Assembly (NCBI GenBank): GCA_030434875.1 | Contig: JAUISW010000001.1 | Span: 441,001-505,000 of the forward strand | DNA length: 64,000 nt | From: Lachnospiraceae bacterium C1.1 | Lineage (GTDB): Bacteria > Bacillota > Clostridia > Lachnospirales > Lachnospiraceae | Direction: 5' to 3' | Shown here: positions 1 through 64,000 of the stretch, piece by piece | Layout of the letters: the number at the start of each line of letters is the position of its first letter | How positions within the stretch are numbered: position 1 is the stretch's first letter | Notes under the pieces: model-generated | The model's database searches: none | The model's input: the letters and a program-made list of their open reading frames with translations, nothing else | Told to the model about the DNA's origin: nothing | Translations under genes and position numbers: made by a program

Positions 1-401
1 TGTATGTGGCTACGGGAATATCCTTTGGAATATTTTTGATGAACAGTTTCATGTCAACTGTACCTGTTGAACTGGAAGAAGCGGCTAAAATTGACGGATG
101 CAGTATATATCAGATATATTTCCTTGTAGTTATGCCGCTCTTAAAGCCGGCCCTTGCAACTGTAATAATCATGCAGGCTTTTCAGATCTGGAATGATTTC
201 CTTATGGCAAATCTTTATCTTAGTGATAAGGGGCTGAAAACACTTACAGTTTCGATACAATCGCTGTTCTCGGCTCAGTCGAGTGATTATACTACAGCTA
301 TTGCAGCAATTGTATTGTCTGTGCTGCCGATCGCGGCTCTCTTTTTAAGTCTCCAGAAATACTTTATTAAGGGAATGACTGTAGGTGCGGTAAAGGGATA
401 A
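1..401 (+). CDS. Sugar ABC transporter permease, MalG type (5' end outside window)
   Basis: Inner-membrane permease subunit of a carbohydrate ABC importer; only the last 132 residues are in the window, and the reading frame is open to the left edge, so the gene starts upstream. The diagnostic permease EAA loop is visible (EEAAKIDGC followed about 14 residues later by MPLLKPALATV), which is the site that docks on the ATPase. Two hydrophobic segments follow (around ALATVIIMQAF and TAIAAIVLSVLPIAALFL), and the ending FIKGMTVGAVKG is typical of MalG/LacG-type permeases. It lies 30 bp before an alpha-galactosidase gene on the same strand, so alpha-galactosides (raffinose or melibiose type) are the likely cargo. 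That substrate is inference from context. Confidence 0.9.
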   Translation, partial: YVATGISFGIFLMNSFMSTVPVELEEAAKIDGCSIYQIYFLVVMPLLKPALATVIIMQAFQIWNDFLMANLYLSDKGLKTLTVSIQSLFSAQSSDYTTAIAAIVLSVLPIAALFLSLQKYFIKGMTVGAVKG

Positions 402-431
402 CGAGAAAAAATAAAATTGAAAGGATTCAAA

Positions 432-2564
432 ATGGGACGCAAACTTATCGGAGAATACAGACTTGGGGATATGATCGCCCGCTATATCAGAGAAGAAAAC
501 GGCATTGCCGGACTGCAGCTGCTGCCTGCAGATAAAATACTTCCGCTGGAAGAATCTCTCGGAGAGGGCAAGATCAAAAAAAATGCACAGATTGAGAATC
601 TTGTCCAGCTTCATATAGCAGGGGATATTTATAATGAGGCCTATGCCGGAGGAATATCCATGAGGAACGGAGAGTCTGTCAGAAGGATGTTTTTCGAAAA
701 GCAGGAGGCAGAGGAGACGGATTCTTTATTTAAGATAAGGACGTACCTTAGCGATGAGAGAGGCTATCAGACAGAACATATCCTAAGTTATAAAAAAGAC
801 AGTCATTACATTAAAATTTCTTCGCTTTTTAAGAATATGACCAATGAGCCGGTAACCTTAGAGATGTTTGAATCTTTTTCACTTGGAAATCTGACACCTT
901 ATGAAGATGCTGACAGTCCGGACTCGCTGGAACTTGTAAGGATCCGATCAGTATGGAGCAGTGAAGGGAAGACAGACAGGAGAACTGCAGAGGATCTGCT
1001 TCTTGAAACTGCATGGGGACCTCACGCCGTCCGTTGTGAAAGATACGGACAGGCAGGTTCTTTGCCGGTAAATCACTGGTTTCCATTTGGTGCGGTTTAT
1101 GACAAAAAAAATCAGGTCTGGTGGGGAGCAGAGATAGCACATAATGCTTCCTGGCAGATGGAATTTTACAGGAAAGATGATGGACTGGGATTCAGCGGAG
1201 GCCTGGCCGACAGGGATTTAGGACACTGGATGAAAATAATAGGCCCGGGTGAGAGTTTTAAAACACCGGAGGCAATAGTATCCACGGCAGCCACAGACTC
1301 GCTGGATGAATTCAGTTCAAGGCTTACAGAATATGGTCTGGATTGCTGGAAAGAAGGATTAAAGGAAAATCCGCAGGAGAAGGAATTGCCTTTGATCTTT
1401 AATGAATACTGTACGACCTGGGGAAATCCGTCGGACGAAAATATTACTGAGATACTGAAAGCTATAAAGGGAAGAGGTTTCTCCTATTTTGTCATAGACT
1501 GCGGCTGGTATAAACAGGAAGGAATTCCCTGGGACCGTGGAATGGGAGATTATGAAGTTTCTCCGATACTTTTTCCCGATGGGCTTGATAAGACGGTAAA
1601 TAAGATTAAGGATGAAGGGTATGTTCCTGGTATCTGGTTTGAAATTGAAAATCTGGCAGAAGCTTCAAAGGCTTATCAGAATACGGATCATCTGCTAAAA
1701 AAAGACGGAAAAGTTCTTACGACTTATTTCAGGAGATTCTGGGATATGAGAGATCCCTGGGTTCATGAATACCTTAAGGAACGAGTGATCGGAACTTTGA
1801 GAAAGTACGCTTTCGGATATATGAAGATGGATTGTAATGAGACGATCGGCATAGGTTGTGACGGAGCTGAGTCTTTGGGAGAAGGACTCAGGCAGGATAT
1901 AGAAGCTGCGACGGAATTTATCAGGGAGATAAAGCGAGAACTTCCGGGAATCATCCTTGAAAACTGTGCATCGGGCGGGCATCGCCTGGAGCCGCTTATG
2001 ATGAGTCTCACAACTATGGCATCGTTTTCGGATGCACATGAATGTCCGGAAATTCCTGTCATAGCTGCAGCGCTTCACAGGGTGATACATCCGGTTCAGA
2101 GCCAGATATGGGCAGTCATTAGAAAATCAGATACAGCCGAAAGAATAGTTTATTCAATTTCCGCAGCAATGCTTGGAAGACTTTGCGTATCCGGAGATGT
2201 TACAGAACTTTCTGAGGATCAGTGGGGGATCCTTCAAAGAGGACTTGATTTTTATAAAAAGGCAGCAGCTGTGATCAGGGATGGAAAGTCAAGAATAGAG
2301 GGACCGGAGATCAATTCTTTCCGTTATCCAAAGGGCTGGCAGGCAGTGGTAAGAAGCAGTGGGGATTCTGCACTGATAGTCCTTCATACATTTGCTGAGG
2401 ACGTGCCTGAGGAAGTAGAAATAACTCTGGAAGATCCGGAAATTAAAAAATCAGTGAGAGAAATATATGAGAGTCATGATCATGAGATAGAAATTAAAGA
2501 TGACAGAATGATTATCAGAGGACTTAAAAACAGCTGGGAGGGAATGGCAATTCTGATAGGCTGA
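432..2564 (+). CDS. Alpha-galactosidase, glycoside hydrolase family 36
   Basis: Cytoplasmic enzyme of 710 residues releasing terminal alpha-1,6-galactose from raffinose-type sugars or galactomannan fragments; no signal peptide. GH36 signatures are present: YFVIDCGWY at the start of the TIM barrel, MKMDCNE with the predicted nucleophile Asp467, and ENCASGGHR followed by FSDAHE with the predicted acid/base Asp534. The 67-residue spacing of the two aspartates and the length fit the family. A TTG 15 bp upstream is also in frame, but AAAGGA sits about 8 bp before the ATG at 432, so that ATG is chosen. The gene follows the permease by 30 bp without a terminator, consistent with one uptake-and-cleavage operon. 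Confidence 0.93.
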   Translation: MGRKLIGEYRLGDMIARYIREENGIAGLQLLPADKILPLEESLGEGKIKKNAQIENLVQLHIAGDIYNEAYAGGISMRNGESVRRMFFEKQEAEETDSLFKIRTYLSDERGYQTEHILSYKKDSHYIKISSLFKNMTNEPVTLEMFESFSLGNLTPYEDADSPDSLELVRIRSVWSSEGKTDRRTAEDLLLETAWGPHAVRCERYGQAGSLPVNHWFPFGAVYDKKNQVWWGAEIAHNASWQMEFYRKDDGLGFSGGLADRDLGHWMKIIGPGESFKTPEAIVSTAATDSLDEFSSRLTEYGLDCWKEGLKENPQEKELPLIFNEYCTTWGNPSDENITEILKAIKGRGFSYFVIDCGWYKQEGIPWDRGMGDYEVSPILFPDGLDKTVNKIKDEGYVPGIWFEIENLAEASKAYQNTDHLLKKDGKVLTTYFRRFWDMRDPWVHEYLKERVIGTLRKYAFGYMKMDCNETIGIGCDGAESLGEGLRQDIEAATEFIREIKRELPGIILENCASGGHRLEPLMMSLTTMASFSDAHECPEIPVIAAALHRVIHPVQSQIWAVIRKSDTAERIVYSISAAMLGRLCVSGDVTELSEDQWGILQRGLDFYKKAAAVIRDGKSRIEGPEINSFRYPKGWQAVVRSSGDSALIVLHTFAEDVPEEVEITLEDPEIKKSVREIYESHDHEIEIKDDRMIIRGLKNSWEGMAILIG

Positions 2565-2632
2565 GGGGGATACTTGTAAATCTGTAAGGGGACATCGCAA
2601 ATATTTTTGGATGGTCTTTAGGAGGAGAAGGA

Positions 2633-5600
2633 ATGAAGAGAAGAAGAGTTTCAAAAAAGATTCTGACGCTGATCACTGCTGTGTCTCTTATCATGCAGCC
2701 AACCGCAGCAACAACTGTATTTGCAGCAGCCGATAATGAGGCCGGTGACAGTGTAAGTGGGGGAAGTGTTTCGGCTGATGATAAAACTGTCAGTAGTGAT
2801 GATGCAGACAATGAGGCTACATATTCTGAAAATGCGGCAGAGGATGATTCGTTAAAAGCATTTTATGAGTTTGATTTTGAAGATGATTCTGTTTCGGAAA
2901 ATATTGTATATAATGCAGATGGATTGGAGGGAACAGGCGAAGCAGTTCTCGGAGGAAAAAAGTCAGTCGTTCAGTATGATGATGAGAGAGGATCGAATGT
3001 ATTATATCTTCCGGGAGGATCGACAAGTTCAGGATATCTGACACTTCCGGATGATATGTTTGAATCCGGAATGGATGGCTTTACATTGAGTTTCTGGGTA
3101 AAGGCTGCGGCCGACGGAAGTTCTTCAACACATTATCAGAGGATATTTGAATCATCATCATCTGAGCTTGGACAATATTATCAGGGTACAACAGGTAACT
3201 GGACGGATCCTGAATTTACATTTGTAGTCGGAGGCGGAGATGAAGCCGATACAAGATATGATGCCTGCATAAATACATCAGATAATACTAAAGGACGTCT
3301 GGAGTGGGGACGAGTGCTCGGAAGCGGCGACTGGGATTATCTTACAGTTAGTGTTACGCCGGAATCTTATGACGTATATATTAATGGTGCAGTGGTTTCG
3401 GTGACAGATCTCGCAGGAAACGAAGCGACCGTTCTTAAAGGATTTTTTGATGAGATCGGAGATTTTACACATAATGCCCTTGGACAGTCAGTTTATACAT
3501 CAGATGCTAATGCAAAGGCATATTATGATGATTTTCGTTTCTATAGAAGAGCGCTGACTGCAGAAGAAGCGATTTCTATTTATACTGATGAGTATCAAGG
3601 AGAAGCAGAGGAAACTATTGACTATGGCGATAGTGTTGCATTGGAGTTTGATACAACAGATTCACTTGGAGATATTTTTCATGGTTCTACCGGTTTCTTA
3701 TACGGTATTAGTGAAGTAGGAGTCCCTTCATGGGATCTTCTGTCTGCTCTTAAACCGGGAATTCTTGTTCAGAAGGCAGCTGACGGAATGCAGCATCCAT
3801 CAGGAGACGGATATCGACTTACAGATTATCTTAAGTCTGCAGGAGTTAAAAATATAGAAATATATCTGCAGGATTATTATCTGGAGTGGCCTTACGATTA
3901 TAATGGGATAGATGATTATCAGGAAAAAGTAGAATCTATTGTCAGCAAGATGGTTGAAGGCAAATCTGAAGAAGAAAAAGCTGCCTACAGTTATGTTCTC
4001 TTTAATGAGCCGGATAATATATGGTACGGAAACAGCGGAACGAAGCTTACAAGTCTTTGTGAAGACTGGAAGACCATATACGATACAGTAAAGGAAATTG
4101 ATCCGAATGCAAAGACAGCAGGTCCTAACTTTGCATCATTCAGTTCATCTGCCTATGAGACATTTTTTGAATATTGTGCTGAAAATGACTGCCTTCCTGA
4201 GATCATAACATGGCATGATCTGGCCAAAGGAAAGCTCACTGCCTTTGAAACAGAGCTTTCTTCAGTAAAGAGCATGATAGAGGAATATTATGACGGCTCG
4301 GGAATAGATCCGATGATATTTGTCAATGAAACAGTAAATTTTGAAGATATAGGAGTCCCCGGAACCCTCGTAAACTGGCTTTCAATATATGAGGAAAATG
4401 ATACTTATGCATCTCTGCCGTACTGGGGACTTGCAAATTCACTCAATGAACTTGCGGCAGAAGAAAATAAACCAAACAGTGCATGGTGGGTTTACCGCTG
4501 GTACGCTCTGATGCAGGGGTATAAAGCATCCCTTACGACTTATAATGTTAATAACCCGTCATCTGCAAAAAAGGGAGACAGATTATACGGTCTTTGCAGT
4601 GTAGATGAGGATAATGAAACTGTTATGACTCTTTTCGGAGGTCATGAGGGAGAGCAGAATATCAGTCTGAAAAACATAGGAGATATAGATGAATTTGCAG
4701 ATACAGATGCAGTTCATTTAAAAATTTACAGAAGCCGCTACTCGGGACATCAGGGATTTTCAATACCGGATGTAATTGTTGATGAGGACAGGGATCTTTC
4801 AGGTTCTGACTCTCTTATGATCACAATTTCAGATGCAGATCTGATGGATGCATATTTTGCGGTTATCACACCTTCAGATGGAAACGGGATCAATGGAGAA
4901 ACAGCAAACTGGCTTGAGACCTATGAGGCGGAAGATGCTGAACTTTTAGGAACAGCAGCGGCTTATACAAGAACCGGCGGCAGTGATCTTGCAAGATCAG
5001 GACGTGCTGATGTGGCAGGAATTTATTCGGAATCTGACGGTGTAAGATTTAGTGTGGATGTTCCATCAGACGGAGTTTATACTGCGAGAATATATTATTC
5101 ATCTGCAGCTCCGTATGTAAATGCTACAAGTCTGGAAATTGATGCTGACGGACAGAACAGGGCAATAGGTCAGGTTGTTGAACATAGGCTGGAAGTAGAT
5201 GATGATGAATCTACAGAACAGATTCTTACGTATGCTTCAACTGTTAAGAGCGGATACTATAATTATGCAGAAGCAGAGCTTGAACTTACAGAGGGAGAGC
5301 ATGAAATAGAAATTACACATTATGGAGCAAGTCAGAAGGATATAACTGCCAGCATACGACTGGCAGCGTCAATTGACAAGCTGGACCTTTATTATGAAGG
5401 TTCGGAAAAAGAAAACGCAAAGGCTGATATTCCTTTTGAAGAAAATTCCAATGAAGATTATCATACGGAACATTCATTGAGTGGTTACATTGGAAATGGC
5501 TACAGTAAAGGAGCTGGAAGTGTAGAACTTCTGGCAGCGGTTCCGGAAGACGGACTTTATGACACAGAACTTATATATGCATTGTCGGGAAATGCGGCAG

Positions 5601-7942
5601 TATCAATCTCAAAAAAATCATTTGATTATGGTGAGGATGCAACGGCAGAGGCTGAACTCGCTGTTAATGATATTGAATTATCTGAAATTACACTTGATTC
5701 AACAGATGGCAATTTTGAAACAGCGGGATTTGGAAAAATATATTTAAAAGCAGGTGTAAATATGCTCACAATTAACAGTGACAGTGAGATATGCCTTGAT
5801 GAACTTAGTTTTGTTAAAGATGAATCCGCAACAGAGGGTGCTTCAATTACATTAGAAGCAGAGATGGGAACAACAGGAGGAAATGCAGAAGTAATAACTA
5901 ATGATTATGCTTCAGGATCACGTATGGTAGACGGAATCGGCGGAGGGGATGACGAAAGCATCCTGACTATGGAAATTGAAGCGCCTGAGGAGGGAACTTA
6001 TGCATTGTCTATGTTCTACGCAAATGATGAACCTGCACCTGTAATGCTTACATCTTCGGGAGAAGAATATGTTCATCCGTATAATACAGATCTTGTTGAG
6101 AGGTATGCACAGATAAGTGTAAATGATTCTGAGGCGGAAACTGTATATTTCAGAAATACTTTTTGTTGGGACGTGATACGTAACCAGTTCCTCGACGTTA
6201 AATTGAATGCAGGAAAAAATAAGATCGTATTTTCTAATGATAATTCATATAAGTTCAGTGAAATTCAGGATGATTATGCGCCACGTTTTGATAAGTTTAT
6301 GATCACACCTTTATATCTTGATGCGGACTATGAAGTATCTATTGACAGAACGGCGCTTTATAAGGCAATAGTTAAAGCATCTGCTTATTATGAACTGAAC
6401 TATACAAAGGGGTCTTTTGCTGAACTTCAAAAAGCGATAGAAGAAGCTGAAGATATTTATGAAGAAGGTATAACTGATGAGGAGACGATCTCTTCTATGA
6501 TAGACAGTCTGGGTGATGCGGAAAATGCACTTGTAAGTCTTGTATCTATCCGAAAGACTGTAAGTTCGGTCACTGCCTATAGTGAAGCAGATTATACAGT
6601 GAACAGTTGGAAAAAGCTGATCAAAACCGTTGAAACAGCTGAAGAGCTGATTGAAGAAGAAAATGTTACAGCAGAAGAATTAAAGACGACAGAAGAGGCA
6701 ATTAAAGACGCGATAGCAGCACTTCAGGATAAATACCCGCTGATCGATAATTCAAGCGGAACAATAACATCAGATGCGAATGAAGCGAGCCATCCGGAGT
6801 ATGCATGGAATGGCGATTCTTCGACTTATCCGGATCTGGTTGACGACAATGGGGCATGGAATTCTTCATCGGCATGGACGCAGATAGCTTTTCCTGAAGC
6901 GGTAACTATAAGTAAGATAAGATTTGCAAACAGGAGCGGTTATCTTGACAGACTTATAGGAGGTGAATTCTACGGTTCAAACAATGGTGAAGATTATGAC
7001 CTTTTATATACAGTAGAGGAAGTAACTGAAGGTTATAATACTATCTTTTTTGATGAGCCTGTAAGATACAGTTATATACGCTATAATTCGCCTGCGGGCT
7101 GCTATCTGAATATTGCTGATATACGTCTCTACGGACTGGCGATAGAGGATGACATGGAAACTGTATCTGAGGACGAAACAGAAAAAACACCGGAAACTGT
7201 ATCTGAGGATGAAGCAGAAAAAACACCGGAAACTGTATCCGAGGATGAAGCAGAAAAAACACCGGAAACTGTATCTGAGGATGAAGCAGAAAAAACACCG
7301 GAAACTGTATCTGAGGATGAAGCAGAAAAAACACCGGAAACTGTATCTGAGGATGAAGCAGAAAAAACACCGGAAACTGTATCCGAGGATGAAGCAGAAA
7401 AAACACCGGAAACTGTATCCGAGGATGAAACAGAAAAGAACTCGGAAACTGTATCTGAAGATAATACACCGAAGGCACCTGAAAACAATCTGATAACAGA
7501 TGATACTGAAAATGCACTGCTTACAGTAGGAAATATTTATAAGATAAAGATGAGTTTTAATGTAAAGAAATATTTACTCGACCGCAGTGAGAAGAAAATA
7601 ATAAAAGTAACAAAGAAAGGAAAGGTGAAAGTAAAAAAGAGCGGAACCGTTACTTTGGAAATATTGGGAAAGAACGGAGAATCAAAGACGATAACCATCT
7701 ACGCCGAAAAACCCAAAGCGGTAAAAAAGATAGCAGCAGTTGGTGAGGTTTTTGATGCAGCAGAACTTGTAAGCGGTGTAACTTATTTAACTCCTGTATC
7801 TTATAAGTCTGGCAATAACAGTGTAGCAGTTGTTGACAAAAACGGAAGAGTCACTGCTATGAAAAAAGGGACTGTCCGGATCATAATATCCTTTGGAAAC
7901 AAAAAAGCAACTGTTAAGGCAAAACTAAAGGTAAAGAGTTGA
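2633..7942 (+). CDS. Giant secreted multidomain glycosidase-like protein (GH-A clan/GH39-like, CBMs, FIVAR, F5/8C, Big_2-like)
   Basis: Extracellular 1769-residue protein. A signal peptide (MKRRRVSKK, then a hydrophobic core ending near VFA-A) is followed by a LamG-like domain (about 75-320). A GH-A clan TIM barrel (about 335-750) has FNEPD with Glu459 as likely acid/base and VNETVN with Glu566 as likely nucleophile. Then come CBM35/CBM6-like beta domains (about 763-905 and 1069-1228, with a looser one between), two FIVAR-like helical segments (about 1235-1365), an F5/8-type-C carbohydrate-binding domain (1368-1503), an acidic 12-residue repeat (1509-1616) and a lysine-rich Big_2-like tail (1627-1769). 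No LPXTG is visible; the basic tail may bind the wall. The RBS is AGGAGGAGAAGGA. The GH39 assignment is from motif order only; the substrate is unknown. It lies 68 bp after the alpha-galactosidase and may be co-transcribed. Confidence 0.8.
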   Translation: MKRRRVSKKILTLITAVSLIMQPTAATTVFAAADNEAGDSVSGGSVSADDKTVSSDDADNEATYSENAAEDDSLKAFYEFDFEDDSVSENIVYNADGLEGTGEAVLGGKKSVVQYDDERGSNVLYLPGGSTSSGYLTLPDDMFESGMDGFTLSFWVKAAADGSSSTHYQRIFESSSSELGQYYQGTTGNWTDPEFTFVVGGGDEADTRYDACINTSDNTKGRLEWGRVLGSGDWDYLTVSVTPESYDVYINGAVVSVTDLAGNEATVLKGFFDEIGDFTHNALGQSVYTSDANAKAYYDDFRFYRRALTAEEAISIYTDEYQGEAEETIDYGDSVALEFDTTDSLGDIFHGSTGFLYGISEVGVPSWDLLSALKPGILVQKAADGMQHPSGDGYRLTDYLKSAGVKNIEIYLQDYYLEWPYDYNGIDDYQEKVESIVSKMVEGKSEEEKAAYSYVLFNEPDNIWYGNSGTKLTSLCEDWKTIYDTVKEIDPNAKTAGPNFASFSSSAYETFFEYCAENDCLPEIITWHDLAKGKLTAFETELSSVKSMIEEYYDGSGIDPMIFVNETVNFEDIGVPGTLVNWLSIYEENDTYASLPYWGLANSLNELAAEENKPNSAWWVYRWYALMQGYKASLTTYNVNNPSSAKKGDRLYGLCSVDEDNETVMTLFGGHEGEQNISLKNIGDIDEFADTDAVHLKIYRSRYSGHQGFSIPDVIVDEDRDLSGSDSLMITISDADLMDAYFAVITPSDGNGINGETANWLETYEAEDAELLGTAAAYTRTGGSDLARSGRADVAGIYSESDGVRFSVDVPSDGVYTARIYYSSAAPYVNATSLEIDADGQNRAIGQVVEHRLEVDDDESTEQILTYASTVKSGYYNYAEAELELTEGEHEIEITHYGASQKDITASIRLAASIDKLDLYYEGSEKENAKADIPFEENSNEDYHTEHSLSGYIGNGYSKGAGSVELLAAVPEDGLYDTELIYALSGNAAVSISKKSFDYGEDATAEAELAVNDIELSEITLDSTDGNFETAGFGKIYLKAGVNMLTINSDSEICLDELSFVKDESATEGASITLEAEMGTTGGNAEVITNDYASGSRMVDGIGGGDDESILTMEIEAPEEGTYALSMFYANDEPAPVMLTSSGEEYVHPYNTDLVERYAQISVNDSEAETVYFRNTFCWDVIRNQFLDVKLNAGKNKIVFSNDNSYKFSEIQDDYAPRFDKFMITPLYLDADYEVSIDRTALYKAIVKASAYYELNYTKGSFAELQKAIEEAEDIYEEGITDEETISSMIDSLGDAENALVSLVSIRKTVSSVTAYSEADYTVNSWKKLIKTVETAEELIEEENVTAEELKTTEEAIKDAIAALQDKYPLIDNSSGTITSDANEASHPEYAWNGDSSTYPDLVDDNGAWNSSSAWTQIAFPEAVTISKIRFANRSGYLDRLIGGEFYGSNNGEDYDLLYTVEEVTEGYNTIFFDEPVRYSYIRYNSPAGCYLNIADIRLYGLAIEDDMETVSEDETEKTPETVSEDEAEKTPETVSEDEAEKTPETVSEDEAEKTPETVSEDEAEKTPETVSEDEAEKTPETVSEDEAEKTPETVSEDETEKNSETVSEDNTPKAPENNLITDDTENALLTVGNIYKIKMSFNVKKYLLDRSEKKIIKVTKKGKVKVKKSGTVTLEILGKNGESKTITIYAEKPKAVKKIAAVGEVFDAAELVSGVTYLTPVSYKSGNNSVAVVDKNGRVTAMKKGTVRIIISFGNKKATVKAKLKVKS
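7157..7480 (+). repeat. 36-bp in-frame tandem repeat (8 full copies plus a degenerate ninth)
   Basis: Units begin at 7157, 7193, 7229, 7265, 7301, 7337, 7373 and 7409, each encoding the 12-residue unit ETVSEDEAEKTP with few changes (first and eighth copies carry ETE; the ninth, at 7445, is degraded). Third-position variation is nearly limited to TCT/TCC in one serine codon, so the copies are recently homogenised. The unit is acidic and proline-containing and probably acts as a flexible spacer between the F5/8C domain and the Big_2-like tail. Copy number is likely to vary between strains by slippage or recombination. Confidence 0.95.
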
Positions 7943-7961
7943 TATTAAATTGAATTTCCGG

Positions 7962-7990
7962 TTGACAAGTAAAATTATCATTGTTATAAT
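7962..7990 (+). promoter_or_regulatory. Consensus sigma-70/sigma-A promoter
   Basis: TTGACA at 7962-7967 and TATAAT at 7985-7990 are separated by exactly 17 bp. Both hexamers match the consensus in all positions. The expected start is near 7997, and the first downstream feature is a short structured RNA ending in an intrinsic terminator, not a gene. Confidence 0.85.
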
Positions 7991-7996
7991 ACGCTC

Positions 7997-8084
7997 GTTC
8001 ATCGGAGGGTGAGTTATTCAATTTGAAATAACAAGCTGGATAAGATGTCTGGTTGAGATGCCGGATTCTTATCCGGCTTTTTTG
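7997..8084 (+). ncRNA. Short structured RNA (about 88 nt), unidentified small RNA or leader
   Basis: The transcript from the perfect promoter would run about 88 nt to a T6 tract at 8078-8083. It contains a small hairpin (GTTATT/AATAAC around 8013-8032) and two competing pairings for the same 3' arm: GCTGGATAAGA (8035-8045) with TCTTATCCGGC (8067-8077), an 11-bp stem, or the shorter GCCGGAT (8060-8066) with ATCCGGC (8071-8077). No convincing small ORF was found. I compared it from memory with the common small riboswitches and could not assign it. It may be a free small RNA or an attenuator for the genes downstream. Confidence 0.55.
8060..8083 (+). terminator. Intrinsic terminator
   Basis: The perfect 7-bp stem GCCGGAT/ATCCGGC with a TTCT loop is followed by TTTTTT. 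The 3' arm can also be captured by an upstream 11-nt segment, giving a longer alternative stem with the same T tract. Confidence 0.85.
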
Positions 8085-8130
8085 ATCTCAAAGAAAAAAC
8101 TGCCTTTTGAGATGAGTCTGGATAAGATAA

Positions 8131-8364
8131 AATGGCGCGGCAGAAAAGGTATGTGTATTTATAATGCTCGTTGCAGTAGCTCCAAAATATCAGGGACAGG
8201 GGATAGGAGCGAAGCTTCTGGAAAGGTGTTTGTCCGATATGAAAGAAAAGGGGATAGCTGCTGTAAATCTGATAACTTCAAATGATAAAAAACTCAGTGG
8301 TTTTTATGAGAAACATGGATTTAAAAGAGAAAATGAAGTAATATTGATGGGACTTGAAATTTAA
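8131..8364 (+). pseudogene. GNAT acetyltransferase, 5'-truncated remnant
   Basis: The frame encodes the C-terminal half of a GNAT-fold N-acetyltransferase: the acetyl-CoA-binding motif A (VAPKYQGQGIGAKLLE) and the later NDKKLSGFYEKHGFK segment are intact. The upstream beta strands that complete the fold are absent, and a stop codon precedes the frame at 8128. The first ATG (8164) lies inside the fold and has no good ribosome-binding site. A terminator lies just upstream. I read it as a decayed gene rather than a working 66-residue protein; the 5' half was probably lost when the promoter/small RNA segment was joined to it. Confidence 0.7.
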
Positions 8365-8387
8365 GATTTTTGAAAAGAGGAGCTTTC

Positions 8388-9365
8388 ATGACAGATATTA
8401 CGGCAATAAAAAAACGCATAGAAGCTGATAACATAAACAGAAAAAAAGAAAAGCAAATAATATTCAATATAGAAAAAAGCACTCCTTTTTTGGAAATAGA
8501 AGGAATGAAGCTCAAAGGTATAAAACATGGATTCAGTAGCAGGCTTGGTGGTGTAAGCAGTGGGATTTATGAAAGTATGAACTTAGGCTTAAGGCTTGAT
8601 GATGAGAGGGATAAGGTAATTGAAAATTACAGACGTCTTTCGGACGCTATAGGAATTGACTATAGAGAAATCTCCTGTCCTGACCAGCAGCATCATGCAA
8701 ATGTTTTAGAGGTTACTGAGAAGGATGCTGGAAATGGAATAATTACAGAGCTCACCCATTTCGATGCGGATGCCCAGATCACAGATAAAAAGGGCGTTGC
8801 TCTTGTGGTTTATTCGGCAGACTGTGTTCCGATATTATTTGCAGATCCGGTAAAAAAAGTCATTGCCTCGGCTCATGCCGGATGGCGTGGAACTGTTGCA
8901 GGGATCGCAGCGAAGACGGTAGAGAAAATGCAGGAACGATATGGATCTGATCCGGCGGATATACGCGCATGTATCGGACCATCAATAGGACCTTCAAATT
9001 ATGAGGTTGATGATACAGTTATAAAAGCTTTGGAGGAATGCAGATATATTGATATGTCAAATGAGAATATTTCAAAAACTGCAATAGAAGATTCATCAAA
9101 CGATGATTTTGCCATGACAGTAAAGGGAAGAAGAGATTCTTCTGAAAAAGATCTTTACAGGCTTTATTACACTGTAAAAACAAAAAACAGATATATGCTT
9201 GACCTCTGGAGTATAAATGAACTGATATTATACAATGCGGGAGTTAGCAGAGAGCACATATATAATACAAGGCTCTGCACCATGGATAATCATGATATCT
9301 TCTTTTCGCACAGATACACGGGTGGAAAAAGAGGCTTGAATGCCGGGATCATAGCATTGGCTTAA
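8388..9365 (+). CDS. YlmD/YfiH (LACC1-like) family protein, purine nucleoside phosphorylase / multicopper oxidoreductase family
   Basis: A 325-residue cytoplasmic protein of the family once called polyphenol oxidase or laccase domain; members studied biochemically (YfiH, YlmD, LACC1) cleave purine nucleosides. The metal-site residues are present: His102 (QQHHANV), Cys146 (SADCVPI) and His163 (SAHAGWRG), with the usual 17-residue Cys-His spacing. The N-terminus has about 45 extra residues, and there is a roughly 30-residue insertion near the C-terminus compared with the usual 240-280-residue forms. The start ATG follows AGAGGAG; an in-frame TTG 18 bp upstream is less likely. It is 23 bp downstream of the GNAT remnant. 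Confidence 0.85.
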   Translation: MTDITAIKKRIEADNINRKKEKQIIFNIEKSTPFLEIEGMKLKGIKHGFSSRLGGVSSGIYESMNLGLRLDDERDKVIENYRRLSDAIGIDYREISCPDQQHHANVLEVTEKDAGNGIITELTHFDADAQITDKKGVALVVYSADCVPILFADPVKKVIASAHAGWRGTVAGIAAKTVEKMQERYGSDPADIRACIGPSIGPSNYEVDDTVIKALEECRYIDMSNENISKTAIEDSSNDDFAMTVKGRRDSSEKDLYRLYYTVKTKNRYMLDLWSINELILYNAGVSREHIYNTRLCTMDNHDIFFSHRYTGGKRGLNAGIIALA

Positions 9366-9379
9366 GAATAAAGGATCAT

Positions 9380-9745
9380 TTATTTTCCTATTACATTTCC
9401 GATCGCTGTAAGGACTCTGTCGGCCTGGAAGGGCTTTATGATAAAATCCTTGGCGCCATATTCGATAGCTTCTACAATCATCCAGCGCTGACCTATTGCA
9501 GAACATATGACACAGTTGGCATCCGGATCCTGTGAGATGATCTTTCTCAGCGCCTGGATGCCATCGAGTTCAGGCATGGTAACATCGAGGAGAACAAGAT
9601 CAGGGTGAAGTTCGCTGTATTTCTCAACGGCCTGAAGACCGTTAGCTGCTTCACCTGCTATTGCATAACCGGCATTTTCGAGAACTTTTTTCAATATGGT
9701 ACGCATAAATGTTGAATCATCCGCAATTAAAATTCTTTTTGCCAT
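9380..9745 (-). CDS. CheY-like single-domain response regulator
   Basis: A 121-residue receiver domain without an output domain. Asp9 and Asp10 form the acidic pocket, Asp54 (VLLDVTMPE) is the phosphoacceptor, Ser82 is the switch hydroxyl and Lys104 (IIKPF) completes the site. The Pro-Phe after Lys104 and the TMPELDG motif are closest to CheY/CheY-like motility regulators. It is convergent with the YlmD-family gene and divergent from the CbiK-like gene, and has its own promoter at 9795-9823. Chemoreceptors and a histidine kinase lie 4-9 kb away, so a role in motility or signalling is likely. It could instead serve another kinase. Confidence 0.9.
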   Translation of the reverse strand: MAKRILIADDSTFMRTILKKVLENAGYAIAGEAANGLQAVEKYSELHPDLVLLDVTMPELDGIQALRKIISQDPDANCVICSAIGQRWMIVEAIEYGAKDFIIKPFQADRVLTAIGNVIGK

Positions 9746-9794
9746 CCCAATACCCCTCTGTTAAAGCGGCTTCAGAGCACCGCATATATATTCA

Positions 9795-9823
9795 AGAATA
9801 CTCCTAATTTGAGTTTTCGTCAA
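9795..9823 (-). promoter_or_regulatory. Promoter for the CheY-like gene
   Basis: Read on the minus strand, TTGACG (9823-9818) and TATTCT (9800-9795) are 17 bp apart. The start would be near 9788, giving a 43-nt leader to the ATG at 9745. Confidence 0.55.
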
Positions 9824-9836
9824 ACAGATTAGCAGG

Positions 9837-9865
9837 TTGACTAAGGGAATTATTTTTTGTATTCT
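9837..9865 (+). promoter_or_regulatory. Promoter for the CbiK-like gene
   Basis: TTGACT (9837-9842) and TATTCT (9860-9865) have a 17-bp spacer. Expected start near 9872, leaving a 45-nt leader with AGGAGGG before the ATG at 9917. It is back to back with the minus-strand promoter, with 13 bp between the two -35 elements. Confidence 0.5.
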
Positions 9866-9916
9866 TTTATTAGCGATAGCTAACAAAGCTGTCAAAACAA
9901 CCAAGGAGGGTTTAAT

Positions 9917-10702
9917 ATGAGTAAAAGTGTTATTATTCTTGCAAGTGTAGGAACAAATATTCTCCGTGCAAAAAAAGCAAGTTATGACATGATACGTAAG
10001 GATCTTGAACAGTATTCCGGACTTGACCTGCTTCATGTTTTCACGGATGATACCACGGCAAAAGCGGTATCTACCAGCCGCCATCCTGTTTATACGGTCG
10101 AGAATGCTGTTGAGACTGCCATAAGGAATGGTGCTGACAGGATACTTGTGATACCTGTATTTATGACAAAGGGTGAGTTATACAATGAACTTAAGAGCAG
10201 ACTTGATTTTTACAGTGATACGATAGAAATAAAAATTGCTGATTCCGTGCTTCATGATGAGAAGTCCTGTGCGGAATGTGCCGATGTCCTCATAAAGATT
10301 TTTGAATTCCAGACATATGCGCCTGAGAAGGTGTATCTGCTCGTAGATCATGGCAACCCGTATTATAAGGGAGCTGCAATGTCACATCTTCAGAAGAGCC
10401 TTGAGGATAAGTCCATTGATAACGTAAAGGTTATACAGCTCAAGGAAAAAGACAGCTTTGGACAGGCTGTAGCATGGCTTAAGCAGAAGAAAGCTGACGA
10501 GACAAACGCCCAGGTTGTTATTGTTCCACTTATCGTTGCATGGGGCGATTACATGGCTGACGAGCTTTACAACTCAGATGATTCCTTTATGTGGAAGCTC
10601 CGTGAGGCAGGATATCGTTCAGTATTTACAGGCAAAGGTCTGGGTGAATATGAGGAATTCCGTGCTGTATACAGGGCACGTCTTGATGCTATAAAGGGCT
10701 GA
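9917..10702 (+). CDS. CbiK-like class II cobaltochelatase homologue, one metal ligand changed
   Basis: A 261-residue protein with the two-half fold of CbiK, which inserts Co2+ into sirohydrochlorin in anaerobic cobalamin synthesis. The N-terminal half starts SVIILASVGTNILRAKKAS, matching the CbiK S-F-G-T-S opening region; the second half has LVDHGNPYYKG with His145, one of the known CbiK metal ligands. Where CbiK has GDHAxND, this protein reads GDYMADEL, so the second ligand histidine is replaced by Tyr212. No cobalamin genes are nearby. It may be a chelatase for another metal, a metal or tetrapyrrole carrier, or inactive. The family call is moderate; the cobalt reaction is not supported. Confidence 0.65.
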   Translation: MSKSVIILASVGTNILRAKKASYDMIRKDLEQYSGLDLLHVFTDDTTAKAVSTSRHPVYTVENAVETAIRNGADRILVIPVFMTKGELYNELKSRLDFYSDTIEIKIADSVLHDEKSCAECADVLIKIFEFQTYAPEKVYLLVDHGNPYYKGAAMSHLQKSLEDKSIDNVKVIQLKEKDSFGQAVAWLKQKKADETNAQVVIVPLIVAWGDYMADELYNSDDSFMWKLREAGYRSVFTGKGLGEYEEFRAVYRARLDAIKG

Positions 10703-10738
10703 GGATATTTAGTCTTAGGGAATACAAGTAGTTAAAAG

Positions 10739-10772
10739 ACCTGGCGCAGTTGCTTATGTGTCAGGTTTTTTT
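10739..10772 (+). terminator. Intrinsic terminator after the CbiK-like gene
   Basis: The stem ACCTGGC (10739-10745)/GTCAGGT (10760-10766), 7 bp with one G-T pair, is followed by seven Ts. Confidence 0.8.
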
Positions 10773-10988
10773 ATTTCGCAGGGAACTTATCAGCTTTATT
10801 GGATAAAATCTGTTTATGAAAAGGAAATTTTGTGAAAATTTCATGAAAAATTTGATTGTATAATTAAAAAAACAATAAAAGGTAGAACCAGATTGCTGAT
10901 TTATGGTACTATCTTGTAGATGCATTTGAGATCAGGGAATCAAATGCGGTTTAATGATTCACTAATAATAAAAAAGAGAGGAAAAACA

Positions 10989-11999
10989 ATGAGAAGAAAG
11001 AAAGCTTTATCATTACTGCTTGCTTTTGCAATGGTTTTCACAACTAATATTGCAGCATTTGCAGATGATGTAGTAACAACAGAGTCTACAGTTGAGGTAG
11101 AGTCAACACAGTCACCCAATGCACTTCAGTCAATGAATGACCTTACAGATCAGGTTTCATACAACCGTACTGTAAGCGGCGGATACGTTGAGTACAAGGC
11201 CGGTGTTTACTATGAGAACACAAAGCCTACTCCTGATGATCTTGACATCTATCTTCACCTCGATAACAGCAGTTCCCAGTATAATGGCTGCTATGTTCCG
11301 GTTAAGACTATAAAGATAACAAGCTCAAATAAGAAGAAGGCAGGACAGATCACTTTCAAGGTTAGAAGCATCAAGGGTGCATCTTACATTGTAAGTTCTA
11401 ATAATTTTTATGGATGGCGTGATGCAGCTTCCAAGGAAAAGGTAGAGGAAGAGAATGTTTATGTAGGTGATAGAGAAGATGTTACATCTGCAGGTCTTTC
11501 CAAGAAGCAGGCTAAGGCAGCATATAAAGAGCTTAAGTCATACCTTAAGAGTGTCAAAGGCACAGAGATGACAACGACCATAGTTCCAAGAACTATTTTC
11601 ACAGCCATCGATAAGAGCCTTCTTCCTAAGAAGAACAAGAAGATCTCCTATGAGTGCTATGAGGATGGTTCGGTTAACGCATCAATGTCAAATGATGTAA
11701 AGACTGCTGAAGGTCTTAAGCATACCATAGCTGTTCAGCTTTCTGGCAGCAAGGTAAAGGCATACTACATCACAGCTACTGACGTAAATGAGTCTATCCG
11801 TCTTCAGAATGGTACTACCATCAAGGCAGCACCTGCTGAAAAGAATACGTTCTATGATGGATATGTAGGAAAGTACAAGATCGGTTATACACAGATTAAG
11901 AACAAGTATGTAGATTACAATTCTTCAACAGGTGTTATCACTATCAATGATGACAACTATGCAGTATCTGCAAACCTTGTTGTAAGCAAGACAAAGTAA
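10989..11999 (+). CDS. Secreted protein of unknown function
   Basis: A 336-residue exported protein. The signal peptide is clear (MRRKKALS, hydrophobic LLLAFAMVFTTNIAAF, cleavage near AFA-D). The mature part is rich in Lys, Ser, Thr and Tyr, with no transmembrane segment, anchor motif, cysteine pair or catalytic motif I recognise; its even beta-rich composition suggests an extracellular binding or wall-associated protein. The ATG at 10989 follows AGAGAGG; an in-frame ATG at 10920 lacks a ribosome-binding site and would hide the signal peptide. The 216 bp upstream (10773-10988) are AT-rich, with a TATAAT at 10859-10864 but no matching -35 box. A fold-back element lies between its stop and its terminator. 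Confidence 0.75.
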   Translation: MRRKKALSLLLAFAMVFTTNIAAFADDVVTTESTVEVESTQSPNALQSMNDLTDQVSYNRTVSGGYVEYKAGVYYENTKPTPDDLDIYLHLDNSSSQYNGCYVPVKTIKITSSNKKKAGQITFKVRSIKGASYIVSSNNFYGWRDAASKEKVEEENVYVGDREDVTSAGLSKKQAKAAYKELKSYLKSVKGTEMTTTIVPRTIFTAIDKSLLPKKNKKISYECYEDGSVNASMSNDVKTAEGLKHTIAVQLSGSKVKAYYITATDVNESIRLQNGTTIKAAPAEKNTFYDGYVGKYKIGYTQIKNKYVDYNSSTGVITINDDNYAVSANLVVSKTK

Positions 12000-12005
12000 T
12001 TTAAC

Positions 12006-12171
12006 ATGATGTCAGGGTCAAAAGTCATTATCCACGGCAGTCTTGACTGTCGGTGGATGAATGGCTTTATGACCCGCCCCAATATGAGTGTGAAGTGGGG
12101 CGTAGCACCACGAGAACACGAATATTGGGAGATTGTGGGAGCACGAAGTGCGGAGCGATCCATGACATCAT
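12006..12171. repeat. 166-bp fold-back (palindromic) element
   Basis: The ends form a 9-bp inverted repeat, ATGATGTCA (12006-12014) and TGACATCAT (12163-12171). Inside are a long imperfect hairpin (12015-12075: GGGTCA..TGACCC, AAAGTCATT..AATGGCTTT, ATCCAC..GTGGAT), a 7-bp GC-rich hairpin (CGCCCCA/TGGGGCG, 12075-12102) and a GCACGAAGTGC mini-hairpin (near 12141). It sits between a stop codon and the gene's terminator. Its GC content is higher than the flanks. It may be a small mobile repeat (MITE/REP-like) or a structured RNA carried in the 3' UTR. Confidence 0.6.
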
Positions 12172-12190
12172 TTTTGATCTTAACATCAAT

Positions 12191-12226
12191 AAAAAATCCC
12201 GGACTTTTAAGTCCGGGATTTTTTTT
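12191..12226. terminator. Bidirectional intrinsic terminator
   Basis: A near-perfect palindrome, TCCCGGACTT/AAGTCCGGGA, flanked by A6 on the left and T8 on the right. It lies between convergent genes and can stop transcription on both strands. Confidence 0.92.
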
Positions 12227-12231
12227 ATAAG

Positions 12232-12984
12232 TCAGATGCTGAAGTCTATGGAACGCCCGAGCATTTTTTCACTTTCTGACTCAACGCTGTCGGTCCGTTT
12301 CTGGATGGAGAATTCGCTGATCTTTTTCAGCAGTCCCTCAAGGCTGTTGGAAGTAAGAACTTCAACATCACCTTTTTCCAATGCTGCCTTACGCTTTTCT
12401 TCACGGTCAGCTTTTTCAGATCTTTTCTCAGCGATTTTTTCGTCTGCTTCTGCTTTTTCTTTACGTTTTTCACGGATCTCGCTCATTTTTTCAGAAGCTG
12501 ATTCATTTGCCTTATTCATAACTGCAAAGAAGCTCGTATTGCCATCTTTATCGGCGGTGATACCATAGGAGAGAATGTCTGAATTACTTTCTGCTGCCTT
12601 GCCCAAGGTTGAGGAAGCCTGCCTTGCCATTTCAATGATGCCTTCATATTTATTACGGAGACCTTCGTCATTTGCCATGGCTTCGACTTCATCTTCACCA
12701 ATAACCACTACCATTTTGTTGGCATTTCCGAAACTTGCCAGATTTGCCTTTGCTTCTTCTTTTTTGTCAGCGCTTACGATGACGAAGTCCATGTCTGAAT
12801 ATTTCTGACGGAGTTCTTTGTAGTAATCTTTAGCCTTGTCACTTAGATTTACGTCACCGAAGGTGGTACCATATTCTTCCGTAGTTTTCTGAACAGTTTT
12901 CTGACTGTTTTTCTTTGTTTTCACTGTGCCGTCCAGAGCATTGTTGCTCATCATACTGTTTAATGCATCAGATATAGAACTCAT
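12232..12984 (-). CDS. DUF6033-like protein of unknown function
   Basis: A 250-residue cytoplasmic protein starting MSSISDALNSMM; the ATG at 12984 follows AAGGAGG with 6 bp spacing. The body has YYKELRQKYSDMDFVIVSAD and a Gly/Ala-rich centre, then a highly charged predicted coiled coil (EIREKRKEKAEADEKIAEKRSEK split by short breaks, about residues 165-205), and a C-terminal Ser/Glu-rich end. The pattern resembles the Lachnospiraceae family annotated DUF6033, recalled by eye. A sigma-28-like -10 element lies upstream and chemotaxis genes flank it, which hints at a motility-linked role, but no function can be assigned. Confidence 0.65.
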   Translation of the reverse strand: MSSISDALNSMMSNNALDGTVKTKKNSQKTVQKTTEEYGTTFGDVNLSDKAKDYYKELRQKYSDMDFVIVSADKKEEAKANLASFGNANKMVVVIGEDEVEAMANDEGLRNKYEGIIEMARQASSTLGKAAESNSDILSYGITADKDGNTSFFAVMNKANESASEKMSEIREKRKEKAEADEKIAEKRSEKADREEKRKAALEKGDVEVLTSNSLEGLLKKISEFSIQKRTDSVESESEKMLGRSIDFSI

Positions 12985-13048
12985 AATTAAACCTCCTTGT
13001 TTGAAATGCATGACATCCTTGTTCATATGGCGATATGCCTTCATTATC

Positions 13049-13075
13049 TTATCGGCAGATCATAATAAAAAATCA
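13049..13075 (-). promoter_or_regulatory. Possible sigma-28 (SigD/FliA-type) promoter
   Basis: On the minus strand GCCGATAA (13056-13049) is an exact flagellar-sigma -10 element, 64 bp upstream of the DUF6033-like start. The -35 position reads TGAT instead of TAAA, so the match is only half convincing. Confidence 0.3.
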
Positions 13076-13197
13076 AGACTTGTTTTATAAAAAATTAAAA
13101 ATATTAGAGCTGATTGTATATTATTAAAAACCATAAAGCCATTATTCATAAGTTATAATTAATCTATATCATATTTTGAATACAGGAGGTAATTTTC

Positions 13198-13452
13198 ATG
13201 AGGGTTCTTTTTGATAATGCTGATGTTAGAGAGGTTGCCAGTGCAGAGGTTAAGCCTATGGATCTGGGTGGGGGCAAGATAGTCGGGACACAGATCAATT
13301 TTATCCTGTATCCGACAGGTGACCATATGACTGTAATTTATAAAGACAGTATCTCGATCGAAGAGTCAGGTCAGAGGGCACTTGATTTCATAAAGACTCT
13401 TTATGAGAAAGGATATGCAGACCTTTCTAACGAGCCTATAGAGAAACTTTGA
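13198..13452 (+). CDS. Small conserved-looking protein of unknown function
   Basis: An 84-residue soluble protein with a strong ribosome-binding site (CAGGAGGT, 7 bp from the ATG). It starts MRVLFDNADVREV and contains a hydrophobic beta-strand pair (TQINFILYPTGDHMTVIYKD) followed by a helical end; no cysteines, no export signal. It resembles no family I know. A TATAAT is present at 13154-13159 without a good -35. It lies upstream of a chemoreceptor gene, separated by a hairpin. Confidence 0.65.
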   Translation: MRVLFDNADVREVASAEVKPMDLGGGKIVGTQINFILYPTGDHMTVIYKDSISIEESGQRALDFIKTLYEKGYADLSNEPIEKL

Positions 13453-13469
13453 GGTACTATTCAGTTAAC

Positions 13470-13491
13470 AGCCGGCACATTGCTGCCGGCT
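13470..13491. other. GC-rich hairpin without T tract
   Basis: The perfect 8-bp stem AGCCGGCA/TGCCGGCT with a 6-nt loop lies 18 bp after the stop of the small protein. No T run follows, so it is either a weak or factor-assisted terminator, or an mRNA-stabilising 3' hairpin ahead of the chemoreceptor. Confidence 0.5.
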
Positions 13492-13555
13492 CAGTAAGGA
13501 CATAAAGTGGGAATACTTTGAATGCTGATCATAAGTGCGAGTGGGAGATTTTGTT

Positions 13556-15604
13556 ATGGCGAATAATGAAGCGAAAGAGGAATTAAAAGAGGAAATTACA
13601 GAAAGAAAGCTTAAAAAAAGCATAAGCACCTTACTGCTTTCTATCCTTTTACCGGTAACTATTGTTGGGATAGTGGTCATAATACTGGTCATTACGGGGC
13701 AGGCAGAAAAAACGATACGGTCGCTTTCGTTTTCTGACCTGAAGGCGGAAACTGCAGTGAACGCAGAAAGCCTGTCAATGGTGTATGAGGATATAGAATC
13801 CAAGTACGATAAATACATTGAGATCCTGGAGTCAACTGATTTTGAATCAGAGGAGAAGCTTTTTGAATTTCTTGAGGCTACTGTGTATTATGAGGATGAG
13901 GCAGACTTTCTGATAACAGTAGGATTTGAGGATGATTCCTATGTCCTTTCAAATCACCAGAGGCTTGATGAGAGCTGGAAGCCGAGTGAGAGACCATGGT
14001 ACAAGCAGGCATGGGAAATAGAAGGATACTCCAATACGGAACCTTATATAGATTCGACTACCGGCAATCTTGGGATTTCAATAGTTAAGAAATTCACCCT
14101 GAAATCCGGGAAAAAGGGAGCTATATGTATCGATGCCTACCTTGATAACATGCATGATCAGGTGGCAGCCCTGACCCCGATGGGAAGCGGTAAATCCGCA
14201 TTACTTGATTTTGAGCATCAGTATATAGTATCGTTCTTTGATGAGGAATTTGAAGGCAAGGCATTTTCGGAAGTGGATGATGAATTTGTAACAGGCGCTG
14301 TAGAATATATGAACCAGAATTCTAACGATGTTGCAAAGATCAATACGATCAATGGAAAAACCTATATTTATGCAGTTGATGTACCCGGAACGAGCTGGAC
14401 TCTGATATCGACAGTTCCTGAGAGTGCTACATTAAAAGAACTCAGGCATTTCCAGATGATATCATATATCCTGATGATAATAATCGTAATAGTCATAGCT
14501 CTTATTATTCTTTATACCGTAAGGAATTATGTAGCGCAGCCGGTAAAGGCACTTGCAAGGAAGATCGAGATGGTTTCTGCAGGAGACTTTACTGCTGAGT
14601 TTAAGCCCGGAAAGGGTGATGAGATCGGACTTATCAGGGATGAACTAAGGGAATATACTGAAAAGATGAGGACTTCTTTGCGAGAGATACAGTCCACAGC
14701 TGAAGAACTTAAAAAAGAAGCGGAACACAGTAAAGATGCAGCAAAGAGCATGACTGAGCAGACTGGTGAGCAGTCCAACTCCATGCAGCAGATCCAGGAA
14801 GCCATGGAGGGCATGACAAATGCTGTAAGCGAGCTTGCAGGTAATGCTACAGAGCTTGCCGGTGCGGTCAATGAGCTTACAGAAAAAGGAAATGAAGCTA
14901 ATGACACTGTTATCAGACTTGTAGAGCAGGCCGAGACAGGACAGAAGGATATGTCTTCTGTTCAGGATAACATGGATCATATCTGTGATTCCATGGATGA
15001 AATGAATAAGGTTGTTATCGGTGTAGGAGAATCTGCTGAAAAGATCACCGGAATCGTTGAAATGATCGATTCCATAGCAATGCAGACGAACCTTCTGTCG
15101 CTCAATGCTTCAATAGAGGCGGCAAGAGCAGGAGAAGCAGGAAAGGGATTTGCTGTAGTTGCTGGTGAAATAGCAAAACTTGCACAGGACAGCTCTGAAT
15201 CAGCCGGAAAGATCGCAGAGATCATTCACGATATTACAGAGCAGATAAGAGTTCTTTCGGAGAAATCACAGGCAAATGTTAATGCGATCTCCTCCAGCGC
15301 AGAAGCGGTCACAACTGCAGGAGATACTTTTGAAAGAATTTACAAAGAACTCAATGATACAAGCTCGACCATGCAGAATATGATCAAGATGATGGGCGGA
15401 GTTGACGGAATAGCATCTTCGGTAGCTGCTATTTCAGAGGAACAGTCAGCAAGTTCGGAAGAAGTTACTGCCACTGTTGAAAATCTTGCAACCAGTGCAC
15501 AGAGAGTTGCAGAAGAGAGCAAGGGTGTTGATGAAAGCGCAAATATTGTAGCTGAATCTGCTGTATCTATTGGTGAAGAACTCGGAAAATTCAAGATCGA
15601 CTGA
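13556..15604 (+). CDS. Methyl-accepting chemotaxis protein with extracellular Cache domain
   Basis: A 682-residue transmembrane chemoreceptor. A short charged N-terminus leads to TM1 (about 22-50, [20 protein letters not shown]), then a periplasm-facing dCache-like sensor (about 55-295; RPWYKQAW and [15 protein letters not shown] are typical), TM2 (about 300-323), a HAMP linker and the cytoplasmic coiled-coil signalling domain. The hairpin tip ([21 protein letters not shown]) that contacts CheA/CheW is intact. The start is taken at ATG 13556 (GGGAG upstream); an in-frame GTG 21 bp earlier is possible. Its ligand is probably a small organic acid or amino acid, judging only from the Cache class. 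It is followed by its own terminator. Confidence 0.93.
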
Positions 15605-15619
15605 TCATTGTAATTTACA

Positions 15620-15650
15620 GGAACCTGCATTTATTGTGGGTTCCTTTTTT
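15620..15650 (+). terminator. Intrinsic terminator after the chemoreceptor
   Basis: The stem GGAACC (15620-15625)/GGTTCC (15639-15644) is followed by six Ts. Confidence 0.85.
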
Positions 15651-15754
15651 AATAAAAATTTATACCTATCTTTTGTTGAATCGTATAAATTAATAAATTA
15701 AGATATTAACTTTTAAGTCGCAGGATTATTTTTGATCATAAGGAGGTTCAGAAT

Positions 15755-15994
15755 ATGAAGGAAATTAATGATTCCAAGCTTGATAGTGTAGTAGGTGGCG
15801 GTAATGGCGGTGGAATTTTCAACGCCAAGGATATAGTAGGTCATAAAGAAGGAAAGGAATGGGAAGTTTTAGATAAAAAGGGGGAAGTAATAGCACGCTG
15901 CTCCAGCAGAGATGAAGCTATTTATGAGGCTGGCAAAAAGGATGTCGGATTCAAGGAAATAGGCTGGGACGAAGTCTGCAGGATGCGTGGATAA
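15755..15994 (+). CDS. Small protein with double-glycine leader (bacteriocin/pheromone-like)
   Basis: A 79-residue protein with a strong RBS (AAGGAGG). The N-terminus MKEINDSKLDSVVGG is a canonical double-glycine leader: acidic or amphipathic, with hydrophobic residues at the expected distances before GG. Such leaders are cleaved and exported by peptidase-containing ABC transporters (C39 family). The rest is Gly-rich at first (GGNGGGIF), then hydrophilic and charged (EGKEWEVLDKKGEVIARC), with two single cysteines. It is unlike a class II bacteriocin core, so a signalling or toxin-antidote peptide, or an unrelated small protein, remains possible. No C39 transporter is in the window. It has its own terminator (16014-16043) and appears monocistronic. 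Confidence 0.6.
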   Translation: MKEINDSKLDSVVGGGNGGGIFNAKDIVGHKEGKEWEVLDKKGEVIARCSSRDEAIYEAGKKDVGFKEIGWDEVCRMRG

Positions 15995-16013
15995 AATATA
16001 AAAATCTTAAATG

Positions 16014-16043
16014 GAGAAGTCCTGTGAAGGGCTTCTCTTTTTC
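16014..16043 (+). terminator. Intrinsic terminator after the double-glycine peptide gene
   Basis: The stem GAGAAGTCC/GGGCTTCTC (one mismatch) with loop TGTGAA is followed by a T-rich tract. Confidence 0.82.
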
Positions 16044-16080
16044 TGTTTTCGCAAAAAAACAAAAAGAATAATAAATTTTA

Positions 16081-16108
16081 TAAATTTTTTTTGTGTTATA
16101 ACTGATAT
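16081..16108 (+). promoter_or_regulatory. Possible sigma-28-type promoter for the Hpt-kinase-receptor operon
   Basis: TAAA (16081-16084) and ACTGATAT (16101-16108) are 16 bp apart, resembling the TAAA-N15-GCCGATAT flagellar-sigma pattern with two mismatches and one extra spacer base. It is 70 bp upstream of the Hpt start. Weak evidence, given because all three genes downstream are chemotaxis-like. Confidence 0.25.
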
Positions 16109-16181
16109 TTCTACTGAGGGATTTTAATATTTACATATCGGACTTGCTCAAAAGTCCTGAAAGATAATGAGGGGATAAAGA

Positions 16182-16526
16182 ATGACAGTAGAGGAATTTT
16201 ATAATAATACAGGCGGAGACTATGAAGAGATCATAAAGCGGCTTAAGGCTCCTGAGAAGGTTGTCCGTTTTGTAAACATGTTTATGAAGGATGGAAATTA
16301 CAATGACCTTAAAGCTGCCATAGAGGAAAAAAATGCTGAGGCGGCTTTTAAGGCTGCACATAACCTAAAAGGAGTATCGGCAAATCTGTCATTTAAGAAA
16401 CTTACAGCTGCTGCATCCGATATCACAGAAGCTTTGAGAAACGGGGAACTCGAAAAAGCAATAGAGATAATGCCCAGAGTTTCGGAATGTTATGAGCTTA
16501 TAGCTGCCCTGGTCGGGGAACTGTGA
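16182..16526 (+). CDS. Histidine phosphotransfer (Hpt) domain protein
   Basis: A 114-residue stand-alone Hpt protein, a four-helix relay that moves phosphate between a kinase or receiver and another receiver. The phosphorylatable His60 lies in AAHNLKGVSANLSF, the classic HxLKG signature. No receiver or other domain is attached. It is the first gene of a three-gene unit, 16 bp before a PAS histidine kinase and followed by a soluble chemoreceptor fragment. The kinase downstream lacks its own receiver domain, so the partner receiver must be elsewhere; the CheY-like protein at 9380-9745 is the only one in the window. Confidence 0.92.
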   Translation: MTVEEFYNNTGGDYEEIIKRLKAPEKVVRFVNMFMKDGNYNDLKAAIEEKNAEAAFKAAHNLKGVSANLSFKKLTAAASDITEALRNGELEKAIEIMPRVSECYELIAALVGEL

Positions 16527-16542
16527 GGAAGGGGGAGAGGAT

Positions 16543-17760
16543 TTGAACAGTTTTGCCATGGTTACAGAGGTTTTTGACAAGACCTCTGAGATAATCTGTT
16601 TTTTTGATTCCGAAGGTCTGATAAGATATATGAACCAGAGCGGAAAGAATGAATTAAAAGCAGAAGTGATGGAAACAAACATAAGGGAGATCCTGCCTAA
16701 TTTTTTCCCTCAGGACACAGATATATTTTCTTTTATATCTTCGCAGACATCGGAAGAGATAAAAGCTGATGCTTACAGAAAGAACCATAGCTGCTTTCCT
16801 GTAAAAATGAAGGTTTTTATCGCAGACAATATCTCAGGAAAAGAGATGGGAATCTGCATAATAACGGATATACGGGATTATGACCTTCAGGAAAAACAGA
16901 AAAAAAAGATGGAAGAGGAAATGAAAGAAGTCCTTAAGGCACAGGATACTTTCGTTGCGAACCTTACCCATGAGCTCAGAACGCCGGTCAATGGGATAAA
17001 GGGACATATAAATAACCTAAAAGCGGATGAAGAGGACGCAGGAAAAAGAAGGACTATGAACATAGTCCTGAACTGCTGCGAAAACATGGAAAAGATCATT
17101 GATAATCTTCTGGATTATGCAAAGATTGAAAATGACAAGATGGAAATACAGGAAGAGAAGTTTTCGCTGTATAAGCTTATCGATGACTGTATAAATACTT
17201 CCATATCCGTTGCGAATGAAAAGGGACTTAATCTTACAAGTCATATAGCAGATAACGTGCCCAATGAGGTGACAGGTGATGAATTCCGGCTGAGTCAGGT
17301 AATTAACAATCTTATCAATAATGCGCTCAAATTCACGTCTATGGGGCACGTGGCGCTGGAAGTCTACAAAACAAAACAATCAGGGAAAACAGCTGAACTT
17401 ACTTTTTTTGTTATGGATACAGGCATAGGTATGTCTGAAGAAGATAAGGACAAGCTTTTTAAAAGTTTCACACAGGCTGATGGCTCGATAACCAGAAAAT
17501 ATGGCGGGACCGGGCTGGGTCTTTATGTGTGTAAACAGATCGTCGAGCTGATGGGAGGCCATATAGAGGTTGACAGTGAAAAGGGCAAGGGATCGACATT
17601 CATATTCACGGTAAACCTGGGCTGTGAGAATGAAGATGGAGCCGATGGTGAGGAACTCACTATAGAAGACCTTAAAAGCTCTCTGATATTTGACAGGGAG
17701 CACGAGGATAAGGAGGAAATGCTGGAGTATGGAAATCCCAGAAATCTCGGCATCAATTAA
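16543..17760 (+). CDS. PAS-domain sensor histidine kinase (soluble)
   Basis: A 405-residue cytoplasmic kinase without transmembrane segments. Residues about 5-115 form a PAS sensor (ICFFDSEGLIRYMNQSG), a short coiled coil follows, then HisKA with His143 (ANLTHELRTPVNG) and a complete HATPase_c domain: N box (NNLINNALKF), DTGIGMSEED, FxQADGSITRKYGGTGLGL. The last 40 residues are an acidic tail (EDLKSSLIFDREHEDKEE) that overlaps the next gene. The start is TTG at 16543, just after GGGGGAGAGG; an ATG at 16558 is the alternative. It has no receiver domain although its kinase core is of the hybrid type. It sits between the Hpt and the soluble receptor genes, 32 bp overlapping the latter. Confidence 0.92.
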   Translation: MNSFAMVTEVFDKTSEIICFFDSEGLIRYMNQSGKNELKAEVMETNIREILPNFFPQDTDIFSFISSQTSEEIKADAYRKNHSCFPVKMKVFIADNISGKEMGICIITDIRDYDLQEKQKKKMEEEMKEVLKAQDTFVANLTHELRTPVNGIKGHINNLKADEEDAGKRRTMNIVLNCCENMEKIIDNLLDYAKIENDKMEIQEEKFSLYKLIDDCINTSISVANEKGLNLTSHIADNVPNEVTGDEFRLSQVINNLINNALKFTSMGHVALEVYKTKQSGKTAELTFFVMDTGIGMSEEDKDKLFKSFTQADGSITRKYGGTGLGLYVCKQIVELMGGHIEVDSEKGKGSTFIFTVNLGCENEDGADGEELTIEDLKSSLIFDREHEDKEEMLEYGNPRNLGIN

Positions 17761-18535
17761 AGACATTGCTAACAAGACAAATAAAAATGCTGATAATTCC
17801 CGCAAAATGGAAAACATGGTCACAACAATGCTTGATGACGCAAAGATGGGTAAGGCAGCGGTTGACAGTGTAAACGGCTCAATGAATAATATAAGCGAAT
17901 CCTCACACAATATCAGCAAAGTAGTTAAAAACATTGATGATATCGCATTCCAGACAAATATACTTGCCCTTAATGCAACAGTTGAGGCAGCAAGGGCAGG
18001 AGTACACGGACGCGGATTTGCCGTTGTTGCTGAAGAAGTCAAGAATCTTTCGACACTTTCCTCAAAGGCTGCCCATGAAACAGCTGAACTTGTACAGCAT
18101 GCGATAGATATGGCTGAGGACGGAACAAAACAGGTTGAAACAATGACTGAGGCTATCAGCAAGATTTCAGAGGCTATCGAGACTATAGCAAATGTTGTTT
18201 CCGAGGTTGCTTCTTCATCAGATGAGCAGGCAACGGCAATTGCACAGATAAATCAGGCAATAGGACAGATTTCACAGGTTGTACAGACGGATTCCGCAAC
18301 AAGTGAAGAGTGTGCGGCAGCCGCTGAAACACTTTCTAACCATGCGCAGAATCTCCGTGATGTAATATCAGGCTTCAAGCTTAAAAATGCCGCATCCGGT
18401 TTTGGCGGAAATTCATTCGGATCATCAGGCGGATTCTCATCACCTTCAATGGCTATGGGTATAGGCTCACAGGATAATACAAATTTTGATAACGAGAGCA
18501 TAATTTCTCTTGAAGGAAATCTTGGCAAATATTAA
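17729..18535 (+). CDS. Soluble chemoreceptor-like protein: MCP signalling domain only
   Basis: A 268-residue protein that consists of the cytoplasmic half of a chemoreceptor with no sensor, transmembrane segment or HAMP. The tip that binds CheA/CheW is complete (AFQTNILALNATVEAARAGVHG) and is flanked by matching heptad arms (about 10-210). The C-terminus (about 215-268) is a Gly/Ser-rich linker ending NLGKY; no CheR-binding pentapeptide is seen. The ATG at 17729 overlaps the kinase stop by 32 bp in another frame, with AGGAGG 12 bp upstream, so its translation is probably coupled to the kinase. It may couple the PAS kinase or its ligand to the chemotaxis array. It is intact, not a decayed fragment. 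Confidence 0.85.
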   Translation: MEIPEISASIKDIANKTNKNADNSRKMENMVTTMLDDAKMGKAAVDSVNGSMNNISESSHNISKVVKNIDDIAFQTNILALNATVEAARAGVHGRGFAVVAEEVKNLSTLSSKAAHETAELVQHAIDMAEDGTKQVETMTEAISKISEAIETIANVVSEVASSSDEQATAIAQINQAIGQISQVVQTDSATSEECAAAAETLSNHAQNLRDVISGFKLKNAASGFGGNSFGSSGGFSSPSMAMGIGSQDNTNFDNESIISLEGNLGKY

Positions 18536-18538
18536 GGG

Positions 18539-18671
18539 AACTGTTCAGCAGCGCGAAGCACTTGCTGCTGAGCGACTGCACGGTAACCAAAAGCAGCATG
18601 TGCCGCTCCCCGGACTTTTCATGCCGATAGGCCTCGGGGGCGGCGTAACTGTTCAGGGTACCTGAACAGTT
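18539..18671. repeat. 133-bp fold-back element ahead of and including the terminator
   Basis: The element is bounded by AACTGTTCAG (18539-18548) and its inverted copy CTGAACAGTT (18662-18671); the same 10-mer recurs directly at 18647-18656. Inside are CAGCAGC/GCTGCTG (18546-18570) and CCCCG/CGGGG (around 18608-18640). The 3' arm can pair with either copy of the 10-mer, giving a short terminator stem or a closed 133-nt structure. It is more GC-rich than the flanks and resembles small repeated elements of Firmicute genomes; copy number elsewhere is unknown. Confidence 0.55.
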
Positions 18672-18680
18672 ATTTTTTTC
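18647..18680 (+). terminator. Intrinsic terminator after the Hpt-kinase-receptor operon
   Basis: The perfect 11-bp stem AACTGTTCAGG/CCTGAACAGTT with a 3-nt GTA loop is followed by ATTTTTTT. Confidence 0.92.
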
Positions 18681-18749
18681 TTTTCTTTTTCTCTTATTTG
18701 CATTACAATAAACTGTAAATGCTGTTTTTTGAAAGGATTTTTTTAACGA

Positions 18750-19613
18750 ATGTGGATTGCAGATAAGTGGAAAGATTATGAGGTTATTGATACATCTGAC
18801 GGTGAAAAGCTGGAAAGATGGGGAAAATATACACTTATAAGACCTGATCCCCAGGTAATATGGAATACTGAAAAAAAGGCTCAGGGCTGGAGCAAATGCT
18901 CGGCACATTATCACAGAAGCTCAAAGGGCGGAGGAAACTGGGAATTTTTTGATCTTCCGGAAGAATGGACGATAGGATACAGCAGGCTTAAATTCAACTT
19001 AAAACCTTTTTCGTTTAAGCATACGGGACTTTTTCCTGAACAGGCGGTAAACTGGGAATGGATGAAGGAAAAGATCAGAAATTCCGGAAGGAAGATAAGG
19101 GTTCTGAATTTATTTGCATATACGGGAGGGGCAACCTTATCCTGCGCGGAAGCAGGAGCACATGTAACACATGTGGATGCCTCAAAGGGCATGGTAGGAT
19201 GGGCAAAAGAAAATGCTGCCCTTTCAGGACTTGACAGCTCCTCTTTCAGATGGCTCGTAGATGATTGTGGTAAATTTGTCGAGAGGGAAATACGCCGCGG
19301 AAATAAATATGATGCGATAATCATGGATCCGCCTTCATATGGTAGGGGACCAAAGGGAGAAATATGGAAGATAGAGGAGTCTATTTATCCTTTCCTTGAG
19401 CTTACATCTAAAATATTATCGGATCATCCGCTTTTTGTTCTTTTGAATTCATATACAACAGGACTTCAGCCGGCAGTTCTTACATATATGCTGTCAACAG
19501 TTTTTTCAAAAAAATTTGGTGGTCATGTGGAATCAGACGAAATAGGACTCAGGGTAAGAGAGTCAGGGCTGAATCTCCCATGTGGTGCAAGCGGAAGATG
19601 GCTTAATGATTAA
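18750..19613 (+). CDS. Class I SAM-dependent methyltransferase, RlmI/RlmK (COG1092) type
   Basis: A 287-residue predicted rRNA methyltransferase. The N-terminal part (about 1-95) is a beta-rich region with WERWGKY-type strands and FKHTGLFPEQ, which precedes the catalytic domain in this family. The Rossmann core has motif I VLNLFAYTGGATLSCAEAGA, then HVDASKGMV (acidic ribose binder) and the catalytic DPPSYGRGPKG motif IV. It lacks the PUA domain of full-length RlmI, which matches the shorter single-domain members. The promoter is not obvious; the AAAGGA RBS lies about 12 bp upstream. The target base is probably a 23S rRNA cytosine or guanine but cannot be specified from sequence. Confidence 0.88.
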   Translation: MWIADKWKDYEVIDTSDGEKLERWGKYTLIRPDPQVIWNTEKKAQGWSKCSAHYHRSSKGGGNWEFFDLPEEWTIGYSRLKFNLKPFSFKHTGLFPEQAVNWEWMKEKIRNSGRKIRVLNLFAYTGGATLSCAEAGAHVTHVDASKGMVGWAKENAALSGLDSSSFRWLVDDCGKFVEREIRRGNKYDAIIMDPPSYGRGPKGEIWKIEESIYPFLELTSKILSDHPLFVLLNSYTTGLQPAVLTYMLSTVFSKKFGGHVESDEIGLRVRESGLNLPCGASGRWLND

Positions 19614-19660
19614 CTAAGCCCGATAAATGCGTCTTTCTGTAATTTAGGAAGGTAAAAAGA

Positions 19661-19689
19661 TTTACTTTTTTCATAGTATACAGTATTAT
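19661..19689 (+). promoter_or_regulatory. Promoter for the DUF2971 gene
   Basis: TTTACT (19661-19666) and TATTAT (19684-19689) are 17 bp apart. A leader hairpin (TTTTCTGC..GCAGAAAA, about 19702-19735) lies between the predicted start and the gene. Confidence 0.4.
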
Positions 19690-19775
19690 ATTAATGGAAG
19701 GTTTTTCTGCTGAGCTGATCTTTTAGGCAGAAAATTAAGGAAGAGGATATTTTTATATAGGGGACAGAGGGATAA

Positions 19776-20417
19776 ATGGAACTTTGGGAATATGAGCTTC
19801 GAAATGATATTTTTGAAGCTTACCTTACTAATAATCAGCAGCTTGCAAATTCATTGACGGCAGAGCTCGTTTCCAGAAAGGGAGTGGGATTCTTTTACCG
19901 CTACCGTTCACTTGATATGGCAGAAATCTCTGCCATACGTTTTGATCAGATATATCTTTGCAGGGCAATTCGATTTGCTAAGAGCGGAGAGGGAGACTGG
20001 GCGCTTTTCAAAAGTTATGTGGCATGTTTTACAGACAGACGTTTTTCATTAAGTATGTGGAGCGATTATGCCAATGAGGCAAGGGGCATCTGCCTCGAAT
20101 ATTCTGCAGATGATATTGCGAGATTTGCTACAGATAACGGACTGCTTTTTTCACCGGTACGATATTCCGATATCCCGCCTGTAAATACTTCGAGTCAGTA
20201 TCAGAATGTAATGTCTATGATGTCAAAACCGAGGATCGAATCGGATGAATATGAATGGCGTTTGTGGAAAGTAGATCTTCGTTCTAATGATATTGGAAAG
20301 CTTATGTCATCGATCAAACCGAGAAAAATCTATGTCGGAAGAAATATGGACAGAGATTCAGGTCTCTATGATGAATTGGAAGAAGTAGCTGAAGAAAAAG
20401 AAATAGAACTTATATAA
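19776..20417 (+). CDS. DUF2971-family protein
   Basis: A 213-residue soluble protein. The DUF2971 signature is visible: FYRYRSLD near the start, IYLCRAIRF, then VACFTDRRFSLSMWSDYAN with GICLEYSADD (the family's C-F-S..MW-x-Y-A..G-x-C-x-E-F pattern), and a C-terminal IKPRKIYVGRNMD. The family is widespread in bacteria and mobile islands; some members lie next to defence or toxin genes, but the biochemical role is not established. Here it stands alone between a methyltransferase and small unknown genes, with its own promoter and terminator. Confidence 0.78.
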   Translation: MELWEYELRNDIFEAYLTNNQQLANSLTAELVSRKGVGFFYRYRSLDMAEISAIRFDQIYLCRAIRFAKSGEGDWALFKSYVACFTDRRFSLSMWSDYANEARGICLEYSADDIARFATDNGLLFSPVRYSDIPPVNTSSQYQNVMSMMSKPRIESDEYEWRLWKVDLRSNDIGKLMSSIKPRKIYVGRNMDRDSGLYDELEEVAEEKEIELI

Positions 20418-20456
20418 AAAACCACGGCATAGTGACATGCCGTGGCTTTACTTTTT
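20415..20456. terminator. Bidirectional intrinsic terminator
   Basis: The perfect 9-bp stem CCACGGCAT/ATGCCGTGG with a 6-nt loop has A6 on the left and a T-rich tract on the right. It separates the DUF2971 gene from the convergent minus-strand gene. Confidence 0.85.
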
Positions 20457-20467
20457 GCCGCCAAGGA

Positions 20468-20743
20468 TCAGAAAATAAGATCATCTTCCTCTATGACTGA
20501 CATTTCCAGATAATCGAATTCAATTTCTTCTACAAAGGAATCCTGATTGAATCTGGTTCTGGAATTTCGTTTAAAATCACTTATGTTTCTATCCAGCCAG
20601 ATCGGTACTGCGAGATCAAGTTCACGAGCAGCTTTATCAAGAGAGTTAAATACCTTATGTGTTCTTGTATCATCCTCAACAGCCTCTATTATGCAGTCGC
20701 GCAGCATTTTCCCTTTTTTATATTCCTTAAACCATATTTTCAT
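20468..20743 (-). CDS. Small protein of unknown function (91 aa)
   Basis: Starts MKIWFKEYKKGKMLRDC and ends in an acidic stretch (SVIEEDDLIF). It contains a central VFNSLDKAARELDLAVPIWLD segment with an isolated hydrophobic patch; no export signal and no motif that I recognise. It lies 17 bp downstream of another small gene on the same strand with no terminator between, so both are probably one transcript. Confidence 0.65.
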   Translation of the reverse strand: MKIWFKEYKKGKMLRDCIIEAVEDDTRTHKVFNSLDKAARELDLAVPIWLDRNISDFKRNSRTRFNQDSFVEEIEFDYLEMSVIEEDDLIF

Positions 20744-20760
20744 TGATGAATGCCTTCTCC

Positions 20761-21027
20761 TTATGAGAATATATGAACAAAAGAGCTAATGGCTCTTGCT
20801 TTAGCCATTATATCGGTTTTGTTTTCAAGTATATATGATGAGATCTTGTTAAGTTCCTCCTGACTAAAGACATCGGAGGATGTTACTTTTCCGGAGGGTA
20901 CAATGGCTTCGGCGTAGGCGCTGTCTGATCTGCGCTCAAAACGTACGCGGACAAATTTTTCGCCTTTGTCGTTGTGAAGAATTCCGGAATAAGTCATATT
21001 GATCTCTTTTATATCTTTATTGTCCAT
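20761..21027 (-). CDS. Small protein of unknown function (88 aa)
   Basis: A soluble protein beginning MDNKDIKEINMTYSGIL, with a predicted beta sheet (KFVRVRFERRSDSAYAEAIV) and a C-terminal helix (QEELNKISSYILENK). No family is recognised. It is the first gene of a two-gene minus-strand unit behind a good sigma-28-like promoter, which suggests expression with the motility regulon; that is inference from a promoter match only. Confidence 0.65.
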   Translation of the reverse strand: MDNKDIKEINMTYSGILHNDKGEKFVRVRFERRSDSAYAEAIVPSGKVTSSDVFSQEELNKISSYILENKTDIMAKARAISSFVHIFS

Positions 21028-21070
21028 ATTTATTCCTGCCTTGTTCTATTTGCGATTTATTTTAACATAT

Positions 21071-21097
21071 ATATCGGCTTAAGTCACCATGAGCTTA
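21071..21097 (-). promoter_or_regulatory. Candidate sigma-28 (SigD/FliA-type) promoter
   Basis: On the minus strand TAAG (21097-21094), a 15-bp spacer and GCCGATAT (21078-21071) match the flagellar-sigma consensus TAAA-N15-GCCGATAT at 11 of 12 positions. The start would be near 21064, 37 nt upstream of the 88-residue gene. Confidence 0.5.
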
Positions 21098-21105
21098 ACA
21101 GAATC

Positions 21106-21133
21106 TTGACAGAAATATTACAAAATGTATAAT
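21106..21133 (+). promoter_or_regulatory. Promoter of tRNA-Leu
   Basis: TTGACA (21106-21111) and TATAAT (21128-21133), both perfect, have a 16-bp spacer. The start would be near 21140, 20 nt before the mature tRNA. Confidence 0.8.
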
Positions 21134-21159
21134 TAATAGGGTTATATTTTTAATTATGA

Positions 21160-21242
21160 GCGCTGGTGTCGGAATTGGCAGACGAGCAGGATTTAGGTTC
21201 CTGTGTCTTAATGGCGTGTGGGTTCAAGTCCCATCCGGCGCA
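21160..21242 (+). tRNA. tRNA-Leu (anticodon UAG)
   Basis: The acceptor arms GCGCTGG and CCGGCGC pair over 7 bp with one G-T pair; the GTTCAAGTC-type T arm is present. The anticodon stem CAGGA/TCCTG carries the loop TTTAGGT, so the anticodon is TAG (reads CUA). The long variable arm is typical of leucine tRNA. CCA is not encoded. No terminator is seen in the 50 bp before rfbF, so the tRNA may be co-transcribed with the glycan operon. Confidence 0.95.
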
Positions 21243-21292
21243 CTAAATGAAGATTTTGAGAAAAAACCAATATTTATTTAGGAGATTATTTA

Positions 21293-22066
21293 ATGAAGGT
21301 AGTAATTCTGGCGGGTGGACTTGGAACAAGGATTTCGGAAGAAAGTCATTTAAGACCTAAGCCGATGATAGAGATCGGAGGGCATCCGATTCTTTGGCAT
21401 ATCATGAAGGAATATTCCCATTTTGGTTATAATGAGTTTATCATCTGTCTTGGATATAAGCAGCATATGGTAAAGGAATTTTTTGCAGATTATTATCTTT
21501 ATGCTTCTGATGTAACATTTGATCTTACAACAAATAATATGGAAGTTCATAATAATTCTTCTGAACCATGGAAAGTTACTCTCGTAGATACGGGTCTTCA
21601 TACGATGACAGGCGGCCGTGTCAAGAGGGTAAAGGATTATATAGGTGATGAAACCTTTATGCTTACATATGGTGATGGTGTTGCTGATGTTGACATTAAT
21701 GCTCTTGTGGATTTCCATAAAAAATCTGGCAAGATCGGTACGCTGACAGCAATTTCCATAGATCAGCGATTTGGTGTACTTGACGTACGTGAAGATAATC
21801 TTGTACATGAATTTGCTGAAAAGCAGGAAAAGGATTCAAGTGTTGTAAATGGTGGCTATATGGTATTTGAACCTGAGATATTTGATTATATTGAGGGAGA
21901 TAAAACTGTCTTTGAGAAAGAGCCATTACAAAGACTTTCAGCAGAGGGACAGCTTTCGGCGTTTCTTCATAATGGATTCTGGAAGTGTATGGATACACAG
22001 CGTGAAAAGGAACAGCTTGAGAAACTTTGGGAAAGTGGACAGGCTCCCTGGAAAGTGTGGGCATAA
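21293..22066 (+). CDS. rfbF: Glucose-1-phosphate cytidylyltransferase
   Basis: A 257-residue cytoplasmic enzyme making CDP-glucose from CTP and glucose-1-phosphate, the entry step to CDP-3,6-dideoxyhexoses. The nucleotidyltransferase signature LAGGLGTRISEES and the PKPMIEIGGHPILWHIM segment are full length; YGDGVADVD holds the metal-binding aspartates. The motif MTGGRVKRVKDYIG and the ending ending GFWKCMDTQREK are specific to RfbF among sugar-nucleotide transferases. The AGGAG RBS is 8 bp from the ATG. It overlaps rfbG by 1 bp (TAATG), and is the first gene of the branched-sugar cassette, 50 bp after tRNA-Leu. Confidence 0.96.
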   Translation: MKVVILAGGLGTRISEESHLRPKPMIEIGGHPILWHIMKEYSHFGYNEFIICLGYKQHMVKEFFADYYLYASDVTFDLTTNNMEVHNNSSEPWKVTLVDTGLHTMTGGRVKRVKDYIGDETFMLTYGDGVADVDINALVDFHKKSGKIGTLTAISIDQRFGVLDVREDNLVHEFAEKQEKDSSVVNGGYMVFEPEIFDYIEGDKTVFEKEPLQRLSAEGQLSAFLHNGFWKCMDTQREKEQLEKLWESGQAPWKVWA

Positions 22067-23151
22067 TGCTTGATTTTGATTTTTATAAGGATAAAAAAGT
22101 CTTAATTACCGGGCATACAGGATTTAAGGGCGCATGGCTTACGGCTATACTTTTATCTGCCGGAGCGAAGGTTACGGGATATTCGCTGGAAGCACCGACA
22201 GATCCTTCACTATTTGAACTTACCGGACTTGGGAGTAAGATCAGGTCAGTCATAGGAGATGTCAGGGATTATGATAAACTGAAGGCTGTTTTCGATGAGG
22301 AAAGACCACAGATAGTTTTTCATCTTGCGGCACAGCCTATTGTAAGGAAGTCGTATGATGAACCCAGGCTTACTTTTGATACGAATGTTATGGGAACGGT
22401 CAATGTTCTTGAATGCGTAAGACTTACGGATTCGGTTAAATCTTTCTTAAATGTCACCACTGATAAGGTTTATCTCAACAGAGATGATGATATAGCTTTT
22501 ACAGAGGATATGATGCTGGACGGATATGATCCGTATTCTAATTCAAAATCATGTTCGGAACTTGTGACTCACAGTTATGTAAAATCTTTCTTTTCCGAAG
22601 CGTCATCGCCTGCTGTTTCAACGGCAAGAGCAGGAAATGTGATAGGGGGAGGAGACTTTGCCGAGGATCGTATAATTCCTGATTGTGTAAGAGCAGCTCT
22701 TTCAGGAAAAGAAATAATCATTAGAAATCCTAAGGCAACAAGACCTTTTCAACATGTTTTAGAGCCTCTTTGGGTATACCTTGAGATAGCTGAGAAGCAG
22801 ATGAAGGACAGAATTTATGCAGGTTATTATAATGTCGGACCGGATATCACAGATACTAAAACAGCCGGCGAGCTTGCACAGATGTTTTGTGATGAATGGG
22901 GGGATTCCCTTCGCTGGGTTGATAAATCTGACGGTGGACCGCATGAGGCTGCTTTCCTAAAGCTTGACTGTTCAAAATTAAAGAAATCTTTTGGCTGGAA
23001 GAGCGTATGGCATATCGACCGTGCAGTTCAGGAAACTGTAAACTGGAGCAGGGCTTATGCTTCAGGGGAAGATGTCATGGCAGAAATGATGAGAGAAATC
23101 GCGGAATACAGAATTGATGCGGAAGATAATGAGTCAAGACTCAAAGGATAA
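22066..23151 (+). CDS. rfbG: CDP-glucose 4,6-dehydratase
   Basis: A 361-residue NAD-dependent short-chain dehydrogenase converting CDP-glucose to CDP-4-keto-6-deoxyglucose. The Rossmann motif TGHTGFKGAWL near the N-terminus, the HLAAQPIVRKSY strand, TTDKVY and the active-site DPYSNSK tyrosine-lysine pair are present. The start is the ATG overlapping the rfbF stop (TAATG); the longer in-frame open region upstream would overlap rfbF by 40 bp without a ribosome-binding site. The order rfbF-rfbG-rfbH is the standard CDP-dideoxyhexose order. Confidence 0.96.
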   Translation: MLDFDFYKDKKVLITGHTGFKGAWLTAILLSAGAKVTGYSLEAPTDPSLFELTGLGSKIRSVIGDVRDYDKLKAVFDEERPQIVFHLAAQPIVRKSYDEPRLTFDTNVMGTVNVLECVRLTDSVKSFLNVTTDKVYLNRDDDIAFTEDMMLDGYDPYSNSKSCSELVTHSYVKSFFSEASSPAVSTARAGNVIGGGDFAEDRIIPDCVRAALSGKEIIIRNPKATRPFQHVLEPLWVYLEIAEKQMKDRIYAGYYNVGPDITDTKTAGELAQMFCDEWGDSLRWVDKSDGGPHEAAFLKLDCSKLKKSFGWKSVWHIDRAVQETVNWSRAYASGEDVMAEMMREIAEYRIDAEDNESRLKG

Positions 23152-23158
23152 AATATTT

Positions 23159-23215
23159 TTGCCATGATCAATGGCAATAAGATTTTGGCACTGGTTATTT
23201 TGAGCAGTGCCAAAA
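23159..23215. other. Two hairpins in the rfbG-rfbH gap
   Basis: TTGCCAT/ATGGCAA (23159-23177, 5-nt loop) is followed by the perfect 11-bp stem TTTTGGCACTG/CAGTGCCAAAA (23183-23215). The second is terminator-like but followed by ATTGT, not a T run. It may set the relative amounts of rfbG and rfbH mRNA by partial termination or RNA processing. Confidence 0.6.
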
Positions 23216-23251
23216 ATTGTTTATAACTATTAAAGAACGGAGTAATATTGT

Positions 23252-24592
23252 ATGTTTGAAAATATGAATGAGGAAGAGGCACGCAGAAAGATACTTGAAG
23301 AGGTCTCTGAGTATGCAAAGAAATATCACTGTCAGAAAAAAGATTATAAGGACGGAGACAGGATACCTTATGCCAGCAGGGTTTATGACGAGAAAGAAAT
23401 GATAAATCTTGTGGATTCTTCTTTAGAATTCTGGCTTACTGCAGGAAGATATACCGAGAAATTTGAAAAGGATTTTGCAAAATATCTTGGAGTAAAATTT
23501 GTATCTGTGGTTAATTCAGGTTCTAGTGCAAATCTTACTGCGTTTATGACACTTACCAGTCCGCTACTTGGAGAGAGAAGAGTAAAACGCGGGGATGAAG
23601 TCATCACCGTTGCGGCAGGATTCCCTACAACAGTAGCACCTGTAATTCAGTATGGCGCAGTTCCGGTATTTGTTGATGTTACAATACCCCAGTACAATAT
23701 TGATGTTACAAAGCTTGAAGAGGCTTATTCGGAAAAGACAAAGGCTGTTATGATCGCCCATACACTGGGAAATCCCTTTGACCTTAAGGCTGTCAAAGCT
23801 TTTTGCGATGCGCATAACCTCTGGCTTGTAGAGGATAATTGTGATGCTCTTGGTTCATTATATACTATAGATGGAAAAGAAAAACTCACAGGAACCATAG
23901 GAGACATAGGTACAAGCAGCTTTTATCCGCCTCATCATATGACGATGGGAGAGGGAGGAGCAGTGTATACCGATAATCCGCTCCTTAATAAAATAATCCG
24001 CTCCTTTAGGGACTGGGGACGTGATTGCGTATGTCCTTCAGGCCATGACAATTTCTGCGGTCATCGTTATGATGGTCAGTATGGTGAGCTTCCTAAGGGA
24101 TATGATCACAAGTATGTCTATTCGCATTTTGGATATAATCTTAAGGCGTCTGACATGCAGGCTGCAGTAGGCTGTGCCCAGCTCGAAAAATTCCCGTCTT
24201 TTGTAAAAAGAAGAAGAGAAAATTTTGAAATGCTTAGGGAAGGCTTGAAGGATCTTGAGGATAAGTTTATACTTCCGGAGGCAGCGGAAAATTCTAAACC
24301 TTCATGGTTTGGCTTCCTTATAACTGTAAAAGAAGGGCTTTCAAGAAATGATATTGTTCGCTATGTTGAGAACGCAGGTGTACAGACAAGAATGCTATTC
24401 TCAGGAAATCTTTTAAAGCACCCTTGTTTTGATGAAATGAGAGCCAGTGGTGAGGGATACAGAGTAGTAGGCGGACTTGATAATACAGACAGGATCATGA
24501 ATGATACATTTTGGATCGGAGTATATCCGGGAATGGATAAAGCAAGGATCGACAGAATGATAAAAGTTCTTCATGAGGCTGTAAACAAATAA
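23252..24592 (+). CDS. rfbH: CDP-4-keto-6-deoxyglucose 3-dehydrase (E1), PMP and [2Fe-2S] dependent
   Basis: A 446-residue DegT/AHBA-fold enzyme that removes the C-3 hydroxyl of CDP-4-keto-6-deoxyglucose. Where aminotransferases of this fold carry the PLP lysine, the sequence has FYPPHHMTMGEGG, so His229 replaces it, the hallmark of E1. The iron-sulfur cysteines are visible at C197, C259, C261 and C269 (C-x61-C-x-C-x7-C; Yersinia E1 has 57 in the first gap). E1 needs a reductase, E3 (RfbI/AscD), which is not in the window. The RBS is weak. The product, a CDP-4-keto-3,6-dideoxyhexose, is the natural acceptor for the ThDP enzyme encoded downstream. Confidence 0.95.
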   Translation: MFENMNEEEARRKILEEVSEYAKKYHCQKKDYKDGDRIPYASRVYDEKEMINLVDSSLEFWLTAGRYTEKFEKDFAKYLGVKFVSVVNSGSSANLTAFMTLTSPLLGERRVKRGDEVITVAAGFPTTVAPVIQYGAVPVFVDVTIPQYNIDVTKLEEAYSEKTKAVMIAHTLGNPFDLKAVKAFCDAHNLWLVEDNCDALGSLYTIDGKEKLTGTIGDIGTSSFYPPHHMTMGEGGAVYTDNPLLNKIIRSFRDWGRDCVCPSGHDNFCGHRYDGQYGELPKGYDHKYVYSHFGYNLKASDMQAAVGCAQLEKFPSFVKRRRENFEMLREGLKDLEDKFILPEAAENSKPSWFGFLITVKEGLSRNDIVRYVENAGVQTRMLFSGNLLKHPCFDEMRASGEGYRVVGGLDNTDRIMNDTFWIGVYPGMDKARIDRMIKVLHEAVNK

Positions 24593-24641
24593 GATATCCG
24601 TGCTTTACTATAAAAATCGCGAATATGGAAAGGAATATAGA

Positions 24642-26237
24642 TTGAAAAGTATAAAACTTCTGGATTGTACACTTCGTGATGGCGGTTTTGTAAATAATTG
24701 GAATTTCGGACATGGAGATATTATCAATCTCTTTGAAAGATCGGTATCAGCAGGAATCGATTATATAGAGGTTGGATTCCTTGATGAGAGAGAAGAATTT
24801 GATATAAACAGGACTATAACACCAGATACGACAGGTATGAATGAGATATTTAAGGGTCTTGACCATGGAAGATCGAAGATATTTGGTATGATCGACTATG
24901 GAACCTGTTCTCTGGATAAAATCTGTGATGCCAAAGATTCTGTTCTTGACGGGATCAGAGTTATGATAAAAAAGCCTACACGTTATGAGGCTATAAATTT
25001 TTGTGCTGAGCTTAAGAAAAAAGGTTATATTGTTTTCGCACAGCCTGTGTCTATAACGGGTTACTCTGATGAAGAGATGATCGATCTTATAGAGCATATA
25101 AATGAAGCAGAGCCTGCAGCAATGGCTATAGTTGATACATATGGACTTTTGGACAGAAGCAGTCTTCTGCATTATTTTCATCTGATCGATGAGAATCTTA
25201 AGAAGGAAATAACTGTCGGTTATCATGCACACAATAATTTCCAGCTGGCTTATTCAAATTCGATGGCTCTTTGTGAGGAAAAAACAGAAAGAAGTCTGAT
25301 CCTTGACGGTTCAGCGTATGGTATAGGAAAAAGCGCGGGAAATTGTCCTTTGGAGCTTTTATGTGTCTATATGAACCATCATTTTGAGGCTGATTATGAT
25401 ACGAGTCAGATACTTGAAATGATAGATACCGGTATCATGAAGATTTATGAGAAATTCCCATGGGGCTATCAGATGCAGTATTTTCTCTGTGCTTCAAATG
25501 ACTGTCACCCTAAATATCCGCAGTATCTCTTAAAGAAAAAGACACTTTCTGTACAGTCTGTGAATGAGATCCTGTCGATGATCATTCCGGAGGAAAGACT
25601 TGCTTTTAATGAAGCTTATATAGAAAAGCTTTATATAGAGTATCAGAATAATGAGATAAATGATGAGGATGACAGGATAAAGCTTAAAAACAAGCTTGGA
25701 GGAAAAAAGATCCTTATCCTTGGTCCCGGACATTCGATGCTCGATGAGAAAAAAGGAATCTGCAGATATATTTCGGAAAATGCGCCAGAGATAATCTCAA
25801 TAAATTATAAACCTGATGATTTTTATCCGGATTATATTTTCTTAAGCAATTCCAAGAGATATATGCAGCTTTCGAATTCGTTACAGTCGGCGGGAACTGA
25901 TATTAAGATCATGGCAACGTCAAATGTTACAGCAGCGAAAGGTGAATTTGATTTTTCTTTTGATTACTCTACATTAATAGACAGAGAATTTGAGATTCCG
26001 GATAATTCACTTCCTATGCTTTTAAGACTCTTAGAAAAGATAGGCGTAAAGGATATAGCTCTTGCAGGATTTGATGGTTACTCGGTAGACAGCAGGGCTG
26101 ATTATATAAATCCTGATATGGCATATGAATTTATCAGCAATTATGCAGTTAAGCTCAACAGCTATACGAAGAAGGTCATTTCAGGATTAAAGGAAAAAAT
26201 GAATATAAGATTTGTTACGGAGTCAGCATATGAATAA
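24642..26237 (+). CDS. HMGL-type pyruvate aldolase fused to a GT42/DUF115-like C-terminal domain
   Basis: A 531-residue protein. Residues about 1-300 are a DRE-TIM barrel aldolase like 4-hydroxy-2-oxovalerate aldolase: LLDCTLRDGG holds the catalytic Arg-Asp, and YHAHNNFQLA the metal-binding histidines. After a linker, residues about 350-520 form a second domain beginning KKILILGPGHSML and containing ALAGFDGYS, a pattern resembling CMP-sialyl/Maf (DUF115) transferase-type Rossmann domains. The TTG start at 24642 follows GGAAAGGA; an upstream in-frame GTG lacks an RBS. It overlaps the HAD gene by 8 bp. It may form or cleave a 4-hydroxy-2-oxo acid that feeds the ThDP enzyme. Second-domain identity is uncertain. 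Confidence 0.75.
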   Translation: MKSIKLLDCTLRDGGFVNNWNFGHGDIINLFERSVSAGIDYIEVGFLDEREEFDINRTITPDTTGMNEIFKGLDHGRSKIFGMIDYGTCSLDKICDAKDSVLDGIRVMIKKPTRYEAINFCAELKKKGYIVFAQPVSITGYSDEEMIDLIEHINEAEPAAMAIVDTYGLLDRSSLLHYFHLIDENLKKEITVGYHAHNNFQLAYSNSMALCEEKTERSLILDGSAYGIGKSAGNCPLELLCVYMNHHFEADYDTSQILEMIDTGIMKIYEKFPWGYQMQYFLCASNDCHPKYPQYLLKKKTLSVQSVNEILSMIIPEERLAFNEAYIEKLYIEYQNNEINDEDDRIKLKNKLGGKKILILGPGHSMLDEKKGICRYISENAPEIISINYKPDDFYPDYIFLSNSKRYMQLSNSLQSAGTDIKIMATSNVTAAKGEFDFSFDYSTLIDREFEIPDNSLPMLLRLLEKIGVKDIALAGFDGYSVDSRADYINPDMAYEFISNYAVKLNSYTKKVISGLKEKMNIRFVTESAYE

Positions 26238-26892
26238 TTATAAGGCCGCGCTATTTGATATGGACGGAACCCTTTTTAATACAAAAAGAGGTATTGTAAA
26301 GGCACTCAGGATGGCAATAGAGGAATATGGACTGGAGCCTTTAAAAGAGTCTGAGGAAGAGCAGTTTATAGGACCGCCGATACAGAAAACTGTAGAGAGC
26401 TTTTATAAGATAAGTGAAGAGAGAGCAATAGAATGCGCGGATCTTTTCAGAAAATATTACAGAGAAAAGGACTTTGTTATTGAATGCGATCTCTATGATG
26501 GGATGACAGATTGTCTTAAAAAGCTTAAAGATAATGGGGTTAAGTTAGGTATTGCATCACTAAAAAAAGAGGATATGGTATTGAGGATCTGTGATACCTA
26601 TAATATAACAGGTTATTTTGACAGTATTCATGGAACAGATGCCCGTGACAATCTTTCAAAATCTGATATAATCCATATCTGCATGAATGAAAGCGGGATC
26701 AGTGAAAACAGCGAAGCGGTTATGATAGGAGATACAAGATTTGATGCAATGGGGGCTGAAGAGGCTGGTGTACCATTCCTTGGAGTTACCTATGGTTTTG
26801 GATTCCATTCTGCAGAGGATGTTAACGCTTATAAAAATATAGGCGCAGCGGCTTCACCAATGTCAATTACGGAATTTTTTATTAATAATTGA
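26230..26892 (+). CDS. HAD-superfamily phosphatase (phosphoglycolate phosphatase-like)
   Basis: A 220-residue cytoplasmic hydrolase. The motif I nucleophile DMDGTLFNT, motif II SLKKE region, and motif IV MIGDTRFDAMGAEEAG are in order; the helical cap (about 15-85) makes it subclass IA. The ATG at 26230 follows CGGAG and overlaps the aldolase stop by 8 bp, so translation is coupled. In context it probably dephosphorylates an intermediate of the branch-forming reactions or a phosphorylated aldehyde for the aldolase; substrate specificity cannot be read from sequence. Confidence 0.88.
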   Translation: MNNYKAALFDMDGTLFNTKRGIVKALRMAIEEYGLEPLKESEEEQFIGPPIQKTVESFYKISEERAIECADLFRKYYREKDFVIECDLYDGMTDCLKKLKDNGVKLGIASLKKEDMVLRICDTYNITGYFDSIHGTDARDNLSKSDIIHICMNESGISENSEAVMIGDTRFDAMGAEEAGVPFLGVTYGFGFHSAEDVNAYKNIGAAASPMSITEFFINN

Positions 26893-27040
26893 GACCTTTG
26901 TGTCTTAGAATTGAGCTTTATGATATAATAATGTGTATATGATTTTTGGCTTTTAAGAAAACCCGTATTTCTCTGCGGGGGTTCTATAGTAATGCAAAAT
27001 AGATAAGTTTGACTTAATAAGATCAGGCAAAGGAGACAAG

Positions 27041-28843
27041 ATGAAAATTTCAGAGTACATTGCGGATTTTCTGGTATCTAGAGGAGTAACCGATGTATTT
27101 ACCATAACAGGTGGTGCTGCTATGCACCTGAATGATGCATTGGGACACAAGGAAGGGCTTAAGTGCACGTATAACCACAATGAGCAGGCAACTACAATTA
27201 TGGCTGAAGCATATGCCAGACTGACAGGAAGAGTTGCTGCTGTATGTGTGACAGCAGGCCCGGGAAGTACTAATGCAGTGTCAGGTGTTTATGGTGCTTA
27301 TGTTGATTCTATTCCCATGATCGTTTTTTCAGGTCAGGCAAAAAGAGAGACAATGGTTACGGCATCAGAGGCACCTCTTAGACAGTTAGGCGATCAGGAA
27401 TGCAGAATAACCGAAATGGTCAGCTCAATTACAAAATGTGCAGTTACTATCACTAATCCGAATGAGATACGTTATCAGTTGGAGAAGGCATGGTTCCTTG
27501 CAAATAACGGAAGAAAGGGACCCGTCTGGATCGATGTTCCGCTTGATATTCAGGGAACTGTGGTTTATCCTGATGAACTTACAGGCTTTGACAGCAGAAA
27601 TACAGAAAAGGTTGAGAGACCTTATTATGATAAGTCTTATACTGATAAGATCCTCGAAAAGATCCATGAGGCAAGGAGACCGGTAATCCTTGCAGGTGAA
27701 GGAATACGTCAGGGTGATGCCTACAAGGTTTTTCTTGATTGTACGGATGCATTAAAGATTCCTGTTGTTACTGCATGGAATGCGAATGATCTTTTATGGG
27801 ACGAAAATCAGTATTATGCAGGACTGCCCGGAACTGTAGGTACAAGAGGCGGAAATTTTGTCGTTCAGAATGCAGATCTGTTACTCGTTCTTGGATGCAG
27901 AATGAACTTAAGGATCATAAGCTATAATAAATTCCAGTTCGCAGAAAATGCATATAAAATTGTAGTAGACATAGATGCAAACGAGCTTAAAAAGCCTACG
28001 GTTAAGATTGATATGCCCATTCATGCCGACGTCAAGGACGTTTGCAGGAGTTTGAGGAACTGCATTGATGAGGAAGTCGGAGATCACAGCGAATGGCTTA
28101 AATGGTGCCGCGAGATAAATAAACGTTATCCGGCAGTTCTTCCTGAATACTCAGAAAAAGCTGAACCGATGAATCCCTATCCATTCCTCAGAGGACTTTC
28201 AGAGCATCTTGGAGACACAGATGTTATAGTTTGTGGTAATGGTGCTGCATGTGTACAGACATTCCAGGCTTTTCATATGAAGAAGGGTGAAAGGATATTT
28301 ACCAACTCTGGAAGTGCATCAATGGGATACGGATACCCGGCAGCAATAGGAGCAGCGGTTGCACGTAAGGGTAAGAGAGTTATCTGTATAGATGGTGACG
28401 GCAGCTTTATGATGAATCTGCAGGAACTTGAGACAGTAGTTTATAACAAACTCAATATAAAGCTTGTATTGCTGAATAATAATGGATATCATTCAATAAG
28501 ACAGACTCAGACGAATCTTTTCAGAGGAAGATCTTATGTCGGTATAGACTCAGAATCCGGTGTAAGCTTCCCTGATTACTCCAAAATAGCTGACGCGTTT
28601 GGAATAAAGTATATAAGAATCGATTCGCTGAATGGAATGGATGATAAGCTGGAAGAAGCTCTTTCCGGTGATGAACCGGTATTTATCGAGGCTATGGTCG
28701 ATCCTGCACAGAACTTTGAACCAAAGCTTTCATCAAAGGTACTTCCGGATGGAACTATTACATCTGCTGCCTGTGACGATATGTTTCCTTTCCTTCCAAG
28801 AGAAGAGTATGAAGCTGTAAGGGCTGAGGCACAGAAGATTTAA
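27041..28843 (+). CDS. Acetolactate-synthase-like ThDP enzyme, probable C-acyl branch transferase (YerE-like)
   Basis: A 600-residue ThDP-dependent enzyme with all three domains of the acetolactate synthase/pyruvate oxidase fold. Glu48 (YNHNEQATTIMAEAYAR) activates the cofactor; the central FAD/nucleotide-type domain runs about 200-340; the ThDP-Mg motif GDGSFMMNLQEL..LNNNGY is in the C-terminal domain. Because it follows rfbFGH, an aldolase and a HAD gene, it is more likely a YerE-like enzyme, which adds an acyl unit from a 2-keto acid to C-4 of CDP-4-keto-3,6-dideoxyglucose in yersiniose synthesis, than a branched-chain amino acid enzyme; no IlvN regulatory subunit is present. It ends the operon before a strong terminator. 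Confidence 0.8.
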   Translation: MKISEYIADFLVSRGVTDVFTITGGAAMHLNDALGHKEGLKCTYNHNEQATTIMAEAYARLTGRVAAVCVTAGPGSTNAVSGVYGAYVDSIPMIVFSGQAKRETMVTASEAPLRQLGDQECRITEMVSSITKCAVTITNPNEIRYQLEKAWFLANNGRKGPVWIDVPLDIQGTVVYPDELTGFDSRNTEKVERPYYDKSYTDKILEKIHEARRPVILAGEGIRQGDAYKVFLDCTDALKIPVVTAWNANDLLWDENQYYAGLPGTVGTRGGNFVVQNADLLLVLGCRMNLRIISYNKFQFAENAYKIVVDIDANELKKPTVKIDMPIHADVKDVCRSLRNCIDEEVGDHSEWLKWCREINKRYPAVLPEYSEKAEPMNPYPFLRGLSEHLGDTDVIVCGNGAACVQTFQAFHMKKGERIFTNSGSASMGYGYPAAIGAAVARKGKRVICIDGDGSFMMNLQELETVVYNKLNIKLVLLNNNGYHSIRQTQTNLFRGRSYVGIDSESGVSFPDYSKIADAFGIKYIRIDSLNGMDDKLEEALSGDEPVFIEAMVDPAQNFEPKLSSKVLPDGTITSAACDDMFPFLPREEYEAVRAEAQKI

Positions 28844-28864
28844 TATATCAGATTTTTAATTCAG

Positions 28865-28917
28865 AAAAAACTTTTTGTCACGAATTCGCAATATTTTCGG
28901 AGACAAAAAGTTTTTTT
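28865..28917 (+). terminator. Intrinsic terminator ending the CDP-sugar operon
   Basis: The stem AAAAAACTTTTTGTC/GACAAAAAGTTTTTTT spans 15 bp with a 22-nt loop and ends in a T run. It separates the sugar-building genes from the glycosyltransferases. Confidence 0.85.
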
Positions 28918-28954
28918 CGGGATTATTTTTATGACTTTTTGAATTGAGAAAAAA

Positions 28955-29953
28955 ATGAGTGAAAAGAAAAAGAAAATAAGTATAATGATTCCCTGCTACA
29001 ATGAAGTAGAGAACGTTGGACCGATGAGTGAAGTCATAGTCGATATTATGACAAAGCAGCTTCAGAGATATGACTATGAGCTTATATTTATCGATAACCA
29101 TTCAGAAGATGGAACAAGAGAAAAACTGGAAGAAATATGTGCCGGAAATCATAATATCAAGGCGATACTGAATGTTACAAACTTCGGTCAGTTTAATTCT
29201 CCTTTTTATGCTATGTGCCAGACAAGCGGTGACGCAGTGATTTCCATGAGCTGTGATTTTCAGGATCCGCCGGAAATGATTCCGCAATATGTCGAGCAGT
29301 GGGAAAAGGGATATAAGATCGTCAGTGCCATAAAGACTACCAGTAAAGAAAACAGTTTTATTTTCTTTATGCGTAAATGTTATTATAAACTGATAAAGAA
29401 TATGTCGACTGTAAAGATGATCGAGAATTTTACGGGAACAGGTCTTTATGATAAGTCATTTATTGATCTTTTGAGAGAACTTGATGATCCTATTCCTTAT
29501 CTCAGAGGTATAGTTGCGGAATATAATTTCAAGCGCAAGGAAATTCCTTTTGAACAGCCTAAAAGGCGCGCAGGAACAACCAGCAATAATTTTTATTCTC
29601 TATATGATGCAGCGATGCTCTCTATTACATCATATACAAAAGTTGGACTTCGTATTGCAACATTCATAGGTTTCTTTGCGGGAGTTATCAGTTTTATAAT
29701 TGCTTTGGTTTACTTATTTTTGAAGTTGACAAACTGGTATCATTTTAGTGCAGGATATGCCCCGATGGTAATTGGTGTATTCCTTATAGGTTCTTTGCAG
29801 CTCTTTTTCATAGGGCTTTTGGGCGAATATATTTTGAATATAAATACCCGAATTATGCACAGACCGCTTGTTGTAGAAGAACGAAGAATTAATTTTGAGA
29901 CCGGGGATGAGAGCAGAAATGAGACTGGACGTATTATATCAGATAAACGATAA
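28955..29953 (+). CDS. Membrane-anchored GT2 glycosyltransferase, GtrB/DPM1 type
   Basis: A 332-residue transferase that moves a sugar to a polyprenyl phosphate at the inner membrane face. The GT-A domain (about 8-235) has MIPCYNEVENVG, FIDNHSEDGT and the metal/acceptor region SCDFQDPPEMI (QDPPE is the DPM1/GtrB signature). Two C-terminal transmembrane helices (about 238-262 and 272-300) and a basic tail follow. It probably loads a lipid-linked sugar for the GT-C transferase at 37874-39355, which would use such a donor outside. It starts 37 bp after the operon terminator; RBS weak, no clear promoter seen. Confidence 0.9.
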   Translation: MSEKKKKISIMIPCYNEVENVGPMSEVIVDIMTKQLQRYDYELIFIDNHSEDGTREKLEEICAGNHNIKAILNVTNFGQFNSPFYAMCQTSGDAVISMSCDFQDPPEMIPQYVEQWEKGYKIVSAIKTTSKENSFIFFMRKCYYKLIKNMSTVKMIENFTGTGLYDKSFIDLLRELDDPIPYLRGIVAEYNFKRKEIPFEQPKRRAGTTSNNFYSLYDAAMLSITSYTKVGLRIATFIGFFAGVISFIIALVYLFLKLTNWYHFSAGYAPMVIGVFLIGSLQLFFIGLLGEYILNINTRIMHRPLVVEERRINFETGDESRNETGRIISDKR

Positions 29954-30935
29954 ATATGCACCTTATTGCGGAGTTTCAATGACCTCGCTATTTGAAAATA
30001 ACAAGCATATGGAAGAAATAAGAGTTTTCATTCTGGGTGAAAAACTCTCTTCTTCGTCTGAGTCAAAATTCAGATTATTGGCAGCAAAATATAAACGATC
30101 TATCTGTTTTATAAATACAGAGAAACTGATGGTAATGATGAGGCAGCTTAAAATGCCTACTTACAGAGGATCCTATGCTGCAAATATGAGACTTTTTCTG
30201 CCATATGTACTGGGCGACGATATAGACAGGATTCTTTATCTTGATGCAGATACAATTGTTACCGGCATGCTGGATGAGTTGCTTATAATGCCAATGGAAG
30301 GACATCCGCTGGCTATGAGCCTTGATTCTTTGGTCAGAATGCATAAGTCAAGACTAGGGTTTACGCAGGCTGATTATTATTATAATTCCGGAGTCATACT
30401 TTTTTCGATGAAGCAATGGCGTGAAATGCGATGCTCGGAAAGAATATGTAATCATGTTAAGAATGTCAGGGCATGGTATCCTTCTCCGGATCAGGATCTT
30501 TTGAATGTAGTCCTTAAGGGAGAGATATTAAAGCTTCCGCCTGAATATAACCTGCAGCCGGCATATCTTGCGTTTTCACTGAAGGATTATTTTGCCACCT
30601 TCGGTGGGAGAGGATTCTATAAACGCAAGGAGATTCAGGATGCAATTTCGGCTCCTAGAATTTATCATTTCTTCCGTTTTGTGGGTGAATTTCCATGGAA
30701 CAGGGATAATGTTCATCCGGATAATGATCTATTCGATAAATATCTGGCCATTTCTCCATGGAATGATTATGAAAAGAAAAAGGCCAGAATAGGTCTTGTG
30801 TTAAAAATTGAGAAGATCATATATAAGCGAATTCCAAGAGCTGTATTTATAAGGCTTTTTAGAATTGCTTATGAGAATTTTATATACAAAGCAAACAAAG
30901 ACTCCATGAAATATAAGATTAATAAGACAATGTAA
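29919..30935 (+). CDS. GT8-family glycosyltransferase
   Basis: A 338-residue retaining transferase of the LgtC/GspA type using UDP-sugars. It begins MRLDVLYQINDKYAPY, with the GT8 strand followed by CGVSMTSLFENN; YLDADTIVTG supplies the DxD metal site; YYYNSGVILFSMKQW and DQDLLNVVLKG are further GT8 signatures. The C-terminus is basic and may lie on the membrane. Possible starts are ATG 29907 and 29919; the latter fits the domain boundary. The gene overlaps the GtrB-like gene by 35 bp. It probably adds galactose or glucose to the repeat unit. Confidence 0.9.
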   Translation: MRLDVLYQINDKYAPYCGVSMTSLFENNKHMEEIRVFILGEKLSSSSESKFRLLAAKYKRSICFINTEKLMVMMRQLKMPTYRGSYAANMRLFLPYVLGDDIDRILYLDADTIVTGMLDELLIMPMEGHPLAMSLDSLVRMHKSRLGFTQADYYYNSGVILFSMKQWREMRCSERICNHVKNVRAWYPSPDQDLLNVVLKGEILKLPPEYNLQPAYLAFSLKDYFATFGGRGFYKRKEIQDAISAPRIYHFFRFVGEFPWNRDNVHPDNDLFDKYLAISPWNDYEKKKARIGLVLKIEKIIYKRIPRAVFIRLFRIAYENFIYKANKDSMKYKINKTM

Positions 30936-30940
30936 ATAAT

Positions 30941-31987
30941 ATGAAAATATCAATAATAATACCGGTATATAATACCGACAGGAACTATCTTTCGGAATCA
31001 CTTGAGTCCTGCCTGAATCAGACCATTTCTGATGAGGTAGAAGTAATTGCCGTAAATGATGGTTCAACTAATGGAGCTGATAAGCTTTTAAAAGAATATG
31101 CGGATAGATATCCGGCATTAAAACTGATAGATCAAAAAAATCAGGGAACCTCAGTCGCCCGAAACAGCGGATTAGAAGCTGCCTTGGGCGACTATATCAT
31201 GTTTGTCGATGCAGATGACTGGATAGAAAAGGACTGCTGTGAGAAGGCTTTAAGAGAAGCATACAGAACAAATTCAGATATAGTATTTTTTGGATATGCT
31301 ACGAATTATACCAACAGAGAGATCAACAGAGTTCTTGAAAAGGTTCCTGAAGGTGTTTTTGAAAGAGAAAGCCTGCAGCTTGCTATTCTTAAAGGAAATC
31401 CTGCGCTTGGACCTGTAGAGGTAGGCGCTCCCTGGGGAAAACTCATACGCGCCAGTAACATACGGGAGGATAATATAAGATATACTCCTGGTCTGAAAAA
31501 AGGACAGGATACCGTATTTGTACTTGATCTTTTGGAGCATTGTTCGACTTTTTCATACTTCAGTTACCTGGGATATCATTACAGAATGTTGGGAAGTTCT
31601 GTAAGTCATCGCTATAATTCTCAAATAATAAATATAATGGAAAAAACTCTTAATGCTTATAGTCTTTTTGTTGATAAATACAGGAAAAATGAAATATTCA
31701 GAGAGGCTGTAAGAAGAAAGTATTATAGAGTTGTTGTAGGTGAATACCTTATGCTGGATTTTTGTCATCCTGACAATAAAAAGAAATATTCAGAAAAAAA
31801 ATCCGGTTTTTTATCAGTCATAGATAGGGAGCCTTATAAAAAGCTTATTTCAATTGTACAGGTATCCGGAATTTATGACAAAATTCAGTTGTTTTTAATA
31901 AGAAAAAAATCCATAGCTCTTTTATTTATGATAAAAAGCTTTGAAATTTTTTTGAGAAGTCTCGTTATACGTCAATTCGGAAAATAA
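30941..31987 (+). CDS. GT2-family glycosyltransferase (GT-A)
   Basis: A 348-residue cytoplasmic inverting transferase. The N-terminal GT-A domain (about 1-220) has IIIPVYNTDRNYL, VIAVNDGSTNGADK, NSGLEAALGDYI and the DxD-containing FVDADDWIEKD. The C-terminal 120 residues are basic and helical with a hydrophobic end (SIALLFMIKSFEIF) that may tether it to the membrane. It follows the GT8 gene by 5 bp, so it is in the same operon. Donor and linkage cannot be inferred. Confidence 0.92.
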   Translation: MKISIIIPVYNTDRNYLSESLESCLNQTISDEVEVIAVNDGSTNGADKLLKEYADRYPALKLIDQKNQGTSVARNSGLEAALGDYIMFVDADDWIEKDCCEKALREAYRTNSDIVFFGYATNYTNREINRVLEKVPEGVFERESLQLAILKGNPALGPVEVGAPWGKLIRASNIREDNIRYTPGLKKGQDTVFVLDLLEHCSTFSYFSYLGYHYRMLGSSVSHRYNSQIINIMEKTLNAYSLFVDKYRKNEIFREAVRRKYYRVVVGEYLMLDFCHPDNKKKYSEKKSGFLSVIDREPYKKLISIVQVSGIYDKIQLFLIRKKSIALLFMIKSFEIFLRSLVIRQFGK

Positions 31988-32002
31988 TGGAAAAGATATA
32001 AA

Positions 32003-33568
32003 ATGATATCAATGACAATAACCTCTTTTAGTTTTTTTATATTTTTAATAATAGCTTTGGCGGTGTATTATATTGCACCAGCTAAGCTGCAATGGTGGGT
32101 ACTGCTCGTCCTAAGTGTAACATTTTACATGCTTGCTGCGGTTCCGTATACAATTATATTTTTACTTTTTACAACATTTATTGCATATATATTTACAAGG
32201 CTGGCTGTAAAGGATGTGGATGATAATGGAACACCTATAATTAATCCTCATGGATCTGCATTTGTAGCATCAGCTATCATAATAATTGCAGCAGTTTGGT
32301 TTTTGATGAAGGGAAGTGCCTACTGGATACAGCCTTCTGCTTTCCTACATGCGCGGATTCCATCTTTTCCATTGCTGACTGCAATACCGATCGCATCTGC
32401 TTTTGGAATGGGATATTATACCTGTCAGGCAATAGGATACATTGTGGATTGTTACTGGGGAAGTTCAAAACCGGAAAAAAACTTTTTAAAGCTCTTTCTC
32501 TTTCTTTCATTTTTCCCTCACATGACAACGGGACCGATAAGTAAATATAAAAATCTGCAATCACTTTATGAACCGCATGGATTTTCTCTTGAGAGGATTC
32601 AACGAGGAGCCCAGCGCATGCTTTGGGGATTTTTTAAGTGCCTCGTGGTATCGGGTAGATTTGGTTCTGTCGTTAATCTGGTTTATTCTGACCCTGCAAG
32701 TTACGAGGGAATATGGAGCTGGCTTGCGCTATTGGCATATCCGATGCAGATATATTGTGACTTTTCAGGAAGCGTAGATATAGTTCTTGGTGTTGCTGAA
32801 TTATTTGGAGTAAATCTGCCGGAGAATTTTAATAATCCGTTTTTCTCTGAAAGCTCACAGGAATTCTGGCAAAGATGGCATATGTCACTTGGAAACTGGA
32901 CAAGAGATTATCTCATGTATCCGGTACTCAAAAATCCAAAGACCGTAGCTTTCGGCAAAAAGATGAAGAAAAAGTTCGGGAAGAAGATATCCAAGGCATC
33001 AACAGTAGCCATTGCCATGTTTTTTTCATGGTTTACAATGGGAGTGTGGCATGGTAACTATAAATATATAGTCGGATGTGGTCTGTATTATTGGTTTATT
33101 ATGTCAATGTCAGAGTTTATGAAGGATAAACTTGAATGGGTGAATAAGAAACTGAGTATTCCTGTGGAAACTTATGGATGGCATTTATTCAGAAAGATCA
33201 GAACGTATCTGATTTATTCTATTTCACTTGTTTTCTTCAGAGCAGATGGCATTGGAACGGCGTTGAATTTTCTTAAAAGCCTTTTTGGAGTTTTCATAGG
33301 AAAGTTTAATCCATGGATATTTTTCGATGGAAGCCTGACAGCGACATCACTTTCAGTCGTAGATTTAAATCTTATGATAGTTTCGTTAGTGATCCTCTAT
33401 ATAGCAGCCAGACTTAGGGATACTAATGGATATGCAAGAAACTGGATCGAGGGACAGGGACTTGTATTAAGATGGTCTATATGGATACTGCTATTTGTGA
33501 TAGTAATTCTTTACGGAAACTATGGACCGAATTACAGCGCAGCTGATTTTATATATCAGGGATTTTAA
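32003..33568 (+). CDS. MBOAT-family O-acyltransferase (DltB/AlgI-like), first copy
   Basis: A 521-residue polytopic membrane protein with about 10-12 hydrophobic segments. The family motifs are clear: FFPHMTTGPISKY, SQEFWQRWHMSLGNW and the catalytic TMGVWHGNYKY with His350. MBOAT proteins move an acyl group from a carrier protein or CoA across the membrane on to a glycan. It is followed 5 bp later by a SGNH-type partner, the usual DltB-DltD/AlgI-AlgJ pairing, and faces an FkbH-VOC-ACP operon on the opposite strand, a likely source of the acyl group. Confidence 0.93.
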   Translation: MISMTITSFSFFIFLIIALAVYYIAPAKLQWWVLLVLSVTFYMLAAVPYTIIFLLFTTFIAYIFTRLAVKDVDDNGTPIINPHGSAFVASAIIIIAAVWFLMKGSAYWIQPSAFLHARIPSFPLLTAIPIASAFGMGYYTCQAIGYIVDCYWGSSKPEKNFLKLFLFLSFFPHMTTGPISKYKNLQSLYEPHGFSLERIQRGAQRMLWGFFKCLVVSGRFGSVVNLVYSDPASYEGIWSWLALLAYPMQIYCDFSGSVDIVLGVAELFGVNLPENFNNPFFSESSQEFWQRWHMSLGNWTRDYLMYPVLKNPKTVAFGKKMKKKFGKKISKASTVAIAMFFSWFTMGVWHGNYKYIVGCGLYYWFIMSMSEFMKDKLEWVNKKLSIPVETYGWHLFRKIRTYLIYSISLVFFRADGIGTALNFLKSLFGVFIGKFNPWIFFDGSLTATSLSVVDLNLMIVSLVILYIAARLRDTNGYARNWIEGQGLVLRWSIWILLFVIVILYGNYGPNYSAADFIYQGF

Positions 33569-33573
33569 TTATT

Positions 33574-34866
33574 ATGAAAAAAAATAAGTATCTAATGACA
33601 GTTATCTTTTTAATGATAATTGCATTTATAAGCCTTGGCCTTTCGAAGATAGTAATGAATAAGGACGGCTATAAAAATAAATATGAATTTTTCCATTCGA
33701 AAACGGATTTTGATGCGCTTTTTATTGGTACAAGCAGAATGCATGAGGGTGTTGATCCTATTTATTTATGGGAAAACTATGGCATAAGCTCGTACAATCT
33801 TGCATCTGCCGGAGAGTCTATACAGGTCACATATTATGTGCTGGCAGAGGCTTTGGAACATTGTAATCCTAAGGTTGTTTTTGTTGAACCTACAAAGATT
33901 TCAGATGAGAAAAACGCAATAAACTGTGGATATGGTTTTGTACATGAATCATTGGACCCACTTCCGCTCAATAAAAACAAACTTGAAGCGATATCATATG
34001 CATCAAAGTTTTTTGACGGCGGTATGCTTGCATTCCTGTCAAATATATATGCATATCATGACAGAGTAGATTCACTTGAAGAAGAAGATTTTAATCTTCC
34101 TATTAATTATGATAAGGGTGCATATCTGATGACAGATGTAGTCAAGGTAAATCCTGTAAGCGGAAACTTTACGGATGAGGTTCAGGAGCTTCAGGGCGGT
34201 GATGGAGTGATATATTACAAGAAGATACTGGATCTTTGTAAAGAGAAGAATATAAAATGTGTTCTGCTTGACATTCCTGCAAGTGCAGATTATGTAGGAC
34301 CGGGATTTCAGAAGCGCTTAAATGCACTGATAGAAATTACGGAAGAAAAGGGTGGAGAGTCACTGAATCTTGCGGAAACACACGATCTTTTAGGAATTGA
34401 TTTTGACCATGATTTTGGGGATTTTGTTCATCTTAATTTCATGGGAGCTGCTAAAGTTAGTGAGTATCTGGGAAAGTATATGCAGACAAACTATTCTATA
34501 GCAGATCATAGAGATGACCCGGAATATGCAGAAGCCTGGGAAGAGGATATTGAAAAGTGGAATGAGCAGAGGATCAGAATGCTCGCAGATAAGGCAGATC
34601 CTGTTTCATATATATTTGGAACAGATCCCGAGGATACATATTGTGAGGTATATATGGCAGATCTTTCGAAGATTGAAAGTCATTATGCATTGCAATTTTG
34701 CTTTGATAAAATGGGGATAAAACCTGAAGAGGTTAAAACAGAGGAAATCGGAAATCTAGACATGAAGATAGTTGTCAGAAGTAAGGCAGATGACAGATGG
34801 CTTGCAGAACAGTATTTTGTATGTGATCAGAGTAGCCTGACGTTCAGAGTACACGAACCAGAATAA
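33574..34866 (+). CDS. SGNH-hydrolase-like (DltD/AlgJ-type) acyltransfer partner, first copy
   Basis: A 430-residue protein with one N-terminal membrane anchor (about 6-26) and an extracellular SGNH domain. The block I serine is Ser54 (FIGTSRMHEG) and the block V pair Asp283/His286 lies in GDFVHLNFMGA, the D-x-x-H of the family. It would accept the acyl group from the adjacent MBOAT protein and pass it to a glycan or act as a deacylase. The C-terminal 110 residues (about 315-430) are an extra domain, partly coiled (WEEDIEKWNEQRIRML) and with no known family. It ends at a terminator shared with the convergent ACP gene. Confidence 0.87.
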   Translation: MKKNKYLMTVIFLMIIAFISLGLSKIVMNKDGYKNKYEFFHSKTDFDALFIGTSRMHEGVDPIYLWENYGISSYNLASAGESIQVTYYVLAEALEHCNPKVVFVEPTKISDEKNAINCGYGFVHESLDPLPLNKNKLEAISYASKFFDGGMLAFLSNIYAYHDRVDSLEEEDFNLPINYDKGAYLMTDVVKVNPVSGNFTDEVQELQGGDGVIYYKKILDLCKEKNIKCVLLDIPASADYVGPGFQKRLNALIEITEEKGGESLNLAETHDLLGIDFDHDFGDFVHLNFMGAAKVSEYLGKYMQTNYSIADHRDDPEYAEAWEEDIEKWNEQRIRMLADKADPVSYIFGTDPEDTYCEVYMADLSKIESHYALQFCFDKMGIKPEEVKTEEIGNLDMKIVVRSKADDRWLAEQYFVCDQSSLTFRVHEPE

Positions 34867-34900
34867 AAAAAGCGCGGTCCAAAAGGGCTGCGCTTTTTTG
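34865..34900. terminator. Bidirectional intrinsic terminator
   Basis: A7GCGC (34865-34875) pairs with GCGCTTTTTT (34890-34899), with an inner GG/CC helper pairing. It separates the convergent SGNH and ACP genes. Confidence 0.85.
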
Positions 34901-34901
34901 C

Positions 34902-35144
34902 TTACTGAACTGAAGCTAAAATAGTATCTACAAGTTCACCGACATTTTTTAATTCAACGGCTTTACCCATAGGTATTTTAATATTGAATTCATTTTCTAC
35001 TGCAAGAATAAGATTGATATGTTCAAAAGAATCCCAGTCTGCAATATCGGCAGATGTTGTTCCCTCGCTGATGCTTATCTCTTCATCATCAAATACATCT
35101 CTGAAAACTTCTGTAAGTCTCTCAAAAGCTTCATCTCTGGTCAT
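34902..35144 (-). CDS. Acyl carrier protein, first copy (FkbH partner)
   Basis: An 80-residue carrier with the phosphopantetheine serine Ser39 in ADWDSFEHINLIL (the W-D-S-x-x-H form). Its sequence is closer to the dedicated carriers of FkbH-type glyceryl loading and alginate/polyketide carriers than to fatty-acid AcpP. It is the last of a three-gene minus-strand operon, 21 bp after the VOC gene. It probably holds a glyceryl, hydroxyacyl or related C3 unit made by the FkbH protein and passes it to the MBOAT protein encoded convergently. Confidence 0.9.
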   Translation of the reverse strand: MTRDEAFERLTEVFRDVFDDEEISISEGTTSADIADWDSFEHINLILAVENEFNIKIPMGKAVELKNVGELVDTILASVQ

Positions 35145-35165
35145 TTTAATTCCTCCATAAATATA

Positions 35166-35573
35166 TTACTGATCTTTTTCGCTGACAATTTCCAGCATAC
35201 CTATTTCCATGTGCATCATGAAAGCAACGTCAGCCCTGTCAGAGATGGCAGGGGCAGGTTTTGGTGCTTCAACTAATTTGAAGCCCTTTTCTTCAAGTGT
35301 CTTAATATCTTCATCCATATTATCACTTTTATAGCAAATATGATATATCATATTTTTGTGATGCTTAAGCATAGGGAAAATAGGTGATTCTGAATTCCAT
35401 GGTGTTATAAGCTCAATAACCAGCCCGTCTTTTTCTAGAAAGCTGAAGTCGCATTTGCGGCTTTCATCATGGTACAATTCACGTTTTATCTTGTAGCCTA
35501 AGCATTTAAAAACATCTTCTGCCTTGGCTGTTCTTTTAACAAGATATCCAATATGGTCTACAGTAAGTGACAT
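35166..35573 (-). CDS. VOC-superfamily protein (glyoxalase/epimerase-like)
   Basis: A 135-residue protein with two beta-alpha-beta-beta-beta modules. It starts LTVDHIGYLVKRTAKAEDVF, with His7 in the first metal position; ELITPWN holds Glu75, IYHICYKSDN the second His and IGMLEIVS the final Glu, so the four metal ligands of the fold appear complete. Methylmalonyl-CoA epimerase and glyoxalase I are the closest functional types. In an FkbH-VOC-ACP operon it may epimerise or isomerise the carrier-bound C3 unit, or release or protect it; this is inference. Confidence 0.82.
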   Translation of the reverse strand: MSLTVDHIGYLVKRTAKAEDVFKCLGYKIKRELYHDESRKCDFSFLEKDGLVIELITPWNSESPIFPMLKHHKNMIYHICYKSDNMDEDIKTLEEKGFKLVEAPKPAPAISDRADVAFMMHMEIGMLEIVSEKDQ

Positions 35574-35616
35574 AAATACTCCTTAACAATGTCCTTAGAT
35601 AAAATCTGGTTAATTT

Positions 35617-37392
35617 TTATAATGAAATAACATCATTTTTATTCTTGTAGTCAGCTATTTTTAAGAGCCATTCACTGTTGCCGTTTCCATCCTCCGAAAT
35701 TTTTTCAAAACCATGTAAAGAATAGAAATCTTTGACCATGGCATTTTTTGCGGTGGGATAGTAATAGCCCTTGATAATTTTCAAGTTTCTCTTACGGCAT
35801 TTTTCTACAAATGAATCCATCATTGCATATTCCATATCGCGCTTAAGAACGCGGCAGCTCATTATCCAGAGCTCAATATGGCATGTGTTATCCTCGATAC
35901 GTCCGATAGCAACGCTGACAACTCCGTTATCTCCGAATTTATCGCTTAATTTACCATAAAGTGTAATATAATTATCATCGGAAGCAACCGCTTCTATTTC
36001 AGTCTGTGTATAACGCTTTGTAGTAAGATTAAACTGGTTGGATTTATTGGTAAGCTGAGCAATTCTTGACATCCATGCCGGTATAAAGCTTTGAATCTCT
36101 CCTTTCATTTCAAGGGACAGAAGGTAGTCCTTATAATTGGAAAAAGAGGAGAGTGCCTCTGTGCGCCTTGCGTTAGCCTTATACATTTCATTTCTTGCTG
36201 CATCGTCTTTTGAATAATTTGTAAGTTCAAAAAATCCGGACTTATCAAGTATATTTATATAGCGTTCAGCCTGATTTCCAATTTCAGGAACAGCAGTATT
36301 CGGAAGATTCTGTCGGATGATCTCTCGTTCAGCCGGATTATCGTCAACAAAAACAAAGCTCTCCGGCAGAAGGTTGAGTTCATTTGCTGCTGCTGCCAGA
36401 TTACTGCTTTTAGGTTCCCAGTTGATCTTCATGGAAACAAAATCATCTTCCCGCAGGACAGAGTCAGGACGTTCCAGCCCCTTAACGGCGGTTTCCCTGT
36501 CGTTTTTAGAATTTATTGCAAGAAGAATGCCAAGATCCTTGTGGGCTTTAACATATGATTGAAATTCACTGTAAGTCTGACTTATAGAAGTTTCCTGTCC
36601 GATCTCTATATTGTCGGCACCGTCATCACCGATGACTCCGCCCCAAAGAGTATTGTCCATATCCAGCATCAGAACCTTTTTGTTCTTTCCGAGCAAAGAT
36701 TTAATGATATTTGCGATATTAAAGGAAAGATAAGGTATGGCTGCAACAGTTACCGCATACTTATACATATGCCAGTAATAAGGATCAGACCAGCTTTCAA
36801 GACCGTATGATGCTGATTGATAATTAATATCGTTTATGTAAAAGTTTTTATGACTGTCAGCATAATCGGCAAATTTCAGATTAAGTCGGGTAACGAAATT
36901 TACGCGTCCGTTAATACTTGAAGCATCTTTATTTCCCATAAGTCTGTAATAGGGATATTCAAAATTATTCTGGATAATAGGGCAGTTATATTTAGCCGAA
37001 AGATGTTCCCAGAGACCCTCAAAGCGCTTATAAACATCCGAAAGTTTTGCAGCAGCATCTTGAGGACTGTCAGTCATTTCAGGAAAGCTGCTGATATTCC
37101 TAATGCAGGTGCATACATATATGATCTCCGGAGCAAATTTCTCAAGTTCCGGGTTATCGAACATCCCATCTTCATAGTACATATTGTATTCTGACTCGTA
37201 AAAATCAGCTTTAATTCCATAGTTTAAGAGGAATACGTCCAACACATTTTTTATATCATTGGTTGTTTGTCCACCAAGAATGGCAACCCTTAGCGGAGTG
37301 AAATTCGTTTTTTCTGCTAAAAGTCTCCTTTTAAGAGATTTCTTCTTTTTTATTATCAAGGCCCCGTCAAAGGGATATTCGAGTTCCTTCAT
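35617..37392 (-). CDS. FkbH-like HAD-IIIC phosphatase/acyl-loading protein
   Basis: A 591-residue protein with the three parts of FkbH: an N-terminal SGNH-like segment (about 30-225), a HAD-IIIC phosphatase core with VLMLDMDNTLWGG (Asp244/Asp246), then INSKND and FVFVDDNPAERE, and a C-terminal GNAT-like domain (about 425-585). FkbH proteins take 1,3-bisphosphoglycerate, dephosphorylate it and place a glyceryl unit on an ACP. The ATG at 37392 has AAGGAA upstream; a GTG 30 bp earlier is possible. It starts the operon from a promoter at 37430-37458. The final acyl group is unknown. Confidence 0.88.
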   Translation of the reverse strand: MKELEYPFDGALIIKKKKSLKRRLLAEKTNFTPLRVAILGGQTTNDIKNVLDVFLLNYGIKADFYESEYNMYYEDGMFDNPELEKFAPEIIYVCTCIRNISSFPEMTDSPQDAAAKLSDVYKRFEGLWEHLSAKYNCPIIQNNFEYPYYRLMGNKDASSINGRVNFVTRLNLKFADYADSHKNFYINDINYQSASYGLESWSDPYYWHMYKYAVTVAAIPYLSFNIANIIKSLLGKNKKVLMLDMDNTLWGGVIGDDGADNIEIGQETSISQTYSEFQSYVKAHKDLGILLAINSKNDRETAVKGLERPDSVLREDDFVSMKINWEPKSSNLAAAANELNLLPESFVFVDDNPAEREIIRQNLPNTAVPEIGNQAERYINILDKSGFFELTNYSKDDAARNEMYKANARRTEALSSFSNYKDYLLSLEMKGEIQSFIPAWMSRIAQLTNKSNQFNLTTKRYTQTEIEAVASDDNYITLYGKLSDKFGDNGVVSVAIGRIEDNTCHIELWIMSCRVLKRDMEYAMMDSFVEKCRKRNLKIIKGYYYPTAKNAMVKDFYSLHGFEKISEDGNGNSEWLLKIADYKNKNDVISL

Positions 37393-37429
37393 TATCTGAA
37401 ATTCCTTTCGATTAAAATACACGAATAAT

Positions 37430-37458
37430 ATTCTAAAATATTTTTCTGATTAGTGCAA
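37430..37458 (-). promoter_or_regulatory. Promoter of the fkbH-VOC-ACP operon
   Basis: On the minus strand TTGCAC (37458-37453) and TAGAAT (37435-37430) are 17 bp apart. The start would be near 37424. Confidence 0.5.
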
Positions 37459-37463
37459 GTTAC

Positions 37464-37754
37464 GACTTCGCCTGCTGTGTTGCCCGGAAGCTAAGAAACT
37501 ATAGTTTTTTTGTTTATAGATTTCACATCTTACGCCGTTCGCCTTAAAGTTCCTACGAGGAACGCTCTCGCTTTGGGCTCCGACGCAGCAGTACGTAATG
37601 CCGCAAAATACGCGGCATAAGTACTGGCGTCTCGCACAATCCTCTTTAGGAACATTTAAGGTTCGCGGCTTTGGCTGACATTAACGTTTTACTGTTTAGC
37701 AATAATATAACTCAACCATATATTTCTATTCGTGAAAACGTAACATGCGAAGTC
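37464..37754. repeat. 291-bp fold-back element in the fkbH / GT-C gap
   Basis: The ends carry GACTTCGC (37464-37471) and GCGAAGTC (37747-37754). Within lies a strong nested structure: CCTTAAA-GTTCCTA (near 37542) pairs with TAGGAAC-A-TTTAAGG (near 37648), with GCCG/CGGC outside it, and a central stem-loop GACGC/GCGTC, CAGTAC/GTACTG and ATGCCGC/GCGGCAT around 37578-37632. An imperfect 20-bp direct repeat occurs near both ends (37483-37504 and 37754-37774). This fills most of the 480-bp gap; no ORF is inside. It looks like a MITE-type insertion or a large structured RNA. Confidence 0.65.
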
Positions 37755-37873
37755 CCGAAGACCTAAAAACTATACGTTATTAATTGCAGAAACGAGATGG
37801 CGATATACAAAAAGTGAATTTTGTGGTAAAATTCGAGCTCGTAGAGAAGAATTAAAGATATTTTGGAGGGTTC

Positions 37874-39355
37874 ATGAAGAAAAGATACAGATTTTGGATA
37901 GCATGCGCCATATTGATGGGGATCCAGCTTTTATTTTCGCTGAGATTTATGGGACGTCAGTACTTCTCATTGGATGAAGTAAGTCAGATAGGATTTATTG
38001 CAAAGAAAAATTCCTGGGGACAGATAATAAATTATTACCTTACCAGTGAGGTGACAAATCTGCCTTTCTGGCCTCTTATAGCGGCTGTCTGGTATAGGGT
38101 CGTTCCCTATGGAGAGGGCTGGATGCGGCTTCTGACAGTGATTTTTACGACGGCATCCATAATAATGCTTATAAAGTCGGGAAAAAGCTTTGGCGGAGAA
38201 AAGACAGGTCTTATGACTGCAGTACTTGCCTGCATCTCGCCGATCATCATGCAGAAGTGCGGTCTTACATTCAGAGTACATGCATTCTGGTTATTCTTCA
38301 CGGCTTTAGTATTTTACTTATATATAGAAAGAAATAAGCGTGAAGAGAATAAAACAATAGATTATCTAGTGTTGGGGCTCGCAATGGCAGGGCTTGCCTA
38401 TTCGCATTATTTTGGCTGTCTGACAATAGTTTATCTTTTTATAACAGATTTAGTACGTTTTATAGGGAAAAAAAATGATATTAAATTCATGATCTCATAC
38501 CTTATAGGCGGAGGCAGCCTTGTACCCTGGTTTATATTGATGCTTAGCAGACGTACCATGAATCTTGATGAGTTCTGGCCAAAGGTTCCGACATTTGCAA
38601 GCATTCCGAAAGCCCTGAGATATATAGTTGGTTATGATGAGCCTTTATTTGTACTGCTTATCATAACAATGATTGTTACAGGTCTTAAACTGATATTAAA
38701 TATAGTTGAGAAAAAAGAGATATTTGGTAAGGACTACTATTCCGCGGCATTCGCATTTATGTCACTTATCTTTGTCGTTGCGGATTATATATACAGTGCG
38801 CATATCAACCTTCATAGTGGTATATTTGTAACCAGATATTTTATTTCGTGTGTTCCTGCAGCTACAATAGTTATTGCAGATTTTATCTCAACTGTATTGG
38901 ATAAAGTTCAGGAATTCGTAAAATCTTCAACGGTTATAATTTACGGTACAACTATATTATTTATTCTGTTTTATATAGGGGCTCCAAATTATTATTATGA
39001 CGTTAAAGAAGAGGTCTCGGCACCTTATGACAATACTTATGGAAATGTCAGAGATACAATAATTGCTGATGACCGTCTTTATGATGAGAATACAATGATC
39101 GCTATTAATGCCAACAGGGCTAATGCGGACGGATTTGAAGAGTATTATCTTGAATATGGCGGAAGCGGGGCTGATGTCCATGTAGTATCGAATGAAGATC
39201 AGGATATTAAAGACCGAATCGATGCGGCAGAGTATGTCTATGTTTATCAGGTCATGACCGGAACTCCGGATGTTTATACAGATATAATGGGAGACGATTT
39301 TGAAGAAGTATGGTTTGATAAAGACGTAAGATTATATCTCTTTAAGCGTAAATGA
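37874..39355 (+). CDS. GT-C membrane glycosyltransferase (ArnT/PMT-like, GT39/83 type)
   Basis: A 493-residue polytopic protein with about 11 transmembrane helices and a soluble C-terminal domain (about 395-493). The first extracellular loop has YFSLDEVSQ, matching the acidic catalytic D-E position of GT-C enzymes. It would take a sugar from a polyprenyl-phosphate donor and attach it outside the membrane; the GtrB-like GT2 at 28955-29953 could make that donor. RBS GGAGGG; its promoter is not clear, and the fold-back element lies upstream. It ends 29 bp before a strong promoter. The exact acceptor is unknown. Confidence 0.8.
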   Translation: MKKRYRFWIACAILMGIQLLFSLRFMGRQYFSLDEVSQIGFIAKKNSWGQIINYYLTSEVTNLPFWPLIAAVWYRVVPYGEGWMRLLTVIFTTASIIMLIKSGKSFGGEKTGLMTAVLACISPIIMQKCGLTFRVHAFWLFFTALVFYLYIERNKREENKTIDYLVLGLAMAGLAYSHYFGCLTIVYLFITDLVRFIGKKNDIKFMISYLIGGGSLVPWFILMLSRRTMNLDEFWPKVPTFASIPKALRYIVGYDEPLFVLLIITMIVTGLKLILNIVEKKEIFGKDYYSAAFAFMSLIFVVADYIYSAHINLHSGIFVTRYFISCVPAATIVIADFISTVLDKVQEFVKSSTVIIYGTTILFILFYIGAPNYYYDVKEEVSAPYDNTYGNVRDTIIADDRLYDENTMIAINANRANADGFEEYYLEYGGSGADVHVVSNEDQDIKDRIDAAEYVYVYQVMTGTPDVYTDIMGDDFEEVWFDKDVRLYLFKRK

Positions 39356-39383
39356 TATAGTTTGACCTATATATCGCTGATAA

Positions 39384-39412
39384 TTGACAAAGCTTTCTCA
39401 TATAGCTATAAT
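39384..39412 (+). promoter_or_regulatory. Consensus promoter for the second ACP and downstream genes
   Basis: TTGACA (39384-39389) and TATAAT (39407-39412), both perfect, with a 17-bp spacer. The start would be near 39419, leaving a 53-nt leader. Confidence 0.85.
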
Positions 39413-39471
39413 TATGATGTTTTTATTTTCGAGCAACTGTCTGATTAGACAGATATGATGAGGTATATTTT

Positions 39472-39699
39472 ATGGATGAAGTAATGGAAATATTAAAAGA
39501 GGTAAGACCGGATGTTGATTTTGAAAAAGAAAAAAAACTTATCGATGACAGCATACTTGATTCTTTTGATATAATTTCAATCGTAAGTGAGCTTAATGAT
39601 CATTTTAGTATAGCAATAGATGCCGATTATCTTGAGGCTGAGAATTTCAATTCAGTTGAAGCTATATGTGAGCTTGTAAATAAGCTTCAGGAAGCATAA
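39472..39699 (+). CDS. Acyl/aminoacyl carrier protein, second copy (DltC-like)
   Basis: A 75-residue carrier with the pantetheine serine Ser31 in LIDDSILDSFDIISIV; the LIDD-x-ILDS form is close to D-alanyl carrier DltC and to the third ACP of this window (LIDDGILDSYAVL). RBS is weak (ATGAGG 13 bp upstream). It is flanked by a consensus promoter and an intrinsic terminator only 18 bp after the stop, so it can be expressed alone and in excess. The likely acyl user is the MBOAT protein at 43372-44988. No ligase for it is adjacent; the ligase at 61844-63400 may charge both. Confidence 0.9.
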   Translation: MDEVMEILKEVRPDVDFEKEKKLIDDSILDSFDIISIVSELNDHFSIAIDADYLEAENFNSVEAICELVNKLQEA

Positions 39700-39716
39700 T
39701 TATATTGAATATAATT

Positions 39717-39766
39717 ACCGTCTGCTATAATCTGCTGTGTAAAGCAAAGCAGACGGTTATTTTTTG
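39717..39766 (+). terminator. Intrinsic terminator after the second ACP
   Basis: The perfect 9-bp stem ACCGTCTGC (39717-39725)/GCAGACGGT (39749-39757) with a 23-nt loop is followed by TATTTTTT. Confidence 0.85.
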
Positions 39767-39860
39767 ATTATTAGGAAATTACGTTAGATTTCGAGTGAAT
39801 TAAAAATCGACTGTGTGGATCTTCCGGATGGACGCAGAGAAAAATGAGGTGAAATTAGTT

Positions 39861-40961
39861 ATGGCTTTTAATATAGTGGATGCCGTAAATGATTCTTACG
39901 GTGCCATAAAAGAGAAATGGGTACCTTTTGACAGGAAGAAAAAAATAGGCAGAAGGGATAGAAAACTTCTGAAATTTCATCCTGATTGGACTCCGTTGAC
40001 CGAAGCAGAAAAGAAGTTTGCATTGTATGAGGAGGAGTATGCCCAGTTTACTGCATTTAAGAACGTCTATTGCAGGGGAGAAGCCTTGGCACCGGGATTT
40101 GTTTCTGACATAGTATATCAGAATATAATGCTTCCGAAACTTCATAAAATGGACTATTTAATGGGCAGAACGCTTATCACGAAAAATCTTTTTAATGATA
40201 AGAATTATTTTGAAATTCTGATGCCTGAGATTAACTTTCCGGAAGCGGTTTTGCGAAACGTTGATGGAGAGTTTCTAACGCCTGATTATAAAATGTGCAG
40301 AAATCCTCTCGAAATATTAAATAAATACGAAAAACTGGTATTTAAGGGCTCACTTTTTCACGGTCATACAATGAATGTCAGACTTGTGGAAAAGAAAGAT
40401 TATGAGGAAGTTCTGAAAAAATACTATAAAGAAGATTATGTGGTACAGATTCCATTAAAACAAAATGATTTTTTTGCACAATGGAATCCCTCATCGGTAA
40501 ATATTGTCAGAGTAACAACGCTTTTCTGGAAGGGAAGCATTTATGTACTTGGAGGTATTTTAAGAGTAGGTCCTCCGGGAGAATTCTGTGATCTTGCTGT
40601 ATCAAAAGATGGTGAGCATCCACGAGTAGTAGGAATAATGGATGACGGTAGTCTTATGGACAGAGTTGTTGACCCTGATACGGCAACAGTACATTCTGAT
40701 ATATGGGGACATAAGCCGGGAGGAAAAATAGAACAATTTGAGGAAATGAAGAGGCTTGCAGTCAAAGCTCATGAGAGATTTCCTCATCATAAGATATCCG
40801 GATGGGATTTTACGGTAGATGATAAGGGAAAAGTTGTCTGCATGGAGTATAATGCCCTGGTTCCCGGAATAATTCAGAGCCAGTATGTTCTTGGTCCTGT
40901 CTTCGATAAGATAAAGACCAGTGAGGGCAATAGTGTTCTGGAGGATATAATTAATTATTAA
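39861..40961 (+). CDS. Sugar-transfer-associated ATP-grasp protein
   Basis: A 366-residue cytoplasmic ATP-grasp enzyme of the ATPgrasp_ST type found in surface-polysaccharide loci. The ATP-binding lysines and loop lie in YEKLVFKGSLFHGHTMNVR; the central VRVTTLFWKGSIYVLGGILRVG and the C-terminal GWDFTVDDKGKVVCMEYNAL hold the Mg/ATP acidic and asparagine residues. ATP-grasp proteins ligate a carboxylate to an amine or thiol, so it may couple an amino acid or similar to a sugar acid. The start is the ATG after GAGGTGA; earlier in-frame GTG and ATG lack an RBS. It lies 95 bp after the ACP terminator and 17 bp before a radical SAM gene. Confidence 0.85.
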   Translation: MAFNIVDAVNDSYGAIKEKWVPFDRKKKIGRRDRKLLKFHPDWTPLTEAEKKFALYEEEYAQFTAFKNVYCRGEALAPGFVSDIVYQNIMLPKLHKMDYLMGRTLITKNLFNDKNYFEILMPEINFPEAVLRNVDGEFLTPDYKMCRNPLEILNKYEKLVFKGSLFHGHTMNVRLVEKKDYEEVLKKYYKEDYVVQIPLKQNDFFAQWNPSSVNIVRVTTLFWKGSIYVLGGILRVGPPGEFCDLAVSKDGEHPRVVGIMDDGSLMDRVVDPDTATVHSDIWGHKPGGKIEQFEEMKRLAVKAHERFPHHKISGWDFTVDDKGKVVCMEYNALVPGIIQSQYVLGPVFDKIKTSEGNSVLEDIINY

Positions 40962-40978
40962 TTAAGGAAAGGCAAGAA

Positions 40979-41860
40979 ATGGGATCATATTTAAAAAGAG
41001 TCTTCAGACCCTGTATCAGAGAATATTTATTTAACACTCCGGGAAAGAAGAGGATAGGCGATCTTTTTAAGCTTTTCATGGGACTTGTAAAGCCTGATGC
41101 ACTGATATATCCGGATATAGTCTGTGAGCTTACTACGCATTGTTCTCTTAAATGCGCACACTGTAACAATTTGATGTATTGCTATGATAAGCCATACCAC
41201 GTTCCGGCAGATGAAGTGATAGCTGACGTAGAAAATATGCTTTCACATACTGATTTTTGTGTAAAGCTTACACTTCTCGGAGGAGAACCTTTTGTTTATC
41301 CGGAGCTTGCAAAAGTAGTGAAGGCTTTTCAGAATCATGAGAAAATATATTGTCTTACATTTGTAACAAATGGAACAGTAATTCCGAGTGAGGATCTTAT
41401 TAATCTGATCGCAGCTTCAAAGAATCCTAAAATGGTAATAAGTGATTACGGTCAGAAGGCTCAAAAAGTTAAGGAATTGTCTGATCTTTGTAAGGCAAAG
41501 GGAATACATTGTGAGCTTGGACGAGCTACAAGCTGGGTGGATCCGGGCGGAACGGATAACCGCGGAAAGAGTGTGGAACAGCTCAGTAGGGAATATAACG
41601 GATGTTTTTCGGCAAGATATTGCCGTACTCTTTTGAAGGGAAAAATTTATACCTGTGCCAGAGCAGCATCACTCGTAGATCTTGGATATATGGATGGTGA
41701 GCATGACAGTTTTGATACAAGGAAGCCGAGAACTGAGAAGGAATTCAGAAGAGAATTAAGAGAATTTCTTACTCTGGATTATGCGGATGCATGCAATTAT
41801 TGTGATCACGCAAAGAAAATAGTTATCCCTGCAGGTGAGCAGGTAGTTGAGAATAAATGA
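40979..41860 (+). CDS. Radical SAM/SPASM-like protein of a glycan locus
   Basis: A 293-residue radical SAM enzyme. The [4Fe-4S] motif is CSLKCAHC (Cys-x3-Cys-x2-Cys) in CELTTHCSLKCAHCNN, and TLLGGEPFVYPEL is the GGE motif that binds the SAM amino group. C-terminal cysteines (CFSARYCRTLLKGKIYTCARA and DACNYCDHA) suggest a SPASM or twitch-type auxiliary cluster. Related enzymes modify peptides or sugars by dehydrogenation, epimerisation or dehydration. In this locus it may act on a sugar nucleotide or carrier-bound group, but the substrate cannot be derived. RBS GGAAAGG; close spacing to both neighbours indicates one operon. Confidence 0.88.
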   Translation: MGSYLKRVFRPCIREYLFNTPGKKRIGDLFKLFMGLVKPDALIYPDIVCELTTHCSLKCAHCNNLMYCYDKPYHVPADEVIADVENMLSHTDFCVKLTLLGGEPFVYPELAKVVKAFQNHEKIYCLTFVTNGTVIPSEDLINLIAASKNPKMVISDYGQKAQKVKELSDLCKAKGIHCELGRATSWVDPGGTDNRGKSVEQLSREYNGCFSARYCRTLLKGKIYTCARAASLVDLGYMDGEHDSFDTRKPRTEKEFRRELREFLTLDYADACNYCDHAKKIVIPAGEQVVENK

Positions 41861-41900
41861 TATTCGGACACGAAATTAAAATATCAGCTTTTGGAGAATT

Positions 41901-43328
41901 ATGAAAAAATACAAGTTTTACGAATGGGAAGAGAAACACAAACTCCTGAATAACAGATCCATAGGTGAATTTCAATACTGGAATTATATGCGTAGGGATA
42001 TGGTTATGTCATTTAAGGATGAGTCTTCTGAAGTTGAACCTGCATTTTATAAACAGATGAAGGAACAGTCAAAAGAAGGTTTTTTTAAGAAAATTAAGGC
42101 ATTAAAAGTCCTTTTTTCCGGAAATCCGATGAGTAATATTCCTTCAGCTGATATTTTATTTTTATGCCATTCAAGACGTCAGGAAATTGATGGAAAAATG
42201 GTCAGCATATACACTGACTATATAGCAGATAGATTTCCGGGATCAGTAAGCATTCAGATAACAGGACTCGGAAAATACAGCGCGGATAAAATTTACAGTA
42301 AAAATCTGATTTTTTTGGACAGGATAAGTACGAAAGCTTATATATACAGATATTTAATGAAGTTTTTTCATCCAGGCAGGTACAGAAAGATTTTTAATAA
42401 GGTTAAGATGGAAATGTCAGGGCCATTTAAGGATCTGCATGAGAATTATGGACTGCATCCGGATCTGGATCAGTTTGCAGGAAGAGCTACAGTACTTTAT
42501 TTTCTTTATAGATACAAGACAGGTCAGTATGAAAAGCTTGTAAATAAAATATCTCCTAAATTAATAACAGAGGTTGTTGGTGGAGCCTTTGATGTTCAGA
42601 TCATAAATGAAATTGCAGATAAAAAGAAAATACCTGTGATTGAGCTTCAGCATGGAACAATTTCAACGCAATATCCGAAGGGGCTTATTGTAAGACAGCA
42701 TCCGGACTATTTCTTTTCTTTTGGAGATTTCTGGAGCAGGCGGATATGCCTTCCTGTTGCAGAGGGACATGTGATCTCTACAGGATTTCCATATCACGAT
42801 ATGATGATGGAAGCCTACAGCTCGGATGCGAAAAATAAAGATGAAAATACAGTGATCTTTATATCCAGCAGAAAATACGGAAAAGAATTTTCGGAACTTG
42901 CTGTAAAGATAAAAAATCTGAAGCCTGAGTTAAAGATAATTTATAAGCTTCACCCAAGGGAAGCTGTTGATTATAAAGAAAGATATAGCGAACTTTGTAA
43001 TTCAGATATTGAGATAATTGATGATAACAAAACACCTCTTTATGATCTTTTCTCAAGATCGTCTATACAGGTGGGAGTTGAGTCTACAGCGATTTATGAA
43101 GGAATGGGATTTAATCTTGGAACTTATATCTGGGATATACCTATGGCGGTTTCTATGATGGATATAGTGGAGCAGGGTTATGCAGAGACCTTTAAGAATG
43201 CAGAGGAATTTGTACAGCTGTTGGATAGTCATGACAGAGAAAAGAAATCATATGATATAGGAGATTTCTGGATGAATAACAGCATGGATAATGTTATTTC
43301 AGCTATGAAAAGAATCATGTCTGAATAA
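41901..43328 (+). CDS. GT-B-type glycosyltransferase of capsule/surface-polysaccharide kind
   Basis: A 475-residue soluble protein. The C-terminal half has the features of the CDP-glycerol/polysialyl-like capsule transferases: VIELQHGTIS, IIYKLHPREAVDY (the K-x-H-P motif) and SSIQVGVESTAIYEG (nucleotide-binding end with acidic residue). The N-terminal 190 residues are less conserved and basic. It probably extends the polymer or transfers a sugar or polyol phosphate. Family placement is by motif only. It is 40 bp after the radical SAM gene and 43 bp before the second MBOAT gene. Confidence 0.72.
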   Translation: MKKYKFYEWEEKHKLLNNRSIGEFQYWNYMRRDMVMSFKDESSEVEPAFYKQMKEQSKEGFFKKIKALKVLFSGNPMSNIPSADILFLCHSRRQEIDGKMVSIYTDYIADRFPGSVSIQITGLGKYSADKIYSKNLIFLDRISTKAYIYRYLMKFFHPGRYRKIFNKVKMEMSGPFKDLHENYGLHPDLDQFAGRATVLYFLYRYKTGQYEKLVNKISPKLITEVVGGAFDVQIINEIADKKKIPVIELQHGTISTQYPKGLIVRQHPDYFFSFGDFWSRRICLPVAEGHVISTGFPYHDMMMEAYSSDAKNKDENTVIFISSRKYGKEFSELAVKIKNLKPELKIIYKLHPREAVDYKERYSELCNSDIEIIDDNKTPLYDLFSRSSIQVGVESTAIYEGMGFNLGTYIWDIPMAVSMMDIVEQGYAETFKNAEEFVQLLDSHDREKKSYDIGDFWMNNSMDNVISAMKRIMSE

Positions 43329-43371
43329 GCTGTCAGTTTATAATAGATATCAAAGAGGTTAGGGGTAAAGG

Positions 43372-44988
43372 ATGACACTTTTTTCGTTGAATTTTTTTAT
43401 ATTTGTTTTTGCGGTAGTGCTCTTATACTATCTGCTGCCAGGCAAGGTACAGCATTTGCTCTTGCTGGCGGCGAGTTATATTTTTTATTGCTGGGGAACA
43501 GGGTGGAAAGGTGTTGGATTTATAATTTTTACAACAATTTCTACCTTTTTTCTTGCAATCAAAATAGAGAAGATTCTTAATAAATATAAAGAGAAAGCTG
43601 CAGAAGTAAAAAATAAAACTGTCAGCATGACGAAGGAAGAATTAGAAAATCTTAAAGAGAAAAACATCAAAGAACGCAGAAAATATCTGGCATTTGGTCT
43701 CATCAGCAACTTTGGAATTCTTGCCATTGTAAAATATGCTTCATTTATTTTGATAGGTATCAGTGAAAAGCTTTCTGCAGCCGGGCTTGGAGGTCAGCTT
43801 GCAGAGGACTCCATCTTTCTTCCGCTTGGAATTTCATTCTATACATTTATGACAATGGGTTATCTTATGGATGTTCATAGGGATAAATGTAAGGCGGATC
43901 ATAATCTTTTTCACTTTGCCTTATATACGGCGTATTTTCCACAGATAATACAGGGCCCCATAAGCAGATATAAAGATGTTTCTGAGGAATTTATCAAGAT
44001 TCACGTCTGGAATGATGAAAATTTCAGAAATGGATTTTTAAGGATGCTCTGGGGGTATGTAAAAAAAATAATTCTGGCTGAAAGAGCAGCGATCATTGTA
44101 AACGAAGTCTTTAATAACTATGCATCAGCAGGATACAAAGGCTTTATAATATTTTTTGCCGGTCTTTTATATGGTTTTCAGATTTATGCTGATTTCTCCG
44201 GAGGTATGGATATAATATTTGGTATTTCAGAGATGCTTGGAATAAGACTTAGTGAAAACTTCAGACAGCCTTATTATGCAAAAACAGTTTCTGAATTCTG
44301 GCAGAGATGGCATATAACATTAGGTGCCTGGATGAAGAATTATATTTTCTATCCGATCTGCCTTTCAAAAACTGCAGGAAAGGTTCAGAAAAAATTAAAG
44401 AAGAAATTTGGTAATTATTATGGAAGAGTACTGATTCCCTCTTTTGCTTCGTTTATATCATTTTTTATAGTAGGAATATGGCATGGAGCTGATGTAAAAT
44501 ATCTTGTTTATGGATTCTATATGGCATTATTCGTCTCTGCCAATACCCTTTTAGAGCAGTTTTATACAAAGCTCAGGGAACGATTTAAACTTAATCCTGA
44601 TACAATGGCATATAAGGCGTTTCAGATAGTCAGAACCAGTGTGATCGTATTGGTGGGAAGATTTTTTGCAAGAGGAAATTCGCTTCCGGATGCATTAAGA
44701 ATGATAAAAAATATGTTTTCAGCGGTAAATTTAAGAGTTTTAACGGATGGAACACTTCTTGGATTTGGGCTTGATGATAAGGATTGGATTGTTTTGATCC
44801 TGGCAATAGCTCTTATGCTTTATGTGGATTATAAAAATGAACATGGGGTTATAATTAGGGAAAAAATTGCAAAAGCATCACTTCCATTACGTTGGGCAGT
44901 TTATTATGCAGCGATAGTTGCAGTCCTTATCATCGGAATTTATGGTGTTGGTTATGATGCATCGTCCTTTATATATCAGAATTTCTAA
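43372..44988 (+). CDS. MBOAT-family O-acyltransferase (DltB/AlgI-like), second copy
   Basis: A 538-residue polytopic membrane enzyme, similar in design to the first copy but clearly different in sequence. Motifs: YFPQIIQGPISRY, SEFWQRWHITLGAW and the catalytic FIVGIWHGADVKYL with His371. A charged cytoplasmic loop (KEKAAEVKNKTVSMTKEEL, about 72-90) is extra compared with the first copy. It would transfer a carrier-bound acyl or aminoacyl group to an extracellular acceptor, working with the SGNH protein encoded 14 bp downstream. Confidence 0.93.
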   Translation: MTLFSLNFFIFVFAVVLLYYLLPGKVQHLLLLAASYIFYCWGTGWKGVGFIIFTTISTFFLAIKIEKILNKYKEKAAEVKNKTVSMTKEELENLKEKNIKERRKYLAFGLISNFGILAIVKYASFILIGISEKLSAAGLGGQLAEDSIFLPLGISFYTFMTMGYLMDVHRDKCKADHNLFHFALYTAYFPQIIQGPISRYKDVSEEFIKIHVWNDENFRNGFLRMLWGYVKKIILAERAAIIVNEVFNNYASAGYKGFIIFFAGLLYGFQIYADFSGGMDIIFGISEMLGIRLSENFRQPYYAKTVSEFWQRWHITLGAWMKNYIFYPICLSKTAGKVQKKLKKKFGNYYGRVLIPSFASFISFFIVGIWHGADVKYLVYGFYMALFVSANTLLEQFYTKLRERFKLNPDTMAYKAFQIVRTSVIVLVGRFFARGNSLPDALRMIKNMFSAVNLRVLTDGTLLGFGLDDKDWIVLILAIALMLYVDYKNEHGVIIREKIAKASLPLRWAVYYAAIVAVLIIGIYGVGYDASSFIYQNF

Positions 44989-45002
44989 CGGAGTAAAAAG
45001 TT

Positions 45003-46910
45003 TTGAAAAATAAAATATTATTCTTTACAAAATTCATAGTCTTTCTATGTATATTGGTGTTGCTGATAATTACAGCATCTTTTTATCTGACACCTTATTG
45101 GCTTTATTCAAATGATCCTGACGATGCAGGTGAAAGTGCCAGATACGAGAACTTTTATGATATGCCGCAAAATACTATTGATTATATTACGGTAGGCGCA
45201 AGTAACAGTTATCATGGTGTTGATCCAATGCAGGTCTATGCTTATTCGGGAATTACAGGTTTTGATCTTGGAAGCCCCGGACAGCCTATGGTATGCAGTT
45301 ATTATTGGATAAAAGAAGCATTGAAATATCAGAAGCCCAAATATGTATTTGTTGAAATTGGAAATTTGGTTAGGGAAAAATCCTCAAATGAAGGCATATT
45401 AAAAGCTATTCTTCCAATGAAAGCATCTCCGCTCAAACTGGAAATGATAAAATATGCATGCAGTAAGGATAATGAACTTAAATATACAGCTCTTTTTCCT
45501 CTTTATCAATTTCATTCAAGATGGAAAGAATTCAGCAAGAAAGATATAGAAAGAAAAAATGCAGAGCCTTATTTAACTAAGGGTGCTACGTTGAGGTTTG
45601 TGTCAGTTAACGGAATAGATGCTGACAGGGTAAATCTTCGTGAAGAAAGAACAGTAACGCTTTCATCTAATGGTATGCTGACAGCCGAGTTACAGGAACT
45701 TCCGCTCAATGAAGAGGCAAAGTATTGGATAGAGAAAATAAAGGAGCTTTGCGAAGAAAACGATATAGAGTGTATACCAACAAAGTTTCCTACAAAAAAC
45801 TGGAATGATAGATGGAGTGAAGAGGCTAAAATTTATTTTGACAGTATAGGGCTTGACTATCTTGACATGACGGAAAATGACGATGAGATTGGAATAAACT
45901 GGCAGAAAGACAGTTTCGATAATGGAAAACATCTGAATTACTTCGGTATGGCAAAGACATCGAAATATATGGCTGATTATCTTATGTCACTAGGAAGGCT
46001 CAGCTCACATAAAGGCAAGAGCGGATATCAGATCTGGGATGCAGATCTCGAAGAGTATTCAGCTTGGGAAAGCAAAGAGATATTTGAACTTTTTGATTAT
46101 AAAAGAGAAAAATTTGATTGGCTTAATTCACTTCTTTTGAATAAGGATAAGTATCTGATACTTATAACAGTCAAAAAGGATGTATCAGCCGGATGGCCTG
46201 AAAGCCTAACCGGTGTATTTGAAAAAATGGGACTGGAGACAGATTTCAGTGCTATTAAACAGCAGTCGTATATAGCAGTTATTGATTCTGGTATCAACAA
46301 AGCTGAAATTTCAAATCCGGATATTATGAACTATGATTTTGACTGGACAGATAACAATGGTTCAGTTCATGAGATTCATATGAAGAGTGGCGGCGCAGCA
46401 GGCGATTGTGAGATTCAGATAGACGGCAGTGAAAGATCACTTGATAAGACAGGTATGAACATAGTTGTCATAAATAAAGAAGATGGAGAATATCTGGCTG
46501 CGGCTAATCTTGATTCCAGTTTGGATGATATAAGTTTTGAGAAAAGCGGAAGTCCGGAGGATTCTGCAATCCTGGAAAATGGAACATATACGATCGCGGA
46601 TGAAGAATCCGGAGTGGCTATGAAACTTTCTATAATACGAAATGATGACGGTTCATATTGCCTGAGAGATGATGGGACAGGTTACTATCTTTCAACTTTA
46701 AGATCAAATAAAGATGGGGATAGGGTTGGATTTGAGACAGATCAGAATCTGGCAGTTACAAAATGGAGAATATATACGGCATCAAATGGAAGATATTTGA
46801 TTTATTCGCAATATAATGGAATGGTATTTGCAGCAGATAATAGCGGATTTTGTATCAAAGAACTTGATCTGAACAGTGATAATCAGGGAGTTAAAATCTA
46901 TGGGAATTGA
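45003..46910 (+). CDS. SGNH/DltD-like protein with beta-trefoil-like C-terminus, second copy
   Basis: A 635-residue anchored extracellular protein. An N-terminal membrane helix (about 7-29) leads to the SGNH domain: Ser67 in TVGASNSYHGVDP and a C-terminal acid-His pair in SFDNGKHLNYFG (Asp306/His310; the spacing is one residue longer than the usual D-x-x-H). Residues about 355-635 are additional; the last 110 contain repeated GTYTIADEESG, YCLRDDGTGYYLS and RYLIYSQYNGM segments that resemble a ricin-type beta-trefoil, perhaps binding glycan. Start TTG at 45003 after CGGAG. It overlaps the TupA-like gene by 11 bp. Confidence 0.82.
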   Translation: MKNKILFFTKFIVFLCILVLLIITASFYLTPYWLYSNDPDDAGESARYENFYDMPQNTIDYITVGASNSYHGVDPMQVYAYSGITGFDLGSPGQPMVCSYYWIKEALKYQKPKYVFVEIGNLVREKSSNEGILKAILPMKASPLKLEMIKYACSKDNELKYTALFPLYQFHSRWKEFSKKDIERKNAEPYLTKGATLRFVSVNGIDADRVNLREERTVTLSSNGMLTAELQELPLNEEAKYWIEKIKELCEENDIECIPTKFPTKNWNDRWSEEAKIYFDSIGLDYLDMTENDDEIGINWQKDSFDNGKHLNYFGMAKTSKYMADYLMSLGRLSSHKGKSGYQIWDADLEEYSAWESKEIFELFDYKREKFDWLNSLLLNKDKYLILITVKKDVSAGWPESLTGVFEKMGLETDFSAIKQQSYIAVIDSGINKAEISNPDIMNYDFDWTDNNGSVHEIHMKSGGAAGDCEIQIDGSERSLDKTGMNIVVINKEDGEYLAAANLDSSLDDISFEKSGSPEDSAILENGTYTIADEESGVAMKLSIIRNDDGSYCLRDDGTGYYLSTLRSNKDGDRVGFETDQNLAVTKWRIYTASNGRYLIYSQYNGMVFAADNSGFCIKELDLNSDNQGVKIYGN

Positions 46911-47793
46911 CAGAAAAGACTGGCTTAGAAAAAAACTTGCTTACTGGCATGAAAGTTTGGTGCCTCCGTTTCTTTATCCTTATGCATTAAAGAGCTGGTA
47001 TAAGAAGTGTACAGGAAGGGAACTGGATCTTAAGAATCCGAAGACCTATTGTGACAAGATAAACTGGATAAAACTTTATGGAGTCAGTCCTGAAATGACA
47101 AGACTTTCAGATAAATTGCTTGTCAGGGATTTTGTTAAAGAGAAAATAGGCGAGGAATATCTTATTCCACTGTTGGGATTCTGGGACAGATTCGATGAGA
47201 TAGATTTTGACAAGCTGCCGGAAAAGTTTGCCCTAAAGACAAATCATGGTTCGGCGACAAATATCATCGTTGATGATAAAGACAAATTGGATATGGAAGA
47301 TGCAAGGGATAAATTTAATTTCTGGATGAGTATCAATTTTGCCTTTCAATTTGGATATCAGCTCCAGTATAGGGATATAAAACGTAAGATTCTTGCAGAA
47401 GAATTTATAGATAATGGTGGAAATGACCTTTTTGATTATAAGATCCACTGCTTTGATGGAAAGCCTGAGTATATTCAATATATAGGAAGCAGAAGAGGAG
47501 ATACCAGGGAAATATATCTTGATACCGAATGGAATCCTGTGGACTTTTTTGATGCTGTATTTCCAAGATATGAAAAGATTCCACCAAAGCCGGAGTGTCT
47601 TGAAAAATTAGTTGAACTTGCAGCTGTTTTATCTGAAGGCTGGAATTATGTAAGAGTAGACTTTTATGTCCTCGATAATGGGGATATAAAGTTTGGAGAA
47701 ATGACATTTACTCCGGGATCCGGTCAGTATAAATGGAATCCCCCGGAGGCGGATCTCTTTATGGGAGAGAAGATAAAACTTCCTTTGAATTAA
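46900..47793 (+). CDS. TupA-like ATP-grasp protein
   Basis: A 297-residue protein of the ATP-grasp TupA family, named for teichuronopeptide synthesis, where it probably joins an amino acid to a uronic acid. The signatures NPKTYCDKINWIKL, ALKTNHGSATNIIV, ILAEEFIDNGG, YKIHCFDGKP and WNYVRVDFYVLDNGDIKFGEMTFTPG are all present. ATG at 46900 has AGGGAG 9 bp upstream and overlaps the preceding stop. It ends the plus-strand glycan operon at a bidirectional terminator shared with tex. Members are often annotated as glycosyltransferases; the ligase role fits the fold better. Confidence 0.87.
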   Translation: MGIDRKDWLRKKLAYWHESLVPPFLYPYALKSWYKKCTGRELDLKNPKTYCDKINWIKLYGVSPEMTRLSDKLLVRDFVKEKIGEEYLIPLLGFWDRFDEIDFDKLPEKFALKTNHGSATNIIVDDKDKLDMEDARDKFNFWMSINFAFQFGYQLQYRDIKRKILAEEFIDNGGNDLFDYKIHCFDGKPEYIQYIGSRRGDTREIYLDTEWNPVDFFDAVFPRYEKIPPKPECLEKLVELAAVLSEGWNYVRVDFYVLDNGDIKFGEMTFTPGSGQYKWNPPEADLFMGEKIKLPLN

Positions 47794-47807
47794 AAAGTAT
47801 AATTATT

Positions 47808-47842
47808 AAAGCGTTTAGTCTAAAAATGACTGAACGCTTTTT
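47808..47842. terminator. Bidirectional intrinsic terminator
   Basis: AAAGCGTT..GTC (47808-47820) pairs with GAC..AACGCTTT (47828-47840), followed by Ts on the plus strand and preceded by As for the minus strand. It separates the TupA-like gene from the tex gene. Confidence 0.85.
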
Positions 47843-47851
47843 ATTTGCATA

Positions 47852-50221
47852 TTATTTGTGATTTTGATGTGCAAGAATATAACCGATCGTTCCGGGAGCA
47901 TATTCTTTTGGTTTTTGTTCTTTTCTTGGTTTGTTGTTGGGCTTTTTATTGTGATTTCTGTTGCCCTGATTTTTATTATTAGCCTGTTTTTTATCGGAAT
48001 TAGTGTTAACTTTTTTATTTGAGGTTCTCTCTTCATTAAGTTTCATTGTAAGGGAGATGCGGGCCTTTTCTACATCAACATCAAGAACCTTTACATCGAC
48101 AATATCACCTACAGATACGACCTCAAGAGGATGCTTGATATAGTGATCACACATCTGAGAAAGATGAACGAGACCATCCTGATGGACACCTATATCAACA
48201 AAAGCACCAAAGTCGATAACATTTCTTACAGTTCCCTTTAGCTGCATGCCGGGTTTTAAGTCCTTCATATCGAGAACATCAGAGCGAAGGATAGGCTTCG
48301 GCATATCTTCTCTGGGATCACGGCCGGGTTTTTCAAGTTCATGAAGGATATCCATCATGGTAAGTTCACCGACACCGATTTCTTCTGCAAGCTCCGTTTT
48401 ATTGTCTATAGATTTTTCAAAAGAATTAATTGCAGCCTCATCCTTTACTTCACAGCCGATTTTTTCTAAAAGCTTTTTAGCAGCGTCATAAGACTCCGGG
48501 TGAACTGAAGTGGAGTCAAGAGGATTTTTTGCATTTGGAATTCTCATGAATCCTGCACACTGTTCGAAAGCCTTGGGTCCGAGTTTAGGAACCTTCTTAA
48601 ATTCGCTTCTGCTCTTGAAAGGTCCGTTTGCCTCTCTGTACTCAACAATATTCTTAGCAACTGTAGAGCTTACGCCTGATACGTATTTTAAGAGCGGAGC
48701 TGAAGCTGTATTTACATCTACACCTACATTGTTAACGGCGTCTTCAACAACACCACTCAGAGCATCTCCGAGTTTTTTCTGGTTCATATCATGCTGATAC
48801 TGACCAACACCGATCGACTTAGGGTCGATCTTTACAAGCTCAGAAAGAGGATCCTGCACACGTCTTGCAATAGATGTCGCACTTCTCTGTCCAACATCGA
48901 AATTAGGGAATTCTTCAGTTGCCAACTCACTTGCAGAATAAACACTTGCTCCGGCTTCATTGGTAATTACATAATGAACATTGGCTTCAGGTATTTCATG
49001 GAGCATCTCAACAATAACCTGCTCAGACTCTCTGGAAGCTGTACCATTGCCAACTGAAATAAGACTTATATGATATTTTTCAATTAATCTCTTGACAATT
49101 TTCTTTGCTTCTTCAATTTTTTTCTGAGGTTCTGTAGGGTAAACAACAACAGTATCAAGAACCTTACCTGTAGGATCTACGACTGCAAGTTTGCATCCGG
49201 TACGGAAAGCAGGATCCCATCCGAGTACAGTCTGACCTGCAATAGGTGGCTGCATTAGAAGCTGACGTAAATTTTTACCGAATACATCAATGGCACCATC
49301 CTCAGCCTTTGATGTGAGATCAGATCTTATCTCTCTTTCAATGGCAGGTTCTATAAGCCTTTTGTAGCTGTCTTTTATAGATTCTTTAAGGAAAGGTGTT
49401 GTATATTGATTATCCTTTGTGATGATCTTCTTTTCAAGATAGCCTAAAATACGATCTTCCGGTGCAGCTATCTTTACGATAAGGAATTTTTCGCTTTCTC
49501 CGCGGTTAAGAGCCAGAATTCGGTGACCAACGATTTTTGATACAGGCTCTTCGTATTCATAATAATTTTCATAAACAGATTTTTCTTTTTCATCTTTTGC
49601 GGATGAAACGATCTTACCTTCGGAAACTGTGATATCTCTTATGTATGTTCTGTAGTCAGGCTCATCAGAAATTTTTTCTGCTATGATATCTGAAGCACCT
49701 GAAAGTGCTGCAGCAACATCAATGACTTCTTTTTCTGCTGCTTTGACCTTGTCTTCCTTGCTGTCTGATGCAGGAGTGATCGATCCAGTTACATATTTTT
49801 GAGCTTCTTCCTCAAGAGGCGCAGATGCAGACATAGCGAGAATATACTCGGCAAGTGGCTCGAGACCTCTTGCTTTAGCAGCAGTTGCACGGGTCTTTTT
49901 CTTTTGCTTATATGGTCTGTAAAGGTCTTCAAGGGTAACAAGCTTTTCGGCAGCTTCGATCTTCGCCTTAAGTTCATCTGTAAGCTTACCCTGGTCATCA
50001 ATAGACTGTAATACAGCCTGTTTTTTCTCTTCAAGGTTACGAAGATAATTTAAGCGTTCGAAAAGGTTTCGTAACTGTTCATCATTCAGAGAGCCGGTAG
50101 CCTCTTTTCTGTATCGGGAAATAAAAGGTATGGTATTTCCTTCGTCAATAAGCTTTACTGCGGCTTCTGTCTGCCAGTTTTTTACTCCGAGTTCCTCGGA
50201 AATAGTTGAAATGATATCCAT
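47852..50221 (-). CDS. tex: Tex-family S1 RNA-binding transcription accessory protein
   Basis: A 789-residue cytoplasmic protein with the standard Tex order: N-terminal helical region with FISRYRKEATGSLNDEQL, a YqgF/RNase H-like domain (about 325-460, GWDPAFRTGCKLAVVD and ISVGNGTASRE), helix-hairpin-helix repeats (about 490-640, GVGQYQHDMNQK and VGVDVNTA are near-invariant), and a C-terminal S1 domain (about 655-725, LKGTVRNVIDFGAFVDIGV). The last 65 residues are an unusual basic Lys/Asn/Gln-rich tail. It is transcribed from a promoter overlapping that of the DUF4190 gene. Confidence 0.97.
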   Translation of the reverse strand: MDIISTISEELGVKNWQTEAAVKLIDEGNTIPFISRYRKEATGSLNDEQLRNLFERLNYLRNLEEKKQAVLQSIDDQGKLTDELKAKIEAAEKLVTLEDLYRPYKQKKKTRATAAKARGLEPLAEYILAMSASAPLEEEAQKYVTGSITPASDSKEDKVKAAEKEVIDVAAALSGASDIIAEKISDEPDYRTYIRDITVSEGKIVSSAKDEKEKSVYENYYEYEEPVSKIVGHRILALNRGESEKFLIVKIAAPEDRILGYLEKKIITKDNQYTTPFLKESIKDSYKRLIEPAIEREIRSDLTSKAEDGAIDVFGKNLRQLLMQPPIAGQTVLGWDPAFRTGCKLAVVDPTGKVLDTVVVYPTEPQKKIEEAKKIVKRLIEKYHISLISVGNGTASRESEQVIVEMLHEIPEANVHYVITNEAGASVYSASELATEEFPNFDVGQRSATSIARRVQDPLSELVKIDPKSIGVGQYQHDMNQKKLGDALSGVVEDAVNNVGVDVNTASAPLLKYVSGVSSTVAKNIVEYREANGPFKSRSEFKKVPKLGPKAFEQCAGFMRIPNAKNPLDSTSVHPESYDAAKKLLEKIGCEVKDEAAINSFEKSIDNKTELAEEIGVGELTMMDILHELEKPGRDPREDMPKPILRSDVLDMKDLKPGMQLKGTVRNVIDFGAFVDIGVHQDGLVHLSQMCDHYIKHPLEVVSVGDIVDVKVLDVDVEKARISLTMKLNEERTSNKKVNTNSDKKQANNKNQGNRNHNKKPNNKPRKEQKPKEYAPGTIGYILAHQNHK

Positions 50222-50248
50222 CTTATTAAATCCTTAATTCCTTTTTTA

Positions 50249-50298
50249 TTGATAAGAACAACTTTTTTCATTATAATAGAAAAATAAGAATTTGACAA
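50249..50298. promoter_or_regulatory. Overlapping divergent promoters for tex and the DUF4190 gene
   Basis: Plus strand: TTGATA (50249-50254), 17-bp spacer, TATAAT (50272-50277). Minus strand: TTGTCA (50298-50293), 17-bp spacer, TATAAT (50275-50270). The two -10 boxes overlap in the palindrome ATTATAAT (50270-50277), so polymerase can occupy only one promoter at a time. Confidence 0.65.
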
Positions 50299-50316
50299 TT
50301 AAGAGGAAGTGTGAAA

Positions 50317-50859
50317 ATGGAAACAAATTTTAAGGACTATAATAGTCCGATGTCAACAGCGTCTTTTGCGCTTGGAGTTGCTTCAGTAGTATGCCTGATC
50401 ATACTGATGCTGCCATTTGCCTTGTGTCTTGGCGCATTGGCAATTATATTCGGTCTGTTGTCTAAAACAAAGGACTATTATTTTCATCATGCGAAGATAG
50501 GGTTGATATCCGGCACGGTATCAGTTGTGATCAATCTTATAGCAACTATCATTATTGTTTATCTTGTATTCTTTAATACCGGATTCAGAGAAAAATATAT
50601 AGAGCCATTAATTAACAGTGTGACAGAAATTTATAATGATGAATTTCATGCTAAAAATGAATATGGCGACAGTGATGATATTTATTATGATGATGGTGAT
50701 GACTTCTATTATGAAGAGGATAGTGATTACTATCCGGAAGAAGATTTTAATTATAATAATATGTATCCTTCAGATGGAAATGATGGATCATATTATCACT
50801 ATTATTTCAAGGACGGCTGTCCTCCTTCGAACAGAGGACATGGCAGGGATTGCTTTTAA
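50317..50859 (+). CDS. DUF4190-like membrane protein with acidic Tyr-rich tail
   Basis: A 180-residue inner-membrane protein. Two or three helices (about 14-45 and 58-88: ASFALGVASVVCLIILMLPFAL split by short loops) match DUF4190 (the STASFALGVAS start is typical). The C-terminal 80 residues form an outer tail very rich in Asp, Glu and Tyr (DDIYYDDGDDFYYEED), ending HGRDCF. The tail may bind metal or basic polymer. ATG 50317 follows AGAGGAAG by 8 bp. Function unknown. It is followed 26 bp later by a putative metalloprotease gene. Confidence 0.8.
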   Translation: METNFKDYNSPMSTASFALGVASVVCLIILMLPFALCLGALAIIFGLLSKTKDYYFHHAKIGLISGTVSVVINLIATIIIVYLVFFNTGFREKYIEPLINSVTEIYNDEFHAKNEYGDSDDIYYDDGDDFYYEEDSDYYPEEDFNYNNMYPSDGNDGSYYHYYFKDGCPPSNRGHGRDCF

Positions 50860-50885
50860 ATCCTTGAAAGAGAAAGGAGTCTCTT

Positions 50886-51335
50886 ATGGTTAATTCAATT
50901 ACAGGGATGTATCAGGGAAACAGAGTTATTTACAATCCGGGAGAATCTACGGATGTAAAACAGGGTTATAAGTCGTCACCGGCAGAGTGTGAAACCTGTA
51001 AGAATCGTAAATATCAGGATGGTTCTGATGAAATGGTCTCGTATAAAACGGCAACCCATATTTCACCGGAGGCTTCGGCCTCGGCAGTGAGGGCACACGA
51101 GCAGGAGCATGTGTCAAATGCATATAAAGATGCTGCTAAGAATAACGGACAGGTTGTAAGAGCTTCTGTAAAAATAAAAACGGCAGTATGTCCTGAGTGC
51201 GGAAGAAGTTATGTTTCAGGTGGTCTTACGAGCACTCAGATAAAATATTATAATGAGGAGAATCCCTATCAGAAAGATCTGAAAATGCAGGACAGCATTA
51301 AATACACTGGAAATAATGTAGATGAAGCTGCCTGA
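50886..51335 (+). CDS. SprA-related putative zinc metalloprotease
   Basis: A 149-residue soluble protein. The HEQEH motif in VRAHEQEHVSNAYKDAA resembles a metalloprotease zinc-binding helix and matches the SprA-related catalytic-domain family. Two Cys pairs (CETCKNRKYQDGSDE and CPECGRSYVSGG) form a probable zinc ribbon. No signal peptide is present. The RBS is AGAAAGGAG. Proteolytic activity has not been established for small members; metal binding is the safest statement. Confidence 0.75.
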   Translation: MVNSITGMYQGNRVIYNPGESTDVKQGYKSSPAECETCKNRKYQDGSDEMVSYKTATHISPEASASAVRAHEQEHVSNAYKDAAKNNGQVVRASVKIKTAVCPECGRSYVSGGLTSTQIKYYNEENPYQKDLKMQDSIKYTGNNVDEAA

Positions 51336-51356
51336 AAATGATAGGCTTGAAATTAA

Positions 51357-52166
51357 ATGAAAATTAAAAATTCCGTAAGTAAAGCTAAGAGTTCAAAAGA
51401 ACTAAAAAAGGAAGCAAAGATCGCATTAACCGGAAACTATACGATCATGATAGTTTCAATATTAATTATAGGTGTGCTAAGTGCAGCAGCTAATGGACAG
51501 ATAAGATTGTCATCATCATTACGTTCGACTGAAAATCTGTTGCTGTTGTTTTTTATAGCCGGACTTTCAATTATCTTTAGTATTATTATTTATATAGCAT
51601 CATATTTTTTACAGTTCGGAATGATATATATGGCATTGAAGATATCAAGACATGAAAAGGCAAGGATCGAGGATTTGTTTTATGCTTTTACACATAGGCC
51701 TAAAAAGGTTTTGGCGATGTGCCTTCTTAAACTTCTGATATTTGCAGCAGGTTTTATCCCATATTTTATTTTTGCTGCGGTAGGAATGTTTTTGGCGCTT
51801 TTTCACAATGCTATGATCGCATTCTATGTTTTGTTGGGAATTGGAGCAACGATCACACTTGTTGTAGATTATTATTTTCTTTTAAGACTTATGCTATCCG
51901 TCTATATATTTATTGATAATACCGAACTTGGAGTTGTGGAGATATTGAAGAAGTCCGCATATTACATGAAAGGTAACGTAAGACGGGCTCTTTATCTGGG
52001 GGTAAGTTTTATAGGTCTCTATGTTTTGGGAATATTTACATGTTTCATAGGATTTTACTGGATAAGACCATATATGCATGTAACCTTCGCAGGATTTTAT
52101 AATGATATAGTTCGTCCTGCAAAGCAAAAACCTGACTGGAGACCTTTTATCAGTTATGCCGGATAA
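51357..52166 (+). CDS. DUF975-family membrane protein
   Basis: A 269-residue protein with about five transmembrane segments, starting with the family's basic helix (SKELKKEAKIALTGNYTIMIV). The segment GMIYMALKISRHEKARIEDLFYAF and the late VVEILKKSAYYMKGNVRRALYLGVSF are typical of DUF975. Proteins of this family are common in Firmicutes; their role is unknown, perhaps membrane organisation. It is 21 bp after the SprA-like gene and precedes the FMN riboswitch unit. Confidence 0.88.
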   Translation: MKIKNSVSKAKSSKELKKEAKIALTGNYTIMIVSILIIGVLSAAANGQIRLSSSLRSTENLLLLFFIAGLSIIFSIIIYIASYFLQFGMIYMALKISRHEKARIEDLFYAFTHRPKKVLAMCLLKLLIFAAGFIPYFIFAAVGMFLALFHNAMIAFYVLLGIGATITLVVDYYFLLRLMLSVYIFIDNTELGVVEILKKSAYYMKGNVRRALYLGVSFIGLYVLGIFTCFIGFYWIRPYMHVTFAGFYNDIVRPAKQKPDWRPFISYAG

Positions 52167-52181
52167 AAATAAAATTTACAG

Positions 52182-52210
52182 TTGATTTTTTTTATTTAAT
52201 GGATTATAGT
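52182..52210 (+). promoter_or_regulatory. Promoter of the FMN riboswitch-ribU unit
   Basis: TTGATT (52182-52187) and TATAGT (52205-52210) are 17 bp apart; the start near 52217 would be just upstream of the riboswitch aptamer. Confidence 0.5.
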
Positions 52211-52231
52211 TGTTTTAAGAAAACTAAAGAA

Positions 52232-52356
52232 AGTTCTTCAGGGCAGGGTGTAAATCCCTACCGGCGGTAAAGCCCGCGAGCATTAGCATGAACCGGTGAA
52301 ATTCCGGTGCCGACAGTGAGCAGTTTTAACTGCGCAGTCTGGATGAGAGAAGAAAT
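52232..52356 (+). promoter_or_regulatory. FMN riboswitch (RFN element)
   Basis: The conserved segments are in order: TTCAGGGCAGGGTG, AATCCCTACCGGCGGT, AAAGCCCGCGAGC, GAACCGGTGAAATTCCGG, GCCGACAGTG and the closing GTCTGGATGAGAGAA. FMN binding is expected to favour the terminator at 52385-52414 and switch off ribU. The riboflavin transporter 120 bp downstream confirms the assignment. Confidence 0.97.
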
Positions 52357-52384
52357 ATCTGTTTATAATATTAAATGGATTTAA

Positions 52385-52414
52385 AGCCCTGTGTGTGATC
52401 ACAGGGCTTTTCTT
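52385..52414 (+). terminator. Riboswitch-controlled terminator
   Basis: The perfect 10-bp stem AAGCCCTGTG/CACAGGGCTT with a 6-nt loop is followed by TTC and a T-rich tract, between the FMN aptamer and ribU. Confidence 0.88.
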
Positions 52415-52478
52415 TGTTTAACAGAGATTATGTATAAGAAGAACTTTCCGAAATAAAGAATAATTCGGAGGATAAAAA

Positions 52479-53102
52479 ATGTCATCTAATGAAACAAGAG
52501 CAGCAGCTGCTGCCGTAAGAAGAACAGATTCAAGAATTCGTAAAATGTGCGGAATAGCCATGCTTTCCGCGGTTGCCTATGTACTTATGTTTTTGGAATT
52601 TCCACTGCCGATGATCATTCCCTCATTTATAAAGATGGATTTCTCGGATTTACCGGCATTGATAGCATCTTTTGCATATGGACCACTGGCAGGTGTTGCA
52701 GTATGTCTTATTAAAAACATCATACACCTTCTTAATACACAGACAGGTGGTGTAGGAGAATTATCAAATTTCATACTTGGAGCAGCGTTTGTAGCTTCGG
52801 CCGGTCTTATTTATGGAAAAATGCATTCTAAAAAGGGAGCAGTTGCAGGCGCATTTATCGGATCACTTGCAATGGCTGTTATAAGTCTTTTTACAAATTA
52901 CTATGTAGTTTATCCTATTTATACAGCGTTTATGCCTATGGAGGCGATTATAGGAGCTTACAAGGCTATCGTTCCCGCAGTGGATAATCTCTGGCAGTGC
53001 CTTTTGATATTTAACCTGCCGTTTACATTCTTTAAGGGAATGTGTTCAGTGTTGATCACTCTTTTAATATATAAACCGATTTCCAGAGTTTTGAAGGGAT
53101 GA
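52479..53102 (+). CDS. ribU: Riboflavin ECF transporter S component RibU
   Basis: A 207-residue membrane protein with six helices, the substrate-binding subunit that works with a shared EcfA/EcfA'/EcfT energising module to import riboflavin. The start has a basic N-terminal helix (RRTDSRIRKMCGIAMLSAVAYVLMF), and KMDFSDLPALIASFAYGPLAGV, LIKNIIHLL and YYVVYPIYTAFMPM are RibU signatures. It is directly under an FMN riboswitch. RBS CGGAGGAT. No Ecf ATPases are in the window, as usual for group II ECF systems. Confidence 0.95.
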   Translation: MSSNETRAAAAAVRRTDSRIRKMCGIAMLSAVAYVLMFLEFPLPMIIPSFIKMDFSDLPALIASFAYGPLAGVAVCLIKNIIHLLNTQTGGVGELSNFILGAAFVASAGLIYGKMHSKKGAVAGAFIGSLAMAVISLFTNYYVVYPIYTAFMPMEAIIGAYKAIVPAVDNLWQCLLIFNLPFTFFKGMCSVLITLLIYKPISRVLKG

Positions 53103-53117
53103 TCAAATTGGGCTAAC

Positions 53118-53146
53118 TTGCACAATTAAATACTAGAGCATATAAT
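53118..53146 (+). promoter_or_regulatory. Promoter of the tsaE-tsaD operon
   Basis: TTGCAC (53118-53123), 17-bp spacer, TATAAT (53141-53146). Confidence 0.6.
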
Positions 53147-53150
53147 ATAG

Positions 53151-53190
53151 ACGCATACTGCACGTTTTTTACGTAGGTATGCGTTTTATT
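53151..53190 (+). terminator. Terminator-like leader hairpin between promoter and tsaE
   Basis: ACGCATAC pairs with GTATGCGT over 8 bp, with an inner ACGT/ACGT pairing, and is followed by TTTTATT. Because it lies after the promoter and before the gene it can only attenuate the operon, or serve as the terminator of ribU transcription. Confidence 0.6.
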
Positions 53191-53212
53191 AATTAACATG
53201 TGAAAGGAAAAC

Positions 53213-53656
53213 ATGGATAAAATTTACGAATCATTTAAAGCGGAAGACACATTTGATATAGGGAAAAAAATGGGCGAGGCAGCGCAAAAGGGCGATGTTT
53301 ATGCTCTGAAGGGTGATCTTGGAGTCGGAAAGACGGTTTTTACAAAGGGATTTGCTAAAGGCCTTGGGATAGAAGAGCATATAAGCTCTCCGACATTTAC
53401 TATTTTGAATTCCTATGAGGACGGACGCATGCCATTTCATCACTTTGATGTCTATAGGATAGGTGATATAGAAGAAATGGATGAGATAGGTTATGAAGAC
53501 TGTTTTTATGGGGATGGGGTAAGTCTGGTTGAATGGGCCGGAATAATAAAAGAGCTCATGCCGGAAAATACAGTTATTATTACAATAGAAAAGGATTTAG
53601 AGAAAGGTTTCGACTACAGAAAGATCTCAGTCGGAAGGAATTTGGAAGAATTATGA
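53213..53656 (+). CDS. tsaE: tRNA t6A synthesis ATPase TsaE
   Basis: A 147-residue P-loop protein needed with TsaB, TsaC and TsaD for threonylcarbamoyladenosine-37 of ANN-decoding tRNAs. The Walker A GDLGVGKTVFTKGF, ISSPTFTILNSY (switch-like), HFDVYRI and VEWAG motif are the complete family set. RBS AAAGGA. Its stop overlaps the tsaB start (ATGA). Confidence 0.96.
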   Translation: MDKIYESFKAEDTFDIGKKMGEAAQKGDVYALKGDLGVGKTVFTKGFAKGLGIEEHISSPTFTILNSYEDGRMPFHHFDVYRIGDIEEMDEIGYEDCFYGDGVSLVEWAGIIKELMPENTVIITIEKDLEKGFDYRKISVGRNLEEL

Positions 53657-54372
53657 AATTACTTGCAATAGATACATCGGGGCTTGTAGCAACCGTTGCG
53701 ATACTTGTGGATGACAGTATACTTGCGGAGTATTCTGTAAACTATAAAAAAACACATTCAGAAACACTTATGCCTATGATAAATGAAATTGTAAGCATAA
53801 CGGAAACAGATATAAAGGAATTTGATGCAATAGCGATCGCGGGAGGCCCCGGTTCATTTACTGGCCTAAGGATTGGTTCTGCAACGGCAAAGGGTATTGC
53901 AGAGGTGTTGGATATTCCTATAGTAAGTGTTCCGACCGTAGATGCACTTGCATATAATCTTTGGGGAACATCAGATTATATAGTTCCAATGATGGATGCC
54001 AGAAGAAATCAGACTTATACAGGTATTTATGAAATAGATAAAGAAGGAAATCTTATAGCTGAATTGGAACAGTCAGCTATAAGTGTAGAAGAGCTTGCAA
54101 ATAAGATAAATGAGCTTGGAAGACCTGTAGTTATGCTTGGAGATGGAGTTGATCGTTTTAAACCTGATATGGACGAACTTTTAACTGTGGAGCATCGTTA
54201 CGCACCGGCCAGTATGAATCGCCAGAGGGCAGCGTCTGTTGCTATGCTTGGAGCTGCTTATTATAAAGAGGGAAAATATACCAGCGCTGCTGAACATGCA
54301 CCGGAATATTTAAGAAAGTCCCAGGCTGAAAGAGAAAGGGAAAATAAGGAATGCTCGAAATCCGCACAATGA
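53653..54372 (+). CDS. tsaB: tRNA t6A synthesis protein TsaB
   Basis: A 239-residue ASKHA-fold scaffold, the non-catalytic partner of TsaD. The N-terminal LLAIDTSGLVATVAI, KTHSETLMPMI and the IAGGPGSFTGLRIGSATAKG loop are typical. The start ATG overlaps the tsaE stop by 4 bp; a longer open frame upstream lies inside tsaE. It overlaps rimI by 22 bp. Confidence 0.96.
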   Translation: MKLLAIDTSGLVATVAILVDDSILAEYSVNYKKTHSETLMPMINEIVSITETDIKEFDAIAIAGGPGSFTGLRIGSATAKGIAEVLDIPIVSVPTVDALAYNLWGTSDYIVPMMDARRNQTYTGIYEIDKEGNLIAELEQSAISVEELANKINELGRPVVMLGDGVDRFKPDMDELLTVEHRYAPASMNRQRAASVAMLGAAYYKEGKYTSAAEHAPEYLRKSQAERERENKECSKSAQ

Positions 54373-54797
54373 GAGAAGAGGATCTCCAAAAGGCTGCCGA
54401 GCTGGAAAAAGAATGCTTTGGGAGCGAAGCGTGGAAGGAGAAGGATTTAAGAGATTCACTTTCACTTGACTATGCCTTATATCTTGTTGCATCTGAAAAA
54501 GACCAGATTATAGCTATGGCAGGACTAAGAAATATGTGTGGGGATGCCGATATAACTAACGTAGCGGTATCATCTGAATTTAGAAGAAAAGGAATTGCCG
54601 TTGAGATTCTTAAGGAATTGATGAAGGGCGGAGAAAAAATGGGAGTTGAAAATTACACGCTTGAAGTAAGAACCCAAAATACGGCAGCAATAAGCCTTTA
54701 CGAAAAACTTGGATTTGTGAGAGAAGGCTTAAGGAAAAATTTTTATGAGAATCCGCGGGATGATGCGCTCATCATGTGGAAACGGAAAGAGGTTTAA
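54351..54797 (+). CDS. rimI: Ribosomal-protein-S18-type alanine N-acetyltransferase
   Basis: A 148-residue GNAT enzyme. It has IRTMREEDLQKAAELEKECF at the N-terminus, motif A VSSEFRRKGIAVEILKELM and the AAISLYEKLGFVREGLRKNFYENP ending that defines RimI. The gene overlaps tsaB and touches rnz (TAATG), the standard tsaB-rimI arrangement. Confidence 0.94.
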   Translation: MLEIRTMREEDLQKAAELEKECFGSEAWKEKDLRDSLSLDYALYLVASEKDQIIAMAGLRNMCGDADITNVAVSSEFRRKGIAVEILKELMKGGEKMGVENYTLEVRTQNTAAISLYEKLGFVREGLRKNFYENPRDDALIMWKRKEV

Positions 54798-55708
54798 TGT
54801 TAGATGTTTGTCTTTTAGGCTCGGGTGGAATGATGCCATTGCCATACAGATGGCTTACATCACTTCTGCTCAGGTTTAATGGAAATAATATATTGATAGA
54901 CTGTGGAGAGGGCACGCAGGTCGCTCTTAAAAAGAAAGGCTGGAGTCCTAAGCCAGTCGGGATGATCCTGTTCACACATTTTCATGCTGATCACATAAGC
55001 GGACTTCCGGGATTTCTTTTAACACTTGGTAATGCTGAAAGAACAGAACCACTGCTTTTGGTTGGACCCAAGGGACTTGAAAGAGTTGTGAAATCGCTAT
55101 TGGTGATCGCACCGGAACTTCCATTTGAAATTAAATATATGGAACTTGAAGGCGACTGTGAATTTAAATGGGAAGGCTACAGGGTCAAGGCTTTTAAGGT
55201 TAATCATAATATAACCTGCTATGGATATTCGGTAAATATAGACAGGGCAGGAAAGTTTAATGCAGAAAAAGCCAGGGCAGAAAATATCCCGTTAAAGTTT
55301 TGGAACCGTCTTCAGAAGGGTGAAAAAATCACCGATGATGATGGGAAAATCTATACTCCCGATATGGTTATGGGAGAAGTCAGAAAAGGTATAAAGGTCA
55401 CATATACGACAGATACGCGGCCGACAGAATCAATAGTAGAAAATGCCTGTGATTCCGCTCTCTTTATTTGTGAAGGAATGTATGGCGAGAAAGAAAAGAT
55501 AGGCAAGGCAAAAGAGCATAAGCACATGATGTTTACCGAGGCGGCTGATATGGCCAGAAGAGCTAAGGTTAAGGAACTCTGGCTTACACATTATAGCCCG
55601 TCGCTGGTAAATCCGAAAGAGTTTATAGGAGAGGCGCAAAAAATATTTGCACGTACCAAACCCGGTAAGGATGGAAAGACGGTGGAGCTTAAATATGAAG
55701 ACGAATAA
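54797..55708 (+). CDS. rnz: Ribonuclease Z (tRNA 3' processing)
   Basis: A 303-residue metallo-beta-lactamase nuclease that cuts 3' trailers of tRNAs lacking encoded CCA, in line with the two tRNA genes of this window. The zinc motif FTHFHADHISGLPG (H-x-H-x-D-H), the KVNHNITCYGYSV His, the TTDTRP Asp and the HMMFTEAADMARRA / LWLTHYSP segments are present. ATG at 54797 overlaps the rimI stop. Placement inside the t6A operon links two tRNA-maturation steps. Confidence 0.95.
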   Translation: MLDVCLLGSGGMMPLPYRWLTSLLLRFNGNNILIDCGEGTQVALKKKGWSPKPVGMILFTHFHADHISGLPGFLLTLGNAERTEPLLLVGPKGLERVVKSLLVIAPELPFEIKYMELEGDCEFKWEGYRVKAFKVNHNITCYGYSVNIDRAGKFNAEKARAENIPLKFWNRLQKGEKITDDDGKIYTPDMVMGEVRKGIKVTYTTDTRPTESIVENACDSALFICEGMYGEKEKIGKAKEHKHMMFTEAADMARRAKVKELWLTHYSPSLVNPKEFIGEAQKIFARTKPGKDGKTVELKYEDE

Positions 55709-56294
55709 AAAAATGGTTACCTTGTTACTTGCAATGGCTATCGTGGTTGTAATTATTGTTATAGTCTTTTTCAAAACGGCTAATTCAAAGAATTATAATG
55801 AAGGAGATGTTGCTCTTTCAAAGACTCAGTCTGTAATACTGGAGCACAATCTTGATATTGACTATCCGCAAAGTCCAAGAGCAGTGGTGAAGTATTATGC
55901 GGAATTGAGCCAGTGTATGTATGATACTCAAAATACTGAAAAGGATGTTGCAGATCTGGCTGTTCAGTCAAGAAAGCTTTTTGACAATGAGCTTTATATG
56001 CAGCAGACAGACGAACAGTATCTTACTGACCTTAAATCAACCATAAAAAAATTTACCGGAGAGAAAAGACGTATTGTAAGCTTTACAGTTTCATCTTCAA
56101 CAGATGTAGAATATTATACTCTGGACAGTGGGGATGATATGGCATCACTTTATTGTATTTATACCCTTCAAAAGGGTTCACTTAATTATAGTGATAACGA
56201 AGAATATATTTTAAGAAAGGACAGCAGCGGCCATTGGAGAATTTTAGGATGGCAGGCTGCAATTGATAACAGCAATTCAGATGGAAGTAAATAA
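55695..56294 (+). CDS. DUF6715-like membrane-anchored protein
   Basis: A 199-residue protein with one N-terminal membrane helix ([20 protein letters not shown], about 6-25) and an extracellular domain (about 30-199) with [19 protein letters not shown] and the beta-rich [18 protein letters not shown] and LGWQAA end. It resembles the Lachnospiraceae family annotated DUF6715, recalled by eye. It overlaps rnz by 14 bp and tsaD by 14 bp; its role in the tRNA operon is unknown and may be only co-transcription. It could sense or carry a small ligand. Confidence 0.72.
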
Positions 56295-57306
56295 AAAAGA
56301 TATATATATACTCGGTATTGAAAGTTCCTGTGATGAAACAGCAGCCAGTGTTGTTAAAAATGGAAGAGAAGTTCTTTCAAATATAATTTCATCACAGATA
56401 GCAATTCATACGCTATATGGAGGTGTAGTTCCGGAAATAGCATCAAGAAAACATATAGAAAAAATAAACCAGGTTGTTCATGCGGCGCTTGAAGAAGCAT
56501 CAATGAAAATAGAAGATATGGATGCGATAGCAGTTACTGCAGGACCGGGTCTTATAGGACCTTTACTTACAGGCGTTTCTTTTGCAAAGGGTTTATCATT
56601 TGCATCAGGAGTTCCGTTAGTAGGGGTACATCATATAGAAGGACATATTTCAGCAAATTATATAGAGAATAAAGAACTTGAACCGGAATTTATATGCCTT
56701 GTGGTTTCAGGAGGACATACTCATCTTGTACGTGTCGTTGATTACGGTAAATACGAAATTCTCGGTGCTACTCAGGACGATGCGGCGGGCGAAGCTTTTG
56801 ATAAAGTAGCGCGATCGATAGGGCTTGGATATCCGGGTGGTCCTAAAATTGATAAGGTTGCAAAAGAGGGTAATCCTGATGCAATAAAATTTCCCAGAGC
56901 GCATGTAGCAGCCGGAGAATATGATTTTTCATTCAGTGGTCTGAAAAGTGCGGTACTCAATTATCTTAATTCAATGGAAATGAAGAAAGAAAAGATAGTT
57001 ACAGAAGATGTTGCAGCTTCGTTCCAAAAGGCAGTTGTAGATGTTCTGGTTGCAAATGCCATGGCTGCTGTTGATAAATATGGAGAAAAGAAATTTGCAC
57101 TCGCGGGTGGAGTTGCTTCAAATTCAGCACTTAGAGCAGCAATGGAGAAAGCATGTGCTGAAAGAGGAATTGAGTTTTACAGACCATCACCGATTCTTTG
57201 CACTGATAATGCTGCAATGATAGGAGCTGCTGGTTACTATGATTTCATTAAGGGGAAAAGAGCCGGATTGGATTTGAATGCAAAGGCAAATCTGAAGATC
57301 TGTTAA
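56281..57306 (+). CDS. tsaD: tRNA N6-adenosine threonylcarbamoyltransferase TsaD
   Basis: A 341-residue catalytic subunit of t6A formation. The N-terminus has [29 protein letters not shown] holds the metal-binding histidines; [18 protein letters not shown], and [14 protein letters not shown] with CTDNAAMIG complete the ASKHA site. The start is ATG at 56281, overlapping the upstream gene; RBS weak, so coupled translation is likely. It ends the operon, 18 bp before ispD. Confidence 0.97.
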
Positions 57307-57324
57307 AGAAGGGAGCAGTCATCA

Positions 57325-58038
57325 ATGAAGACAAATGCTATAGTACTTGCTGGAGGCAGAGGCCGACGAATGGGAAGCAGCATGCCAAAGCAGTATATGG
57401 ATCTTGCTGGAAGACCGGTTATATATTATTCACTAAAGGCATTTGAAGAATCTTTTATTGATAATGTTATACTGGTTTGTACAGAGGGGGATGAAGATTA
57501 TTGCCGCAAAGAGATTGTAATAAAATACGGTCTCAGTAAGGTAAATAAAATAATAGCCGGAGGAAAAGAGCGTTACGATTCTGTAATGAAGGGCTTAAGT
57601 GTATCAGGCGGCTGCGATTATGTTTATATTCATGATGGTGCAAGGCCTTTAGTCAGCCAGTATATTCTTGAGCGCTGTCAGCACTATGTAGAAAAATATG
57701 ATGCTGCTGTGGCAGCGGCACCGGCGAGCGATACGATCAAAATAGAAGACGGAAACGGCTTTATAAAATCAACACCGGACAGGTCTCTTGTATGGCTTAT
57801 GCAGACACCACAGGTTTTTTCGTATAGCCTGGTTAAGAATGCATATGAAAAACTTGCAGAATCTGAAGAACGACTTAAAAATGCAGGAGTATCTGTAACA
57901 GATGATACAATGGTCGTAAAAATGTTTGGAGGAGTGGATGCAAAACTTGTAGAAAACAAGGATTGCAATATAAAAATAACAACTCCGCAGGATATGATCA
58001 TAGCGGAAGCAATTATGAAAACAAGAGAGATGGTCTGA
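57325..58038 (+). CDS. ispD: 2-C-methyl-D-erythritol 4-phosphate cytidylyltransferase (IspD)
   Basis: A 237-residue enzyme of the MEP isoprenoid route, making CDP-methylerythritol. AGGRGRRMGSSMPKQYM is the CTP-binding loop, HDGARPLVSQY and the late VTDDTMVVKMFGG complete the site. Firmicute IspD and the teichoic-acid enzyme TarI are close relatives; the absence of a TarJ partner and the HDGARP form favour IspD, though polymer precursors made by neighbouring genes leave some doubt. It is probably co-transcribed with tsaD and ends in a stop-overlapping terminator. Confidence 0.87.
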   Translation: MKTNAIVLAGGRGRRMGSSMPKQYMDLAGRPVIYYSLKAFEESFIDNVILVCTEGDEDYCRKEIVIKYGLSKVNKIIAGGKERYDSVMKGLSVSGGCDYVYIHDGARPLVSQYILERCQHYVEKYDAAVAAAPASDTIKIEDGNGFIKSTPDRSLVWLMQTPQVFSYSLVKNAYEKLAESEERLKNAGVSVTDDTMVVKMFGGVDAKLVENKDCNIKITTPQDMIIAEAIMKTREMV

Positions 58039-58062
58039 TCATTCAGACCATCTCTTTATTTA
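58024..58062 (+). terminator. Intrinsic terminator after ispD
   Basis: The perfect 13-bp stem AGAGATGGTCTGA/TCAGACCATCTCT with a 4-nt loop includes the ispD stop codon and is followed by TTATTT. Confidence 0.88.
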
Positions 58063-58145
58063 TAGTTTTTTAACAAATTTGAAAACTGCCGGGACATATA
58101 TTATAATAGCAAATTGTGACGCATTATATTACGGTGGATAAAGAT

Positions 58146-59546
58146 ATGAGAAAAATAAAAGATGAGTCATCGGTTAAGGCATTAAAGGCCGGAGCATGGT
58201 ACACGGTGGCTTCTTTCTTAAAAAAAGGAATAAGTTTTGCAACAACGCCTATATTTGCCAGACTTCTTACAAAAGGAGAATTTGGCTCATACAGTAACTT
58301 TACTGTCTGGCTCTCGATATGTGCGGTGGTATGCACATTAAATTTGAAGAGCTCAGTATTTAAGGCGAGATATGACTATGAAGATGATTTTGATGGATAT
58401 TTATCATCTATAGCATTCCTGGGAACTGTAACAACAGCAATATTCTATGCTATTGTAATCTGCTTTCAGGATTTTTTCGTTAATCTATTAAAAATAGATA
58501 TGATATACCTGCACGTTATGTTCATAGAGCTGATGTTTGCACCATCATTGGATATATTGCAGGCAAAACACAGAATAATGCAGGAATATAAAGTGCAGGT
58601 TGCGATATCTATATTTGAATCGCTTTCATGTACATTTGGTTCAGTAGCAATGGTATATTTATGCAAGGATAAGCTTTTCGGCAGGATAGTCGGTGGGGAA
58701 GTTCCGGATATACTTATTTATATCGTTGTATTTGTATTTCTTCTTATAAGAGGCAGGAAAGTGATTGCTCCGGAGTATTGGAAATATGCAGCAGCATACT
58801 CTGTTCCTGTCATACCACACTTATTGTCAAATATCATACTTGGATCTTCTGATAAGGTAATGATAAGGAATATGATTGGAACAGAGGCTAACGGATGTTA
58901 TTCTTTGGCATATTCGTGCGGACTGATCGTTTCAACGCTTATGTCGACATTCAATCAGGCTATGACACCATGGCTATATCAGAAACTTCACGGTGAGCAG
59001 GAGGATTCGATAAAAAAAGTCAACAGGCTATATATCGTTTCATTTGTGATAATTGTTATCGCTTCAATACTGCTTGCGCCTGAATTGATGTGGATCCTTG
59101 GAGGAGAGAAGTATGCCGGTGTAGAATATATAATTCCTCCTATAATGCTGGGGTATGGATTTAAATTTGCATATACCGGATATGTCAATCTTGAGCAATA
59201 TCATAAAAAAACCGGAATAGTTTCAGTAGGTACACTTATAGCGGCAGCATTTAATATTGTCACAAATTTCATTTTCCTCCCGATATTTGGCTATGCAGCA
59301 GCAGCCTACACTACAATGACAGGATTTATGATGCTTTTGTTATTACATTATGTTATTAGTAAAAAATATGGTTTTACGAGAATCTATGATAACAGATTTA
59401 CTTTTATAGTTATGCTGGCTATGATGGTAATTGGTCTGATGCTGCAGGCTATATATCCTTTTATGGTATTAAGGTGGGTGTTGGCAGCTGCACTAGGTGT
59501 TACGGCATTGTATGAAATTTACAAATTAAAGAAAAAGTATTTATAA
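58146..59546 (+). CDS. Wzx-like polysaccharide/lipid-linked oligosaccharide flippase
   Basis: A 466-residue membrane protein with about 12 helices of the MOP/Wzx superfamily; it would turn undecaprenyl-linked repeat units to the outside. It starts with the family's ALKAGAWYTVASFLKKGISF and FARLLTKGEFGSYSNFT, and contains the mid-region YSVPVIPHLLSNIILGSSDKVMI. Start ATG at 58146 after GGTGG; an in-frame GTG 30 bp upstream is weaker. Together with the deacetylase and ligase operon it marks the second glycan block. Confidence 0.9.
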   Translation: MRKIKDESSVKALKAGAWYTVASFLKKGISFATTPIFARLLTKGEFGSYSNFTVWLSICAVVCTLNLKSSVFKARYDYEDDFDGYLSSIAFLGTVTTAIFYAIVICFQDFFVNLLKIDMIYLHVMFIELMFAPSLDILQAKHRIMQEYKVQVAISIFESLSCTFGSVAMVYLCKDKLFGRIVGGEVPDILIYIVVFVFLLIRGRKVIAPEYWKYAAAYSVPVIPHLLSNIILGSSDKVMIRNMIGTEANGCYSLAYSCGLIVSTLMSTFNQAMTPWLYQKLHGEQEDSIKKVNRLYIVSFVIIVIASILLAPELMWILGGEKYAGVEYIIPPIMLGYGFKFAYTGYVNLEQYHKKTGIVSVGTLIAAAFNIVTNFIFLPIFGYAAAAYTTMTGFMMLLLLHYVISKKYGFTRIYDNRFTFIVMLAMMVIGLMLQAIYPFMVLRWVLAAALGVTALYEIYKLKKKYL

Positions 59547-59563
59547 GAGAAGGGAAAGTTAAA

Positions 59564-60523
59564 ATGCGTTCCGTAAATATAATAATGTATCATTATGTAA
59601 GAGATCTGGTTCATTCAAGATATCCTGAAATTAAGGGACTTGGTTTGGATGAATTCGTAAAGCAGGTAGCATTCTTAAAGGAAAACTTTAATATTATAAG
59701 TATGGAAGAACTTACAGAGGCATCAGCAGCGGGAACATCACTTCCGGAACGTTCAGCTGTACTTACTTTTGATGATGGCTATTCGGATCATTTTATGAAT
59801 GTTTTTCCAGTGCTCAAGAACTTTGGAGTGACAGGTTCATTTTATATACCGGGGGAAGCAGTTAGAGAACACAAACTTCTTGCGGTGAATAAAATTCATT
59901 TTATACTTGCCTCAACAAATATTAAAGAACTTAAGGCAGAAATTATATCTCTTATGGATGAATACAGAGGAAGAGAATTTGATTTTCCGGATACGGAAAG
60001 CCTTATAAATGAATATCAGAAAGCCGGACGTTATGACAATGAAGAGACAGTATTTGTAAAGAAAATGCTTCAGACAGTTTTGCCTGAAAGACTTAGAAAT
60101 ATTATTTGTGACAGACTTTTTGAAAAATATGTTGGAGTAAAAGAAGACGCATTCAGCCGCGAGCTTTATCTGAATGAATATCAGATAAAGTGTATGAGAG
60201 AAGCTGGAATGCACATCGGAGCACATGGATATGCCCATTATTGGCTTGGAAATCTTGATAAAGAAAAGATGATAGAAGATGTGAATAAAGGACTGGAAGT
60301 GATAGAGCCCTATATAGATCGTAATAACTGGGTTATGAATTATCCGTATGGCTCCTACAATCAGGAGACAGTTGATTATATAAAATCTATCGGATGCAGT
60401 ATGGCAATTGCAACAAAGGTTGGAGTATGTGATCTGGATTCAGATGATCTTTATGCGCTGCCAAGACTTAATACAAATGATTTTCCACCAAAGAGTGAAA
60501 CTTATAAGACCTTCGCTGATTAA
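59564..60523 (+). CDS. Polysaccharide deacetylase (NodB-like, CE4)
   Basis: A 319-residue protein; no signal peptide is seen. NodB motifs: MYHYV near the start, the catalytic base/metal motif LTFDDGYSDHF, the metal histidine pair HIGAHGYAHYWL and the late NYPYGSY. An insertion of about 100 residues (about 120-220, highly charged and helical) separates the first two and third motifs and is unusual. It may act inside on lipid-linked intermediates rather than outside, freeing amino groups that the GNAT/ligase system could acylate. RBS AGAAGGGA. Confidence 0.85.
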   Translation: MRSVNIIMYHYVRDLVHSRYPEIKGLGLDEFVKQVAFLKENFNIISMEELTEASAAGTSLPERSAVLTFDDGYSDHFMNVFPVLKNFGVTGSFYIPGEAVREHKLLAVNKIHFILASTNIKELKAEIISLMDEYRGREFDFPDTESLINEYQKAGRYDNEETVFVKKMLQTVLPERLRNIICDRLFEKYVGVKEDAFSRELYLNEYQIKCMREAGMHIGAHGYAHYWLGNLDKEKMIEDVNKGLEVIEPYIDRNNWVMNYPYGSYNQETVDYIKSIGCSMAIATKVGVCDLDSDDLYALPRLNTNDFPPKSETYKTFAD

Positions 60524-60542
60524 AGCGAAGGTCTTTTATAAT
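60508..60542. terminator. Bidirectional terminator between deacetylase and GNAT-like genes
   Basis: The perfect 12-bp stem AAGACCTTCGCT/AGCGAAGGTCTT with a 5-nt loop spans the deacetylase stop and is followed by TTATA; As on the other side serve the convergent gene, whose stop at 60520 also lies within it. Confidence 0.85.
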
Positions 60543-61581
60543 CACCTCTGTCAAAATTTGGACGATCCTGATCTCCATCGCCTTTACATATGGTAACATC
60601 GGTTCCTATATCGAAAAATCCTGCAATATCCTTATTTTCCTGTACAAAGGGTTCAAAATAGTTGGGAATAATATTGTCATCACCCTCATCATATATATTG
60701 CAAAATCCGGCAGCCTTGACTGTATCTGCGTCAAAACCATATCCGTAGAAATCAATATATTCGTAATTATTATCTCTAAGAATATTATCAAAAAAAGTTC
60801 CAAGTCCGGAAATTACGGTTTTATCACCGATATAGTCAATAATACGAAGAACGTGTGAACCATTTGCTTCTACGTCTCTCGTTACCATTACGGCAGAAGC
60901 TGCTTCTCCCTTTTTACAGAGAGTATAAACCTGGTATTCATACCAGGGGTGATCAAAATATCTATGCTTTAGGAACCAGTTATCCTTATAGGGAATTGCA
61001 TCTATTGCTTCGATATTGATTTTTTCCTTAACTTCATCTATGCTGCAGGCTTTTTCTGCAATTGAATCATCAGACAGACTGCAGACAGGAGATGACTTTG
61101 AATTTATTATTGCTATCTTAAAATCAGAAATTTCAGGATTTAGCTTATAAAAATGATCAAGTCTTACAATTTCTTTTTTAAAACGACTGCCTACTATCAT
61201 TGTGGTATTGATATTTTGTCCTACTCCGAGGTTATATCTGAAATCAGTAAGCTGATCAGTACGTTTTCTAATCTCCGTACCCAAAAGAGGGTAGTTTCCA
61301 TCTCCGGCATTAGCCTTCCATATGCTTCCCCAAAGGTCTCTTTTTTTCTTATCCAGTGCACTGAAAAGGAGGCCACGTATACCCTGAATGGTATTAGTAG
61401 CCCGATCGAGTGCAATAACAAAATTTACCTGGCCATTAATAAGAAATTCATATTCAAAATATTTTCTGTTTCTAGACATAAGATGACCGGAAGACCAATA
61501 CTTATCTATAAAAGCCATTATTGCGTCTATGTCGTCAGGATTGGCGAGCCTTACGCAATATTTTTCATCAAATTTACTCAT
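60520..61581 (-). CDS. GNAT/FemAB-like acyl or aminoacyl transferase (third-carrier partner)
   Basis: A 353-residue soluble protein with a GNAT-like fold. The N-terminal part has RLANPDDIDAIMAFIDKYWSSGH, a common GNAT opening, then QGIRGLLFSA and LGVGQNINTTMIVGSRF; the C-terminal half (about 180-353) is a second, less conserved beta-alpha unit with IDFYGYGFDADTVKAAGFC. No classical Gly-x-Gly CoA loop is obvious. The start overlaps the ACP stop by 4 bp (ATGA), so it probably takes an acyl or aminoacyl group directly from that carrier and puts it on a sugar amine. RBS GAAAGG. Confidence 0.68.
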   Translation of the reverse strand: MSKFDEKYCVRLANPDDIDAIMAFIDKYWSSGHLMSRNRKYFEYEFLINGQVNFVIALDRATNTIQGIRGLLFSALDKKKRDLWGSIWKANAGDGNYPLLGTEIRKRTDQLTDFRYNLGVGQNINTTMIVGSRFKKEIVRLDHFYKLNPEISDFKIAIINSKSSPVCSLSDDSIAEKACSIDEVKEKINIEAIDAIPYKDNWFLKHRYFDHPWYEYQVYTLCKKGEAASAVMVTRDVEANGSHVLRIIDYIGDKTVISGLGTFFDNILRDNNYEYIDFYGYGFDADTVKAAGFCNIYDEGDDNIIPNYFEPFVQENKDIAGFFDIGTDVTICKGDGDQDRPNFDRGDYKRPSL

Positions 61582-61820
61582 GAAGAAGCCTTTCTGTCTA
61601 AAAGCTTTTGAACAAGATCGCAAATACTGTCGAAATTATTGAGAGTTTCCGGAAGTACGTCATCAGCTTCGAATTCTACATCATATTCTTCAGTTATTGC
61701 TGCAAGTATTGAAAGAACAGCATAGGAATCGAGTATACCGTCATCAATTAAAGATTTTTCATTTAAGAAATCAACAGTGGGACATGTATTTTCAAGTAAT
61801 TTTAAAAGTTCATCACGCAT
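61578..61820 (-). CDS. Acyl/aminoacyl carrier protein, third copy (DltC-like)
   Basis: An 80-residue carrier with Ser32 in SLIDDGILDSYAVLSIL, the phosphopantetheine site. Sequence is like the second carrier (LIDD-x-ILDS). It lies 23 bp after the ligase gene, with AAAGGA as RBS, and overlaps the GNAT-like gene by 4 bp, so ligase, carrier and transferase are one functional unit. Confidence 0.92.
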   Translation of the reverse strand: MRDELLKLLENTCPTVDFLNEKSLIDDGILDSYAVLSILAAITEEYDVEFEADDVLPETLNNFDSICDLVQKLLDRKASS

Positions 61821-61843
61821 TTTAGTATCCTTTCAAAAAGAGG

Positions 61844-63400
61844 TTAATTATTTTCCTTCTCCTCCAGAAGCTTACGGTTTAGCTTACCGTTAGGAAGCTG
61901 TGGGAGAGAGTCAACTTTATTGGCGACAGTAGGGATCATATAAGGAGGAAGCTTTGAACTGAGTGCTGCCATAATTTCCTTAGGAGCTAAATCGCCTATA
62001 TAAAATAGAATAAGCGCATCCCTGACTTTGTTGTGAACGCAACAACATGCAGTAATCTTGTCAACTGATTCAACAGCTGATTCGATCTCGCCTAACTCTA
62101 TTCGTTTACCCATATGTTTGACCTGATAGTCGATCCGTCCGGAGAAGATCAGATTGCCCTCTTTATCCCAATAAGCAAGATCACCGGTACGGTACATTTT
62201 TTCGTTGTAGCCGAGTTCGTTTGGAAGATCAACGAAGGCAGCATCAGTTTTTTCTTTATTGTTATAATATCCGGCAGCAAGGCAGCTTCCATAGACGCAG
62301 ATCTCACCTTTACGTCCTGCCTCCTCGCAGGATATTATCTCATCTTCATCCATAAGGAAAAGACCGGTATTTTTGTAGGCCTTACCAATTGGAATGATAT
62401 TTTCGTATTCTTTATTATTATCTACTTTATAGTAGCTGCACGACCCTGTTATTTCTGAAGGACCGTAAAGCTGCCAGAAGTTTATATCTGGATAGAAACT
62501 CTTCCAATATTCAAACACACTTAGTTGCATACTTTCTCCCGAAAATGTGAGAGTACGCAATGCAGAGGGGCGAATCTTACCAAGTGCCTTGAATTGTGCC
62601 ACTATGCGGTAAACGGTTGGCACCCACATGCAGTAACTGATCTTTTTATCCTCCATATATTGAAGAAGCTTAAGAGGAAAAGTGAAGTACTTAGTTGGGA
62701 TAATGCACAATTCTGCTCCGGATGCCAGTGTCATATAAAGATCCTTAAGTGACATATCAGCATAAAAAGGAGTCTGATTACCGCATACATCATCCTGAAG
62801 CATACCTATTTCATCCATATAATGGCTTATATAGTCCATAACACTTCTGTGTCGGACTGCTACACCCTTTGGAACACCTGTAGATCCTGAAGTGAAAATA
62901 ATATACATGAGATCAGTATCAATAATGCTGTCTTTGTTTGAGTCAATTTCATCTGAGTCAGCTTTACCGGATGATTTATCCAAAAGATCTTCATAGATAA
63001 GAAATTCTCCGTTATAGCCGGTTTTTATAAGCTTTTCGCTTTCGTTCCTGCTTGTGATTATAATATACTCGCCTAAAGTAGTGAGTATATTATTCAGCCT
63101 TTCGATAGGCGTTGAAATATCTATAGGTACATAAAAACAAGCGCTGTAAAGGCTGGCATAAATACTTACAACATGTTTTATAGATTTGTCCATGAAAATA
63201 ACAACAGGAATGTTTCTTCTATAAGAAGATGAGTTTATAATACCATATGAAAGTTCTCTGGATCTGTTTCGAAGATCTGCCCATGTGATTTGCTCATTTT
63301 CTTCTGAAACTGCAATCTTAGATGGAAGATTAACAGCGTTTTCCTCTAAATAATCAAGAACAGAAATTTTTCTATACATCTCTTTTATTTGTTGCTCCAT
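61844..63400 (-). CDS. DltA-like adenylation enzyme (acyl/aminoacyl-carrier ligase)
   Basis: A 518-residue ANL-family ligase that adenylates a carboxylate and loads a carrier thiol. Core motifs: A3 IIFTSGSTGVPKGVAVRH, A5 WQLYGPSEITGS, A7 MYRTGDLAYW, A8 GRIDYQVKHMGKRIELGEIE and A10 LPNGKLNRKLL with the catalytic lysine. Length and missing condensation domain match DltA. D-alanine, glycine or a hydroxy acid are all possible. It starts the minus-strand operon; MEQQIKEMYRKIS is the N-terminus, with a GGAG 4-8 bp upstream. Confidence 0.9.
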   Translation of the reverse strand: MEQQIKEMYRKISVLDYLEENAVNLPSKIAVSEENEQITWADLRNRSRELSYGIINSSSYRRNIPVVIFMDKSIKHVVSIYASLYSACFYVPIDISTPIERLNNILTTLGEYIIITSRNESEKLIKTGYNGEFLIYEDLLDKSSGKADSDEIDSNKDSIIDTDLMYIIFTSGSTGVPKGVAVRHRSVMDYISHYMDEIGMLQDDVCGNQTPFYADMSLKDLYMTLASGAELCIIPTKYFTFPLKLLQYMEDKKISYCMWVPTVYRIVAQFKALGKIRPSALRTLTFSGESMQLSVFEYWKSFYPDINFWQLYGPSEITGSCSYYKVDNNKEYENIIPIGKAYKNTGLFLMDEDEIISCEEAGRKGEICVYGSCLAAGYYNNKEKTDAAFVDLPNELGYNEKMYRTGDLAYWDKEGNLIFSGRIDYQVKHMGKRIELGEIESAVESVDKITACCCVHNKVRDALILFYIGDLAPKEIMAALSSKLPPYMIPTVANKVDSLPQLPNGKLNRKLLEEKENN

Positions 63401-63434
63401 ATTTTTGATATATTAATGTAATAACACCTTGCAT

Positions 63435-63464
63435 ATCTTAACAATTATTCCATTGCGTTGTCAA
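63435..63464 (-). promoter_or_regulatory. Promoter of the ligase-carrier-transferase operon
   Basis: On the minus strand TTGACA (63464-63459), an 18-bp spacer and TAAGAT (63440-63435). The start would be about 30 bp upstream of the ligase ATG. The remaining gap to 63828 is very AT-rich and without recognisable genes. Confidence 0.5.
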
Positions 63465-63828
63465 GGATACGGGCTTATTTATAAGGGTTTTAACAAAATA
63501 AGAAAGGTTGGTGGTGACACCTTGTAGTAAGTATATTTATAATTTATATAAATCTATAATAGAAGAAATGATAAATATATACTGTAAATGAGTAAATAAA
63601 TTTAGATACACAAAATGTGTTGTGAGCCATACTACATAATCTGCGATAAACAAATATTTAAGTAATTTAAGAATAAAATATACAATAAATTCTTAATATA
63701 AAATAAAACATATTTATCAAAAAACGTAGACCACGAGTGGAAAATAGAAAAAATAGATGGCTAAAAGCTTAGAAAATAGCGGTGTTTAGAGCATAAGACA
63801 AAAAAACAAAAATTTTTTTAAAAAGTTG

Positions 63829-63857
63829 TTGACAAGAAGTCCAAGAGTTGGTATTAT
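63829..63857 (+). promoter_or_regulatory. Promoter of tRNA-Ser
   Basis: TTGACA (63829-63834) and TATTAT (63852-63857) with a 17-bp spacer. The start near 63864 gives a 68-nt leader to the tRNA. Confidence 0.75.
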
Positions 63858-63931
63858 TATACCTGCGCCACGCAAGAGCGCAAAAAACAAAAGCCCTGAA
63901 AGCTTGATAAATAAAGCGTTTAGAGCAATGT

Positions 63932-64000
63932 GGAGAGGTATCGAAGCGGTCATAACGAGGCGGTCTTGAAAACCGTTTGGCGGCAACGCCACATGGGTTC
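63932..64000 (+). tRNA. tRNA-Ser (anticodon UGA), 3' end outside window
   Basis: The 5' arm GGAGAGG, D-loop and the anticodon stem GCGGT/ACCGT around the loop CTTGAAA (anticodon TGA) are clear; a long variable arm (TTGGCGGCAACGCCAC) marks a class II serine tRNA. The GGGTTC of the T arm is cut by the window edge. Further tRNA genes may follow. Confidence 0.92.

Follow-up and report, generated by a model that had tools for sequence, protein, structure and literature searches.

The locus at positions 21293-28843 of the window (the whole 64,000-nucleotide stretch of Lachnospiraceae bacterium C1.1 DNA analysed here) raises the question of what a DRE-TIM aldolase and a HAD phosphatase do between rfbF-rfbG-rfbH and a gene for a ThDP enzyme. 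The six open reading frames are consecutive on the + strand in the order rfbF-rfbG-rfbH, aldolase, HAD and ThDP, as the initial annotation had listed them. We consider it probable that the product of the cassette is a CDP-3,6-dideoxyhexose carrying a long C-4 branch, built by ThDP-dependent grafting of an acid that the aldolase supplies. Gene identities, gene order, family placement and co-occurrence are taken from sequence, and from these we infer the identity of all substrates, the presence of the phosphate, the length of the branch and the polymer that results.

The cassette begins immediately 3' of a tRNA-Leu gene (21160..21243, + strand; ARAGORN). Its genes had been described as partly overlapping, which is correct for two small overlaps that are contingent on start choice (one base between rfbF and rfbG if rfbG starts at the ATG at 22066, and 8 bases between the aldolase and HAD genes if the latter starts at the ATG at 26230), whereas gaps of 100 bp and 148 bp separate rfbG from rfbH and HAD from ThDP. 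A terminator had also been noted at the end of the cassette, and RNA folding of positions 28840-28960 predicts an A/T-rich, terminator-like hairpin with a long loop at about 28866-28915 on the + strand; this 121-nt stretch has a minimum free energy of -26.8 kcal/mol and a z-score of -3.17, equalled by 0 of 200 shuffles. The hairpin is absent from the list of a pattern scan run with a loop setting of 3-8.

The first three genes, all on the + strand, point to the acceptor sugar, as each product exceeds its curated NCBIfam equivalog cut-off: glucose-1-phosphate cytidylyltransferase for rfbF (21293..22066; TIGR02623, 402 bits against 300), CDP-glucose 4,6-dehydratase for rfbG (22027..23151, likely start ATG 22066; TIGR02622, 426 bits against 278, the match beginning at residue 19) and an E1-type CDP-4-keto-6-deoxyglucose 3-dehydrase for rfbH (23252..24592; NF011936, 727 bits against 423). 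RfbH conserves His228/229, which we take to be the position of the PLP lysine in aminotransferases, and Cys259/261/269, presumably the Cys ligands, which are invariant in all 36 aligned RfbH proteins. A whole-genome PF00175 search for a dedicated E3 reductase of the RfbI/AscD type returned no match within the window and two low-scoring NAD_binding_1 proteins, both outside it. RfbF, RfbG and RfbH would together provide CDP-4-keto-3,6-dideoxyhexose as the acceptor.

The last gene (27041..28843, + strand) encodes a YerE-like ThDP lyase, as judged from its domains (PF02775/PF02776/PF00205), its PDB match and its position in trees. All three TPP_enzyme domains are present, the catalytic Glu48 is found in 89 of 89 aligned proteins, and the Gly of the GDG motif lies at 452. 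Its closest solved relative, matching over nearly the whole length, is JanthE of Janthinobacterium sp. HH01 (8rph), which scores 356 bits as best PDB match compared to 236 bits for E. coli AHAS I. The pocket residues K567 and Y297 of JanthE are kept as K562 and Y295, and these recur in aldolase-linked ThDP proteins (Lys in 63 of 66, Tyr in 60 of 66), whereas four IlvB-like proteins are without both. The two enzymes differ at the GDG motif, which reads CDG in JanthE, and at two further positions: Y268 and P293 of JanthE, for which a role in stabilising FAD is reported, correspond to V and R. Comparison of pocket residues between aldolase-linked and aldolase-less ThDP relatives revealed no clear signature of donor length.

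Since ALS models are the best NCBIfam matches of this protein, it could be argued that an ordinary acetolactate synthase is located here by chance, a reading that we regard as very improbable. The top match reaches 362 bits against a cut-off of 538, and each of the best 25 of 55 models is under its cut-off. In two quick trees, for which long branches were flagged, the enzyme groups with JanthE (SH-aLRT 99 and 100) and is separated from IlvB and IlvI of E. coli as well as from the IlvB-like proteins encoded in its own genome; JanthE was the sole characterised YerE-like member of these trees, which were built without YerE, ErwE and MMAR_2332, and PoxB was included in one of the two. The genome moreover carries an IlvB-like gene adjoining IlvN elsewhere, and both of its IlvN genes lie outside the cassette. 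The ThDP enzyme has neither a score over an ALS equivalog cut-off among these models nor the IlvN partner of an IlvB, and rfbFGH in its own cassette tie it to CDP-4-keto-3,6-dideoxyhexose genes. A true acetolactate synthase is thus rejected on cut-offs, trees and the separate IlvB/IlvN pair, and the grouping with IlvB that would have refuted the initial annotation is not seen. Plasmid relatives were of no use (11 records at 30-33% identity with an E limit of 1e-60), and those with a gene name listed were mostly IlvB-type.

The aldolase protein combines a DRE-TIM aldolase domain, the proposed pyruvate aldolase (24600..25634, + strand; PF00682), with a C-terminal domain of putative sialyltransferase/MptE-like fold (25635..26237, + strand), for which Foldseek by itself places SteA at the top. 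Translation probably starts at the TTG at 24642 rather than the GTG at 24600, because most aligned relatives start at this point and the structure model is poor over the initial 14 residues. Residues 1-290 fold as a DRE-TIM barrel and share with DmpG/BphI (1nvm) the Arg-Asp and His-x-His site; in contrast to DmpG/BphI, the protein has another C-terminal domain, scores 62.8 bits against a TIGR03217 (HOA aldolase) cut-off of 286, and lacks the catalytic His, which we take to be His21 in DmpG. At this position 95 of 97 aldolases have Tyr or Phe, and none has His. The low TIGR03217 score and the missing His rule out membership in the HOA (meta-cleavage) aldolases, and with this His missing, pyruvate aldolase activity is predicted from the fold and metal site. 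Among 61 plasmid records none provided a useful relative, one covering 80% at 21% identity. The HAD phosphatase that follows (26212..26892, likely start ATG 26230, + strand; PF13419, 120 bits) has no specific NCBIfam equivalog above cut-off among the best 25 of 29 matches.

To place the aldolase in context we used two survey sets, one of 80 aldolase loci and a separate class draw of 321 Clostridia genomes. A YerE-like ThDP gene is present in 63 of the 80 loci (five of the 63 being cut by contig ends), including loci under Fibrobacter (L078), Flexilinea (L084), Treponema (L083) and Bacteroidales (L059) record names. Of the loci that lack the ThDP gene, 15 are informative, and 12 of these carry a KdsB/NeuA-like CMP-sugar synthetase, which is found in none of the 63 ThDP-containing loci; in the Clostridia draw the corresponding counts for full-length aldolase loci are 9 of 10 and 0 of 7. 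At six loci we found neither partner (L039, L071 and L087, further L140, whose contig is short, and L153 and L154, which score lower). Fourteen of 21 synthetase-type genomes have neither KdsA over its cut-off nor NeuB above 100 bits. The mutual exclusion of synthetase and ThDP gene suggests that the aldolase product is a 3-deoxy-2-ulosonic acid that can go either of two ways, namely CMP activation or decarboxylative transfer to CDP-4-keto-3,6-dideoxyhexose. A HAD gene lies at most 4 kb away in 41 of the 63 ThDP-containing loci, and accompanies 9 of 12 synthetase-type loci in the 80-locus set and 3 of 9 (within 4 kb) in the Clostridia draw; this incomplete distribution weakens the phosphate step.

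These surveys also bear on a simpler product, a plain yersiniose-type sugar in which the ThDP enzyme adds acetyl from pyruvate while the aldolase and HAD protein contribute to a different component of the polymer that contains this sugar. In the available text of PMC12247030, YerE itself takes no donors other than the short pyruvate and 2-oxobutyrate, and at L124-L128 a YerE-like gene is found with rfbGH and no aldolase of either kind detectable by homology, such that some family members probably need none. We nonetheless think this reading unlikely, given that the aldolase adjoins or nearly adjoins the ThDP gene across many lineages (a gap of 76 bp or less in 26 of 60 measured), that ThDP gene and CMP-sugar synthetase never occur together in the examined aldolase loci, and that at two of 16 ThDP loci without the DRE-TIM aldolase (L120 and L121) an HpcH/HpaI-type aldolase stands beside the ThDP gene at the same place, in one case followed by a HAD gene.

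The link between the aldolase and RfbH is looser than the initial annotation supposed. The expectation that the aldolase occurs mostly alongside rfbH did not hold, as RfbH is absent from 11 of 18 Clostridia genomes with a full-length aldolase and from 15 of 25 with any aldolase match. These genomes are explained, and are not fatal to the grafting route, because a CMP-sugar synthetase is found in 9 of 10 full-length aldolase loci lacking the ThDP gene, and because RfbH is present in 7 of the 8 genomes that combine the aldolase with a ThDP partner. A strong RfbH match (at least 600 bits) is present in 34 of the 63 ThDP-containing aldolase loci. Six fully flanked loci of this type have no rfbF, rfbG or rfbH nearby (eight if two weak RfbH matches are discounted), and L130, L131 and L135 hold RfbF-ThDP pairs with no rfbG or rfbH match in the stretch; both observations would fit a different acceptor, with aldolase, HAD and ThDP enzyme forming a free-standing module that shares a locus with rfbFGH only sometimes. 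We judge this quite unlikely, since 15 of 16 genomes checked among the 29 loci without strong RfbH encode an over-cut-off RfbH elsewhere, outside the examined stretch, and since RfbH occurs in 20 of 24 Clostridia genomes with a YerE-like ThDP gene compared to 6 of 297 others (baseline 26 of 321). A search of the L059 genome returned no RfbH match. Phosphonate pathways can also combine HMGL-like, ThDP and nucleotidyltransferase proteins; this reading was set aside, as Pfam named no PEP mutase domain among 20 window proteins.

In the grafting route that we favour, the DRE-TIM protein would condense pyruvate with an aldehyde, probably a sugar phosphate, to a 4-hydroxy-2-oxo (3-deoxy-2-ulosonic) acid, from which the HAD protein would strip the phosphate. 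The YerE-like enzyme would then decarboxylate the acid and transfer what is left of it, an acyl unit, to C-4 of the keto sugar. The product would be a tertiary alcohol whose caryophyllose-like branch is deoxy at position 2 and hydroxylated at position 3. This sequence of aldolase, 2-oxo acid, ThDP transfer and longer branch had been proposed at the outset, and it is still the best-supported reading of the YerE-like enzyme and of the pairing in 63 of 80 loci, albeit with an aldolase that is not tied to RfbH. An SDR reductase accompanies 35 of 43 fully flanked ThDP-containing loci and has no match in the window, nor at L009, L010, L012 and L024, so that the branch ketone might stay unreduced here. 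A GT2 polyprenyl-phosphate glycosyltransferase-like protein (28955..29953, + strand; PF00535, with PgfS and ArnC-type NCBIfam matches both under cut-off) has relatives in 34 of the 43 loci; it is a candidate first user of the CDP-sugar and may pass it towards the cell surface. More generally, we tentatively propose, as a roughly balanced possibility, that the DRE-TIM and sialyltransferase-like domains, often with HAD, form an interchangeable module, distinct from KdsA/NeuB, that leads to 3-deoxy-2-ulosonic acids through a pyruvate aldolase and is plugged into CMP-ulosonic acid synthesis or, here, into YerE-like grafting onto CDP-4-keto-3,6-dideoxyhexose.

The route had been thought unknown in a Firmicute; its chemistry is in print for ErwE and in part for MMAR_2332, and we saw no Firmicute case in the portions available (PMC12247030). 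The ErwE route to erwiniose in Pectobacterium atrosepticum, like the cassette, uses a YerE-like ThDP lyase, which is assigned to CDP-4-keto-3,6-dideoxyglucose; ErwE prefers 4-hydroxy-2-oxo acid donors, with coupling shown in vitro using a sugar analogue, and the cassette differs in its built-in DRE-TIM aldolase and HAD protein, as no donor-acid gene is named for ErwE in the available text (PMC12247030). MMAR_2332, for the caryophyllose of Mycobacterium marinum lipooligosaccharide, is likewise YerE-like with an ErwE-like donor preference and serves a 3,6-dideoxyhexose whose long branch is 2-deoxy; it belongs to an actinobacterial glycolipid, its activity on a ketone acceptor is described as pending, and the donor-acid source is not stated in the text available (PMC12247030, PMC5706390). 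The caryophyllose branch, a 1,3,4,5-tetrahydroxyhexyl group deoxy at C-2' (PMC5706390), is what pyruvate aldol addition followed by decarboxylation predicts by our own deduction. YerE, of yersiniose A in Yersinia pseudotuberculosis, shares the ThDP branching enzyme type and acts on CDP-3,6-dideoxy-4-keto-D-glucose, but differs in its restriction to the two short donors and in that no supply aldolase is described in the accessible part (PMC12247030). Among listed titles and abstract openings no DRE-TIM aldolase was tied to such sugars, and term searches of PMC13354803, PMC4403928 and PMC12395582 as available gave no aldolase; an earlier description is possible, and within this partial literature the chemistry is known while a dedicated supply module was not found in print.

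The cassette is a concrete and widespread candidate for the supply of long hydroxylated 2-oxo acids to ErwE-type enzymes. If this is true, long-branched sugars extend to the Lachnospiraceae and beyond, and a group of ThDP enzymes supplied with donors by a neighbouring aldolase becomes available, which would be useful for tertiary alcohol synthesis. Whether a locus is equipped for CMP activation or for ThDP grafting offers a simple genomic test of the aldolase product. In the Kdo pathway, KdsA, KdsC and KdsB join a 3-carbon donor and a sugar phosphate into an acid, dephosphorylate it and activate it with CMP. Loci with a CTP-transferase, aldolase and HAD protein mirror these steps, but their aldolase, which stands in for KdsA, belongs to a different family, and in the window ThDP transfer replaces the CMP step.

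Six consecutive genes on the forward strand at 21293-28843 encode RfbF, RfbG, RfbH, a DRE-TIM aldolase, a HAD phosphatase (the fifth gene) and a three-domain ThDP enzyme (the sixth), which bears out the order given in the initial annotation. RfbF, RfbG and RfbH passed curated NCBIfam cut-offs in a profile search of the window proteins, and the closest named proteins in a database search were from Lachnospiraceae. Cys259, Cys261 and Cys269 were invariant in all 36 aligned RfbH proteins, and His228/229 stand at the PLP lysine position of aminotransferases, a pattern that fits a 3-dehydrase and not an aminotransferase. A tRNA-Leu gene (21160-21243, forward strand) lies immediately 5′ of the cassette, and together with a perfect TTGACA-16-TATAAT site it occupies 21106-21243, immediately before rfbF. 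Possibly the cassette was inserted beside this tRNA or is transcribed by read-through from it. RNA folding placed an A/T-rich hairpin on the same strand 3′ of the ThDP gene. The surface-glycan region continues at 28955-47793 with GT2, GT8, MBOAT, FkbH-like, Glyoxalase_4, sugar-transfer ATP-grasp, radical SAM and TupA-like ATP-grasp proteins, and a second MBOAT protein was recognized by eye at 43372.

The aldolase is a two-domain protein, in which the DRE-TIM barrel (residues ~15-291) is fused to a C-terminal domain with a CstII sialyltransferase / MptE / Maf-like fold (25635-26237); its translation probably starts at TTG 24642 and not at GTG 24600. For the ThDP enzyme, the best solved relative was 8rph (356 bits; E. 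coli AHAS I scored 236), which is given as JanthE in PMC12188165. When the 8rph sequence was itself searched against a database, it had a 100% match annotated as an enzyme of Janthinobacterium sp. HH01. Two quick trees placed the enzyme with JanthE and the aldolase-linked relatives, whereas IlvB and IlvI of E. coli and two IlvB-like proteins encoded in its own genome fell apart from this group; both trees carry long-branch warnings, and in one the weaker aldolase-linked sequences L146, L147 and L152 branch outside JanthE. The enzyme retains JanthE Lys567 and Tyr297; among 66 aldolase-linked ThDP proteins the Lys is kept in 63 and the Tyr in 60, and neither residue occurs in the four IlvB-like proteins. 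The enzyme scored below cut-off in all of the 25 best of 55 NCBIfam models, and its genome has two IlvN genes outside the cassette, one adjoining an IlvB-like gene. We thus rejected a true IlvB, a grouping that the initial annotation had named as adverse to its reading, because the trees separate the two, the scores fall below cut-off and an IlvB/IlvN pair is encoded elsewhere. Judged from sequence, the ThDP enzyme is YerE-like, and this family assignment is well supported.

We then considered the partners of the aldolase in a first set of loci, the best 80 of 584 confirmed aldolase stretches from one scan, which leans to the window's kind; this bias is corrected in part by the class draw described below, and the same loci were also the source of the neighbour HMMs. 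A YerE-like gene was present in 63 of the 80; contig ends truncate five of these genes, three of which were counted by hand. Two further loci stop at the aldolase, and 12 of the remaining 15 have a KdsB- or NeuA-like CTP transferase, in 11 cases within 74 bp of the aldolase; L039, L071 and L087 have neither partner. No CTP transferase occurs in the 63 loci with the ThDP gene (Fisher p 1e-11, uncorrected for kinship). Among four CTP transferases tested, two were over the cut-off of the 3-deoxy-manno-octulosonate cytidylyltransferase subfamily and two were PseF-like and below cut-off. In a quick tree of 97 aldolases that contains long branches, the CMP label requires six changes and the ThDP label eight; well-supported branches force five and seven of these, respectively. 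The switch of partner therefore seems to have been repeated. The C-terminal domain of the aldolase is conserved in both contexts alike. A separate MptE-like gene lies near the CTP transferase in three loci (L015, L064 and L082; PF01973 in L064).

Strong RfbH matches (600 bits or more) were found in 34 of the 63 loci with the ThDP gene. Where at least 8 kb was available on each side, RfbH above 400 bits was present in 32 of 43 such loci (29 if three weak matches of 416-428 bits are omitted) and in none of ten ThDP-less loci. For the 29 loci with no strong RfbH, 16 genomes were searched: in 15 an RfbH that passes its cut-off is encoded elsewhere than in the stretch, and none was found in the genome of L059. 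Since several stretches are short on one side, RfbH may sit just outside some of them. In L130, L131 and L135 the YerE-like gene adjoins RfbF, the stretch has no RfbG or RfbH match, and RfbH is elsewhere in the genome; the genome of L029 (G347) has seven RfbH genes over cut-off, suggesting that it holds many 3,6-dideoxyhexose pathways. Among the 12 CTP loci, rfbF and rfbG occur in three (L075, L076 and L080) and rfbH in none. An SDR protein is encoded near 35 of the 43 fully flanked ThDP loci; it had no match in the window (the best in the window's own genome, at 35% identity, lies outside), nor did an E3-type reductase domain.

As an independent check, 321 genomes drawn from the Clostridia were searched for aldolase, ThDP protein and RfbH alike. 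Going by length, this draw has no CTP-type contig in common with the first set, although its ThDP-type contigs G260 and G293 are as long as those of L037 and L085. The aldolase matched in 25 genomes, 18 of them with full-length matches at E 1e-100 or better. Ten of these 18 (L136-L145) had no ThDP match; in nine a CTP transferase gene adjoins that of the aldolase, and the tenth locus is on an 8.8-kb contig. No CTP transferase was found in the seven fetched loci with both aldolase and ThDP gene (six full-length and the lower-scoring L152). Four of the seven lower-scoring genomes were fetched (L152-L155), of which L153 and L154 have neither partner and L155 has a NeuA-like gene. RfbH was present in 20 of 24 genomes with a YerE-like gene vs 6 of 297 others (p 7e-23); among the four exceptions, L123 has an RfbH truncated at the end of its contig, and among the six, L152 has a weaker ThDP gene. 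Seven of the eight full-length-aldolase genomes with the ThDP gene had RfbH and none of the ten without it; RfbH thus follows the ThDP gene and not the aldolase. The initial annotation had counted an aldolase mostly without rfbH against its reading; this is literally true in the draw (RfbH in 7 of 18 full-length genomes and 10 of 25 overall), but is explained by the second, CMP-synthetase context.

The arrangement of CTP transferase and aldolase was followed in 21 genomes: KdsA was over cut-off in five, and NeuB passed Pfam's low line in 17, only three of which had it above 100 bits; the remaining NeuB matches (48 bits or less) coincide with sub-cut-off KdsA matches. Because strong KdsA and NeuB are both absent from 14 of the 21, no local candidate there is better than the aldolase for making the acid that the synthetase activates. 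In the first set, nine of the 12 CTP loci have an accompanying HAD gene (at most about 2.2 kb away), and in the draw one lies within 4 kb in only three of the nine (L136, L138 and L139); where complete, the set of CTP transferase, aldolase and phosphatase resembles KdsB, KdsA and KdsC. In the 63 ThDP loci, HAD is within 4 kb in 41 and an AroB-like gene, a putative sugar-phosphate phospholyase, is present in eight others (L025, L029, L033, L052, L053, L062, L066 and L083), both being within 4 kb in none. The AroB-like gene stands where no HAD is close to the aldolase and ThDP genes, seven of its eight loci have an SDR gene, and the one tested (L052) was over the TIGR04425 phospholyase cut-off; its product may be an alternative means of phosphate release or may form a carbocyclic branch. 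Our preferred, putative acceptor for the aldolase is a phosphorylated sugar aldehyde. That the aldolase with its sialyltransferase-like domain, often with HAD, forms an exchangeable ulosonic-acid route into either CMP activation or YerE-like grafting we hold tentatively, at just under an even chance, slightly lowered from an even one by the HAD recount in the draw. This aldolase is missing from 16 ThDP loci, in two of which an HpcH/HpaI-type protein, a candidate non-orthologous replacement, is encoded next to the ThDP gene (L120, 9733-10536, 29.8 bits; L121, 5790-6599, 40.5 bits; cut-off 25); in L120 a HAD gene follows. In L124-L128, which have rfbGH and the ThDP gene, neither aldolase type was found by homology, and their ThDP enzymes may use pyruvate.

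The long-branch chemistry proposed in the initial annotation has published precedent. YerE is described as passing nothing but short units on to CDP-3,6-dideoxy-4-keto-D-glucose; ErwE, assigned to erwiniose, prefers 4-hydroxy-2-oxo acids as donors, and its reaction was demonstrated in vitro with a sugar analogue; and MMAR_2332, linked to caryophyllose, is a partial precedent, with a similar donor preference and unproven action on a ketone (PMC12247030). Caryophyllose is described as 3,6-dideoxy-4-C-(1,3,4,5-tetrahydroxyhexyl)-hexopyranose (PMC5706390). By our own deduction, its branch, with a deoxy C-2′ and a hydroxyl at C-3′, is the expected result of pyruvate aldol addition, decarboxylation and reduction. 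The acceptor is well supported, and the identity of the donor is a good hypothesis. Within the literature searches made, we found no printed account of a cassette variant carrying its own donor supply. The cassette is real and well conserved, and belongs to a known kind, YerE-like branching, as a variant with a proposed donor supply of its own.
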